From contig CM022665.1 of assembly GCA_012295275.1 (NCBI GenBank), positions 79,471-143,470 of the forward strand: 64,000 nucleotides of DNA, in the 5' to 3' direction. A model generated the notes under the pieces. That model was not told the origin of the DNA, made no database searches, and worked only from the letters and a program-made list of their open reading frames with translations. Numbering within the stretch: the first letter of the stretch is position 1; the number at the start of each line of letters is the position of its first letter. The translations under genes and the position numbers were made by a program. This DNA is from Chrysomallon squamiferum (lineage: Eukaryota; Mollusca; Gastropoda; Neomphalida; Peltospiridae). Shown here one piece after another: positions 1-64,000 of the stretch.

Positions 1-144
1 CAAATAAAGCAAATACAATTCCCTCTGAAAAACCTATAATTTTGAGCGAAAACATGGAAATATTTCTAGTACATTATGTCTTTTTATCTAGCCACTGTTT
101 ATAGTCATTACAGTATGGAAAAATATATAATGATACACAGGATG

Positions 145-182
<38 letters not shown>

Positions 183-895
183 GGTCAAAATGAGGGTCAT
201 AATGACGGTCATAATGCATATTGCATTATATTTACCTTAGGTGTTATATATTTTTCCTATTTCGTATTCGACATTGTTTACACATTATATTTTGCGTATT
301 TCGTTCATAAACTAAATAAATGTACTACATACGTTCAGTATTCAGGTACATTATAAAACAATCATAAAGAAATACTTCAAACACATCATCAGAGTAACAG
401 TAATAACTCACATTTCTCTGAATGCGACAAAATCGTATTTTAAATACTCTGTTTTAAATTGTGACATCATCTACATAATGAAGTATTTTAAATCTTTTGT
501 ATTTCATAAATGTTATTCATCTGTTATGTTTCTTACCATAATCTATGGTTTACAGTAATGTATTAGATTAAGTAAGCAGTCTAATATAAACACATAATAT
601 CAAAGCATATATCAACATAATAAAATCAAATGAAAATTAGTTATAAAACGCACATCTAGAAAATAACAACGTCTGTCTGGAATTACTTTTCAATGGAAAC
701 TTATTTTTTCATTTACGTTCTCAGTTCTTTTATTAAACTATTTTACACCGGTTACGTAACCACCTGAACTGAACTGTATTTACACTCAGACCGTAATGTA
801 CGGCATATGAAAATACATCCATACAAAATTTAATATAATTATAATAATTATAACAAGATGATGGATTTACAGTAATGTACATATTAAAAAAAGCT
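1..895. other. AT-rich intergenic DNA
   Basis: No open reading frame, exon with splice signals or RNA gene is visible here. There is a short (TA)n run at about 149-178 and a small direct repeat of 'gagggtcaaaatgagggtcataatgacggtc' type just after it. The stretch lies 3' of a LINE remnant and outside the IAP gene. Confidence 0.6.
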
Positions 896-1740
896 TTATA
901 ATATATCAATATATGAACCAGAGAATTTGAAAAAATTCATGATTAGATTACAGAAAATAGAAAGTTCTCTAAGGACACCAGCTTTTTTAGAGTTAAATAA
1001 TATCCATTTGTGATTGAAAGTGTTATTGTTAACATCATTCAGCAAAAGTCTGTACACTAGTAATATCAACTTAGACTGCTTTCCCATGATCATTCGATAC
1101 TAGTAAATAATAACTTTTGCTTTTACAGTAGTATATACTGGATAATGTCAAAGTTCTCCATTTAATGAGTACAATGGAGCAGATTTCCTTACTGGTAATA
1201 ACAATTTCATAAACCAGTTACATAATTCTTCCAGTAATGACAAATTTTCAAATTCCCAAATTTCGCTACCATGCAGGAGAACTGGTAGAACCATGCGTTA
1301 ATAAAATTTTAGTTGACACTGAATGGAAATATTATGACATCTTCCTTGTTGTAGAATTGAATGCAATCCCTTCTGTGCTTGTGTATATAACATGTTTCTA
1401 GTTTTCAGCAGGTATGTCATTAAATTCCTCTTGCAACACGTTAAAAGTATCACTGTTAAAATAGCGAGAGACTTTAGGCGGTATATATACAACACCAGAA
1501 AATATAGTAGATGTTTTTCTAGATTTAAATTTAAACCATAATACATATTCAGATGTTGTTATTACAAACTTGTACTTTTGAAGTGATATTACTTTTGACA
1601 GCTAGACACGTGCCGCCCGATTTAGGACATGATTTTCCAATTCTATTATTTGTATTTACTGTATAATCTGGTATTTCTACCTTATCAGTATCATCAAGTT
1701 TTGTTTCTACTAAACACAAAATATCATACTGATTAAAACA
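896..1740 (-). mobile_element. Non-LTR retrotransposon (LINE) remnant: endonuclease piece joined to reverse transcriptase C-terminal piece
   Basis: Read on the minus strand, 1740 to about 1420 encodes an APE-type endonuclease fragment: YDILCLVETKLDDTDKVEIP, then RIGKS-PKSGGTCLAVK, then EYVLWFKFK and VVYIPP. From about 1390 down to 896 the reading shifts to the C-terminal part of a LINE reverse transcriptase ORF: KGLHSILQQGRC, then VLPVLLHGSEIWEF, then MIMGKQSKLILLVYRLLLND. The polymerase core between these parts is missing. Stops and frame changes are present (for example TAA before RMVLP, TGA after NGEL, and TAG near 1100). It is therefore a dead copy with an internal deletion. It resembles CR1/L2-like or Jockey-like families; the clade cannot be fixed by eye. 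Confidence 0.8.
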
Positions 1741-1929
1741 GTAGTAGTACTAAAAGAACATAAATAATAATTGTAATAAAAATAATGACACAAAAACATA
1801 AGATAACAGAAATTTTAAAAGTAACTTAACTAATAAAATAAGCAAATAATAAACAAAATATCCAAGGAAAGAGAAAATAAAGATTACAAAATATAAATTA
1901 AATTTAAGAAACTGTTCAAATCCTTGTGA

Positions 1930-2599
1930 AAACACAAATATATGTAGTTACACAAATTTAATAATTTCATGGTAAAGCTAAAAATGGCATCTGGTTACCT
2001 CCTCTTCATTTTGATTCATTTCTTGAACCAAATCAACAAAACTGATTCCCTTCACTTGTCTGATGAAATCACATTGTGGAAACCATCTGGCGTGTTCCAC
2101 GTAAGGGTTATCTCCCTGCTTCCAATTTCTAAGTTCTCCGCCGCAGTAAAAGCAGGACTGCTATCACGTGAATTACCTGTTTATACATGAATGTGCTTGT
2201 TCATAACTGTATACATTTCCTGTGACACATACATCCACCAAAACTCTGCTAATACTGGCACACAAATACATACACACTTAGATGAACACACATATGGAAA
2301 TACAGACATATATACAAAATTAATGTACAACGTTGCATCGATCTTTCAAAGATTTCAGATGACCATCAAAATACCCAAATTCAAAATCAGTCTTAAAATT
2401 CTGAAGTGTTTAAATCTCTACTGAAACGTCAGGTAAAATGTCAGAAATAGCAAATTAACATTAAAATGTAAAAGACTTAAAATGTCAATGATAAAAAATA
2501 TAGAGCAGTCGAAGAAGATTTTCAAATGATTATTAAAATGTGAAGATTTCTAAGTAAGCAGCAGTAACACTGACCAGAGAAGAAGAAACCGGCTTCTGG
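1930..2599 (-). pseudogene. Frameshifted partial duplicate of the IAP BIR2 region
   Basis: This block is a diverged copy of 5545-6148. It holds a copy of the second BIR2 exon at 1999-2176, with acceptor AG and donor GT both kept, and at about 2575-2598 only the last bases of the large exon (the GFFFSG end) with its donor. The copied BIR2 exon is 178 nt rather than 179. One base is lost just before the zinc-binding CFYC segment, which shifts the frame, destroys the zinc ligands and leads to a stop. At its outer end the copy breaks into a short LINE fragment. The remaining linker and RING exons have no copy further left. Confidence 0.85.
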
Positions 2600-2667
2600 T
2601 AGAACCATGCGTTAATGTATTTTTAGATGACACTGAATGGAAATATTATGACATCTTCCTTGTTGTA
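2596..2667 (-). mobile_element. Short second fragment of the LINE
   Basis: About 72 bp are nearly identical to 1285-1350 of the LINE remnant (the segment encoding ISIQCQLK and the stop before RMVLP). It abuts the truncated large-exon copy, and the two share a few bases at the junction (ctggtagaacc), so it may mark the breakpoint of the duplication. Confidence 0.7.
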
Positions 2668-2755
2668 ACACGTTTTCTGCATTCCACAATCTCTCGATGA
2701 AACTGTCCACTCACACCAAATTAAAATGAATTAAAATTCAACACATCGTCATCTT

Positions 2756-2758
2756 AAA

Positions 2759-2836
<78 letters not shown>

Positions 2837-2860
2837 TATAATAATAATAATAATCAAAAA
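2756..2860. repeat. (AAT)n microsatellite
   Basis: A long run of AAT triplets with one interruption (ataattataat) lies 31-135 bases past the stop codon of the IAP gene, so it is probably in the 3' untranslated region or just beyond. I see no AATAAA on the minus strand before it, only a TATAAA-like sequence. Confidence 0.95.
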
Positions 2861-2890
2861 CATTTTATAATAAAAATGGTCAGAAACAGA

Positions 2891-3069
2891 TTAACACAAG
2901 GAAGCTCGCACAATGGCTTGGATTATCTTTCTACAAAGTGGACATCTTCGCAGTCTGGGCGCACAATCTTCACAGCAACAAAGATGACCGCAGGGCAGGA
3001 AAACCATTCTGATCTTGTTTTCAAGACAAACTTTGCAGATGATTTCCTCATTATCATCCAGCAAGGAAT
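2891..3069 (-). CDS. IAP gene, terminal exon: RING finger
   Basis: This is the last coding exon of the minus-strand IAP gene. The acceptor is tttattag at 3070 and the TAA stop is at 2891-2893. In phase 1 it reads DSLLDDNEEIICKVCLENKI, then a C3HC4 RING: CKVC, PCGHLCCCEDC and CPLCRK, ending IIQAIVRASLC. The CxxC, CxH and CPxC ligands are all present. C-terminal RINGs of this type in IAPs act as E3 ubiquitin ligases for caspases or for the IAP itself. The phase (1) matches the donor of the previous exon at 3648, and the full reading from the large exon to this stop is 847 codons without a break. No ATG-initiated long ORF covers it because it is a short exon. Confidence 0.92.
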
Positions 3070-3306
3070 CTAATAAATATCAAAGAGTACGTAATAAAAA
3101 TAATATAATTCTTATACGTTAAATAATGTGTGTATTTTGTAACAAAAAACAGTTTAAAATAAATCAAATAACTTGTGTATTTTATTACGCATAACATTTG
3201 AAACAAATTTTAGATTTTGTCACAAAAGTAACTTGACTCTTCACTAGGCTTTACTAATATACAAAAATGTTTTCTGTATTTCTTTCCCTCTTAAAGATAT
3301 CAAGTA

Positions 3307-3308
3307 TC

Positions 3309-3362
<54 letters not shown>
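3307..3362. repeat. (AAT)n microsatellite in the intron before the RING exon
   Basis: This AAT run is followed by AAAT/AACA-type simple sequence up to about 3620. It lies wholly inside the intron between 3069 and 3648. Confidence 0.95.
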
Positions 3363-3368
<6 letters not shown>

Positions 3369-3647
3369 AATAAACAGATAAATAGATAAATAATAAACGA
3401 ATAAAATGTAATACTAGTAATATTAATAATAATAGTAACAATAACAACGATAACAAGAAAAATTAGAGCAATAATCATAACAACAACATTACTAATAAAA
3501 GTAACAACAAAAGTAATATAAACAATAACAACAATAATAGATAAATAAACAAACGAACAAATAATAAATAAACAAGCAAGCAAACAAGCAAATAAACAAA
3601 CAAATGAACAAATAAATAAAATGTCGTGAAATAAAACTACAATATAC

Positions 3648-3722
3648 CTCCAGTTGCAAGTTCTTTATTTCTTGTTGTTTTACTGAATGCGTCACTCTTT
3701 CCTTCAGAAACAAGAAATTCAA
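3648..3722 (-). CDS. IAP gene, linker exon 3 (75 nt)
   Basis: A 75-nt phase 1-1 exon with acceptor ttcgtgcag and donor GAG|GTATATT. It reads VEFLVSEGKSDAF, then SKTTRNKELATG. It is a paralogue of the exon at 4995-5072; a dead third copy lies at 4775-4851. It joins in frame to the RING exon downstream. The peptide is a short charged linker between the BIR2 region and the RING, with no recognised domain. Flanking intron sequence is also shared with 4995-5072, so the exon arose by tandem duplication of exon plus intron. Confidence 0.85.
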
Positions 3723-3898
3723 CTGCACGAAATGAATGAAATAAAATATTAATAATATTAATTCTATTGCCGTGATCTCATTCAAAATCCTGTTTCGTGG
3801 GATGTAAAATATTTAATACTTTTATACCACAAATATTACGTGTATTTTAAAACAAATGGAACAAAGCAGTTTAAAAAATGAATACTTTGTAGCGAGAA

Positions 3899-3899
<1 letters not shown>

Positions 3900-3961
<62 letters not shown>

Positions 3962-4174
3962 TTGTATCCTTTGTAACACAAACCTTTGAAAGAATTAGTT
4001 GAGTACATAGATAGATAGATAGATAGATAGATACACATATAGATAAGAAATTATTCATAAAAGTAACCACGACTCTTGACAATGTTTTATGTATTTAATA
4101 AAATGTTGTTCCCTTCCTTCTCCCTAAATTATTTCTTTATCAACCAAATGTATCAGGTAATAACAATGATAATC

Positions 4175-4230
<56 letters not shown>

Positions 4231-4430
4231 TTGTATCCTTTGTAACACAAACCTTTGAAAGAATTAGTTGAGTACATAGATAGATAGATAGATAGATAGA
4301 TACACATATAGATAAGAAATTATTCATAAAAGTAACCACGACTCTTGACAATGTTTTATGTATTTAATAAAATGTTGTTCCCTTCCTTCTCCTAAATTAT
4401 TTCTTTATCAACCAAATGTATCAGGTAATA
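3900..4430. repeat. Recent 269-bp tandem duplication with (AAT)n and (GATA)n
   Basis: Two almost identical copies lie side by side (about 3961-4229 and 4230-4440). Each has the run tttgtatcctttgtaacac, a GATA microsatellite, a non-repetitive segment ending in cttccttctccc, and an AAT tract that forms the junction. Unequal exchange between the AAT tracts could have made it, and an assembly artefact is possible. It lies in the intron between linker exons. Confidence 0.9.
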
Positions 4431-4434
4431 ACAA

Positions 4435-4442
4435 TGATAATC

Positions 4443-4513
<71 letters not shown>
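4435..4513. repeat. (AAT)n microsatellite
   Basis: An AAT triplet run at the end of the duplicated block. It is followed to about 4745 by degenerate AAT/AAAT simple sequence inside the same intron. Confidence 0.95.
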
Positions 4514-4774
4514 TTGCAGTACAATTAACAATAGAAACAGAAAAATAAACAAACAAAAATAAAAATAAATAAGAATAGAAAGTAAATGAATAAAATGTAA
4601 TAATAGTTGTAATAATAATAATAATAATAACGACAACAACACAAGAACTAATACAGCAATAGTGATAACAATTATAACAGCAATAACAAGATTATTAAAT
4701 ATATCAATAAGTAAGTAAGTAAATAAATAAATAAATAAATAAATAAAGTGTAGTCAAATAAAGCTGCAATATAG

Positions 4775-4851
4775 CTCCAACTGCATGTTTGTATTTCTTT
4801 TTATTTCACTAGGTTCGTCACTACTTTCTTCAGATACAAGCAATTCATCAA
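4775..4851 (-). pseudogene. Dead copy of the IAP linker exon
   Basis: This is a paralogue of 4995-5072 and 3648-3722, with a good acceptor (gtatag) and peptide VDELLVSEESSDEPSEIKR. Two lesions make it unusable in the standard frame. It is 77 nt long, where its sisters are 78 and 75, so inclusion would shift frame. The donor GT is replaced by CT (GAG|CTATATT against GAG|GTATATT). It sits in the intron between the two working copies. Confidence 0.85.
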
Positions 4852-4916
4852 CTATACGAACCAAATCAAATAAAATATTCGTAATATTAATTCTACTGAA
4901 TATATCAGATATCAGA

Positions 4917-4965
<49 letters not shown>
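4917..4965. repeat. (AAT)n microsatellite
   Basis: An AAT run about 30 bases past the donor of the linker exon at 4995. Confidence 0.95.
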
Positions 4966-4968
<3 letters not shown>

Positions 4969-4994
4969 TATAGTGAAATAAAACTGCAATATAC

Positions 4995-5072
4995 CTTCAG
5001 TTACATGGTCTGTGTTTCTTGTTGTTTCGATAAATTTGCCATTCTTTTCTTCAGAAACAATGAATTCATCAA
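4995..5072 (-). CDS. IAP gene, linker exon 2 (78 nt)
   Basis: A phase 1-1 exon with acceptor ttcatgtag and donor AAG|GTATATT. It reads VDEFIVSEEKNGKFIE, then TTRNTDHVTEG. It continues in frame from the exon at 5255-5333 and into 3648-3722. No domain is recognised; the peptide is acidic and polar. A decayed copy of this exon, with neighbouring intron, recurs far away at 39159 and 61657. Confidence 0.87.
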
Positions 5073-5254
5073 CTACATGAACAAAATGAAATAAAATATT
5101 TATAATATTAATTCTATTGACATGATCTCATTTAAAATGTTACTTTGTGGGATGTAAAATAATTAATACTTTTATCTTGACATTAATCTTTGACATTGTG
5201 CAGTCTATAGAATCTTGCTGGTAAATCTAGAATTTTGTTAACGTTAAAACTTAC

Positions 5255-5333
5255 CTTGACGTGTTTTAATTCCAAGACGTTCAAATGTTGGTCGACAATC
5301 ATTTAAAATATCCATCACTTGGTCATAGTTAAT
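5255..5333 (-). CDS. IAP gene, linker exon 1 (79 nt)
   Basis: Acceptor ttttattttag and donor CAAG|GTAAGT. Entered in phase 0 from the BIR2 exon and left in phase 1, it reads INYDQVMDILNDC, then RPTFERLGIKTRQ. It looks helical and could be a remnant of the helical region that lies between BIR and RING in many IAPs, but I do not see a clear UBA motif. It is the only exon downstream of the large exon that changes phase from 0 to 1, so it is obligatory for reaching the RING in frame. Confidence 0.88.
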
Positions 5334-5626
5334 CTAAAATAAATTTTAAAACTTTATTACTATATTTTCAATAATAATAACGACAAAAAAAAAAATTAAT
5401 AATAATAATATAATAAAAATTTCTAACTGACTAAAATTAATAAATCAATAACTAAATATCTAAATAAATAAATAAATAAATAAGAACAATAATAAAACAA
5501 ATCTAGAGAGAAAAAATTAGATGTAAAACAAATTTAAGAAACTTCTGAATTCTTTGTGAAAACAAATACACGAATTTATACAAATTTAATAATTTCGTGG
5601 TAAACATAAAAATGTTATCTAGTTAC

Positions 5627-5805
5627 CTCCTCTTCATTTTCATTCATTTCTTGAACCAAATCGACAAAACTGTCTCCCTTCACTTGTCTGATGAAATCAC
5701 ACTGTGGAAACCATCTGGCGTGTTCCACGTAAGGGTTATCTCCCTGCATCCAATTTCTAAGTCCTCCGCCGCAGTAAAAGCAGGACGTGCTATCACGTGA
5801 ATTAC
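5627..5805 (-). CDS. IAP gene, BIR2 second exon (179 nt)
   Basis: The exon starts after acceptor cacag at 5806 and ends EEE before donor GTAACT. Spliced to the large exon it completes BIR2: [26 protein letters not shown], then [18 protein letters not shown]. The zinc ligands C-x2-C-x16-H-x6-C are all present and the GGGL and HARWFP signatures are typical of caspase-binding type II BIRs. An acidic tail follows ([11 protein letters not shown]). A reading that starts from an ATG inside the preceding intron, giving MAWVSQ..., is an artefact of ignoring the splice site. A frameshifted duplicate lies at 1999-2176. Confidence 0.95.
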
Positions 5806-6124
5806 CTGTGTATACATGAATGTGCATGTTCATAATTGTACACGTTTCTTGTGACACCCACGCCAATAACCCTTACATACTGGCACACAAACATACGCAA
5901 AATTATGGTACGCTGTTCCATCGACCTTTCTAAGATGTCAGATGACTATCAAAATGCCCACATTCAAAATCTGTATTAAAAGTTTTACGTCACTACTAAA
6001 ATGTCAGACATTTTAAATGTATATTGTCAGTAATTTCAAGTCTTATTTTCAAATGAATATTAAAATATAAATGTCTTAAAATGAATTAAAATGTGAAACG
6101 TTTTTAATAAAGAGTAACACTAAC

Positions 6125-8077
6125 CAGAGAAGAAGAAACCGGCTTCTGCCAGTTCTGTCGGAGACTGGTTGTCAGGATGTGGCCATCGGTGTTCAAAAGA
6201 CGAAATACGTCGTTGTACGTCGACGTACTCGGAGTGACGTGGTACATGCAGTGTCGGGGCTGATATAGAGGAGCTTCCAGACAGAAAACCGGACAGCTGA
6301 AGGATTGGTAAATTACTGAAACTGAGCTGTGAAGAACTTTGATGAGAATCATTAGAGGCAACAGCACCACCACTGACAGAACTCTGACAGGTAAAAGAAG
6401 GAACTGTAGCGTTAACAGGAAGTGAAACAGCATTTGTAGCCATATCAATAGATGTAGATGAAAAAATTACTGTAGGCAAACCACCTGTGTTAACAGTAGA
6501 TGTAGATGTAACAGTGCTTGAGGGTATACTACAAATATTACCAGTAAATGTAGGCATACAGCTGGTATTAGTAGCTGATGCTACAGTACTAGTCAAACTA
6601 ACAGCAGATATGTCAATATTTTCATGACCAACAGAGGTAACGATGTCGTCGACGTTATTTCTTGGTGTTTCAGAGACTCCAAACAGTTCATTGTCATTAA
6701 CTGAACTTTCAGACTCGCTCCGATTACGAAGTGTGTCACTTTGAATAGCAGAAAATTCCAATACTGGTACAGATAATCTGCCCAGGAATTCTTGTAGTCT
6801 CTGCTCATCATTCTCACTTACCCAAATCGGCTCATTTTCTTCCTCTCCCAGGACAAATCTGCAGCTTGGTGAGATTTGTCTGTGAATTTCAATTGGCTTA
6901 TCTCCAGGTCTCCAGTGATCATAGCTCTGACCACAGCTGAAGCAGACAAGGCGATCACCAATCCCAGTGAAGTAGAATCCAGCAGCTGCAAGACGACTTG
7001 GCCAGGCTGAGGTTAGAGAAAATCCTAAGTAAGTCGCATATCGGTCCCACTCCCTCCTGTATCTGACAGTGTCTGAAGGTTCTGTCTCTAATTCATCATT
7101 TCTCGTCATTCCAGTTTGATTTCTCTGGTTACCAGGAACGGCTGATTCTGTTTCCGCGAAAACTTCCTGTTGCAGTTCATTCTCATCAGTGTTTTCATGT
7201 ATTATTTTGTTAGTTTCAACAACATTTGATTCTGTTAGGTCACTACTCAGCTGTTCCGATTGATTAGTATCAATATTTGTACCTTCTGATTCATTCACCT
7301 CAACAGTTGTATGTTCTGATTCACTGCTATGAATTCTTGCAATTTCTGATTCATGTCCATCAACTGCACCTTCTGCAATAATTATTGCAGCTTCTGGTTC
7401 ATTTATGTCAACTCCTGCAGCATATGATTCATTTCTATAAATGGCTGCACCTTCTGATACATTTCTATCAACTACTGCAGATTGTGATTCATTTGCAGCA
7501 GCAGTTTCATCGTCCGATTTATATCCGTCAGTTCTTTCAACTTCCGATTTATTTCTATGAATAGCTGCACATTTTGATTCAATTCCATCAATTACTGAAG
7601 CTTCTGGTTCATTTCTATCAATTCTTACAGCTTGTAATTCATTTCCATCCATGCTTGCAGCTTCTGATTCATTTCCATCAACAGCTGCAGCTCCTGAATC
7701 ACTTCCATCAACAGTTGCACCTTCTGATTCAGTTCCACGAACTGCACCTTCTGATTTACTTCCATCATTAGTTGCAGCTTCTGATTCATTTCCATGAATT
7801 TCTGCAGCTTCTGATTGATTTTCTTGAATACTTGTAGATTCTGATTTATTTAAACCAGGATATGCAACTTCTGATTCATGTCTATCAACAGTTGAATCTG
7901 TTGATTCATTTCTATCAGTTGTTGTAGTATCTGATCCATTTTCTTGAACAGTATCAGCTTCTGAACCCACTTCTTTCGAATCAGTTCCGTCTCTTTTTTC
8001 TGACTTTCTACCATTACTCACATTATTTGGATTAATCTCAAAACTGTTAAGAATGTTCGAATTCTTCACTTTTGAAT
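6125..8077 (-). CDS. IAP gene, large exon: acidic repeats, BIR1, spacer, start of BIR2
   Basis: This 1953-nt exon has acceptor gttccag at 8078 and donor CTG|GTTAGT. It is entered in phase 1, which matches every mini-exon upstream. An apparent start at 8067-8069 is a GTG, so the true start lies upstream. By residue from that point: about 25-270 is a degenerate 10-residue acidic repeat of the type AAVDGNESEA; about 335-410 is BIR1 (GFSLTSAWP, LAAAGFYFTG, CFSC, H and C with x16 and x6 spacing); about 430-605 is Ser/Thr-rich; about 610-649 begins BIR2 (RRISSFEHRWP, LAEAGFFFSG). BIR domains bind caspases or IAP antagonists. BIR1 lacks the GGGL motif of the second BIR, so the two probably differ in partners. 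It joins to 5627-5805. Confidence 0.95.
7280..7950 (-). repeat. 30-bp coding tandem repeat within the large IAP exon
   Basis: About 20 degenerate copies of a 30-base unit (plus strand ttctgattcatttccatcaa, then cagctgcagc) encode decapeptides of the form ESEAA-x-DGN. The frame is kept throughout; one shortened unit gives EAAIIIAEGA. Composition is Glu/Ser/Asp/Asn/Ala rich and predicted to be disordered. It suggests repeat-number change under frame constraint. Confidence 0.9.
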
Positions 8078-8131
8078 CTGGAACAGACGTTTAAGATAAA
8101 TTCAAAACAACATAGTGCACAATTAGTTATG

Positions 8132-8132
8132 A

Positions 8133-8157
<25 letters not shown>
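8132..8157. repeat. Poly(T) tract in the intron upstream of the large exon
   Basis: Twenty-six consecutive T residues on the plus strand about 55 bases upstream (minus strand sense) of the large-exon acceptor. On the coding strand it is poly(A), so it is not a polypyrimidine tract for that acceptor. Confidence 0.8.
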
Positions 8158-8163
<6 letters not shown>

Positions 8164-8833
8164 TCTATACATGACTTCGAAATAATTTGAGATTTTTGGT
8201 ACATGTATACATGTTTACATAAAGAAAAACAAAATAATAATAATAAAAAAAAAATTAAAATCGTTCAAAATATAGGTAAGATGTTGAATTAATATTCCGT
8301 TTCAGTTCATGTGTAATCTCTATAATTTCAGAAATATAAATAAATAAAAAATGTGTAAAATTAACAGCAGTTTGCGGATATAGGAAAATAATTATTTATT
8401 AAATAACAGTTATTCAGATTAGAAAAATGCACAAAGACACAGACAGACAAAGTATCTGATAACGAAACTAGGACATTAATGAAACTCCGAGGTTACATTT
8501 TATGATAATTTCTGAAAAGAGGAAATGACTAAGACAATAACTCGAAATCACTGACAAACATTCACTAATTAAAATACATAATAGATGTTGATCGTATATT
8601 AATTGAAAGGTATGAGTGAGGTAAAATCAGGGTAGGGTCCTGTCAGCTACTGAAATTACGATATATCAATATTATATTGCGTACTAAATAAGTGAATATA
8701 TAGGTAATTACTTCTTTGCTTCACAGGTATTGTTGAAAAAGAATAAAACAGAGTTGTTGACCACATAAAAGTACAGAAGATTAAATATATGACAATCACT
8801 TGATAAGTTAGGATCAAGAACGTGTAAAAGTAC

Positions 8834-8893
8834 CTAAATCCTGAAAGATCCTCTTTATCATGTTCACCTGCTTATCACTTAGCTCTGTAAGCT
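8834..8893 (-). CDS. IAP gene mini-exon, 60 nt, second copy
   Basis: Acceptor tcttacag at 8894, donor TTTAG|GTACTT, phase 1-1. It reads ELTELSDKQVNMIKRIFQDL, which looks amphipathic helical. The nucleotide sequence is identical to 10189-10248. A second AG six bases into the exon (CTTACAG) could serve as an alternative acceptor, nine bases shorter and also frame-preserving. It is the last mini-exon before the large exon. Confidence 0.8.
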
Positions 8894-9574
8894 CTGTAAG
8901 ATGAAATTAAAACAAACATTTTAAAATTAACATAATGAAGTGTTGTTCGTCACTCTGTTATGATTTTACATTAGATATAGGTGATGCAATTTTCACAAAT
9001 TTTGTTTAAACGGATCAGTTATATTCATCATTTATCTCGCCAATCTAGAATCGAGATTATGAGTTGTAAGGATGAATTGTTCTAAGCATCCACAGACGAC
9101 ATCGAGATAGAAATTTCAGCGTTTTCCTCAGATGAGTACGCGTTTCACTTAAAATACAAAATGCAAAAAGTGTTTCTCCGTATCTGCAAATAACTGTCAG
9201 AAACAGAGCTTACGGATCTATTAAATGGTTCTCCTTTTGATAATAATAACAATAATAAAGAAAGAAAGAAAGAAAGAAAGAAAGAAATGAACAAAAATAA
9301 ATAAAATAAAATTAGAAAAAACAAAAAAACAAGAACTTTACGAATCCCCTCAAGTCAGACATTACGGAGGGTGACTATGCAAATTACGTTTTAATAAAAC
9401 GAGCGCGACGTGTTACATAAAGCATGACTCTAATCTAAGAAGGTTTAATCATGTAATAATATATTTATTTTTTACTACTTTCTGTGTTCTTTCATCATCT
9501 TCCAAAATTACTAAATTTACAAAATTAAAAAAACAAAAACAAAAAAAAAAAAAAAAAAATTAAATTGTACATAC

Positions 9575-9643
9575 CTTTTTCTACTATATTTAAAGGTGAA
9601 CAAGTTTTGTGTAGATTGATTTCCATTACTTTATCGGTTAAAC
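9575..9643 (-). CDS. IAP gene mini-exon, 69 nt
   Basis: Acceptor ctgaaattacag at 9644, donor AAAAAG|GTATGT, phase 1-1. It reads GLTDKVMEINLHKTCSP, then LNIVEK. It lies between the two identical 60-nt exons. The matching position in the neighbouring duplicate unit (about 8265-8315) holds only a decayed counterpart without a donor. No domain is recognised. Confidence 0.8.
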
Positions 9644-10188
9644 CTGTAATTTCAGAAATATAGATAAACATAAAATGTGTAAAATTAACATCAGCTAACG
9701 TTTATAAGAAAGTAATTATTTTTCACCTATTACATTCATGTAGTAGTCATTCAGATTATAAAAATGCACGAAGTCACAGACAGACAAACTGTTTGAAAAC
9801 GAAACCAGGACATTAATGAAACTCCACGCTTATCTTTTGGGACAATTTTTAAAGCCGGGAAATAAAGGAGACATTTGTCTGACTTGCAATAATTCGAAAT
9901 CACTGACAAACGTTCACTGATTAAAATAAACAATAGATGTTGATATTCGTATATTAATTGAAAGGTAGGAGTGAGGTAAAATCAGGGTAGGGTCCTGTCA
10001 GCTACTGAAATTACAATATATAAATATTATATTGCATACTAAATAAGTGAATGTATAGGTAATTACTTCTTTGCTTCACAGGTATTTTTTAAAAAGAACA
10101 AAACAGAGTTGTTGACCACACAAAAGTACAGAAGATTAAATATATGACAATCACTTTATAAGTTAAGTTCAAGAACGTGTAAAAGTAC

Positions 10189-10248
10189 CTAAATCCTGAA
10201 AGATCCTCTTTATCATGTTCACCTGCTTATCACTTAGCTCTGTAAGCT
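10189..10248 (-). CDS. IAP gene mini-exon, 60 nt, first copy
   Basis: Identical to 8834-8893, with the same acceptor, donor and phase. It reads ELTELSDKQVNMIKRIFQDL. Surrounding intron sequence is also duplicated, so the identity reflects recent duplication and is not by itself evidence of selection. Confidence 0.8.
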
Positions 10249-11480
10249 CTGTAAGATGAAATTAAAACAAACATTTTAAAATTAACATAATGAAGTGTTG
10301 TTCGTCACTCTGTTATGATTTTACATTAGATATAGGTGATGCAATTTTCACAAATTTTGTTTAAAAGGATCAGTTATATTCATCATTTATCTCGCCAATC
10401 TAGAATCGAGATTATGAGTTGTAAGGATGAATTGTTCTAAGCATCCACAGACGACATCGAGATAGAAATTTCAGCGTTTTCCTTAGATGAGTACGCGTTT
10501 CACTTTGAATACAAAATGCAAAAAGCGTTTCTCCGTATCTGCAAATAACTGTCAGAAACAGAGCTTACGGATCTATTAAATGGTTCTCTTTTTAATAATA
10601 ATAACAATAATAAAGAAAGAAATAAAGAAAGAAAGAAATGAACAAAATTAAATAAAATAAAATTAGAAATAACACAAAAAAACAAGAACTTTACGAATCC
10701 CCTCAAGTCAGACATTACGGAGGGTGACTATGCAAATTGCGTTTTAATAAAACGAGCTTCACGTGTTACATAAAGTATGACACTAAACTAAGAATGTTTA
10801 ATCACGTAATAATATAGTAATTTACCTTTCTGTCCAGTAATATCACTGCCTTTATATGCTAGTAAAATTTATTTACAACTTTTCACTAATATAAATCACT
10901 AAAACTAATACGAATGCTCATATTTGTTTTGCTTGATTTTCTTTCCTTTCTGCAAGTTTTCACTTTGACAAATTGATCAACATTTGCTGAGAAGACAGTG
11001 AATACTAACCCATATGAAACTTTAAAAACTGCTGTGTTTAAAATATTTTTTGTTAGTTATGGCTAACTAAATGTTTCAACGAATAGGTTCGTATATTGTT
11101 ACTGATGTAAATGAAGTTTATCAAAATAATCAACTATTCAGTGCTGACATTAAGCAGCTACATCCACATGTGACTGCTGAATTAATAAAACTGTAAGATA
11201 TACATTTCCTACAAATTTAATAATATGTGTGTATAAGTAAGATGCATTTAAAGAAGTAGAGTTCAGCTGAAAACAAAATAGAGAATTAAAAATCCTCAAG
11301 TGAGACATCGTTCCAAAGCACGAATTAGACAGTTATTTTCTTGTTAAAAACTTAATTGATGGTGAATTTACCGAACTAAGAGTCTGAGCTGATATCATTC
11401 AGTTTATAAATTACAACTAACCAAACACAATTTTGTGTTTTTTCATTACAGCTGAGAAATCTTTAAACTAACAAATTTAC

Positions 11481-11633
11481 CTGAAAGTTTGATGTCTGTA
11501 AATGATAATGGTGCTGCAGTGTTGTACAGGTTTATCTTCAAATTTGATAATTTATTTTCCGTCAGCTGATATCTTTGTTCTGTAATACTCAATTCGACAA
11601 GGAGACAACGGAGTCTTTTGATATGAATTAATC
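11481..11633 (-). CDS. IAP gene mini-exon, 153 nt, with internal frame-preserving acceptor
   Basis: The longest mini-exon. The outer acceptor is ttttgcacag at 11634 and the donor is TTTCAG|GTAAAT. It reads GLIHIKRLRCLLVELSIT, then EQRYQLTENKLSNLK, then INLYNTAAPLSFTDIKLS. An internal acceptor (gtattacag at 11580) gives a 99-nt version that is also phase 1-1. Its two halves match two separate exons upstream: GLIHIKGIRCLLQEL (32932, 34295) and EQRDQLREMALSNF (34670). Here the intron between them is gone or retained as coding, so this is an exon fusion. Confidence 0.82.
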
Positions 11634-11914
11634 CTGTGCAAAATAATTAAATACACTGTTATCTACCTTTCCAGGAAATATTTTAGTCGGTTGTTTAAAG
11701 TAGAAGTTTCGGTTATTCAAACAGAGAAAGTATAAACCAAAGACAAATACTAAAAATATGTATTACTGGTATTAGTAAGTAATTAAATACTCTTTAAATA
11801 CCGATGGAAGTAAATAATTAGAGTTTAGCTTAGAATATCAAAGTAACACACGTTCACCAGAAACTACTTTGATTCATCAGAACTGCAAAAGAAATTTAGG
11901 AAATAATTACGTAC

Positions 11915-11953
11915 GGATAGTAGTCCAGTGATTCTGATTCATGAGAAATTTAT
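11915..11953 (-). CDS. IAP gene mini-exon, 39 nt
   Basis: Acceptor ctattttcag at 11954, donor ATCC|GTACGT, phase 1-1. It reads DKFLMNQNHWTTI. It ends in C rather than G, so the next codon starts with C; no stop can arise. Flanking introns match those of 12320-12358, 405 bp away, so the two exons are diverged tandem copies (D-x-F-L shared). Confidence 0.68.
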
Positions 11954-12319
11954 CTGAAAATAGAAATGTAGTTTCAGTAACATCAATAAAGATAAACTTT
12001 TCTAGCATTGTCAGAAATTTCCAATGCCTTTATATTGCAGTAAAATGTATTTACAACATTTCAGTAATATAAATCTGTAATACTAATACGAATGCTCATA
12101 TTTGTTTTCATTGATTTTCTTTCCTTACTGCAGGTTTTCACTTTGACACACTGATAAACATTTGTTGAGAAGATAATGAATACAACCGTATATGAGACTT
12201 AAATACCGATGTAAGTAAATAATTAGAGTTTAGCTTAAAATATCAAACTAACACCCGTTCACCAGAAACTAAGTTGATTCATCATAACTGCAAAAGAAAT
12301 TTAGGAAATAAGTACGTAC

Positions 12320-12358
12320 CATAATCTCTATAGTCTTCCTCTACGCCAAGAAATGGAT
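12320..12358 (-). CDS. IAP gene mini-exon, 39 nt
   Basis: Acceptor ctattttcag at 12359, donor TTATG|GTACGT, phase 1-1. It reads DPFLGVEEDYRDY. It is paired with 11915-11953; introns are shared but the exons have diverged strongly in sequence while keeping length and phase. Confidence 0.72.
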
Positions 12359-13664
12359 CTGAAAATAGAAATGTAGTTTCAGTAACATCGATAAAGATAA
12401 ACTTTTCTAGCATTGTCAGAAATTTCCAATGCCTTTATATTGCAGTAAAATGTATTTACAACATTTCAGTAATATAAATCAGTAATACTAATACGAATGC
12501 TCATATTTGTTTTCATTGATTTTCTTTCCTTACTGCAAGTTTTCTCTTTGACAAACTGATAAACATTAGTTGAGAAGACAATGAATACAACCTTATATGA
12601 GACTTTTAAAACTGCTGTTTTTAAAAGTCTTTGAGTTGTTAGTGACACGTAACTAACTGTTTCAACGAAAAGTTGAGAAAACAATTTTATAAAAATGATA
12701 TGCTTCTAAACGTTTTTTAGAACTTTGTCCATAACCTATTTTGTAACTACTCATACGTAGTCGTATTTTAATACGCAAAATCAAAACAGAAAAATAAACT
12801 CATACCTTCAGTCGTGAAAGTAAAGTAACAGGGATTTATATGTGTTAATTATTACATACTTGGATAAATATATTGGTTGCAAATCATGTAGATAAGAATT
12901 ATCAGTGTGTTTATTGTATATTACTATGACATCTCTGGTTGCAATGTCGTAATGTAAATCAAAGTTAATTCTAGTGTAGTCTGACTGTGTGTTCTTCTAA
13001 ATTTTAAACTACAAAGCTGTATTGAAAGTTTGTATGTTGTTACTGATGTAAATGAAGTTTGTCATAAATATGAAGAATTGAAAGGCGATATTCAGTGCTG
13101 GCATTAAGCAGCTATATCCACATGTGACTGCTGAATTAAAAAAAACTGTAAGATTTACATTTACTATAAATTTAATAATATGTGTGTATAAGTAAGATGC
13201 ATTTAAAGTAGCAGAGATCAGATGAAAACAAAATAGACATTTAAAAAGAAATTTTTTAGACTCCTCAATTGAGACATCGTTCCAAAGCACGAATTAGACA
13301 GTTATGTTCTTCTTAAAAAGTTAACTGCTGCTGAATTTACTGAGCTAGCAGTTTGATCTGATATCCTTCACTTAAAAAATTACAACTTATCAAACAAAAT
13401 TTTGTGTTCTTTCATTACATTTCAGAAACTTTAAACTAAGCATATTAACTAACGATACTATTATGCCTTTAATAACTGTATATGCATATAAAGTTCAGAT
13501 TCTCTTGTCTCTAATAATAAAATAGAATAAATTATAAACGAAAGACAAATGACTAATATATGCAAATTATTAGATTTCTGTTTAAAAACAACAAAGAGAC
13601 ACCCATACACAAGAAGGTATGCTTTATCATAGCTAGAGAAGAAAGTTAACAAATAATTATGTAC

Positions 13665-13727
13665 CTGAATTACACGTCTGTTTCACTGTTTTTGATTTGG
13701 AAATGGCTGTCAGCTTTCGTTGTACAC
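13665..13727 (-). CDS. IAP gene mini-exon, 63 nt, outlying member of the amplified family
   Basis: Acceptor ctgaaattacag at 13728, donor TTCAG|GTACAT, phase 1-1. It reads GVQRKLTAISKSKTVKQTC, then NS. It is a clear but diverged relative of the eleven array exons (TAISKS core kept) and probably older than the array. It lies 3' of the array in transcript order, just left of a Tigger insertion. Confidence 0.82.
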
Positions 13728-13862
13728 CTGTAATTTCAGTAACATAAATAAAGATAAACATTTCTAGCATAGTTGAGTATTATCACTGGTTTTTTATGCC
13801 AGTAAAAATTATGTACAACTTTTGACTAATATAAATCAGTAAAACTAATAAGAATGCTCATA

Positions 13863-14608
13863 CAGCGGTATTTCGAGTTACGAGTGCTCCAACTGACGAT
13901 TTTTTCGAGTTACGAGCAGCTGCCCGGTCGATTTTTTGCTTTCAGTTGCGAGCCAAAATCCGAGTTACGAGCGAGATTCAGATATGTCTCCGCTAGTTGG
14001 CGCAACGAACAACACAACATCCGCCGAGAATCCCGCGACTTACTCATTTACTTCACGTGGTTACCTAACCGTGGAAGCATTTCTGTTGTGTTGTACTCGC
14101 GTTTTGTGCAATATTTTGCCAAAGTTAGTGCAAAGGTCAGTGCTGAGACGAAGAAGCGGATGATGTCCATTGAATTAAAGTACGAAATCATAGAAAAGCA
14201 TGAGCGAGGTTTGCGTGTGGTCAACGTGGCTAGACAGTACATTATGTACCATACGATATGCACCATAATGAAGCAGAAGGAGTCGATAAAGGCTGTAAGT
14301 CCAGCCAAAGGCCTTAAAATAATTTCTAAGCTGAGGACCTCTGACCATGAAAAGATGGAGAAACGCTAACCCTGTCCACTTTCCAAAACCAATTTATTTC
14401 TTTACATTCTCTTTTATGTTGTTTTTATACAATATTTGTCATTTATACATACATTTTTTTATTTGGAGTGGTTTTCGGGGGTTGAGGCTGAAACGGATTA
14501 ATAGTATTTCAATTAATTTCATTTGGGGAAATTGATTTGATATACGAGCAGTTTGAGTTACCAGCTCGGTCACGGAACGAATTAAACTCGTAAGACAAGG
14601 CACCACTG
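13863..14608 (+). mobile_element. pogo/Tigger-type DNA transposon, internally deleted
   Basis: A 746-bp element flanked by TA dinucleotides (13861-13862 and 14609-14610), the usual Tc1/mariner superfamily target duplication. Terminal inverted repeats start CAGCGGTA-TTCGAGTTACGAG on the left and, read inward on the minus strand, CAGTGGTGCCTTGTCTTACG on the right. Inside, about 14160-14370 encodes the first helix-turn-helix (CENP-B N type) of the transposase: ELKYEIIEKHERGLRVVNVA, then a degenerate TICTIMKQKESIKA segment, then ISKLRTSDHEKMEK and a stop. The catalytic DDE domain is absent, so it is non-autonomous. It lies in an intron of the IAP gene, in the opposite orientation. Confidence 0.92.
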
Positions 14609-14610
14609 TA

Positions 14611-14611
14611 C

Positions 14612-14679
<68 letters not shown>
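14611..14679. repeat. (TA)n-(TG)n microsatellite
   Basis: A TA run followed directly by a TG run immediately beside the right TA of the Tigger element. The transposon may have landed in, or seeded, the simple repeat. Confidence 0.95.
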
Positions 14680-14680
<1 letters not shown>

Positions 14681-15014
14681 CCACATATTTTTCCATATGT
14701 GCAAATAATTATCAGAAAGAGTACTTACGAATTATGTCAAATTATATCAAACAAAACTTTAAACAAGAAATAAAGAAAGAAAGAAAGAAAGAAACAGAGA
14801 AAAATACTAAATTCTTAATCCCCCCTAAAATATCACCGTTAAGTGCGACTATGAAAATTAGGCTCTTATAAAAAAAAAAAAAAAAAAAAAAAATTATCTG
14901 TCACATAAAGAATAAAGTTAAACAAGAAACTTTAGTAATAACAGATTTAATTTTTGTGTTCCTGTGATTTATCATGATCCTTTCAAAACTGTTACATTTA
15001 AAAGCTTTATATAA

Positions 15015-15016
15015 AC

Positions 15017-15057
<41 letters not shown>

Positions 15058-15060
15058 GTA
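15015..15060. repeat. (AAT)n microsatellite
   Basis: An AAT run about 30 bases downstream (minus-strand sense) of the donor of the 60-nt exon at 15091. A similar AAT tract at 15915-15955 sits at the equivalent position of the next unit. Confidence 0.9.
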
Positions 15061-15090
15061 GTACCTTAATAATAATCATCATAATAATAC

Positions 15091-15150
15091 CTGCATACCT
15101 TGTATAACCCTGTTGATTGTCCGGACAATTAGTGATCAAGTTCCTTAACC
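15091..15150 (-). CDS. IAP gene mini-exon, 60 nt
   Basis: Acceptor gattttttcag at 15151, donor TGCAG|GTATTA, phase 1-1. It reads GLRNLITNCPDNQQGYTRYA. An internal GTATGC nine bases before the end is a possible alternative donor that would also preserve frame. No sequence relative is found in the window except a decayed stub near 16025-16040. Confidence 0.75.
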
Positions 15151-15913
15151 CTGAAAAAATCAAACATCAATTAGTTTAAAATTTAAAATTAACATCAGTT
15201 TACAATTACAAGAAAATTATTATTTTTCACGTTTTATTTTAATGAGATAGTTATTCAGACTAGAAAAATGCACAAAATCAGAAAGAGACAAACTATTTGA
15301 CAATGAAACCAGGACATTTATGACGTTCTGAGATCACTGCTTATGACAAATCTTGGAACAAGGAAGTAAAAAAGACACTTGTCTAACTTGCGATATTCAG
15401 ATTAAAGTCTGTATTACATTTTCACTTGTTAAAAAACGTTATAGATGTTACTGAAATACATATGTGGTAGGGTCCTGTGAGCTATTCTAATTACAAAATA
15501 CCAGTATTTTATTGCCGAACTACTTTTAAAATGTACAGTTCGGCTATCATGATTAAATGCAACAATGAGATGGAAGATTAGACAGTGTTTTTAAGCATTT
15601 ATATCTTTGGTTGAAATGCATTCTTTCTGCTCGTTATATAACAAACAACAAAAAGTAATAATAATAAATTAATAAAAAAAATAAAAAATAAATAAAACAT
15701 AAATAGAGAAAATACTAAATTCTAAAACTCCCTGAGATATCAGTCTTCAGTGCGACTATCAAAATTAGGTTCTTATACAACAGCAGAAAAAGATGTGACA
15801 CCTAAAGTAGAAAATTAAACAATAAGCTTTAGTAAAAACAGATTTATTTTTTATTTCTTCCTGTGATCTATCACGATGCCTACAAAACTGTTAAATTTAA
15901 GAACTTTATATAA

Positions 15914-15914
<1 letters not shown>

Positions 15915-15957
<43 letters not shown>

Positions 15958-15960
15958 AAA
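15915..15960. repeat. (AAT)n microsatellite
   Basis: An AAT triplet run in an intron. The region 15720-16060 is a diverged copy of 14810-15180, and its exon equivalent has decayed to a 14-base stub with a GTGAGT donor at about 16025. Confidence 0.9.
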
Positions 15961-16345
15961 ATAATAATTATAATAAAATAATAATAAAATAAAGAAACTC
16001 CAAAATAACAGTAACACAGAACTCACTGCAATCTCTGGCACTGATATTTCAGAAAAACAAAATATTTAAAATTAAAAAATGATCATCAGTTTACGATTAT
16101 AAGAAGAAATATACTGATCATCGTATCATGAGCAACAGTCAGATGGAAGTTTAGTCCGTTTATTTAAACATTTATATCTTTGGTCTTTAAAAACACACTA
16201 GCTGCTGGCAAAACAACGAACGAAAATAATTAAAATAATAATATAAATAAATAAATAAATAATAATAACGATCTATTCATTACTTTTAGTAAAATCACGC
16301 TGTTTAATCACAGATAGAAAAGAAAGTTAACAATTAATAATTTAC

Positions 16346-16396
16346 CTGCATTACCCAGGTGTTTCATCCAACTATTTACTGATCCATGTGTTGCAC
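16346..16396 (-). CDS. IAP gene mini-exon, 51 nt
   Basis: Acceptor ctgaaattacag at 16397, donor TGCAG|GTAAAT, phase 1-1. It reads GATHGSVNSWMKHLGNA. Acceptor context is the same as for the array exons, but the exon body is unrelated or very diverged. It is the first good exon on the 3' side of the array. Confidence 0.76.
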
Positions 16397-17137
16397 CTGT
16401 AATTTCAGTAAAATAAATAAATATAAATATTTCTGATACTGTACAGTAATATCACTGGCATTTTGTGGCAACAAAAAATATTGTATTCTCTGATTTTCTT
16501 GTACAGTAGGGCACTTCCCTTGCGAAGTTTAACATTTCAGTATTCCTCACTTCATTTGTCAAATATTTAATTTCAGTAATATGTATCAATGGAGTGTGGG
16601 TCACCCTGTTTTCAGCTAGCCTCTTTAGAATTATAAGACAATACTACTGACATTTTATAACACGCAAATATTATCATTTTATTAATAAACATGAACATGA
16701 TCATGATTTGATGTGGATGTCATTACTGAAAATCTCAGCTGTACAAAATTATCACTGACTACTATCAGATTTTTACAGCTGTCACGAAAATGGATAATTT
16801 TGTGTTCAACATTCAATCCCTGACGTCTACTGAAAATGCTTTTCACTGAATACATTCCTTTGCATATATTAACTATAGATAATCTTATTACTTTAACAAT
16901 TTTATATGTACATAAAGTTCAAACTTTCTAGTCTCTATTCATCAAACAGAGAACATATAAACCAAATACAAACACCCAAATATGTATTACTGGTATTAGT
17001 AATTAATTAAACATTCTTAAAATGCCGAAGAAAGTAAATAATTAGAGTTTAGCTTAAAACATCAAAGTAAAACACATTCACAAGAAACTGCATTGATTCA
17101 TCATACAGCAAAAATAAGTTAGGAAATAATTATGTAC

Positions 17138-17224
17138 TTGAATTACTCCTGCGTTTCATTAATTCTAATACTTTACAACACTTCAGTGTCAATCGACTCT
17201 TTACAGAAACGTCTTTTTGTAGAT
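17138..17224 (-). pseudogene. Candidate mini-exon with a broken acceptor (87 nt)
   Basis: This sits where an array-type exon is expected. It starts DLQKDVS, continues open in phase 1 for 87 nt (a multiple of three) and ends RRSNS before donor TCAA|GTACAT. The acceptor reads attacAC instead of attacAG, so normal splicing would fail. It is longer than its relatives by 24 nt. An internal AG (TTCTGTAAAG) might give a shorter exon. I treat it as decayed. Confidence 0.5.
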
Positions 17225-18238
17225 GTGTAATTTCAGTAACATAAAAAAACAAAAACATTCATCGCATTGCCGAGTATAATTAGTAAATATTCATACTCAG
17301 TCTATATTAATACGTAAAATCAAAACACAAAAATAAAACGTCGTACCATCAGAAACGGAAGTAAAGTAACAACAATTTATAGGTTAATTATTACACACTT
17401 GGATAAATACATTCGTTGCAAATCATGTAGATAAGAATTATCTGTTCTGACTGTCACTGTGACACCTTTGTTTGCAATGTTGTAATATAAATCAAAGTTA
17501 ATTCTAGCGTAGTCTGACTGCGCGTTCTGCTAAATTGTAAACTACAAAGCTGTACTGAAAGTTTGTATGTTATTACTCATGTAAATGAAGCTTCTCATAA
17601 ATATCAACAATTCAAAGGCGATATTCAGTGCTAACATTAAGCAGCTACATCCACATGTCACTGCTGAATTAAAAACACTGTAAGATAAACATTTTCTATA
17701 AATTTCGAAAGATGTGAATGTATAATTAAGGTAATTTTAGGTATCAGAGTTGACTTGAAAACAAAATAGACAATGAAAAAGAAACCCTTAAGACTCCTCA
17801 AGTGAGACATCGTTCCAAAGCCCGATTTAGACAGTTGTGTTCTTCTTAAAAAGCTTAATTGCTGCTGAATTTACTGAGCTAGCAGTTTGATGTGATATCC
17901 TTCTGTTTATAAATTACAACTTATCAAACAAAATTTTGTGTTCTTTCATTACATCTGAGAAATCTTTAAACTAGGCATATTTACTAAAGACAACCTTATG
18001 CTTTTTATAATTTTATATGTATACAAAGTTCAGATTGTCTTCTCTACTAAAAACATAGAATAAACTATAAACGAAAGCCAAATGCTAAACATATGTATTA
18101 ATGGTGTTAATAATTAATTTTCACTAATGTAAGTAAATAATTAGATTTCTGTTTAAAGACAACAAAGTGGCACCCATACACAAGAATGTAATTTGCTTTA
18201 TCATAGCTAGAGAAGAAAGTTAACAAATAATTATGTAC

Positions 18239-18301
18239 CTGAATTAGACCTCTGTTCCACTCTTTCTGATTTGGAAATGGCTGTCGACTGTAGTTGTACT
18301 T
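18239..18301 (-). CDS. IAP array mini-exon, copy 11 (group A)
   Basis: 63 nt, acceptor aaattacag, donor TTCAG|GTACAT, phase 1-1. It reads EVQLQSTAISKSERVEQRS, then NS. The most 3' member of the array in transcript order. It starts with Glu (AAG after the junction) rather than the Asp of group B. Confidence 0.85.
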
Positions 18302-19592
18302 CTGTAATTTAAGTAACGGAAATAAAGTTAAATATTTCTAGCATAGCTGAGTAGTATCAATGGCTATTTATGCCAGTAAACATTATATACCACTTTTCAC
18401 TAATATAAATCACTAAACTAATACGAATTTTCATATTTGTTTTGCTTGTTTCTCTTTCTTAGCTGGATGTTTTCACTTCGACAACCTCATAAACATTTCC
18501 TGGGAAGACAGTGAATACTAACCCATGTGAGACTGTAAAAACTGCTGTCTTTAAAAGTTTTTGTGTTGTTAGTTACAGCTTACTAAATGTTTCACCGAAA
18601 AGTGCGAAAACCACTTTGTAACAAAGATATACTTCTAAACGTTTTCTAGAAGTATTTAGTAACTACTCATAAGTAGTCAATATTAATACGTAAAATCAAA
18701 CATCAGACACTGAAGTAAAGTAACAACAATTTATAGGTTAATTATTACACACTTGGATAAATATATTCGTTGCAAATCATGTAGATAAGAATTATCTGTT
18801 CTGACTGTCACTGTGACACCTCTGTTTGCAATGTTGTAATGGAAATCAAAGTTAATTCTAGCGTAGTCTGACTGCGCGTTCTGCTAAATTGTAAACTACA
18901 AAGCTGTACTGAAAGTTTGTATGTTATTACTCATGTAAATGAAGCTTCTCATAAATATCAACAATTCAAAGGCGATATTCAGTCCTGACATTAAGCAGCT
19001 ACATCCACATGTCACTGCTGAATTAAAAACACTGTAAGATATACATTTTCTATAAATTTCGAAAGATGTGAATGTATAATTAAGGTAATTTTAGGTATCA
19101 GAGTTGACTTGAAAAGAAAATAGACAATGAAAAAGAAACCCTTAAGACTCCTCAAGTGAGACATCGTTCCAAAGCCCGATTTAGACAGTTGTGTTCTTCT
19201 TAAAAAGCTTAATTGCTGCTGAATTTACTGAGCTAGCAGTTTGATGTGATATCCTTCTGTTTATAAATTACAACTTATCAAACAAAATTTTGTGTTCTTT
19301 CATTACATCTGAGAAATCTTTAAACTAGGCATATTTACTAAAGACAACCTTATGTTTTTCATAATTTTATATGTATACAAAGTTCAGATTGTCTTCTCTA
19401 CTAAAAACATAGAATAAACTATAAACGAAAGCCAAATGCTAAACATATGCATTAATGGTGTTAATAATTAATTTTGACTAATATATGCAAATAATTAGAT
19501 TTCTGTTTAAAGACAACAAAGTGGCACCCATACACAAGAATGTAATTTGCTTTATCATAGCTAGAGAAGAAAGTTAACAAATAATTATGTAC

Positions 19593-19655
19593 CTGAATTA
19601 GACCTCTGTTCCACTCTTTCTGATTTGGAAATGGCTGTCGACTGTAGTTGTACTT
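19593..19655 (-). CDS. IAP array mini-exon, copy 10 (group A)
   Basis: Same 63-nt sequence, splice sites and phase as 18239-18301, offset 1354 bp. It reads EVQLQSTAISKSERVEQRS, then NS. Confidence 0.85.
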
Positions 19656-20948
19656 CTGTAATTTAAGTAACGTAAATAAAGTTAAATATTTCTAGCATAG
19701 CTGAGTAGTATCAATGGCTATTTATGCCAGTAAACATTATATACCACTTTTCACTAATATAAATCACTAAACTAATACGAATTTTCATATTTGTTTTGCT
19801 TGTTTCTCTTTCTTAGCTGGATGTTTTCACTTCGACAACCTCATAAACATTTCCTGGGAAGACAGTGAATACTAACCCATGTGAGACTGTAAAAACTGCT
19901 GTCTTTAAAAGTTTTTGTGTTGTTAGTTACAGCTTACTAAATGTTTCACCGAAAAAGTGCGAAAACCACTTTGTAACAAAGATATACTTCTAAACGTTTT
20001 CTAGAAGTATTTAGTAACTACTCATAAGTAGTCAATATTAATACGTAAAATCAAACATCAGACACTGAAGTAAAGTAACAACAATTTATAGGTTAATTAT
20101 TACACACTTGGATAAATATATTCGTTGCAAATCATGTAGATAAGAATTATCTGTTCTGACTGTCACTGTGACACCTCTGTTTGCAATGTTGTAATGGAAA
20201 TCAAAGTTAATTCTAGCGTAGTCTGACTGCGCGTTCTGCTAAATTGTAAACTACAAGGCTGTACTCAAAGATTTTATATTATTACTCATGTAAATGAAGC
20301 TTCTCATAAATATCAACAATTCAAAGGCGATATTCAGTGCTGACATTAAGCAGCTACATCCACATGTCACTGCTGAATTAAAAACACTGTAAGATATACA
20401 TTTTCTATAAATTTCGAAAGACGTGAATGTATAATTAAGGTAATTTTAGGTATCAGAGTTGACTTGAAAACAAAATAGAAAGTGAAAAAGAAACCCTTAA
20501 GACTCCTCAAGTGAGACATCGTTCCAAAGCCCGATTTAGACAGTTGTGTTCTTCTTAAAAAGCTTAATTGCTGCTGAATTTACTGAGCTAGCAGTTTGAT
20601 GTGATGTCCTTCTGTTTATAAATTACAACTTATCAAACAAAATTTTGTGTTCTTTCATTACATCTGAGAAATCTTTAAACTAGGCATATTAACTAAAGAC
20701 AACCTTATGTTTTTTTATAATTTTATATGTATACAAAGTTCAGATTGTCTTCTCTACTAAAAACATAGAATAAACTATAAACGAAAGCCAAATGCTAAAC
20801 ATATGTATTAATGGTGTTAATAATTAATTTTCACTAATGTAAGTAAATAATTAGATTTCTGTTTAAAGACAACAAAGTGGCACCCATACACAAGAATGTA
20901 ATTTGCTTTATCATAGCTAGAGAAGAAAGTTAACAAATAATTATGTAC

Positions 20949-21011
20949 CTGAATTAGACCTCTGTTCCACTCTTTCTGATTTGGAAATGGCTGTCGACTG
21001 TAGTTGTACTT
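20949..21011 (-). CDS. IAP array mini-exon, copy 9 (group A)
   Basis: Same sequence and phase as the neighbouring group A exons, offset 1356 bp. Both splice sites are intact. Confidence 0.85.
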
Positions 21012-22306
21012 CTGTAATTTAAGTAACGGAAATAAAGTTAAATATTTCTAGCATAGCTGAGTAGTATCAATGGCTATTTATGCCAGTAAACATTATATAC
21101 CACTTTTCACTAATATAAATCACTAAACTAATACGAATTTTCATATTTGTTTTGCTTGTTTCTCTTTCTTAGCTGGATGTTTTCACTTCGACAACCTCAT
21201 AAACATTTCCTGGGAAGACAGTGAATACTAACCCATGTGAGACTGTAAAAACTGCTGTCTTTAAAAGTTTTTGTGTTGTTAGTTACAGCTTACTAAATGT
21301 TTCACCGAAAAAGTGCGAAAACCACTTTGTAACAAAGATATACTTCTAAACGTTTTCTAGAAGTATTTAGTAACTACTCATAAGTAGTCAATATTAATAC
21401 GTAAAATCAAACATCAGACACTGAAGTAAAGTAACAACAATTTATAGGTTAATTATTACACAGTTGGATAAATATATTCGTTGCAAATCATGTAGATAAG
21501 AATTATCTGTTCTGACTGTCACTGTGACACCTCTGTTTGCAATGTTGTAATGGAAATCAAAGTTAATTCTAGCGTAGTTTGACTGCGCGTTCTGCTAAAT
21601 TGTAAACTACAAAGCTGTACTGAAAGTTTGTATGTTATTACTCATGTAAATGAAGCTTCTCATAAATATCAACAATTCAAAGGCGATATTCAGTGCTGAC
21701 ATTAAGCAGCTACATCCACATGTCACTGCTGAATTAAAAACACTGTAAGATATACATTTTCTATAAATTTCGAAAGATGTGAATGTATAATTAAGGTAAT
21801 TTTAGGTATCAGAGTTGACTTGAAAACAAAATAGACAATGAAAAAGAAACCCTTAAGACTCCTCAAGTGAGACATCGTTCCAAAGCCCGATTTAGACAGT
21901 TGTGTTCTTCTTCTTAAAAGCTTAATTGCTGCTGAATTTACTGAGCTAGCAGTTTGATGTGATATCCTTCTGTTTATAAATTACAACTTATCAAACAAAA
22001 TTTTGTGTTCTTTCATTACATCTGAGAAAAATCTTAAACTAGGCATATTTACTAAAGACAACCTTATGCTTTTTATAATTTTATATGTATACAAAGTTCA
22101 GATTGTCTTCTCTACTAAAAACATAGAATAAACTATAAACGAAAGCCAAATGCTAAACATATGCATTAATGGTGTTAATAATTAATTTTGACTAATATAT
22201 GCAAATAATTAGATTTCTGTTTAAAGACAACAAAGTGGCACCCATACACAAGAATGTAATTTGCTTTATCATAGCTAGAGAAGAAAGTTAACAAATAATT
22301 ATGTAC

Positions 22307-22369
22307 CTGAATTAGACCTCTGTTCCACTCTTTCTGATTTGGAAATGGCTGTCGACTGTAGTTGTACTT
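22307..22369 (-). CDS. IAP array mini-exon, copy 8 (group A)
   Basis: Same 63-nt exon, beginning Glu-Val-Gln-Leu-Gln. The unit on its right carries an extra few tens of bases (a partial duplication of ctagaagtat) near 22720-22740 that is shared with later units, showing the order of changes in the array. Confidence 0.85.
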
Positions 22370-23680
22370 CTGTAATTTAAGTAACGTAAATAAAGTTAAA
22401 TATTTCTAGCATACCTGAGTAGTATCAATGGCTATTTATGCCAGTAAACATTATATACCACTTTTCACTAATATAAATCACTAAACTAATACGAATTTTC
22501 ATATTTGTTTTGCTTGTTTCTCTTTCTTAGCTGGATGTTTTCACTTCGACAACCTCATAAACATTTCCTGGGAAGACAGTGAATACTAACCCATGTGAGA
22601 CTGTAAAAACTGCTGTCTTTAAAAGTTTTTGTGTTGTTAGTTACAGCTTACTAAATGTTTCACCGAAAAAGTGCGAAAACAACTTTGTAACAAAGATATA
22701 CTTCTAAACGTTTTCTAGAAGTATGTACCTAACTAGAAGTATTTAGTAACTACTAATACATAGTCAATATTAATACGTAAAATCAAACATCAGACATGGA
22801 AGTAAAGTAACAACAATTTATAGGTTAATTATTACACAGTTGGATAAATATATTCGTTGCAAATCATGTAGATAAGAATTATCTGTTCTGACTGTCACTG
22901 TGACACCTCTGTTTGCAATGTTGTAATGGAAATCAAAGTTAATTCTAGCGTAGTTTGACTGCGCGTTCTGCTAAATTGTAAACTACAAAGCTGTACTGAA
23001 AGTTTGTATGTTATTACTCATGTAAATGAAGCTTCTCATAAATATCAACAATTCAAAGGCGATATTCAGTGCTGACATTAAGCAGCTACATCCACATGTC
23101 ACTGCTGAATTAAAAACACTGTAAGATATACATTTTCTATAAATTTCGAAAGATGTGAATGTATAATTAAGGTAATTTTAGGTATCAGAGTTGACTTGAA
23201 AACAAAATAGACAATGAAAAAGAAACCCTTAAGACTCCTCAAGTGAGACATCGTTCCAAAGCCCGATTTAGACAGTTGTGTTCTTCTTAAAAAGCTTAAT
23301 TGCTGCTGAATTTACTGAGCTAGCAGTTTGATGTGATATCCTTCTGTTTATAAATTACAACTTATCAAACAAAATTTTGTGTTCTTTCATTACATCTGAG
23401 AAAAATTTTAAACTAGGCATATTAACTAAAGACAACCTTATGTTTTTTATAATTTTATATGTATACAAAGTTCAGATTGTCTTCTCTACTAAAAACATAG
23501 AATAAACTATAAACGAAAGCCAAATGCTAAACATATGTATTAATGGTGTTAATAATTAATTTTGACTAATATAAGTAAATAATTAGATTTCTGTTTAAAG
23601 ACAACAAAGTGGCACCCATACACAAGAATGTAATTTGCTTTATCATAGCTAGAAAAGAAAGTTAACAAATAATTATGTAC

Positions 23681-23743
23681 CTGAATTAGACCTCTGTTCC
23701 ACTCTTTCTGATTTGGAAATGGCTGTCGACTGTAGTTGTACAT
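23681..23743 (-). CDS. IAP array mini-exon, copy 7 (group A, intermediate)
   Basis: It reads DVQLQSTAISKSERVEQRS, then NS. The body is group A but the first residue is Asp, as in group B, so it is intermediate between the two groups. Splice sites and phase are intact. The same bases read from the ATG in the wrong frame run through the donor into the intron, which is why a spurious 64-residue ORF appears here. Confidence 0.85.
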
Positions 23744-25054
23744 CTGTAATTTAAGTAACGTAAATAAAGATTAAATATTTCTAGCATAGCTGAGTAGTAT
23801 CAATGGCTATTTATGCCAGTAAACATTATATACCACTTTTCACTAATATAAATCACTAAACTAATACGAATTTTCATATTTGTTTTGCTTGTTTCTCTTT
23901 CTTAGCTGGATGTTTTCACTTCGACAACCTCATAAAACATTTCCTGGGAAGACAGTGAATACTAACCCATGTGAGACTGTAAAACTGCTGTCTTTAAAAA
24001 AAAAGACAATTTGTGTTGTTAGTTACAGCTTACTAAATGTTTCACCGAAAAAGTGCGAAAACCACTTTGTAACAAAGATATACTTCTAAACGTTTTCTAG
24101 AAGTATTTAACTAGAAGTAACTTACTAACTACTCATACGTAGTCAATATTAATACGTAAAATCAAACATCAGACATGGAAGTAAAGTAACAACAATTTAT
24201 AGGTTTATTATAACCTGGATAAATACATTCGTTGCAAATCATGTAGATAAGAATTATCTCTTCAGTCTGTCACTATGACATCTCTGTTTGGAATGTTGTA
24301 ATGTAAATCAAAGTTAATTCTAGTGTAGTCTGACTGCGCGTTCTGCTAAACTGTAAACTACAAAGCTGTATTGAAAGTTTGTATATTATTACTCATGTAA
24401 ATGAAGCTTGTCATAAATATCAACAATTCAAAGGCGATATTCAGTGCTGACATTAAGCAGCTACATTCACATGCCACTGCTGAATTAAAAACACTGTAAG
24501 ATATACATTTACTATCAATTTCGAAACATGTGAATGTATAATTAAGGTAATTTTAGGTATCAGAGTTGACTTGAAAACAAAATAGACAATGAAAAACAAA
24601 CCCTTAAGACTCCTCAACTGAGACATCGTTCCAAAGCCCGATTTGGACAGTTGTGTTCTTCTTAAAAAGCTTAATTGCTGCTGAATTTTCTGAGCTAGCA
24701 GTTTGATGTTATATCCTTCTGTTTATAAATTACAACTTATCAAACAAAATTTTGTGTTCTTTCATTACATCTGAGAAAACTTTAAACCAAGCATATTAAC
24801 TAAAGACCATCTTATGATTTTTATAATTTTATATGTATACATAGTTCCGATTGTCTTCTCTATTAATAATATAGAGTAAACTATAAACGAAAGCCAAATG
24901 CTAAACATATGTATTAATTGTGTTAATAATTAATTTTGACTAATATATGCAAATAATTAGATTTCTGTTTAAAGACAACAAATTGGCACCCATGCACAAG
25001 AATGTAATTTGCTTTATCATAGCTAGAAAAGAAAGTTAACAAGTAATTATGTAC

Positions 25055-25117
25055 CTGAATTACACCTCTGTTCCACTCTTTCTGATTTGGAAATGGCTGT
25101 CGGCTGTCGTTGTACAT
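25055..25117 (-). CDS. IAP array mini-exon, copy 6 (group B)
   Basis: It reads DVQRQPTAISKSERVEQRC, then NS; acceptor aaattacag, donor TTCAG|GTACAT, phase 1-1. First unit of group B, with CGA and CCG codons in place of CTA and TCG and TGT in place of TCT. All these differences change the amino acid. Confidence 0.86.
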
Positions 25118-26422
25118 CTGTAATTTAAGTAACGTAAATAAAGATAAACATTTCTAGCATAGTTGAGTAGTATCAACGGCTATTTATGCCAGTAAAAATT
25201 ATATACCACTTTTCACTAATATAAATCACTAAACTAATACGAATTTTCATATTTGTTTTGCTTGTTTCTCTTTCTTAGCTGGATGTTTTCACTTCGACAA
25301 CCTCATAAACATTTCCTGGGAAGACAGTGAATACTACCCCATGTGAGACTGTAAAAACTGCTGTCTTTAAAAGATTTTGTGTTGTTAGTTACAGCTTACT
25401 AAATGTTTCACCGAAAAAGTGCGAAAACCACTTTGTAACAAAATATACTTCTAAACGTTTTCTAGAAGTATCTACCTAACTAGAAGTATTTACTAACTAC
25501 TCATACGTAGTCAATATTAATACGTAAAATCAAACATCAGACATGGAAGTAAAGTAACAACAATTTATAGGTTTATTATAACCTGGATAAATACATTCGT
25601 TGCAAATCATGTAGAAAAGAATTATCTCTTCAGTCTGTCACTATGACATCTCTGTTTGGAATGTTGTAATGTAAATCAAAGTTAATTCTAGTGTAGTCTG
25701 ACTGCGCGTTCTGCTAAACTGTAAACTACAAAGCTGTATTGAAAGTTTGTATATTATTACTCATGTAAATGAAGCTTGTCATAAATATCAACAATTCAAA
25801 GGCGATATTCAGTGCTGACATTAAGCAGCTACATTCACATGCCACTGCTGAATTAAAAACACTGTAAGATATACATTTACTATCAATTTCGAAACATGTG
25901 AATGTATAATTAAGGTAATTTTAGGTATCAGAGTTGACTTGAAAACAAAATAGACAATGAAAAAGAAACCCTTAAGACTCCTCAACTGAGACATCGTTCC
26001 AAAGCCCGATTTGGACAGTTGTGTTCTTCTTAAAAAGCTTAATTGCTGCTGAATTTACTGAGCTAGCAGTTTGATGTGATATCCTTCTGTTTATAAATTA
26101 CAACTTATCAAACAAAATTTTGTGTTCTTTCATTACGTCTGAGAAAACTTTAAACCAAGCATATTAACTAAATACCATCTTATGATTTTTATAATTTTAT
26201 ATGTATACATAGTTCCGATTGTCTTCTCTATTAATAATATAGAATAAACTACAAACGAAAGCCAAATGCTAAACATATGTATTAATTGTGTTAATAATTA
26301 ATTTTGACTAATATATGCAAATTATTAGATTTCTGTTTAAAGACAACAAATTGGCACCCATGCACAAGAATGTAATTTGCTTTATCATAGCTAGAAAAGA
26401 AAGTTAACAAGTAATTATGTAC

Positions 26423-26485
26423 CTGAATTACACCTCTGTTCCACTCTTTCTGATTTGGAAATGGCTGTCGGCTGTCGTTGTACAT
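26423..26485 (-). CDS. IAP array mini-exon, copy 5 (group B)
   Basis: Identical exon to 25055-25117, offset 1368 bp, with intact splice sites. Confidence 0.86.
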
Positions 26486-27790
26486 CTGTAATTTAAGTAA
26501 CGTAAATAAAGATAAACATTTCTAGCATAGTTGAGTAGTATCAACGGCTATTTAAGCCAGTACAAATTATATACCACTTTTCACTAATATAAATCACTAA
26601 ACTAATACGAATTTTCATATTTGTTTTGCTTGTTTCTCTTTCTTAGCTGGATGTTTTCACTTCGACAACCTCATAAACATTTCCTGGGAAGACAGTGAAT
26701 ACTACCCCATGTGAGACTGTAAAAACTGCTGTCTTTAAAAGTTTTTCTGTTGTTAGTTACAGCTTACTAAATGTTTCACCGAAAAAGTGCGAAAACCACT
26801 TTGTAACAAAGATATACTTCTAAACGTTTTCTAGAAGTATCTACCTAACTAGAAGTATTTACTAACTACTCATACGTAGTCAATATTAATACGTAAAATC
26901 AAACATCAGACATGGAAGTAAAGTAACAACAATTTATAGGTTTATTATAACCTGGATAAATACATTCGTTGCAAATCATGTAGATAAGAATTATCTCTTC
27001 AGTCTGTCACTATGACATCTCTGTTTGGAATGTTGTAATGTAAATCAAAGTTAATTCTAGTGTAGTCTGACTGCGCGTTCTGCTAAACTGTAAACTACAA
27101 AGCTGTATTGAAAGTTTGTATATTATTACTCATGTAAATGAAGCTTGTCATAAATATCAACAATTCAAAGGCGATATTCAGTGCTGACATTAAGCAGCTA
27201 CATTCACATGCCACTGCTGAATTAAAAACACTGTAAGATATACATTTACTATCAATTTCCAAACATGTGAATGTATAATTAAGGTAATTTTAGGTATCAG
27301 AGTTGACTTGAAAACAAAATAGACAATGAAAAAAAACCCTTAAGACTCCTCAACTGAGACATCGTTCCAAAGCCCGATTTGGACAGTTGTGTTCTTCTTA
27401 AAAAGCTTAATTGCTGCTGAATTTACTGAGCTAGCAGTTTGATGTGATATCCTTCTGTTTATAAATTACAACTTATCAAACAAAATTTTGTGTTCTTTCA
27501 TTACATCTGAGAAAACTTTAAACCAAGCATATTAACTAAATACCATCTTATGATTTTTATAATTTTATATGTATACATAGTTCCGATTGTCTTCTCTATT
27601 AATAATATAGAATAAACTATAAACGAAAGCCAAATGCTAAACATATGTATTAATTGTGTTAATAATTAATTTTGACTAATATATGCAAATTATTAGATTT
27701 CTGTTTAAAGACAACAAATTGGCACCCATGCACAAGAATGTAATTTGCTTTATCATAGCTAGAAAAGAAAGTTAACAAGTAATTATGTAC

Positions 27791-27853
27791 CTGAATTACA
27801 CCTCTGTTCCACTCTTTCTGATTTGGAAATGGCTGTCGGCTGTCGTTGTACAT
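27791..27853 (-). CDS. IAP array mini-exon, copy 4 (group B)
   Basis: Identical exon to the other group B members, offset 1368 bp, with intact splice sites. Confidence 0.86.
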
Positions 27854-29159
27854 CTGTAATTTAAGTAACGTAAATAAAGATAAACATTTCTAGCATAGTT
27901 GAGTAGTATCAACGGCTATTTATGCCAGTAAAAATTATATACCACTTTTCACTAATATAAATCACTAAACTAATACGAATTTTCATATTTGTTTTGCTTG
28001 TTTCTCTTTCTTAGCTGGATGTTTTCACTTCGACAACCTCATAAACATTTCCTGGGAAGACAGTGAATACTACCCCATGTGAGACTGTAAAAACTGCTGT
28101 CTTTAAAAGTTTTTGTGTTGTTAGTTACAGCTTACTAAATGTTTCACCGAAAAAGTGCGAAAACCACTTTGTAACAAAGATATACTTCTAAACGTTTTCT
28201 AGAAGTATCTACCTAACTAGAAGTATTTACTAACTACTCATACGTAGTCAATATTAATACGTAAAATCAAACATCAGACATGGAAGTAAAGTAACAACAA
28301 TTTATAGGTTTATTATAACCTGGATAAATACATTCGTTGCAAATCATGTAGATAAGAATTATCTCTTCAGTCTGTCACTATGACATCTCTGTTTGGAATG
28401 TTGTAATGTAAATCAAAGTTAATTCTAGTGTAGTCTGACTGCGCGTTCTGCTAAACTGTAAACTACAAAGCTGTATTGAAAGTTTGTATATTATTACTCA
28501 TGTAAATGAAGCTTGTCATAAATATCAACAATTCAAAGGCGATATTCAGTGCTGACATTAAGCAGCTACATTCACATGCCACTGCTGAATTAAAAACACT
28601 GTAAGATATACATTTACTATCAATTTCCAAACATGTGAATGTATAATTAAGGTAATTTTAGGTATCAGAGTTGACTTGAAAACAAAATAGACAATGAAAA
28701 AGAAACCCTTAAGACTCCTCAACTGAGACATCGTTCCAAAGCCCGATTTGGACAGTTGTGTTCTTCTTAAAAAGCTTAATTGCTGCTGAATTTACTGAGC
28801 TAGCAGTTTGATGTGATATCCTTCTGTTTATAAATTACAACTTATCAAACAAAATTTTGTGTTCTTTCATTACATCTGAGAAAACTTTAAACCAAGCATA
28901 TTAACTAAATACCATCTTATGATTTTTATAATTTTATATGTATACATAGATCCGATTGTCTTCTCTATTAATAATATAGAATAAACTATAAACGAAAGCC
29001 AAATGCTAAACATATGTATTAATTGTGTTAATAATTAATTTTGACTAATATATGCAAATAATTAGATTTCTGTTTAAAGACAACAAATTGGCACCCATGC
29101 ACAAGAATGTAATTTGCTTTATCATAGCTAGAAAAGAAAGTTAACAAGTAATTATGTAC

Positions 29160-29222
29160 CTGAATTACACCTCTGTTCCACTCTTTCTGATTTGGAAATG
29201 GCTGTCGGCTGTCGTTGTACAT
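29160..29222 (-). CDS. IAP array mini-exon, copy 3 (group B)
   Basis: Identical exon, offset 1369 bp, with intact splice sites. Confidence 0.86.
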
Positions 29223-30529
29223 CTGTAATTTAAGTAACGTAAATAAAGATAAACATTTCTAGCATAGTTGAGTAGTATCAACGGCTATTTATGCCATTAA
29301 AAATTATATACCACTTTTCACTAATATAAATCACTAAACTAATACGAATTTTCATATTTGTTTTGCTTGTTTCTCTTTCTTAGCTGGATGTTTTCACTTC
29401 GACAACCTCATAAACATTTCCTGGGAAGACAGTGAATACTACCCCATGTGAGACTGTAAAAACTGCTGTCTTTAAAAGTCTTTGTGTTGTTAGTTACAGC
29501 TTACTAAATGTTTCACCGAAAAAGTGCGAAAACCACTTTGTAACAAAGATATACTTCTAAACGTTTTCTAGAAGTATCTACCTAACTAGAAGTATTTACT
29601 AACTACTCATACGTAGTCAATATTAATACGTAAAATCAAACATCAGACATGGAAGTAAAGTAACAACAATTTATAGGTTTATTATAACCTGGAATAAATA
29701 CATTCGTTGCAAATCATGTAGATAAGAATTATCTCTTCAGTCTGTCACTATGACATCTCTGTTTGGAATGTTGTAATATAAATCAAAGTTAATTCTAGTG
29801 TAGTCTGACTGCGCCTTCTGCTAAACTGTAAACTACAAAGCTGTATTGAAAGTTTGTATATTATTACTCATGTAAATGAAGCTTGTCATAAATATCAACA
29901 ATTCAAAGGCGATATTCAGTGCTGACATTAAGCAGCTACATTCACATGCCACTGCTGAATTAAAAACACTGTAAGATATACATTTACTATCAATTTCCAA
30001 ACATGTGAATTCATAGTTAAGGTAATTTTAGGTATCAGAGTTGACTTGAAAACAAAATAGACAATGAAAAAGAAACCCTTAAGACTCCTCAACTGAGACA
30101 TCGTTCCAAAGCCCGATTTGGACAGTTGTGTTCTTCTTAAAAAGCTTAATTGCTGCTGAATTTACTGAGCTAGCAGTTTGATGTGATATCCTTCTGTTTA
30201 TAAATTACAACTTATCAAACAAAATTTTGTGTTCTTTCATTACATCTGAGAAAACTTTAAACCAAGCATATTAACTAAAGACCATCTTATGATTTTTATA
30301 ATTTTATATGTATACATAGATCCGATTGTCTTCTCTATTAATAATATAGAATAAACTATAAACGAAAGCCAAATGCTAAACATATGTATTAATTGTGTTA
30401 ATAATTAATTTTGACTAATATATGCAAATAATTAGATTTCTGTTTAAAGACAACAAATTGGCACCCATGCACAAGAATGTAATTTGCTTTATCATAGCTA
30501 GAAAAGAAAGTTAACAAGTAATTATGTAC

Positions 30530-30592
30530 CTGAATTACACCTCTGTTCCACTCTTTCTGATTTGGAAATGGCTGTCGGCTGTCGTTGTACAT
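30530..30592 (-). CDS. IAP array mini-exon, copy 2 (group B)
   Basis: Identical exon, offset 1370 bp, with intact splice sites. Confidence 0.86.
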
Positions 30593-31890
30593 CTGTAATT
30601 TAAGTAACGTAAATAAAGATAAACATTTCTAGCATAGTTGAGTAGTATCAACGGCTATTTATGCCAGTAAAAATTATATACCACTTTTCACTAATATAAA
30701 TCACTAAACTAATACGAATTTTCATATTTGTTTTGCTTGTTTCTCTTTCTTAGCTGGATGTTTTCACTTCGACAACCTCATAAACATTTCCTGGGAAGAC
30801 AGTGAATACTACCCCATGTGAGACTGTAAAAACTGCTGTCTTTAAAAGTCTTTGTGTTGTTAGTTACAGCTTACTAAATGTTTCACCGAAAAAGTGCGAA
30901 AATCACTTTGTAACAAAGATATACTTCTAAACGTTTTCTAGATGTATCTACCTAACTAGAAATATTTACTAACTACTCATACTTAGTCAATATTAATACG
31001 TAAAATCAAACATCAGACATGGAAGTAAAGTAACAACAATTTATAGGTTTATTATAACCTGGATAAATACATTCGTTGCAAATCATGTAGATAAGAATTA
31101 TCTCTTCAGTCTGTCACTATGACATCTCTGTTTGGAATGTTGTAATATAAATCAAAGTTAATTCTAGTGTAGTCTGACTGCGCGTTCTGCTAAACTGTAA
31201 ACTACAAAGCTGTATTGAAAGTTTGTATATTATTACTCATGTAAATGAAGCTTGTCATAAATATCAACAATTCAAAGGCGATATTCAGTGCTGACATTAA
31301 GCAGCTACATCCACATGTCACTGCTGAATTAAAAACACTGTAAGATATACATTTCTATCAATTTCGAAATGTATAATTAAGGTAATTTTAGGTATCAGAG
31401 TTGACTTGAAAACAAAATAGACAATGAAAAAGAAACCCTTAAGACTCCTCAACTGAGACATCGTTCCAAAGCCCGATTTGGACAGTTGTGTTCTTCTTAA
31501 AAAGCTTAATTGCTGCTGAATTTACTGAGCTAGCAGTTTGATGTGATATCCTTCTGTTTATAAATTACAACTTATCAAACAAAATTTTGTGTTCTTTCAT
31601 TACATCTGAGAAAACTTTAAACTAAGCATATTAAATAACAATACTATTATGCCTTTAATAATTTTATATGTATATAAAGTTCAGATTCCCTTGTCTCTAT
31701 TAATAAAATAGAATAAACTATAAACGAAAGACAAATGCTAAAGATATGTATTGATGGTGTTAATAATTAATTTTCACTAATGTAAGTAAATAATTAGGTT
31801 TCTGTTTAAAACAACAAAGTGACACCCGTGCACAAGAATGTAATTTGCTTTATCGTAGCTAGAAAAGAAAGTTAACAAGTAATTATGTAC

Positions 31891-31953
31891 CTGAATTACA
31901 CCTCTGTTCCACTCTTTCTGATTTGGAAATGGCTGTCGGCTGTCGTTGTACAT
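31891..31953 (-). CDS. IAP array mini-exon, copy 1 (group B, most 5')
   Basis: The exon is identical to other group B copies, but the acceptor context is tactgaaattacag, as in the older single exons (13665, 16346), while other array copies have tacttaaattacag. The intron next to it is also the older type. This unit therefore lies at the edge of the amplified block and may be closest to the founder. Confidence 0.86.
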
Positions 31954-32608
31954 CTGTAATTTCAGTAACGTAGATAAAGATAAACATTTCTAGCATAGTT
32001 GAGTAGTATCAACGGCTATTTATGCCAGTAAAAATTATATACCACTTTTCACTAATATAAATCACTAAACTAATACGAATGTTCATATTTGTTTTTCTTG
32101 ATTTTCTTTCTTAGCTGGATGTTTTAACTTTGACAAACTAATAAACATTTTTTGAGAAGACAATGACTACTACCCCACATGAGACTTTAAAGACTGCTGT
32201 CTTTAAAAAAATGTTGTGCTGTTAGTTACAGCTTAATAAATGTTTCAGCGAAAAAGTGAGAAAACCTCTTTGTAACAAAGATATACTTCTAAACGTTTTC
32301 TAGAAGTATCTAACTGACCAGAAGTATTTACTAACTACTCATACGTAGTCAATATTAATACGTAAAATCAAAACACAAACATAAAACGTCGTACCATCAG
32401 ACATGGAAGTAAAGTAACAACAATTTATGGGTTAATTATTACACACTTGGATAAATATATTCGTTGGAAATCACGTAGATAAGAATTATCGGTTCAGTCT
32501 GTCACTAACACGTTTGTCCTGAGATCATCAGTTTATAGATTACAACTTATCAACAAAATGCTGTGTACTTTCATTACCGCTGAGAAATCATAAAACCAAC
32601 AAATTTAC

Positions 32609-32686
32609 CTGAACGACATTCGTGGATAATTCCATTGACACTTTCAAAGCCGTTATTCAACAGGAAATTCCGTCTTAATGTTTCTT
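32609..32686 (-). CDS. IAP gene mini-exon, 78 nt, second copy
   Basis: Acceptor catattacag at 32687, donor TTCAG|GTAAAT, phase 1-1. It reads EETLRRNFLLNNGFESVN, then GIIHECRS. It differs from 33972-34049 at two codons (Leu/Ser and Leu/Val), both amino-acid changing. It is joined upstream to the 45-nt exon at 32932 and downstream to the array. Confidence 0.83.
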
Positions 32687-32931
32687 CTGTAATATGAAAT
32701 TAAAAAAAAACATTTTAGTTTAACATCAGTCCAGTGTGTGTGCACCTACTTCCAGGAAGACTCTTTGCCAATGTAACATAATACCACTAACATTTTATAG
32801 CTCTAAGTATTTTTCATAAATTTTTTGTTCGATATATTGAATTTGATAAAATATAAAAGATATTAAAATTAATACAAATTTATATGATTTGTCTTTCTTT
32901 CTTTATCGGAGAAAGTCACTGACAAAGTTAC

Positions 32932-32976
32932 CCAGTTCCTGAAGGAGACAACGAATTCCCTTGATATGAATTAATC
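32932..32976 (-). CDS. IAP gene mini-exon, 45 nt, second copy
   Basis: Acceptor attttgcacag at 32977, donor ACTGG|GTAACT, phase 1-1. It reads GLIHIKGIRCLLQEL, a hydrophobic, probably helical peptide. Identical to 34295-34339 and homologous to the first part of 11481-11633. Confidence 0.78.
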
Positions 32977-33257
32977 CTGTGCAAAATAATTAAATACACT
33001 TTTGTCCAGCTTTCCAGGAAATATTTTAGTCGGTTGTTTGAAGTAGGAGTTTCGGTTAATCAAACAGAGAAAGTGTAAGCCAAAGACTAACACAAAAAAT
33101 ATGTATTACTGGTATTAGTAATTAATTAAAAACTCTTTAAATGCCGATGCGAGTAAATAATTGTTGTTTAGCTTAAAATATGAAAGTAACACCCGTTCAT
33201 CAGAAACTACTTTGATTCATCAGAACTGCAAAAGACATTCAGGAAATAATTACGTAT

Positions 33258-33310
33258 CTAAAGCCCAGCAGCATTTCTTTCCTTGAGACATTTCTCTTCT
33301 GATCGAAGTC
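33258..33310 (-). pseudogene. Decayed mini-exon (donor lost, in-frame stop)
   Basis: An acceptor-like ctgtag is followed by GLRSEEKCLKERNAAGL, open in phase 1, and then TAG in frame. The donor position reads ATACGT where relatives have GTACGT. Length to the old donor is 53 nt, not a multiple of three. It is flanked by the same intron blocks as the 39-nt exons, so it is probably their decayed relative. Confidence 0.55.
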
Positions 33311-33971
33311 CTACAGATTTAGTTTCAATAACGTAAATAAAGATAAACATTTCTAGCATTGTCAAGTATTACCAATGCCTTTATATGCCAGTAAAATGTA
33401 CTTACAACTTTTCAGTAATATAAATGACTAAAACTAATACGAATGCTCATATATATTTTGGTTGATTTTGTTTCTTTACTGCAAGTTTTCACTTTGACAA
33501 ACTAATAAACATTTTTTGAGAAGACAATGACTACTACCCCACATGAGGCTTTAAAGACTGCTGTCTTTACAAAATGTTGTGCTGTTAGTTACAGCTTAAT
33601 AAATGTTTCAGCGAAAAAGTGAGAAAACCTCTTTGTAACAAAGATATACTTCTAAACGTTTTCTAGAAGTATCTAACTGACCAGAAGTATTTACTAACTA
33701 CTCATACGTAGTCAATATTAATACGTAAAATCAAAACACAAAAATAAAACGTCGTACCATCAGACATGGAAGTAAAGTAACAACAATTTATGGGTTAATT
33801 ATTACACACTTGGATAAATATATTCGTTGGAAATCACGTAGATAAGAATTATCGGTTCAGTCTGTCACTATGACGTTTGTCCTGAGATCATCAGTTTATA
33901 GATTACAACTTATCAACAAAATGCTGTGTACTTTCATTACCGCTGAGAAATCATAAAACCAACAAATTTAC

Positions 33972-34049
33972 CTGAACGACATTCGTGGATAATTCCATTG
34001 ACACTTTCAAAGCCGTTATTCAACACGAAATTCCGTCTTGATGTTTCTT
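33972..34049 (-). CDS. IAP gene mini-exon, 78 nt, first copy
   Basis: Acceptor catattacag at 34050, donor TTCAG|GTAAAT, phase 1-1. It reads EETSRRNFVLNNGFESVN, then GIIHECRS. Paired with 32609-32686. Confidence 0.83.
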
Positions 34050-34294
34050 CTGTAATATGAAATTATAAAAAAACATTTTAGTTTAACATCAGTCCAGTGT
34101 GTGTGCACCTACTTCCAGGAAGACTCTTTGCCAATGTAACATAATACCACTAACATTTTATAGCTGTAAGTATTTTTCATAAATTTTTTGTTCGATATAT
34201 TGAATTTGATAAAATATAAAAGATATTAAAATTAATACAAAATTATATGATTTGTCTTTCTTTCTTTATCGGAGAAAGTCACTGACAAAGTTAC

Positions 34295-34339
34295 CCAGTT
34301 CCTGAAGGAGACAACGAATTCCCTTGATATGAATTAATC
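34295..34339 (-). CDS. IAP gene mini-exon, 45 nt, first copy
   Basis: Identical to 32932-32976: acceptor attttgcacag at 34340, donor ACTGG|GTAACT, phase 1-1, reading GLIHIKGIRCLLQEL. Confidence 0.78.
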
Positions 34340-34669
34340 CTGTGCAAAATAATTAAATACACTTTTGTCCAGCTTTCCAGGAAATATTTTAGTCGGTTGT
34401 TTGAAGTAGAAGTTTCGGTTAATCAAACAGAGAAAGTGTAAACCAAAGACTAACACAAAAAATATGTATTACTGGTATTAGTAATTAATTAAAAACTCTT
34501 TAAATGTCGATGAATTTAGACAGTTGTGTTCTTCTTAAAAAGTTAATTGCTGCTGAATTTACTGAACTAACAGTTCGTCCTGAGATCATCAGTTTATAGA
34601 TTACAACTTATCAACAAAATTCTGTGTACTTTCATTAGAGGTCAGAAATCATAAAACTAAGAGATTTAC

Positions 34670-34753
34670 CTGAATAATTTGAGTTTATAAAGAGTTGTGG
34701 GTTGTTGTTGTTAAAGTTTGATAATGCCATTTCCCTCAGTTGATCTCTTTGTT
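34670..34753 (-). CDS. IAP gene, most 5' coding mini-exon found, with candidate start codon
   Basis: Acceptor catattacag at 34754, donor TTCAG|GTAAAT, phase 1-1, 84 nt. It reads EQRDQLREMALSNFNNNNPQ, then LFINSNYS. An in-frame ATG at 34728-34730 has G at -3 and G at +4, a good initiation context. No coding exon in this phase is visible further upstream, where the sequence changes to the promoter-like array. I infer that translation starts here, with the preceding part of the exon as 5' untranslated. Homologous to the 3' part of exon 11481-11633. Confidence 0.75.
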
Positions 34754-35253
34754 CTGTAATATGAAATTGATATAAATATTTTATTCTACAAACTCCTTTT
34801 ATTATAAACGATATTCAGACAATCTAAGGACAGAAACAGGTGAATATTTCTGACCCTTTGGTTGTTGTTTGTAACAAATACAAAAAGGTTGTTTCTCTAT
34901 TATATGAAAATAATGAAATATGTTGAAATGTAATTATTATTTCAAACACTGGTCATGTTATCAAATTCTTTAGCTAAATCCAAGGTCTACCCGCGTAAAA
35001 CGAAGGAGAGAAAGAACATAATGTTAGCATCATAAATTTAATAATTTTAAATATTTCTCTTCACACTTACTCTGTGCTCTCCTAACAATTACTGAGAAAG
35101 ATATTCAAAAAGTGGGCGACATAAACGGGTCAGTATTTGTAACCTTTTCTTTGTGTCTCGTAACAAATATAAAAGAATGTGGGGTTTTTTTATTCTTCTG
35201 TTATCTGGATATGGTATAACAGGAAACTGTTATTAGTTTGTTTATACACGTAC

Positions 35254-35386
35254 CTGTATTCCTAATGAAATTATTTCTGTAAAGAACAGCACAGACACAT
35301 TACAAATAGACAACCAAACGTAATGGGTCGTATCTACGTCGAAGCGATCACGTGACTCAAAGTGCGTGTACAAAGTTCTATAAATA
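35254..35386 (-). promoter_or_regulatory. Candidate promoter and first-exon cassette nearest the coding exons
   Basis: On the minus strand, an E-box CACGTG (35349-35354) is followed about 70 bases later by a motif resembling an acceptor (ttctttacag) and a 23-base segment ending ATACAG|GTACGT at 35253. On the plus strand a TATAAATA lies at 35379-35386. This is the first of the array cassettes and lies about 500 bp upstream of the candidate start exon. Whether transcription starts here, and on which strand, is not proven. Confidence 0.45.
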
Positions 35387-35494
35387 AACTTGTCAACCTT
35401 CTAGAAAATGAACTGCAGTTGATAATAATCTCATAAGTTACGCAACATCTACTTTTTATTATTATTTTATTTGTTTATTTATATGTTTTAATTC

Positions 35495-35496
<2 letters not shown>

Positions 35497-35527
<31 letters not shown>
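35497..35527. repeat. (GT)n microsatellite
   Basis: A pure GT run of about 30 bases between array blocks. Confidence 0.95.
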
Positions 35528-35528
<1 letters not shown>

Positions 35529-36055
35529 ATTTTGTTTTTTAATTAATTAATTTATTTATAATCAGTTGAATACATTGTATTTTATTCTAGTAGAAGTTAA
35601 CTATATGTTATTGATATGACAACTAGGTACATTATTTACACGGCAAACCTTTTTCGTATAACTTCCTATGTTTTCTGCCTTAATAAGATCAACTCGGATT
35701 TGAATACACATTTACATGTTGTTATTATAATATTAATTTTATGTGTATTACTTTAACTCACTCTTCATAAATCTAGAAACACTTTCTGATAGACAAACAT
35801 AAATATTTGTAACATTTTTCACGTACATTATTCTCAGTGGATTAATGTGCAACGTATAAAATATAATAATATTAAAATATATTACTTTCATTACAATACA
35901 AATACACAAATCTTTATTTATATTACAACTATTATGGTTTATTTTCTTCGAATACTCTTGCGATCAAACAGCAGTCAATTTGGGGGGGGGAAGAAATAAT
36001 AAAAACAACAAAAATAACGAAATAAAAAAAAATTAAAATAAAATAAGACATACAT

Positions 36056-36070
36056 TTGTTATTATTATTA

Positions 36071-36118
<48 letters not shown>

Positions 36119-36220
36119 ATTTTATTTATTATTTTTTATTATTATTTATATTATTTTATTATTATTATTTATTTATTTATATATTTCTTTATTTATTTAC
36201 TGGTTTTGGGTTTTTTTTTT
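36056..36220. repeat. (ATT)n and TTTA-rich simple sequence
   Basis: An ATT run followed by degenerate ATTT repeats. Open frames through it are low-complexity leucine, phenylalanine and tyrosine tracts and are not genes. Confidence 0.95.
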
Positions 36221-36351
36221 TTATCTGTTGTTGATAAAAGAAATGACGAAATGTTTTTTACATTTTTAACTTAAATCTTTTAGGCATAATAGAAGTTTCA
36301 GTTTCAGAAGAGAAAAGAAGTACACGGAAGCTAATATTTTTAAATATTTAT

Positions 36352-36505
36352 CTTAACACTTACTCTGTACACTTCTAACTGTTATACAAAAAACAATTAC
36401 TCTATTATTCTAACTATTATTCAAAAAACAATTACTCTGTTATTCTAACTATTATTCAAAAAACACTTACTCTATTATTCTAACTGTTATACAAAACAAT
36501 ACTGA
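36352..36505. repeat. Minisatellite of about 40 bp, four copies
   Basis: The segment cttactctgtacacttctaac plus ttatacaaaaaaca recurs as four variants. Each contains the ACTCT-TTCTAACT core that elsewhere in the array is present once as the donor-like motif. A local expansion of that motif, found only in this unit. Confidence 0.85.
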
Positions 36506-38597
36506 AGAAAAGTAGTGACAAAAACGAATCAATATTTGTGACCTTTTCGTCGTCGCTCGTAAAAAATACGAAAGAAGGTCAATTTCTTTACTGTCTGAAG
36601 ATAGTATAATGTGTTAAAATGTAATTCTTATTTCAAACACCGATCCTGTTATTCATCTATTTCAACTAAATCCAGTGTGCTGTTTACGTGAGTTTTGGTA
36701 TTGACTAAAAGCTTCTCTAGTTAATATGAAACGTACACAAAGTTAAACAACGGTGAAAGGGTGTAAAGTTAAAATCGGTTTAGTATATTTGAAAAAGTAT
36801 CAGAATATTTACAGACATAAATATATGATTACTGGATGAAGGAAACTGTTATTGAAATATCTATATAAATTCCTAATCACATTATTTCTGTAAAGAACAC
36901 CTCAAACACATCGAGATTTCGTTTGATTTTCTCGAAAAATTATGTTCTCTGTTAACAAACATTAGAGGAAATAGTTTAGTCCGTTGCAAAAATAGAAGTT
37001 TCGTTTGCAAAAGAAAGAAACCACACACAAATATTTTATAAAGTTAGCGACATAGATCTAAACATATTTAATATTTGTCTTAAAATTTACTCGATGTATT
37101 TTTAACTTTCATTAAAAACAGTATTGAGGGAGGGTCGTGACACAAATGGGTTTATTTATTTATTTATAATTTGTTCAATACATTATATTTTATTTTAGTA
37201 AAGTTAACTAAATATTATTAACTTTACAACTAAGTACATTGTTTACACGTTAAACTCTGTCATATTTGAATAAAATATGTCTAAATGTTGCTATTATAAT
37301 ATTAATTCTATTTTTATTACTTTAACTCCCTCTGCCTAAATCTAGAATGATTTTCTGATATTTTACTTTCATTAGAGTACAAATACTCTAATCTTTATTT
37401 ATAGTACAGCTATTGCAGTTTATTTCCTTTGACTACTGTTCCTATTAGACAACGTTCAATTTGGAATCTTTGGATTTTCCTATATATGATCCAAAAGATT
37501 ACGCAATAATAAGAATTTATTCTGTCTGATATTCTGAATACACTGAGCCGATTGCAAAACCGCAATCTGTTCATTTTGTGTCTAACAGCAACTTTTGATA
37601 CCGCCCAGTAGAAAAGTATCAAATAAAAATACTTAGAAAATTTGTGCTCAAATCTGGATACGTTATATTGAAGCATATAGAAAAATTATCTACAAGAAAG
37701 TTTCCCATGAAAATTATGTACTTAGTTGTAATTTAAGTAAAAAATAAGCAGTTTTACCTAGAATAAATTATAAATTAATCATATAACTAAACAAACAGAA
37801 CTAAATAAAATAATTAATTTTAAAAAACATTTTTTTTTTATTAAATAAATAAAAATTAGACTTATTTTTTGAAACTTTCTATTTATTTAAAAAAATGTTC
37901 TAAATAAAATAAAAATTAACAAATGTTTTCTACATTGTTCACTTAAATCTTGTCAAGCATGATAGAGATTTCAGTTTCACAAAAGAAAAGAAGTACATGG
38001 AAATATGTTATAATGTTAACAATATAAATCTAATAATTTTAAATATTTCTCTTAACACTTACTCTATACACTTCCAACTTTTATTGAAAACGATACTCAA
38101 GAAGTGGGCAACAAAAATGGATCAGTATTTGTGACTTTATTGTTGTCGCTCTTAACAAATACAAAAGATTGTTGTTTTCTTTATATTATCTGAGTATAAT
38201 ATAAATTTATTGTGTTAAAATACTGGTCTTGTTTTAAACTGTTATTATTATTATTTTGTAACTAAATCCAGTGTCTACGCATGCTTTACGTAACTCAGTG
38301 AATCGAACAAATTCGACAAGAAACATTTTATTAGCTCTGAAAATGTACACAATGTAAACAAGGAAATAAAGTTAAAATCAGTTTCCTACTTTTAAAAAAT
38401 ATACATATTTCTACATATATAAATATATATTTACACACATAAATTGCTAGATACAGAAAACTGTTATTATTTTTTTTATATAAACTTACTTAATTCAGCT
38501 GAATCCCTTTGATATATTAGAAACAGACAACAAAACATTTACTGGTTATCTCTACATTATATTGATCATGTGACTCAAATTACGTGTACAAAAGCGA

Positions 38598-38605
38598 TAT
38601 AAATA
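38598..38605 (+). promoter_or_regulatory. TATAAATA block with degenerate E-box
   Basis: The array cassette at about 38490-38610 has TATAAATA on the plus strand, an upstream catgtgac in place of CACGTGAC, and the minus-strand donor GTAAGT at 38484-38489. Confidence 0.35.
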
Positions 38606-38679
38606 AACTTGTTAACCTTCCAGAAATCTAACTGCTATTGAGAATAATATCATAACTTAGGCTATAACCATTTTTTATT

Positions 38680-39060
38680 TATTTTTTATTTTTTTTTCAT
38701 TTTATATTATTTATTTATTTGTTTCTTCTTTTATGTTTTCTTTCCTTTTCTTTTCTTTTATTTGTTTCGTTATTGCTTTATGTGTATATTTTATTTATTT
38801 TTTTATGTATTTTTTTCCTTTATGTGTTTTATTTCCTTTATTTTTTCTGCATTTTTATTTATTTATTTATTTATTATTTTATTTATTTTGCAGAGTACAA
38901 TATATTCTATTGTCAATGTCCTAAACTAGAATACTTTTTTAATAAGTCGGATTTAATTATCTGCAAACATTATGCTGCAGTGCAAAGTTAACATTATACT
39001 GAGTAGTAAATAATTATATGCACTGTTCTCAAACGTTCCAGAAAATATTTTCGTCCGCAA
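38680..39060 (+). other. T-rich tract plus CAG acceptor-like site and short open frame, copy 1
   Basis: A long T/TTTA-rich tract ends in tttattttgcag at about 38892, a textbook plus-strand 3' splice site. The following sequence reads CPKLEYFFNKSDLIICKHYA, then AVQS and a stop. This copy lacks about 12 bases found in copies 2 and 3 (48213 and 52010). Function unknown; no matching upstream plus-strand exon is seen. Confidence 0.35.
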
Positions 39061-39127
39061 ACGTTTGAGTTTCAAAAAAAACACAAAAAAAACAACAACT
39101 GAAACGCGGAAATATTTTATAAATAAA

Positions 39128-41400
39128 TCAAGTACAATGAAATAAATCTACAATATACCTACAGTTGCACGTTCTGTGTTTCTTGTTGTTTCACTTAGAA
39201 CGCAACTCAGTCCTTCAGATTTGTGAATAAAATAAGATTTTTGTAAATTTTAATTCTGTTGACACGAACTCATTTAAAATATCATTTTCTGGGACGTAAA
39301 ATTCTTCAATATTTCTATCTGCAAATTTGTTTGTGATATTCCGATATTGGGCTATGCGATGTGTCTAATGTTTTTTTGTAAACCTATACTTTTCTAATAA
39401 CATACCGTGACATCTTCTATTTTCATTAAGATCAGTATCTCTGTCATAGAAGTTTAATATGTTAAAACGTAATTATTATTTCAAATACTGGTCATGTTAT
39501 TAAACTCTGTAACTAAATCCAATGTCTAAGTATGTTTTACATGACTCACTGAATCCAACAAAATGGACGAGAAAAACGTCGTTAATAGCTGAGAAATTTT
39601 ATACAACGTAAACAAGGAAGTAATGTTAAATTAGTGTCATACATTTAAAAAATATAAATATCTCTGCAGAGATAAATGTATATTTATAGACATAAATAAC
39701 TAGATAGAGAAAACTGTTAATATTTTTTTTTTGTAAACTTACTTAAATTCCTAGTAACATTATTTCTATAAAGAACAGCTCAAACTCTTCGATATATTAA
39801 AAACAGAAAATAAAACGTATACGGGTTGTCTCGACCTCGTAATGATTACATGTCTGAATTTACGTGTACAAAATCAACTTGGTAACATTCCGGAAATCTA
39901 ACTGCTGTTTAGAATAATCTCATAACTTAGGCTACAACCATTTTTCATTTTATTACTTTTTTATTTATTTATATTTTTATTTTTTTTGAAAACATTCTAT
40001 TTTGTTCTAGTAAAAGTTAACTAAATAGTATTCATCAGAAAAATTTGATACTCTAGACAACAAACATTTATTTTATTTTATTTCTTTGTTTATATATTTG
40101 ATTTCATTATTCATTTACGTATTTTATTTATTAACTTATTTATTTATTTATTTATTCTACTTAACTAAATATTAATCGTACTACAACCAGCTTTATTGTT
40201 TAAATGGTGAACTTTTTTTGCCTTAATGAAAGTTCTTATTATAATATTACTTATATTTGTATTACTTTAACTTTCTCTTCATAAATGTAGAAAGGTTTTC
40301 TGACAGACAAATATAAATATTTGTGATATTTTCATGTATTTCATACTCAGTGGACTAATTTGAAACGTATAAAATCTTCGGATTAAATCTTCGGATTTTC
40401 TTATATATTATACATAATACCAACCGCGACAGGAATAAAACTGATCTAAATGGTAGAACAATAACAAGAACAGATTATGTATGATAGTCTGAATATATAG
40501 AGCCCAGTTGCAAAGCATTAAACTGTTTGTATTGTGTCCCATCAAAAACAATATACATAAAATGTACATGTCTATAAATTATAATAAACCATTACATATA
40601 TAATTCTAATAATGTAAATTTCTCGTATAAGTATGTACTATGTTCTCGAACGTTACAGGAAATATTTTCGTCATAAATATAAGTTTCGGTTTCAGAAACG
40701 AAAGAAATAACACGGAAATATTTTATAAAGTTAGCAACATAAATCTAATAATATTAAATATTTGTTTTAGCATTTACGCTATAAACTCCCATAAAATGAT
40801 ATTCAAAAGTGTAGGGACAGAAACGGGTCAACATTTATGACCTTCTGGTACCGTTTGTAACAAATTATCTGAATATAATAATATATGTTAAAACCTAATT
40901 ATTATTTCAAACACAGGTCATGTTATTAAACTCTTAACTAAATCCAAGTTCTACGTGCCTATTACCTATACAATCGAATGTTTTACGTCACTCATTGAAT
41001 CGAATAAAATCGACGAGAAAAGCTTCGTTATTAGCTGTGAACATTTACACAACATAAAAAATCAATTTCATACATTTCCAAAAAACATAAATCTATCTAC
41101 CGAAATAAATATATATTTACAGGCATAAATTACTAGATACAGAAAACTGTTGTTAAAATATTTATAAACTTTTTTAAATTCCTAGTAACATTGTTTCTGT
41201 AAACAACAGCTCAAACTCTTCGATATATTAAAACATAGACAACACAATGTATACGGGTTGTCTCGACCTCGTAACGATCACGTTTTCAAACTACGTGAAC
41301 AAAAGTGATATAAATAAACTTGTTAACATTCCAGAAATCTAACTCCTATTGAGAATAATCTCATAACATACTAGATACATAAACCGTTATTAAATTTGTT
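39128..41400. repeat. Segmental duplication Z, copy 1
   Basis: Nearly the same sequence recurs at about 61620-64000, offset about 22.5 kb, in the same orientation. It begins with the linker-exon remnant and then runs through array blocks. Identity is high by eye, with small indels. Confidence 0.9.
39159..39217 (-). pseudogene. Remnant of the IAP linker exon inside the distant array (copy 1)
   Basis: The minus strand reads SEGLSCVLSETTRNTERAT (with the first S from tct) before donor GTAG|GTATATT. This matches the 3' two-thirds of linker exons 4995-5072 and 3648-3722 (TTRNTDH, SEE). The acceptor and first codons are deleted. Intron sequence on its right (aattctgttgacacgaactc) also matches the intron at 5095-5130. 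So a piece of the 3' end of the IAP gene was copied into the array. Confidence 0.75.
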
Positions 41401-41410
41401 GTAAACTTAC

Positions 41411-41551
41411 CTAAATTCCGAATCAATTATTTCCGTAAAGAACAGCTCAGACACCTCGATTCATTAGATGGGTCGTTTCTATGTGTGTGGGTCGTTTCTA
41501 TGTCGTAGCGATCACGTGACAGAAATTACGTGTACAAAAGTGATATAAATG
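41411..41551 (-). promoter_or_regulatory. Array cassette with donor, CACGTG and TATA block
   Basis: Minus-strand TTTAG|GTAAGT donor at 41405-41410, CACGTG at 41513-41518, plus-strand TATAAATG at 41544-41551. The ttacag acceptor-like motif of other copies is ttacgg here, so a transcript using this copy would need to start within the block. The same cassette recurs at 49072 and 52876. Confidence 0.4.
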
Positions 41552-43254
41552 AACTTGGCGACATTGAATCTCTAATCAGAAAAATATCATAATCGAGTTA
41601 ACAAACATTATTTAATTTAATTTAACTTAACTTAACTTCACTTATTCATTTATTTATTAATTTATTTATTTATTTAGTTGTTGATTTTTTTGTTTCCATG
41701 TTTATTGATTTATTTATAATCTGTTGAAGACATTGTATTTTATTCTAGTAAAAGTTAACTAAATATTATTCATATTACAACTAGGTATATTGTTTACAAA
41801 CTTTCTCTTATAGTAACTTCCTTTGTCTTATGTTTTATTAAGACCAACTCAGTTTATTTTCTTTGAATACTCTTACTATTAAACAGCGGTCAATTTGATA
41901 TGTTTGGATCTTCCTGTACATTGTCCACAAAACCAACTCTGACATAAATAGAACTGATCTAACTGGTAGCACACTGACAATAACTGACTCTGTATAATAT
42001 TATAATACACAGAGCCGACTTCCAAAACAGTCAACTGTTTATATTGTGTGTAACAACACCTTTTGTTACCGCACTATGAAAACTGGTGTAAAGTTTCAAC
42101 GATACCCTCTGATAAATAAATAAAAGAAAAGACATATTTAAATTGTAAGATACCAGAAGAATTTGACGATTTTCTCGAATGCATCATGACCTAAATGTTA
42201 GCACAACAACAACGACAGATTCTGCATAATATTCTGAATATAGAGAGTCCAACTGCAAAACTGTTAAGTGTTCATACTGTGTGTAACAGCAACTTTTGAT
42301 ACCGCCCAGTAGAAAAAATATCATAATAAAAATACTTAGAAATGTTTATTCAAATCTGGGTACGTTTTATTCACGCATATAGGAAAATAATATACAAGAA
42401 CGTTTGTCATGTACATGAGGTGCTCAGTTGTAATTTAAATAAAAAATATGCATGTTTTATTAGAAGAAATATAATTCATATAAATAAACAAACAAAACTA
42501 AATCAAATAACTAATTAAATCAAATTTAATTAAAGAATCAAATAAAACATGTATTTTATATAATATATTTATATATTTATCTGTTCGTAATAAAAAAAAC
42601 CTAATAAATAAAATAAAATAAAAGTAAAAATTACCAAATGTTTTCTACATTTTTAATTCAAATCTTGTCAGGCATATTAGAGGTTTCTGTATTACAAAAA
42701 ATAAATAAATATTTTATAATATTAGTAACAAAAAGGTAATAATTTTAAATATTTGTCTTAACACTTACTCTGTACACTCCTAACTATTATTAAAAACGAT
42801 GCTCAAAAAGTGAACGACACAAACGGGTCAATATTTGTGACCTTTTCGTTGTCGCTCCTAAGAAATACAAAAGAATTTCGTTTTCTCTATTATCTGAAGA
42901 TAGTTAAAATTTAATGTGTTAAAATACTGGTCTTGTTTTAAACTTTTTGTTATTATTATTAGTTTTTAACTAAATCCAAGATCAACGAATGTTTTAGGTC
43001 ACTCATTGAATCGAATAAAATCGCCTAGAAAAGCTTCATTATTAGCTGTGAAAATTTACACAACGTAAAACAAGGAAGTAAAGTTAAAATCGGTTTCATG
43101 TGTTTTCAGAATATTATATATACAGACATGAATACTGGATAAAGAAAACTGTTATTTAAACGTCTCTAAACTTATCTAAATTCCTAATCACATTATTTCT
43201 ATAAAGAACAACTCAAACACATTGGTATATTAAAAAAAAGACAACAAAACTTAC

Positions 43255-43445
43255 GTTCCGAAGTGTCTTTTAGTAATCGATAACTACTGTCTTGAGGTCT
43301 GTTTATTAATATCACTTACGTGACTACGACTTCACTGTATTAACTACAAGTCCAAACCAATGATGACACGCACTGCGCATGTCCTTGTCTAACAGGGCTG
43401 TGTTAGTTTATCAATACAGTTCTGATTCATAATGTCTGAGATATT
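43255..43445 (-). promoter_or_regulatory. NRF1/CCAAT-type promoter-like block with donor, copy 1
   Basis: A segment richer in CpG than its surroundings contains CCAAT (plus, 43357-43361), a CRE-like tgatgaca and an NRF1-like cactgcgcatg (minus catgcgcagtg). On the minus strand it ends CGGAAC|GTAAGT at 43254, a strong donor. It replaces the E-box block usually next to the exon-like motif, whose own donor in this unit is mutated (cttatc for cttacc at about 43170). Confidence 0.5.
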
Positions 43446-43980
43446 TTCGTCTTTTGTGAACAATACAAGTTTCGGTTTCAGAAAAGAAAGAAAAGACACG
43501 GAAATATTTTATAATGTTAGCAACATAAATCTTATAATTTTAAATATTAATTTTAGCACTTAGTTTATAAACTCCTAACTATTAGCAAAATCGATATTCA
43601 AATAGTCTAGGGACAGACATGGTTCTTTGCGACCGTCTGGTTGTCGTTTGTAACAAATACAAAACAATGTAGTTTTCTCTACTATCTGAATATAATAAAA
43701 TGTGTTAAAACGTAATTATTATTTCAAAGACTGATCATGTTAGTAAACTCTTTAGCTAAATTCAAGGTCTACGTGTTTTTTTAAGTGAATGTTTGAATCG
43801 AATAAAATCGACGAGAAAAGCTATTAGCTGTGAAAACTTACACAGTGTAAACAAGGAAGTAAAATGAAAATCAGTTTCATACATTTAAAGAATATAAATA
43901 TATCTATAGACATACATGTATATTTACAGACATAAATTATTAGATATAGAAAACTGTTATAAAAATGCTTATGAACTTAC

Positions 43981-44090
43981 CTAAATTCTTAATCACATTA
44001 TTTCTGTAAAGAACAGCTCGAACTCATAGATATATTAACAACAGACAACAAAACGTATCCGGGTCGTCATTAGGTCGTGACGATCACGTG
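43981..44090 (-). promoter_or_regulatory. Array cassette with donor and CACGTG
   Basis: Donor TTTAG|GTAAGT at 43980, exon-like motif with ttctttacag upstream, CACGTG at 44085-44090. The TATA block is degraded to acataaaca. Confidence 0.4.
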
Positions 44091-45239
44091 ACTCAACTTA
44101 CGCGTACAAAGAGACATAAACATGGCGACTTTCCATTGAACCGCTGATAAGGAAAAATCTCATAATCTAGGGAGCAAATATTATCTTATTTATTTATTTA
44201 TTTATATTTTGCTGAATACATCTTATTCTAGTACAAGTTAACTAAATATTAATAGTATCACAAATAGGTATACTGTTTACATCAGAAACTTTCTAGTGCC
44301 TTAATAAGACGAACCCAGATTTAAAAAAAAAAAAAAAAAAAAAAAATAGATTTTCTAAATGTTGTTATTATAATATAATTCCATTTTTATTACTTTAACT
44401 CACTCTTGATAAATTTAGAAAGATTTTCTGAGACACAAATATAGATATTCGTAATATTTTCATGTACATTATACTCAATGGATTAAAAAATAACGATGTT
44501 AAAAAATATCATATATTTTCATTAGAGTAAGATTACATTGAACTTTATTCCTATTACAGCTTTCTATTTCATTTTCTTTGAATACTCTTCATTTTAAAAC
44601 GCGGTCAACATGGAATTTTTCGAATTTTCTTGAACACTGCCCATAAAAGCAACTCTGACACGAATAAAACTGATCTAAATGGTAGCACAATAACTGATTC
44701 TGCATAATATTCTCAATACACAGCGTCCACTTGATTAGACTCTGAACTGTTTGTGTTGTGTTACCTGCACTTAGAAAAATAACACAGGTTTCTTATAAAA
44801 AGAAGGAAAAAATATGAGAAAAGTTTCATAACTTAGGCGCAAACATTATTTATTTATTTATATTTTATTTTATTTTTATTTTTATTAAATACAGAAAAAG
44901 ATGAACTTATTCTCTTATTTACATTAGTAACATTTCTAAATTGACTTTTGACTGAAAACTTCATTTCATCTAAATTTTCTAAGTTACAGACTGGTACCGC
45001 GTACAGACTCATTTTTTTTTTTATTGTTGTCTGTTTTCCTTTTACTTATTTAACAAAGAATTAATAATAATAAGTTATTAAATTTCCACTCTCCTTAACC
45101 TTTTTTAAATTGACTAAAGTTTAAATTTAAAAGTATAACCGAGAGGATTAAGTGATAACTATTTTCTCTTACACTTTTTGTACATCAGATTGTTAGATAA
45201 TAAGTCTAGTATAGCTTTTTTTTTCAAGTTTTTATTGTT

Positions 45240-45491
45240 ATTGAGTTTCCTTTTCCTTTTCTTCTTCTTCCTTTTTTATTTTTTTATTTTTTATTTTGTT
45301 TTCATTTTAGAAGATTAGAATTCACTTTTCTAAATAGATTCTAACTTAATAAACAATGCGAATTTATGATTACACATTGTTTACCCATGGGCTGTGGACC
45401 AAGCTACAAACAACCTAAAGTGAAACTGTGCAAAAATCATACTGGAAATCATAACTCATCAACAAAGAACATGCAATTTGACCTTATTTAG
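45240..45491 (+). other. Plus-strand acceptor-like site and 34-codon open frame (MGCGPS...)
   Basis: A strong polypyrimidine tract (ccttttccttttcttcttcttcc) ends in cattttag at about 45310. An ATG at 45387 opens 34 codons: MGCGPSYKQPKVKLCKNHTG, then NHNSSTKNMQFDLI and a stop at 45489-45491. An N-terminal Met-Gly-Cys is typical of myristoylated and palmitoylated proteins, but the frame is very short. The duplicate at 56868 keeps the frame but has CTG in place of ATG. I cannot assign a gene. Confidence 0.25.
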
Positions 45492-45819
45492 CTCGGTGAT
45501 ATGTATTTTAATATTATCAGCTATTTTGATGTTAATAACTTATCTGATCTACCATGATATAAATAAATAAATAAATAAATTTCCAGTAGTATTTTCATCC
45601 GTACAAGTTTCAGTTTCACAAAAGATCGAAACAACACGGAATATTTTATAACTTTAGCAACAGAAAGCTAGTAACTTTAAATATTTGTTTTACCACTTAT
45701 TTTATACACTCATAACTATTATTAAAAACGATACTGAATAAGTGCGGAGACACAAAATTGTCGACATTTGTTACTTTTACGTTGTCGCTCGTAATAAATG
45801 TAAAAGAAGGTTGTTTTAT

Positions 45820-46019
45820 NNNNNNNNNNNNNNNNNNNNNNNNNNNNNNNNNNNNNNNNNNNNNNNNNNNNNNNNNNNNNNNNNNNNNNNNNNNNNNNNN
45901 NNNNNNNNNNNNNNNNNNNNNNNNNNNNNNNNNNNNNNNNNNNNNNNNNNNNNNNNNNNNNNNNNNNNNNNNNNNNNNNNNNNNNNNNNNNNNNNNNNNN
46001 NNNNNNNNNNNNNNNNNNN
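45820..46019. other. Assembly gap of exactly 200 N
   Basis: A run of 200 N inside the array. Exactly 200 suggests a placeholder rather than a measured length. Open frames drawn through it are meaningless. Comparison with sister units shows that at least about 0.7 kb of array sequence should lie here. Confidence 0.98.
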
Positions 46020-47095
46020 CAGAAGAATTTGACGATTTTCTCGAATGCATCATGATCTAAATGTTAGCACAACAACAACGACAGATTCTGCATAACATTC
46101 TGAATATGGAGAGTCCAACTGCAAAACTGTTAAGTGTTCATACTGTGTCTAACAGCAACTTTTTGATACCGCCCAGAAAAATATCATAATAAAAGACTTG
46201 AAAATGTTTATTCAAATCTGGGTACATTTATTCCACGCATATGAAAATAATATACAAGAAAGTTTGTCATTTACATGAAGTACTTAGTTGTAATTTAAAT
46301 TTTAAAAAATGCATGTTTTTAGTATAAGAAATATAATTCATATAAATAAACAAAATTAAATAAAATAACTAATTAAATAAAAATTTAATTAAAAATCAAA
46401 TAAGACGTATTTTAAATATATATATATATTTATAAAAAATAATAAATAAAATAAAATAAAAGTAAAAATTACCAAATGTTTTCAACATTTTTAACTTAAT
46501 TCTTGTCAGGCATATCAGAGGTTTCTGTATTACAAAAAATAAATAAATATTTTATAATATTAGTAACAAAAGGTAATAATTTTAAATATTTGTCTTAACA
46601 CTTACTCTGTACCTCCTAACTATTATTGAAAACGATACTCAAAAGTGGGCGACACAAACAGGTCAATATTTATGAAATTTTCGTTGTCGCTCCTAACAAA
46701 TACAAACGAATATCGTTTTCTGTATTATCTGAAGATAGTTAAAATTTAATGTGTTAAAATGCTGGTCTTGTTTTAAACTTTTTGTTATTATATTTGTTTT
46801 TAACTAAATCCAAGATCAACGCATGTTTTATGTCAGTCATTGAATCGAATAAAATCGCCTAGAAAAGCTTCATTAGTAGCTGTAAAAATTTACACAACGT
46901 AAAACAAGGAAGTAAAGTTAAAATCGGTTTCATATGTTTTAAAAATATTATATATAAAGTCATGAATATCTGATTACTGGATAGAGAAAACTGTTATTTA
47001 ATAATCTCTAAACTTATCTAAATTCCTAATAACATTATTTCTATAAAGAACAACTCAAACACATTGATATATTAAAAAAAGACAACAAAACTTAC

Positions 47096-47290
47096 GTTTC
47101 CGAAGTGTCTTTCAGTAATCGATAACGAATGTCTTGAGGTCTGTTTATTAATATCACTTACGTGACTACGGCTACACTGTATTAACAACAAGTCCAAACC
47201 AATGTTGACACGCACTGCGCATGCCCTTGTCTAACAGGAATGTGTTAGTTTATCAATACAGTTCTGATTAGTAATGTCTGAGATCTTTTC
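47096..47290 (-). promoter_or_regulatory. NRF1/CCAAT-type promoter-like block with donor, copy 2
   Basis: Same layout as copy 1: donor GTAAGT at 47090-47095, then CCAAT, an NRF1-like cactgcgcatg and CpG-containing sequence. The neighbouring exon-like motif has lost its donor (cttatc). Confidence 0.5.
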
Positions 47291-47959
47291 GTCTTTTGTG
47301 AACAATACAAGTTTCGGTTTCAGAAAAGAAAGAAATAACACTGAAATATTTTATAAAGTTAGCAACATAAATCTAATAATTTTAAATATTTATTTTAGCA
47401 CTTTGTCTATAAACTCTAACTATTAGCAAAATCGATATTCAAATAGTCTAGGGACAGAAATGGTTCTTTGTTTGCGACCGTCTGGTTGTCGTTTGTAAGA
47501 AATACAGAAAAAGGTAGTTTTCTCTACTATCTGAATATAATAAAATGTGTTAAAACGTAATTATTATTTCAAAGACTGATCATGTTAGTAAACTCTTTAG
47601 CTAAATTCAAGGTCTACGTGTTTTTTTACGTGATTGTTTGAATCGAATAAAATCGACGAGAGAAATTTTCGTTATTAGCTGTGAAAACTTACACAGTGTA
47701 AACAAGTAAGTAATGTGAAAATCAGTTTCATATATTTAAAGAATATAAATATTTATTTACGGACATAAATTGCTAGAAAACTGTTATTAAAATGTTTAGC
47801 AACTTCTTAATCATATTATTTCTGTAAAAAACAGACAACAAAACATTTACTGGTTATCTCTACATTATATCGATCACTTGACTCAAATTACGTGTACAAA
47901 AGTGATATAAATAAACTTGGTAACCTTCAGAAATCTATTGAGAATAATATCATAACTTA

Positions 47960-48330
47960 AGCTATAACCATTTTTTATTTTATTTTATTTTGTTTCATTT
48001 TATATTATTTATTTATTTGTTTGTTCTTTTATGTTTTATTTCATTTTCTTTTCTTTTCTTTCTTTTCTTTTATTTGTTTCGTTGTTGCTTTATGTGTATA
48101 TTTTATTTATTTGTTTATGTATTTTTTTTTTTCCTTTATGTGTTTTATTTCATTTATTTTGTGTGCATTTTTATATGTTTATTTATTTATTTATTATTTT
48201 ATTTATTTTGCAGAGTACAATATATTCTATTGTCAATGTGCAGTGATAATCCTAAACTAGAATACTTTTTTAATAAGTCGGATTTAATTATTTGCAAACA
48301 TTATGCTGCAGTGCAAAGTTAACATTATAC
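47960..48330 (+). other. T-rich tract, CAG acceptor-like site and 28-codon open frame, copy 2
   Basis: The tttattttgcag at about 48212 is followed by a frame whose first Met gives MCSDNPKLEYFFNKSDLIIC, then KHYAAVQS and a stop at about 48320. A plus-strand TATAAATA (about 47905) lies about 300 bases upstream. Almost identical to copy 3. Confidence 0.35.
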
Positions 48331-49071
48331 TGAGTAGTAAATAATTATATGCAGTGTTCTCAAACGTTCAGAAAATATTTTCGTCCGCAAACGTTTGAAT
48401 ATCACAAAAAAAAAAAAAAAAAAAAACAAACTGAAACGCGGAAATATTTTATAATTTTAGCTACACAAAGCTAATAATTTTAAATATTTGTAACCTTTTC
48501 ATTGTCGCTCCTAACAATTAGAAAAGAAGTTCGTTTCCTCTCTTTTCTGACGATAGCAACAATTTAATGTGTAAAAATACTGGCTTATTATTGAACCTTT
48601 TAAAATTAAATCCAGTGTCTACGCATCTTTTACGTGACTCACTGGATCGAACAAAATGGACGAGAAAAATTTCGTTATTAGCTGTGGACATTTACACAAC
48701 GTAAACAAAGGAAGTAATGTTAAAATCAGTTTCATACATTTAAAAAGTATAAATATCTCTGCACACTTAAATATATATTTATACACATAAATGACTAGAT
48801 ACAGAAAACTGTTGTTAAAATATTTATAAACTTACTTAAATTCCTATTAACATTGTTTCTGTAAAGAGCAGCTCAAACTCTTCGATATATTAAAATAGAC
48901 AACACAATATATACGGGTTGTCTCGACCTCGTAACGATCACGTTCTCGAATTACGTGTACAAAAGTGATATAAATACACGTGTTAACATTCCAGAAATCT
49001 AACTGCTATTGAGAATAATCTCATAACTTACTAGGTACATAAAACCGTTATTAATTTTTTTGTAAACTTAC

Positions 49072-49192
49072 CTAAATTCCGAATCAAATTATTTCCGTAA
49101 GAACAGCTCAGACACCTCGATGCGTTAGATGGGTCGTTTCTATGTCGTAACGATCACGTGACTGAAATTACATGTAAAAAGTGATATAAATA
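49072..49192 (-). promoter_or_regulatory. Array cassette with donor, CACGTG and TATAAATA
   Basis: Donor TTTAG|GTAAGT at 49066-49071, CACGTG at 49155-49160, plus-strand TATAAATA at 49185-49192. Confidence 0.4.
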
Positions 49193-50886
49193 AACTTGGC
49201 GACTTTGAATCGCTAATAAGAAAAATATAATCGAGTTAACAAACATTATTTAATTTCATTTAACTTAACTAAACTTCACTTATTCATTTATTTATTTATT
49301 TATTTAGTTAGTTAGTTGTTGATTTTTTTTTGTTTCCATGTTTATTGATTTATTTATAATCTGTTGAAAACATTGTATTTTATTCTAGTAAAAGTTAACT
49401 AAATATTATTCATATTACAACTAGGTATATTGTTTACACTGCAAACTTTCTCTCATAGTAACTTCCTTTGTCTTATGTCTTATTAAGACCAACTCAGTTT
49501 ATTTTCTTTGAATACTCTTGCTATAAAACAGCGGTCAATTTGATATGTTTGGATCTTCCTGTACATTGTCCACAAAACCAACTCTGACATAAATAGAACT
49601 GATCTAACTGGTAGCACACTGACAATAACTGACTCTGTGTAATATTCTAATACACAGAGCCGACTTCCAAAACACTAAACTGTTTATATTGTGTGTAACA
49701 GCACTTTTTGTTACCGCACTATGAAAACTGGTGTAAAGTTTCAACGATACCCTCTGATAAATAAATAAAAGAAAAGACATATTTAAATTGTAAGATACCA
49801 GAAGAATTTGACGATTTTCTCGAATGCATCATGATCTAAATGTTAGCACAACAACAACGACAGATTCTGCATAACATTCTGAATATGGAGAGTCCAACTG
49901 CAAAACTGTTAAGTGTTCATACTGTGTCTAACAGCAACTTTTGATACCGCCCAGCAGAAATAATATCATAATAAAAAGACTTAGAAATGTTTATTCAAAT
50001 CTGGGTACATTTTATTCACGCATATAGGAAAATAATATACAAGAACGTTTGTCATGTACATGAAGTACTTAGTTGTTATTTAAATTTAGAAAAATGGATG
50101 TTTTAGTATAAGAAATATAATTCATATAAATAAACAAAACTAAATAAAATAACTAATTAAATAAAATTTAATTAAAAAATCAAATAAGACATGTATTTTA
50201 TATATATATATATACTTAATAAAAAATAAAATAAAAAATAAGATAAAAGTAAAAATTACCAAACGTTTTCTACATTTTTAACTTAAATCTTGTCAGGCAT
50301 ATTAGAGGTTTCTGTAGTTCAAAAAATAAATAAATATTTTATAATATTAGTAACAAAAGGTAATAGTTTTAGATATTTGTCTTAACACTTACTCTGTACA
50401 CTCCTAACTATTATTAAAAACGATACTCAAGAAATGAACGACGCAATCGGGTCAATATTTGTGACCTTTTCATTGTCGCTCCTAACAAATACAAAAGAAT
50501 GTCGTTTTCTGTATTATCTGAAGATAGTTAAAATTTAATGTGTTAAAATGCTGGTCTTGTTTTAAACTTTTTGTTATTATATTTGTTTTTAACTAAATCC
50601 AAGATCAACGCATGTTTTATGTCAGTCATTGAATCGAATAAAATCGCCTAGAAAAGCTTCATTAGTAGCTGTAAAAATTTACACAACGTAAAACAAGGAA
50701 GTAAAGTTAAAATCGGTTTCATATGTTTTAAAAATATTATATATAAAGTCATGAATATCTGATTACTGGATAGAGAAAACTGTTATTTAAACGTCTCTAA
50801 ACTTATCTAAATTCCTAATAACATTATTTCTATAAAGAACAACTCAAACACATTGATATATTTAAAAAAAAGACAACAAAACTTAC

Positions 50887-51075
50887 GTTCCCGAAGTGTC
50901 TTTCAGTAATCGATAACGAATGTCTCGAAGGTCTGTTTATTAATATCACTTACGTGACTACGACTATACTGTATTAACAACAAGTCCAAACCAATGATGA
51001 CACGCACTGCGCATGTCCTTGTCTAACAGGGCTGTGTTAGTTTATCAGTACAGTTCTGATTAATAATGTCTGAGA
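50887..51075 (-). promoter_or_regulatory. NRF1/CCAAT-type promoter-like block with donor, copy 3
   Basis: Donor GTAAGT at 50881-50886, then the same CCAAT and NRF1-like elements as copies 1 and 2. The adjacent exon-like motif has AT in place of the GT donor. Confidence 0.5.
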
Positions 51076-51687
51076 TCTTTTCGTCTTTTGTGAACAATAC
51101 AAGTTTCGGTTTCAGAAAAGAAAGAAATGACACGGAAATATTTTATAATGTTAGCAATATAAATCTATTAATTTTAAATATTTATTTTAGAACTTTGTCT
51201 ATAAACTCCTAACTATTAGCAAAATCGATATTCAAATAGTCTAGGGACAGAAATGGTTCTTTGTTTGCGACCGTCTGGTTGTCGTTTGTAACAAATACAA
51301 AACAAGGTAGTTTTCTCTACTATCTGAATATAATAAAATGTGTTAAAACGTAATTATTATTTCAAACACTGATCATGTTAGTAAACTCTTTAGCTAAATT
51401 CAAGGTCTACGTGTTTTTTACTTGAATGTTTGAATCGAATAAAATCGACGAGAGAAATTTTCGTTATTAGCTGTGAAAACTTACACAATGTAAACAAGTA
51501 ATGTGAAAATCAGGTTCATACATTTAAAAAGTATAGATATATATGCAGACATAAATATTTATTTACGGACATAAACTTCTAGATACAGAAAACTGTTATT
51601 AAAATGTTTATCAACTTCTTAATCATATTATTTCTGTAAAGAAACAGACAACAAAACATTTACTGGTTATCTCGACATTATAATGAT

Positions 51688-51726
51688 CACGTGACTCAAA
51701 TTACGTGTACAAAAGTGATATAAATA
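51688..51726 (+). promoter_or_regulatory. CACGTG-TATAAATA block
   Basis: CACGTG at 51688-51693 followed by acgtgtacaaaagtga and TATAAATA at 51719-51726 on the plus strand. The minus-strand donor of this unit is deleted. Plus-strand initiation would start near 51750 and run into the T-rich tract at 51790. Confidence 0.35.
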
Positions 51727-51789
51727 AACTTGGTAACCTTCCAGAAATCTAACTGCTATTGAGAATAATCTCATTACTTAGGCTATAAC

Positions 51790-52120
51790 CATTTTTTATT
51801 TTATTTTATTTTGTTTCATTTTATATTATTTATTTATTTGTTTCTTCTTTTATGTTTTCTTTTCTTTTCTTTTCTTTTATTTGTTTCGTTATTGCTTTAT
51901 GTGTATATTTTATTTATTTTTTTATGTATTTTCTCCTTTATGTGTTTTATTCCTTTATTTTTTCTGCATTTTTATTTATTTATTTATTTATTATTTAATT
52001 TATTTTGCAGAGTACAATATATTCTATTGTCAATGTGCAGTGATAATCCTAAACTAGAATACTTTTTTAATAAGTCGGATTTAATTATTTGCAAACATTA
52101 TGCTGCAGTGCAAAGTTAAC
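51790..52120 (+). other. T-rich tract, CAG acceptor-like site and 28-codon open frame, copy 3
   Basis: Same as copy 2, with tttattttgcag at about 52010 followed by MCSDNPKLEYFFNKSDLIIC, then KHYAAVQS and a stop. Confidence 0.35.
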
Positions 52121-52875
52121 ATTATACTGAGTAGTAAATAATTATATGCACTGTTCTCAAACGTTCCAGAAAATATTTTCGTCCGCAAACGTTTGAATTT
52201 CACAAAAAAACAAACAAAAAAAAAACAAAAAAAACTGAAACGCGGAAATATTTTATAATTTTAGCTACACAAAGCTAATAATTTTAAATATTTGTAACCT
52301 TTTCATTGTCGCTCCTAACAATTAGAAAAGAAGTTCGTTTCCTCTCTTTTCTGACGATAGCAACAATTTAATGTGTAAAAATACTGGCTTATTATTGAAC
52401 CTTTTAAAATTAAATCCAGTGTCTACGCATCTTTTACGTGACTCACTGGATCGAACAAAATGGACGAGAAAAATTTCGTTATTAGCTGTGGACATTTACA
52501 CAACGTAAACAAGGAAGTAATGTTAAAATCAGTTTCATACATTTAAAAAGTATAAATATCTCTGCACACTTAAATATATATTTATACACATAAATGACTA
52601 GATACAGAAAACTGTTGTTAAAATATTTATAAACTTACTTAAATTCCTATTAACATTGTTTCTGTAAAGAGCAGCTCAAACTCTTCGATATATTAAAAAT
52701 AGACAACACAATATATACGGGTTGTCTCGACCTCGTAACGATCACGTTCTCGAATTACTTGTACAAAAGTGATATAAATAAACTTGTTAACATTCCAGAA
52801 ATCTAACTGCTATTGAGAATAATCTCATAACTTACTAGATACATAAAACCGTTATTAATTTTTTTGTAAACTTAC

Positions 52876-52975
52876 CTAAATTCCGAATCAAATTATTTCC
52901 GTAAAGAACAGCTCAGACACCTCGATGTCGTAACGATCACGTGACTGAAATTACATGTAAAAAGTGATATAAATA
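52876..52975 (-). promoter_or_regulatory. Array cassette with donor, CACGTG and TATAAATA
   Basis: Donor TTTAG|GTAAGT at 52870-52875, CACGTG at 52938-52943, plus-strand TATAAATA at 52968-52975. About 20-30 bases shorter than its sister at 49072 between motif and E-box. Confidence 0.4.
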
Positions 52976-53070
52976 AACTTGGCGACTTTGAATCGCTAAT
53001 AAGAAAAATATAATCGAGTTAACAAACATTATTTAATTTCATTTAACTTAACTAAACTTCACTTATTCAT

Positions 53071-53113
<43 letters not shown>

Positions 53114-54718
53114 GTTAGTTAGTTAGTTGTTGATTTTTTTTTGTTTCCATGTTTATTGATTTATTTATAATCTGTTGAAAACATTGTATTTTATTCTAGT
53201 AAAAGTTAACTAAATATTATTCCTATTACAACTAGGTATATTGTTTACACTGCAAACTTTCTCTTATAGTAACTTCCTTTGTCTTGTGCCTTATTAAGAC
53301 CAACTCAGTTCATTTTCTTTGAATACTCTTGCTATAAAACAGCGGTCAATTTGATATGTTTGGATCTTCCTGTACATTGTCCACAAAACCAACTCTGACA
53401 TAAATAGAACTGATCTAACTGGTAGCACACTGACAATAACTGACTCTGTGTAATATTCTAATACACAGAGCCGACTTCCAAAACACTATACTGTTTATAT
53501 TGTGTGTAACAGCACTTTTTGTTACCGCACTATGAAAACTGGTGTAAAGTTTCAACGATACCCTCTGATAAATAAATAAAAGAAAAGACATATTTAAATT
53601 GTAAGATACCAGAAGAATTTGACGATTTTCTCGAATGCATCATGATCTAAATGTTATCACAACAACAACGACAGATTCTGCATAATATTCTGAATATAGA
53701 GACTCCAACTGCAAAACTGTTAAGTGTTCATACTGTGTCTAACAGCAACTTTTGATACCGCCCAGTAGAAATAATATCATAATAAAAAGACTTACAAATG
53801 TTTATTCAAACCTGGGTACATTTTATTCACGCATATAGGAAAATAATATACAAGAACGTTTGTCATGTACATGAAGTACTTAGTTGTTATTTAAATTTTA
53901 AAAAAATGCATGTTTTAGTATAAAAAATATAATTCATATAAATAAGCAAACAAAACTAAATCAAATAACTAATTAAATCAAATTTAATTAAAGAATCAAA
54001 TAAAACATGTATTTTATATAATATATTTATATATTTATCTGTTCGTAATAAAAAAAAGCTAATAAATAAAATAAAATAAAAGTAAAAATTACCAAATGTT
54101 TTCTACATTTTTATCTTTAATCTTGTCAGGCATATTAGAGGTTTCTGTATTACAAAAAATAAATAAATATTTTATAATATTAGTAACAAAAAGGTAATAA
54201 TTTTAAATATTTTTCTTAACACTTACTCTGTACACTCCTAACTATTATTTTAAAAAATGCTCAAGAAGTCGACGACACAAACGGGTCAATATTTATGACC
54301 TTTTCGTTGTCGCTCCTAACAAATACAAACGAATGTCGTTTTCTGTATTATCTGAAGATAGTTAAAATTTAATGTGTTAAAATACTGGTCTTGTTTTAAA
54401 CTTTTTTTTTATTATTATTAGTTTTTAACTAAATCCAAGATCAACGCATGTTTTATGTCAGTCATTGAATCGAATAAAATCGCCTAGAAAAGCTTCATTA
54501 CCAGCTGTGAAAATTTACACAACGTAAAACAAGGAAGTAAAGTTAAAATCGGTTTCATATGTTTTAAAAAATATTACATATATAGACATGAATACTGGAT
54601 AGAGAAAACTGTTATTTAATCATCTCTAAACTTATCTAAATTCCTAATAACATTATTTCTATAAAGAACAACTCAAACACATTGTTTTATTAAAAAAAAA
54701 AAAGACAACAAAACTTAC

Positions 54719-54910
54719 GTTTCCGAAGTGTCTTTCAGTAATCGATAACGACTGTCTCGAAGGTCTGTTTATTAATATCACTTACGTGACTACGACTACA
54801 CTGTATTAACTACAAGTCCAAACCAATGTTGACACGCACTGCGCATGTCCTTGTCTAACAGGGCTGTGTTAGTTTATCAGTACAGTTCTGATTAATAATG
54901 TCTGAGATCT
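54719..54910 (-). promoter_or_regulatory. NRF1/CCAAT-type promoter-like block with donor, copy 4
   Basis: Donor GTAAGT at 54713-54718, same motif order as the other three copies; adjacent exon-like motif again without a GT donor. Confidence 0.5.
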
Positions 54911-55454
54911 TTTCGTCTTTTGTGAACAATACAAGTTTCGGTTTCAGAAAAGAAAGAAAAGACACGGAAATATTTTATAATGTTAGCAACATAAATCTAA
55001 TAATTTTAAATATTTATTTTAGCACTTTGTCTATAAACTCCTAACTATTATCAAAAACGATATTCAAAAAGTCTAGGGAGAGAAATGGTTCTTTGTTTGC
55101 GACCGTCTGGTTGTCGTTTGTAACAAATACAAAACAACGTAGTTTTCTCTACTATCTGAATATAATAAAATGTGTTAAAACGTAATTATTATTTCAAACA
55201 CTGATCATGTTAGTAAACTCTTTAGCTAAATTCAAGGTCTACGTGTTTTTTACGTGAATGTTTCAGTCGAATAAAATCGACGAGAGAAATTTTCGTTATT
55301 AGCTGTGAAAACTTACACAGTGTAAACAACGAAGTAATGTTGAAAATCAGTCATACATTTAAAAAGTATAAATATATCTATAGACATACATGTACATTTA
55401 CAGACATAAATTACTAGATATACAAAACTGTTATTAAAATGTTTATGAACTTAC

Positions 55455-55564
55455 CTAAATTCTTAATCACGTTATTTCTGTAAAGATAGGCTCGAACTCA
55501 AAGATATATTAACAACAGACAACAAAACGTATCCGGGTCGTCATTAGGTCGTAACGATCACGTG
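55455..55564 (-). promoter_or_regulatory. Array cassette with donor and CACGTG
   Basis: Donor TTTAG|GTAAGT at 55449-55454, CACGTG at 55559-55564. Sister of 43981-44090. Confidence 0.4.
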
Positions 55565-56714
55565 ACTCAACTTACGCGTACAAAGAAACATAAACATGGC
55601 GACTTTCCATTGAACCGCTGCTGAGGAAAAATCTCATAATCTAGGGAGCAAATATGATCTTATTTATTTATTTATTTATTTATATTTTGCTGAATACATC
55701 ATATTTTATTCTAGTACAAGTTAACTAAATATTAATAGTATCACAAATAGGTATACTGTTTACATCATAAACGATCTAGTGCCTTAATAAGACGAACCCA
55801 GATTTAAAAAAAAGAAAAAAAAAAAGATTTTCTAAATGTTGTTATTATAATATAATTCCATTTTTATTACTTTAACTCACTCTTGATAAATCTAGAAAGA
55901 TTTTCTGAGACACAAATATAGATATTTGTAATATTTTCATGTACATTATACTCAATGGATTAAAAAATAACGATGTTAAAAAATATCATATATTTTCATT
56001 AGAGTAAGATTACATTGAACTTTATTTCTATTACAGCTTTCTATTTCAAGTTCCTTGAATACTCTTCGTTTTAATGTTTGGATTTTCTTGAACACTGTCC
56101 ATAAAACCAACTCTGACACGAATAAAACTGATCTAAATGGTAGCACAATAACTGATTCTGCTTAATATTCTCAATACACAGCGTCCACTTGATTAGACTC
56201 TGAACTGTTTATGTTGTGTTACCTGCACTTAGAAAAATAACACAGGTTTCTTATAAAAAGAAAGAAAAAAATATGAGAAAAGTTTCATAACTTAGGCGCA
56301 AACATTATTTATTTATTTATATTTTATTTTATTTTTATTTTTCTTAAATACAGAAAAAGATGAACTTATTCTCTTATTTACATTATTAACATTTCTAAAT
56401 TGACTTTTGACTGAAAACTTCATTGAACCTAAATTTTCTAAGTTACAGACTGGTACCGCGTACAGTAATTTTTTTTATTGGTTTCTTTTTTCCTTTTACT
56501 TATTTAACTAAGAATTAATAATAATAAGTTATTAAATTTCCACTCTCCTTAACCTTTTTTAAATTAACTAAAGTTTAAATTTAAAAGTATAAACGAGAGG
56601 ATCAAGTGATAACAATTTTCTGTTACACTTTTTGTACATCAGATTGTTAGATAATAAGTCTAGTAGGGCTTTTTTTTTTTAAGTTTTTATTGTTACTGAG
56701 TTTCCTTTTTCTTT

Positions 56715-56791
56715 TCTTCTTCTTCCTTTTTTTTTTTTTTTTTTTTTTATTTTTTTTTTTATTTTTTATTTTTTATTTTTTTTCATTTTAG
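56715..56791 (+). repeat. Long poly(T)-rich tract before acceptor-like site
   Basis: The pyrimidine tract of segmental copy X2, expanded to long T runs, ending in cattttag at about 56791. The ATG of copy 1 is CTG here (56868-56870), although the frame after it stays open to the same stop. Confidence 0.8.
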
Positions 56792-57298
56792 AAGATTAAA
56801 ATTCACTTTTCTAAATAGATTCTAACTTAATAAACACTGTGAATTTATGATTACACATTGTTTACCCCTGGGCTGTGGACCAAGCTACAAACAACCTAAA
56901 GTGAAACTGTGCAAAAATCATACTGGAAATCATAACTCACCAAGAAAGAACACGCAATTTGACCTTATTTAGCTCGGTGATATGTATTTTAATATTATCA
57001 GCTATTTTGATGTTAATAACTTATCTGATCTACCATGATATAAATAAATAAATAAATAAATTTCCTGTAGTATTTTCGTCCGTAAAAGTTTCAGTTTCAC
57101 AAAAGATCGAAACAACACGGAATATTTTATAACTTTAGCAACAGAAAGCTAGTAACTTTAAATATTTGTTTTACCACTTTTTTATACACTCATAACTATT
57201 ATAAAAAACGATACTGAAGAAGTGTGGAGACACAAAATTGTCGACATTTGTTACTTTTACGTTGTCGCTCGTAATAAATATAAAAGAAGGTTGTTTTA

Positions 57299-60200
57299 TG
57301 TATTATCTGAAGATAGAAGAACTATTTAAAAGCTAATTACTATTTCAAAAATCGCCGAGAGAAATTTCGTTATTATCTTCGAAAATTTGCACAACGTAAA
57401 CAAGGAAGTAATATTCAAATCCCTTTCGTACATTATTATTTTTTTTATTAACTTAACTAATCGAAATATTTCCGTAAAGAACGACTCAAACACATCGATA
57501 TATTAAAAATAGACAAAAACAAAACGTTTCAAGGTCGTCACTGTATTGTAACGATCACGTGACTCAAGTAACGTTGTAAAAAGGGTTATAAATAAACTGG
57601 GCGACTTTCTGCTGAACCGCTAACCAGACAAAGATCATAATACAGGCAACACACATTATGTTATTTATTTATTTATTTATTAAACTATTAATTTATCTAT
57701 AGTTTGCTGAATAGACAAATATAAATATTTTATTATTTTCATTTACAGCATACTCATTTGCCGTGTATAAAATATAATAATATTAAAATATATTACTTTA
57801 ATTACAATAAACATACACTAATCTTTATTTTTATTACAGCTATTGCAGTTTGTTTTCTTTGAATATTCAGTTTCGAATCTTTGAAATTTCCTGTACATTG
57901 TCCATAAAACCAATTCTGACAGGAATACAACTGATCACAATAACAAGAAGAGATTATGTATGCTATTCTGAATATACAGAGCCTACCTGCAAAATTGTAA
58001 ACTGTTTATATTGTGTCTAACAGCAGCTTTTCTCACCGCCCAATAAGAAAACGTCATAATAAAAAGACTTAAAAAATGTTTATTGAAATCTGAATACGTT
58101 TTATTCGAGCATATAGGAAAATTAAATACAAGAACTTTTGTCATGTAAATGATGTACTTAGTCGTAATTTAAATAAAATATGTGCATTTTTTTTGTAGAA
58201 TAAAATATAATTTATTTAGAAAGATACATATAAACAAAACTAGATAAAATAATTAATTAAATATACTTTAATTTTAAAAAATTATCAAATGCTTTCTACA
58301 CTGTTAACTTAAATCTTGTTAGGCATAATACAGGTTTCAGTTTCACAAAAGAAAAGAATAACACGGCAATATTTTATAATTTTAGTAACAAAAAGCTAAA
58401 TATTTGAAATATTTGTCTTAGTACTTACTCTATACACTCCTAAGTTACCGAGAAAAATATTCAAGAAGTGGGTGGCACAAACTGGTCAATAGTTGTGACC
58501 TTTTCGTTGTCGCTCCTAACAAATACAAAAGAATGTCGATTTGAAGATAGTCAAATGTGTAATTATTATCTCATATATTGGTCCTGTTATTCATCTCCTT
58601 CAACTAAATCCAATGTGCTTTTTACGTAAGTGTTTGTATTGAATGAAATCGACTAGAAAAGCTTCGATATGTGCTATGAAACTTGGAAGAAAAATTAAAA
58701 TTAGTTTCATTAATATCTCTTTACTGGATGAAGAAGACTTATTAAAATGTTTATTAACTTACCTAAATTCCTAATCAGATGACTTATGTAACTGACAGCT
58801 CAAACACACTGATAAACACATCGATTTTTTCCTTTGATTTTTCTCGTATAATTATGTACTCTGTTCTCGAACGTTACCGGAAATATTTTAGTCCATTGTA
58901 AAAATAGAGGTTTCGGTTTCAGAAAAAAGAAAAAAAAAGAACACGGAAATATTTCCTAATGTTAATATAATAAAGCTGATAATTTTAAATGTTTGTCTGA
59001 ACACTCACTCTATGCACGATAGTGAAGAAGGGTGATAATGAGATACTTTAGTACTTACAAAAAACAGTTGTTTTCTCTGTTATCTGAATATAATGAAATA
59101 TGTTAGTAAATATTTCAAACACTGGTCATGTTATTAAACTCTTTTCACTAAATTAAATCGAATGTCTAAATTAAATCGTTATTAACTGTGAAAATTTACA
59201 CAGTGTAAACAAGGAAGTAATGTTAAAATCAGTTTCATACATTTAAAAAATACAAATATATCTACAGACATACATGCATATTTACAGACATAAATTACTA
59301 GATAGAGAAAACTGTTATTAAAATGTTCATAAACTTCTAAAAATTCCAGATCAAATTATTTCTGTAAAGAACACTCAAGTTCATCGGTGAATTAAAAACT
59401 GACAACAAAATGTTTATGGATGGTCACTACGTCGTAACGATATAAATAAACTTAGCAAACCATTGAACTGCTCATAATCTTAGCCACAGATCTTTTCATT
59501 TTTTATTTGTTTGCTTGTTTAAATATTTCATTTCATTTATAAAATGCATTTTTTTTCTTGTAGTAAAAGTAAACAAAATATTACTAGGTACATTGTTTAC
59601 ACGACAAACTTTCCCATATAACAACTTCCTATGCCTTATGCCTTAATAAGACCAACTAAGATTTGAATAAACAATTTCTAAATATTGTTATTTTTAAATT
59701 AGTTCCATTTTATTACTTTAACTTACTTTTCATAAATCTAGAAATATTTTCTGATAGACAGATACAAACAATTATAATATTTTCATGTACTCAGTAGACT
59801 AAAATAATAATATTAAAATATATTTCTTTCACTACTGTACAAATACACTAATATTTATTAATATTAGAGTATACTATTTTTTTTATTTTTTTTGAATATT
59901 CTTGTTATTAAACAGCAGTCAATTTGGAATCTTTGGATTTTCCTATATATTATACATAAAACCAACTCTGACAGAAATAAAACTGATCTAAATGGTGGCA
60001 CATAATCAAAACTGATTCTGTATAATATTCTGAATATACAGAGTCGACTTGCAAAACTGTAAACTTTTCATTTTGTGTCTAACAGTAACTTTTGTTATCG
60101 CCCTGTGAAAACTGGTGAAAAGCTTTCCTCATAAATAAATAAAGATATCAGTAGAATTTCGACATATTCGTAGGTATATTTTATTTTATTTTATTTTTGT

Positions 60201-60820
60201 TTGTTTATTTGTTTTTACATTTTATTCTTAACTGATTTGTCTTGTATATTTTACTGTATATAATAATAATAATAGTATTAGTAGTAAAAATAAATTAAAA
60301 AATGTCCAAATGTTATTGTTTTTTGACATTTTGAAATGAAATATTGTCAGGAATAGTAGATCTTCAATTCGAAAAATAGAGCTTTCAGTTTCACGAAGGA
60401 GAGAAAGATAAAACAAATACTTTATAATGTTAGCAACGTAAATCTAATAATTTTAAATATTTGTCTTAACACTTACTTACTCTGTACACGTCTAACAGTT
60501 ATTTAGAACCATATTCAAGAAGTGGGAGACACAAATCTTTGTGACCTTCTCGTTGTCGCTCGTAACAAATACAAAAGAAAGTCGTTTTTCTCTGTTACAT
60601 GAATATAGTAAAACAGGATAAAACGTAACCATTATTTAAAATACTAGTTTTATTATTAAACCTTTCTTAAAACTAAATCCAAGGTCTATGCATGTTTCAC
60701 ATGAGCCAATGAATTTAATAAAATCGACGAGAAAAGCTTCGTTATTAGCTGTGAAAATGTTAACAATGTTAAACAAAAAAGTAAAGTTATAAACTGAATA
60801 ATAATAATAATAATAATAAT
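57299..60820. repeat. Single-copy-order stretch of the array, more decayed
   Basis: Array blocks continue (CACGTG at 57555-57560 with TATAAATA at 57587-57594; an intact donor at 58762; donor-like GTAAGTG near 58430) but with more deletions than in 42-57 kb. No exon with coding signature and no long duplicate elsewhere in the window is seen. A short (AAT)n run is at 60800-60821. Confidence 0.7.
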
Positions 60821-60821
60821 A

Positions 60822-61092
60822 TGCAAAAAAGGCTGTGCAGTCATGTCGGGATTCTTACGAAGGTGTGCTTTTATTTTAAACTTGATGATCACAAATAACA
60901 GTTTTGACAGTGGTTCACAATAGTGTCACAACCTATCACAGATTCCTTTTGTGTCAGGATTAAAGTTTGATCAAACTTTTGACCTGTACGTACTAACGGC
61001 GCACTGACACAGCTATTATGTCGGCTTGCTTTTATCGGCGTGTTTTTGTAGGTGTGCCTTTTACTGCATTTTTAACCTTGTCACAAATAACA
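60822..61092. other. Unexplained insertion of more GC-rich sequence with a direct repeat
   Basis: The sequence here (ggctgtgcagtcatgtcggg to aacggcgcactgacacagct) is unlike the array. A segment aggtgtgcttttattttaaac plus tcacaaataacag at 60860-60902 recurs in diverged form at 61050-61092. It may be a short non-autonomous mobile element or a fragment of another repeat. No terminal inverted repeats are clear. Confidence 0.4.
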
Positions 61093-61186
61093 GAGGTTTC
61101 AGTTTCACAAAAGAAAAGAAGTACACGGAAATATTTTATAAAGTTAACAACGTAAAACTAATAATTTTAGACATGTATTTTTGATA

Positions 61187-61326
61187 TTGTGTGTGTGTGT
61201 GTGTGTGTGCGTGTGTGTGTCTGTGTGTGGGCGTGTGTGTGTTTGTGTGTGTCTGTGTGTGTGCGTGTGTGTGTGTGTGTGTGTGCGTGTGTGTGTCTGT
61301 GTGTGTGCGTGTGTGTGTCTGTGTTT
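61187..61326. repeat. (TG)n microsatellite, interrupted
   Basis: About 140 bases of TG with scattered GC and TC variants. Open frames in it are His/Thr or Cys/Val repeats and are not genes. A run of AAT/AAC-type simple sequence follows at 61425-61560. Confidence 0.95.
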
Positions 61327-61619
61327 GTTTTATAATAATATGCATACTTTGCTTCACCTAACTTTTGAAACAAATGGTTTGTAGAATTTCATAAAAATAA
61401 CTTTTACATCGTTGTATGAATTTAACAATAATAACTGCAATAACATCAACAACAATAACAGTAATAATAACAATAATAATAACAGTAATGGCAGCATCAA
61501 TAATATAACAGTAACTACAACACAATAATAATAATAATAATAACGAAAACAATAGTAAACAAAATTATAGCATAAGAAAAAAGAAGAAGACGAAGAAAGG
61601 AAAACTAACTAACGAGATA

Positions 61620-62624
61620 AATAAATCAAGTACAATGAAATAAATCTACAATATACCTACAGTTGCACATTCTGTGTTTCTTGTTGTTTCACTTAGAACG
61701 CAACTCCGTACTTCAGATTTGTGAATAAATAAGATTTTTGTAAATTTTAATTCTGATGACACGAACTCATTTAAAATATCATTTTCTGGGACGTAAAATT
61801 CTTCAAAATTTCTATCTGCAAATTTGTTTGTGATATTCCGATATTGGGCGATGTGTCTAATGTTTTTTGGTAAACCTACACTTTTCTAATAACGTAACGT
61901 GACATCTTCTATTTTCATTAAGATCAGTATCTCTGTCATAGAAGTTTAATATGTTAAAACGTAATTATTATTTCAAATACTGGTCAAGTTATTAAACTCT
62001 GTAACTAAATCCAATGTCTAAGTATGTTTTACATGACTCACTGAATCCAACAAAATGGACGAGAAAAATTTAGTTAATAGCTGAGAAATTTTATACAACG
62101 TAAACAAGGAAGTAATGTTAAATTAGTGTCATACATTTAAAAAATATAAATATATCTGCAGAGATAAATGTATATTTATAGACATAAATAACTAGATAGA
62201 GAAAACTGTTAATATTTTTTTTGTAAACTTACTTAAATTCCTAGTAACACTGTTTCTATAAAGAACAGCTCAAACTCTTCGATATATTGAAAACAGAAAA
62301 TAAAACGTATACGGGCTGTTTCGACCTCGTAATGATTACGTGTCTGAATTTACGTGTACAAAATCAACTTGGTAACATTCCAGAACTCTAACTGCTGTTT
62401 AGAATAATCTCATAACTTAGGCTACAACCATTTTTCATTTTATTACTTTTTTATTTATTTATTTATGTGTTTTTTTGAAAACATTCTATTTTGTTCTAGT
62501 AAAAGTTGACTAAATATTATTCATCAGAAAAATTTGATACTCTAGACAACAAACATTTATTTTATTTTATTTCTTTGTTTATATATTTCATTTCATTATT
62601 TATTTAAGTATTTTATTTATTAAC

Positions 62625-62663
<39 letters not shown>

Positions 62664-64000
62664 TTCTACTTAACTAAATATTAATCGTACTACAACCAGC
62701 TTTATTGTTTAAATGGTGAACTTTTTTTGCCTTAATGAATTTTTTTATTATAATATTACTTATATTTGTATTACTTTAACTTTCTCTTCATAAATGTAGA
62801 AAGGTTTTCTGACAGACAAATATAAATATTTGTGATATTTTCATGTATTTCATACTCAGAGGACTAATTTGACACGTACAAAATATAATAATATGTTACT
62901 TTCATTACAGTAAATACACTTATCTTTACTTATATTACAGAATTGCAGTTTCTTTTCTTTAAATACACTTGCTATTCAACAGCGATTAAATCTTCGGATT
63001 TTCTTATATGTTATACATAATGCCAACCGCGACAGGAATAAAACTGATCTAAATGGTAGAACAATAACAAGAACAGATTATGTATGATAGTCTGAATATA
63101 TAGAGCCCAGTTGCAAAGCATTAAACTGTTTGTATTGTGTCCCATCAATAAAATATACATAAAATGTACATGTCTATACATTATAATAAACCATTACATA
63201 TATAATTCTAATAATTTAAATTTCTCGTATAAGTATGTACTATGTTCTCGAACGTTACAGGAAATATTTTCGTCATAAATGAAAGTTTCGGTTTCAGAAA
63301 CGAAAGAAATAACACGGAAATATTTTATAAAGTTAGCAACATAAATCTAATAATATTAAATATTTATTTTAGCATTTACGCTATAAACAAATGATATTCA
63401 AAAGTCTAGGGACAGAAACGGGTCAACATTTATGACCTTTGGGTGCCGTGTGTAACAAATTATCTGAATATAATAATATATGTTAAAACCTAATTATTAT
63501 TTCAAACACAGGTCATTTTATTAAATCCAAGGTCTACGTGCCTATTACCTATACAATCGAATGTTTTACGTCACTCATTGAATCGAATAAAATCGACGAG
63601 AAAAGCTTCGTTATTAGCTGTGAACATTTACACAACATAAAAAATCAGTTTCATACATTTCCAAAAAACATAAATCTATCTACCGAAATAAATATATATT
63701 TACAGGCATAAATTACTAGATACAGAAAACAGTTGTTAAAATATTTATAAACTTTTTTAAATTCCTAGTAACATTGTTTCTGTAAAGAACAGCTCAAACT
63801 CTTCGATATATTAAAACATACACAACACAATGTATACGGGTTTTCTCGACCTCGTAACGATCACGTTCTCAAACTACGTGTACAAAAGTGATATAAATAA
63901 ACTTGTTAACATTCCAGATATCTAACTGCTATTGAGAATAATCTCATAACTTACTAGGTACATAAAACCGTTATTAAATTTTTTGTAAACTTACCTAAAT
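61620..64000. repeat. Segmental duplication Z, copy 2 (runs off the window)
   Basis: Matches 39128-41400, starting from the linker-exon remnant. It includes degenerate cassettes at 62232 and about 63764 and an intact donor at 63994. The array continues past the window end. Confidence 0.9.
61657..61715 (-). pseudogene. Remnant of the IAP linker exon inside the distant array (copy 2)
   Basis: Same truncated exon remnant as 39159-39217, with donor GTAG|GTATATT and no acceptor. Part of segmental duplication Z. Confidence 0.72.

Follow-up and report, generated by a model that had tools for sequence, protein, structure and literature searches.

On the minus strand of the window analyzed here, a 64,000-nt stretch of the Chrysomallon squamiferum genome, eleven AG/GT-bounded copies of a 63-nt segment lie between positions 18239 and 31953 at a spacing of 1354–1374 bp. 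Self-alignment and an exon scan placed them at 31891–31953, 30530–30592, 29160–29222, 27791–27853, 26423–26485, 25055–25117, 23681–23743, 22307–22369, 20949–21011, 19593–19655, and 18239–18301. All are open and in phase 1-1, in agreement with the original prediction of eleven in-frame 63-nt segments at this spacing. The flanks ttacag (before) and gtacat (after) are common to all copies, and the exons have three sequences, EVQLQSTAISKSERVEQRSNS (four copies), DVQLQSTAISKSERVEQRSNS (one), and DVQRQPTAISKSERVEQRCNS (six), so that only three peptides are encoded, with four variable sites between them. Instead of the single 21-residue unit first described, the array has two main sequence types.

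The duplicated element is the entire unit of ~1.36 kb, mostly intron with one 63-nt exon each, and because this whole unit is tandemly duplicated, the array is not a product of chance. Pairwise identity among the eleven units was 90.5–99.6%, and self-alignment of positions 17347–32507 at successive lags gave identities falling from 97.4% to 89.9%. The copy number comes from one assembly, in which a search for COX1 as a species marker found none and HSP70 served in its place. A published assembly that would fit it is described, in the available text of its report, as nanopore-based and Illumina-polished (PMC7142155), which speaks for an artefact. Such an assembly could misstate the number of copies or homogenize them in polishing, since near-identical repeats are hard to polish. 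We consider this very improbable, given that the eleven copies are distinguishable, that the only N run in the window (45820–46019) lies away from the array, and that several arrays with different exons would each require a separate error.

Further 63-nt copies were found outside the array. Five belong to a neighboring gene (gene 2), and downstream of the array on the minus strand the window holds a diverged, intact twelfth copy (GVQRKLTAISKSKTVKQTCNS; 13665–13727, by self-alignment and scan). A degenerate relic, also downstream and on the same strand, lies at 17138–17224 (nhmmer match C1:96583–96747); its acceptor AG is gone, as is the G that should precede the donor GT. Of the 18 close copies in the two genes, 17 retain their splice sites, phase, and reading frame, two of these in units only 71–78% alike to the rest; the eighteenth is the relic.

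A predicted IAP gene around the array

Joining the array to the surrounding minus-strand exons produced a predicted frame, from a model selected for openness, of 29 exons and 1330 residues that opens with an ATG and stays uninterrupted up to its lone stop, at the end of the RING exon. This model contains 22 consecutive symmetric phase 1-1 exons, namely the eleven of the array and 11 others. The exons of this tract measure 39–99 nt, and the N-terminal tract before the BIR exon, start exon included, accounts for 483 of the 1330 residues. Exon-like stretches omitted from the joined frame were those at ~33.3 kb (in-frame stop), ~8.3 kb (no clear donor), and ~4.8 kb (degenerate), as well as the 17.1 kb relic.

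Most of the symmetric exons were recovered by a phase 1-1 scan that is partly circular, since ten exon sequences of the window gene served to train its weight matrix. Over the whole window, it returned 23 minus-strand candidates (overlapping alternatives included) versus none on the plus strand, and the same scan of five Markov surrogates, one strand each, returned 0, 0, 0, 0, and 2. With looser cut-offs there were 27 minus-strand candidates and one plus-strand candidate, the 27 comprising 21 model exons, two overlapping alternatives, three hits within the large exon, and one at 59274.

The most upstream scan candidate for the gene is an 84-nt exon with an in-frame ATG (MALSNFNNNNPQLFINSNYS; 34670–34753), which is likely the first coding exon. 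By eye, this putative start exon resembles a 113-nt ATG exon upstream of a paralogue, gene 4. Viewed for a signal peptide of the kind expected in schistosome micro-exon genes, it has by eye no hydrophobic run. Between it and the array, the scan placed a 78-nt symmetric phase 1-1 exon (EETSRRNFVLNNGFESVNGIIHECRS; 33972–34049) and a second copy of it (EETLRRNFLLNNGFESVNGIIHECRS; 32609–32686). Downstream of the array, it found symmetric exons of 51 nt (GATHGSVNSWMKHLGNA; 16346–16396) and 99 nt (EQRYQLTENKLSNLKINLYNTAAPLSFTDIKLS; 11481–11579), the latter related to the amplified exon of the gene at C1:745 kb, together with a 60-nt candidate of weaker splice score (GLRNLITNCPDNQQGYTRYA; 15091–15150). 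Three more, of 60, 69, and 60 nt (10189–10248, 9575–9643, and 8834–8893), are relatives of the amplified pair of gene 4. Two 39-nt phase 1-1 exons (12320–12358 and 11915–11953), missed by the scan and found by eye, lie in a 405-bp tandem duplication.

The tract enters, in phase 1, a large exon (6125–8077) encoding acidic Ser/Glu-rich repeats, BIR1, and the first half of BIR2. It is followed by an exon for the second half of BIR2 (5627–5805), linker exons (5255–5333, 4995–5072, and 3648–3722), and a terminal RING exon (2891–3069) that ends in VRASLC and the stop. Domain searches matched BIR1 in the large exon (E 7.4e-24), BIR2 across the predicted splice junction (E 1.7e-22), and a C-terminal RING in the XIAP/cIAP-type position (PF13920, E 9.1e-14; genome match C1:82385–82513). 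At least one BIR domain, as expected of an IAP (BIRC), and a C-terminal RING finger, as in XIAP/cIAP-type members, are present, and hard clam IAPs are likewise described, in the text available, with a BIR split across two exons and the RING in the last exon (PMC7831173). These matches upheld the earlier assignment to an IAP gene, and the claim that the 63-nt exons lead in phase into the BIR exon held in the joined predicted frame.

When the entire large exon served as the query of a protein search, four proteins came back, the repeat words having probably filled the candidate list. For the micro-exon tract, a 287-residue composite had no protein homologue at E ≤ 10 among 3070 candidates, and Pfam gave nothing above cut-off. 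The missing homologue among these candidates would fit an array whose transcript acts as RNA (circular RNA, lncRNA, or small-RNA source) and not through a protein. Such a role appears extremely improbable, as the frame is open and phase-consistent into the BIR and RING exons, the exon changes described below have a nonsynonymous bias, and no Rfam match in the window reached its gathering score; neither ncRNA nor tRNA was found there.

Upstream of the gene, window positions 37–64 kb contain 3.8-kb tandem units in which no exon was convincing. Across C1:114230–157000, which includes window positions 35–64 kb, the phase 1-1 scan yielded only the single weak candidate at 59274, and ATG-to-donor frames were weak only, among them a short hydrophobic one that recurs with the 3.8-kb unit and ends in phase 0. 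The region was treated as non-coding.

Exon arrays and divergence in the paralogous genes

Within the same ~0.8 Mb lie paralogous IAP genes in which different symmetric exons are amplified (63, 78, 60+81, and 99 nt). Gene 2 carries arrays of five 63-nt and seven 78-nt exons, gene 4 carries seven 60-nt exons mostly alternating with six 81-nt exons, and the gene at C1:745 kb has six 99-nt exons within the 10 kb examined. At C1:63118, the large exon has a near copy that is without the tract. The original prediction was right about the array itself and missed both the symmetric exons around it and the other arrays of the paralogues. Elsewhere on the chromosome, there are 99-nt and BIR half-exon arrays whose copies are peptide-identical.

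The original prediction also overlooked that exons of gene 2 diverge much more than their introns. Between type A and type B units of the 78-nt array (three each, the seventh unit left out), fixed differences occupy 18 of 78 exon sites versus 19 of 1682 sites outside (Fisher p 5e-16). A single A–B pair differed at 21.5 of 60.8 nonsynonymous and 1.5 of 17.2 synonymous sites. Type B was not explained by copying from elsewhere in C1:1–293470, where no donor was closer than its own relatives. Between a 78-nt type A unit and a 69-nt unit, the flanks are identical at 1169 of 1200 positions, and the exons match at 50 of the 69 bases aligned, close to what shuffled sequence gave (0.71). In gene 2, units with ~97%-identical introns thus contain almost unalignable exons, whose lengths may differ by a multiple of three. 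The large exon of this gene, as assembled, is open over 453, 245, and 202 residues, each stretch in another of the three frames, and because it is spread over different frames, gene 2, the clearest case of exon divergence, may be a pseudogene or carry sequencing errors.

A flank-anchored test of exon family I, blind to exon content, gave a length divisible by three and free of stops at 18 of 21 acceptor-found sites, although two of the 18 have a doubtful donor and six are identical copies from one array. Of the three exceptions, one has lost its acceptor, and the other two are 113-nt exons with an ATG that end in phase 1. When seven distinct exons of the 63-nt family were pooled, pN was 0.107 and pS 0.013, the pairs being non-independent. 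Within the window array, variable sites numbered 4 of 63 in the exon versus 42 of 1262 outside (Fisher p 0.27), so the exon is not unusually variable, and its changes, all four nonsynonymous, were not significant in this respect (p 0.35). Across 17 aligned 63-nt units, the exon was less variable than the intron (13 of 63 versus 586 of 1450 columns). The window array alone is too uniform to reveal exon-over-intron divergence.

The lack of excess exon change within the window array would fit neutral segmental duplication in an IAP cluster that is rich in repeats and lies close to the end of a chromosome, with the exon a passenger whose inclusion or skipping is inconsequential. The duplication of whole, mostly intronic units points the same way, as do the other tandem repeats that abound in the cluster (e.g., the 3.8-kb units at 37–64 kb) and the peptide-identical arrays elsewhere on the chromosome. 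Against it stand the 17 of 18 close copies that keep phase, splice sites, and frame, including the two in 71–78%-alike units, the 18 of 21 family I sites in frame, and the confinement of gene 2 divergence to exons. On this balance, we regard a purely neutral origin as unlikely.

Proposed splicing and growth of the tract

Our preferred reading is that the array probably forms a coding part of an intact predicted IAP ubiquitin-ligase gene, contributing to an N-terminal tract that is spliced cumulatively, varies in length, and has grown by unequal crossing-over. Unequal crossing-over together with gene conversion would account both for the origin of the copies and for their continued similarity. 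With all tract exons in phase 1-1, any number of them could be spliced without breaking the frame, and this makes cumulative inclusion the most likely mode. The array could then contribute up to 11 × 21 residues to the 483-residue tract; the 231 residues originally calculated are arithmetically correct if all eleven exons are included.

The earlier suggestion had allowed either mutually exclusive or cumulative splicing. Homologous tandem exons with near-identical flanks could be subject to Dscam-like mutually exclusive or otherwise regulated splicing with one exon per transcript, and the 78-nt array of gene 2 does have two clearly different peptide types. For the window array, the mutually exclusive half of that suggestion is quite improbable, because a choice of one among eleven copies would yield merely three peptides differing at four sites; symmetric phase also places no frame penalty on multiple inclusion.

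In the paralogues, at least one exon family appears to diverge, mainly nonsynonymously or by whole-exon replacement, while its introns stay alike. Since paralogues amplify different exons, and exons diverge amid introns that remain alike, selection probably favors change in both the sequence and the length of the tract. This is a hint that the predicted ubiquitin ligase has a front end that changes fast. The least certain step is what the tract would do: it might, as a guess, have a recognition role, serving as a variable surface that binds targets (e.g., symbiont or pathogen factors) and delivers them to the BIR/RING ligase.

Relation to known systems

Taken separately, expanded IAP families, micro-exon genes, and exons in tandem arrays are already known. 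Sea urchin Sp185/333 genes owe their diversity to elements inside one large exon, unlike the amplified exons described here. In the parts of the report available, they too form a repeat-rich, unstable, and diversified immune gene family (PMC5103432). Dscam likewise combines, within a single gene, homologous exons arranged in tandem arrays, which its report, as available, presents as mutually exclusive alternatives (PMC1397879), whereas the window copies are symmetric and almost identical, with three peptides among 11 copies rather than distinct alternatives.

Schistosome MEGs also combine many short, symmetric, skippable exons with rapid divergence, and exon duplication and shuffling have been proposed for them (PMC5825161). 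According to the accessible text of that paper, their exons measure 6–36 bp, make up ~80% of the coding region, and encode secreted or membrane proteins; neither figure applies to the window gene, whose tract exons of 39–99 nt contribute 483 of the 1330 residues of a BIR/RING protein. Aphid bicycle and megacycle genes are similarly described, in the text available, as fast-evolving with many small exons of one phase, and megacycle genes with internal tandem duplication (PMC9168663). Almost all internal exons of bicycle genes, however, are in phase 2, and their products are putative effectors, whereas all 22 tract exons of the window gene are in phase 1 and belong to an IAP.

Expanded IAP (BIRC) families of the hard clam (PMC7831173) and oysters (PMC8917759) likewise combine BIR and RING domains in clustered, whole-gene tandem duplicates. 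The available text of these two reports attributes the expansions to whole-gene duplication, retroposition, and domain shuffling and mentions neither micro-exon arrays nor an N-terminal micro-exon tract. Within the portions of the literature searched, we did not meet an IAP ligase whose symmetric exons form an amplifiable tract, amid sister genes that bear differing arrays and in part have exons diverging between introns that remain alike, consistent with the earlier statement that no IAP with such an array had been described.

A broader and rather doubtful proposal is that the C1 IAP cluster may be a germline exon-diversification system, in which units are recombined and amplified, introns homogenized, and exons replaced or driven apart between their splice sites, giving each ligase a rapidly renewable, length-variable recognition tract. 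If true, this would make the cluster the intracellular equivalent of invertebrate variable immune receptors. The cluster would also offer a natural setting in which the effects of selection and of gene conversion could be told apart at the scale of exons and, in the scaly-foot snail, which depends on endosymbionts, a candidate variable intracellular factor of immunity or symbiosis.

The tandem array and the predicted gene

The eleven tandem 63-nt segments of the original prediction were confirmed on the minus strand at window positions 18239-31953, with a spacing of 1354-1374 bp, and AG precedes and GT trails every one of the eleven copies. Their peptides are EVQLQSTAISKSERVEQRSNS (four copies), DVQLQSTAISKSERVEQRSNS (one) and DVQRQPTAISKSERVEQRCNS (six). 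The duplicated object is the entire unit of ~1.36 kb, not just the 63-nt exon; in a self-alignment of 17347-32507, identity fell from 97.4% to 89.9% over successive lags. Units of the same type share 98.0-99.6% identity, the sole intermediate (unit 23681) is 95.9-97.7% identical to units of the types, and the outermost 5′ unit (31891) is 90.5-92.4% identical to the remaining units, a pattern that would be the usual mark of unequal crossing-over. Beside a diverged 63-nt copy (13665-13727) lies a plus-strand frame of 179 aa (13830-14369), which looks like a mobile-element fragment; the GC content of this stretch is 43.5%, versus 28.2% for the whole window. The single N run in the window spans 200 bases (45820-46019).

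A scan for phase 1-1 exons, partly circular since its weight matrix was trained on ten exon sequences of the same gene, returned 23 candidates on the minus strand versus none on the plus strand; five Markov surrogates scanned on one strand gave 0, 0, 0, 0 and 2. Relaxing the cut-offs raised the minus- and plus-strand counts to 27 and 1. Joined together, the predicted minus-strand exons form a single frame with no internal stop, and the earlier proposal that the 63-nt exons are open and lead into the BIR exon holds for the predicted gene. This gene comprises 29 exons and 1330 residues counted from the first methionine: an 84-nt start exon that contains an in-frame ATG, then 22 phase 1-1 exons, all symmetric (in order 78, 78, eleven of 63, then 51, 60, 63, 39, 39, 99, 60, 69 and 60 nt), the large BIR exon of 1953 nt, the exon that completes BIR2, three linkers and the RING exon, all on the minus strand. 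We infer the start exon from a similar exon of 113 nt that lies upstream of a paralogue array, has an ATG and likewise ends in phase 1.

Pfam placed BIR1 within the large exon and BIR2 across a predicted splice junction, and the RING finger too, and gave no match above cut-off for the 483-residue tract, the predicted N-terminal run of the start exon and the small symmetric exons. The precise exon count of the tract is uncertain, because we chose the exons of the joined frame ourselves, the 60-nt exon at 15091 scored weakly, two 39-nt exons were identified by eye, and exon-like stretches near 33.3, 17.1, 8.3 and 4.8 kb were omitted for a stop or unclear borders. Within the large exon, a 30/60-bp tandem repeat at 7386-7917 encodes acidic Ser/Glu/Ala units. 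The RING stop is followed downstream by a repeated BIR2 second half and a piece of its preceding exon (2062-2157 and about 2570-2600), a truncated duplicate.

Paralogous arrays and the coding test

Paralogue arrays were surveyed in C1:1-293470, C1:744001-754000 and C1:49160001-49180000, C1 being contig CM022665.1 of an assembly of 404.6 Mb in 22 contigs, with the window at C1:79471-143470. Gene 2 (BIR near 157.8 kb) carries the 63-nt exon five times and a 78-nt exon seven times, gene 4 (BIR near 250 kb) has seven 60-nt exons mostly alternating with six 81-nt exons, and the plus-strand gene at C1:745 kb has six copies of a 99-nt exon within the 10 kb examined. A DNA search with the window unit gave at least 72 matches; among those listed, 71 lie within C1:71.7-801.5 kb and one at C1:21.5 Mb. 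Three adjacent-gene units match their closest window counterpart at 99.0-99.7% identity, which points to recent movement of units between genes. At C1:63118 there is a near copy of the window large exon without a tract. The large exon of gene 2, as assembled, is broken across three frames, with open stretches of 453, 245 and 202 residues, so gene 2 is possibly a pseudogene or affected by errors in the reads. A further paralogue (C1:286800-291779) has a 1660-aa open frame with many EQLRSDE-type repeats. At C1:49163702-49207655, a BIR second-half exon forms another tandem array, ~1580 bp apart, the six copies examined being identical in the compared part; if it behaves as its window counterpart, this exon runs from phase 1 to 0, so that including it more than once would disrupt the frame, in contrast to the symmetric arrays.

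The flank-anchored test anchors on intron flanks, ignores exon content, and is not a census, as it missed some known copies. For exon family I (acceptor ttcatattacag), an acceptor was located at 21 sites, and 18 of the 21 had a stop-free length divisible by three; the donor is doubtful in two of these 18, and six are identical copies in one array. The other three were one lost acceptor and two instances of the 113-nt ATG exon, and four more anchor matches within 63-nt units had no acceptor nearby. All nine acceptor-bearing sites of family II were in frame (one further site had no acceptor), as were both sites of family III. Counting against coding, the composite tract had no match among 3070 protein candidates.

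Upstream of the window gene, 37500-64000 is crowded with degenerate direct repeats with a main period of ~3.8 kb (best long pair, 93.6% identity) and has no convincing exons; the regions upstream of the paralogues share these repeats. Upstream of genes 1 (the window gene), 2 and 4, a short frame, MFVNSI(I/M)FFLLA(I/V)QSRQVYLYHF(L/V)H, accompanies the 3.8-kb unit, at C1:128642, 132425 and 143585 (window 49172, 52955 and 64115) and at C1:201064, 204960 and 268562. With its ATG and a moderate phase 0 donor, it looks like a signal-peptide-type start, mismatched in phase to the tract. The contig end (C1:1-21500) consists of satellite-like repeats carrying long open frames, and its first 300 bases contain no telomere motif.

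Divergence of exons and their flanks

In the 78-nt array of gene 2, three type A units were compared with three of type B, leaving out the seventh. Fixed differences occupied 18 of 78 exon sites versus 19 of 1682 sites outside (Fisher p 5e-16), where any 78-site span held at most four. In one A-B pair, nonsynonymous differences numbered 21.5 per 60.8 sites and synonymous ones 1.5 per 17.2. The flanks of an A unit agree with those of the 69-nt unit at 185160 at 1169 of 1200 positions; the two exons, unequal in length, match at 50 of 69 aligned bases, close to the shuffled baseline of 0.71. Across 11 chosen family I exons, mean identity was 0.75 in exons and 0.87 in flanks, the exon being lower in 49 of 55 pairs. 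The gene 2 arrays suggest selection on tract content or exon replacement. Because synonymous A-B differences likewise exceed the intron rate, either the exon was swapped in a single step, or gene conversion homogenised the introns and left the exons out.

The window array alone had no exon excess (4/63 versus 42/1262 variable sites, p 0.27), and all four of its changes were nonsynonymous (p 0.35). Among 17 63-nt units, the exon was less variable than the introns (13/63 versus 586/1450 columns), and the 60-nt exon of gene 4 had a mean variability of 0.048, below the 0.107 of its flanks. Changes in the pooled 63-nt exons were nearly all nonsynonymous (pN 0.107, pS 0.013; seven distinct exons, pairs not independent).

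Known systems and proposed working of the array

For mollusc IAP families, the portions consulted of PMC7831173 and PMC8917759 report duplication of whole genes, retroposition and domain shuffling, and those of PMC7895826 place IAP among the expanded families of Gigantopelta. The HSP70 of the assembly shares 91% identity, along its full length, with three records of Gigantopelta aegis and with a fourth record; among the best 120 of 7991 listed hits, the others that cover 94% or more of it reach no more than 81%. In the scaly-foot snail paper (PMC7142155), the word apoptosis is absent from the main text. As far as the consulted portions of the literature on micro-exon genes (MEGs) and bicycle genes go, the window gene has a similar exon architecture but departs in defining features, from MEGs in exon size and coding-region share and from bicycle genes in phase; on the same sources, it works like a micro-exon gene and belongs to neither family. 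Gain, loss, skipping or repetition of symmetric exons would leave the downstream frame intact, so that unequal crossing-over could amplify the unit with no penalty for the BIR/RING part. For copies this alike, the simplest outcome would be that several or all of them are included, producing a repeat as long as 231 residues. Going solely by the protein's class and its pattern of change, our guess is that the tract binds targets for the ligase, perhaps symbiont or pathogen ones.
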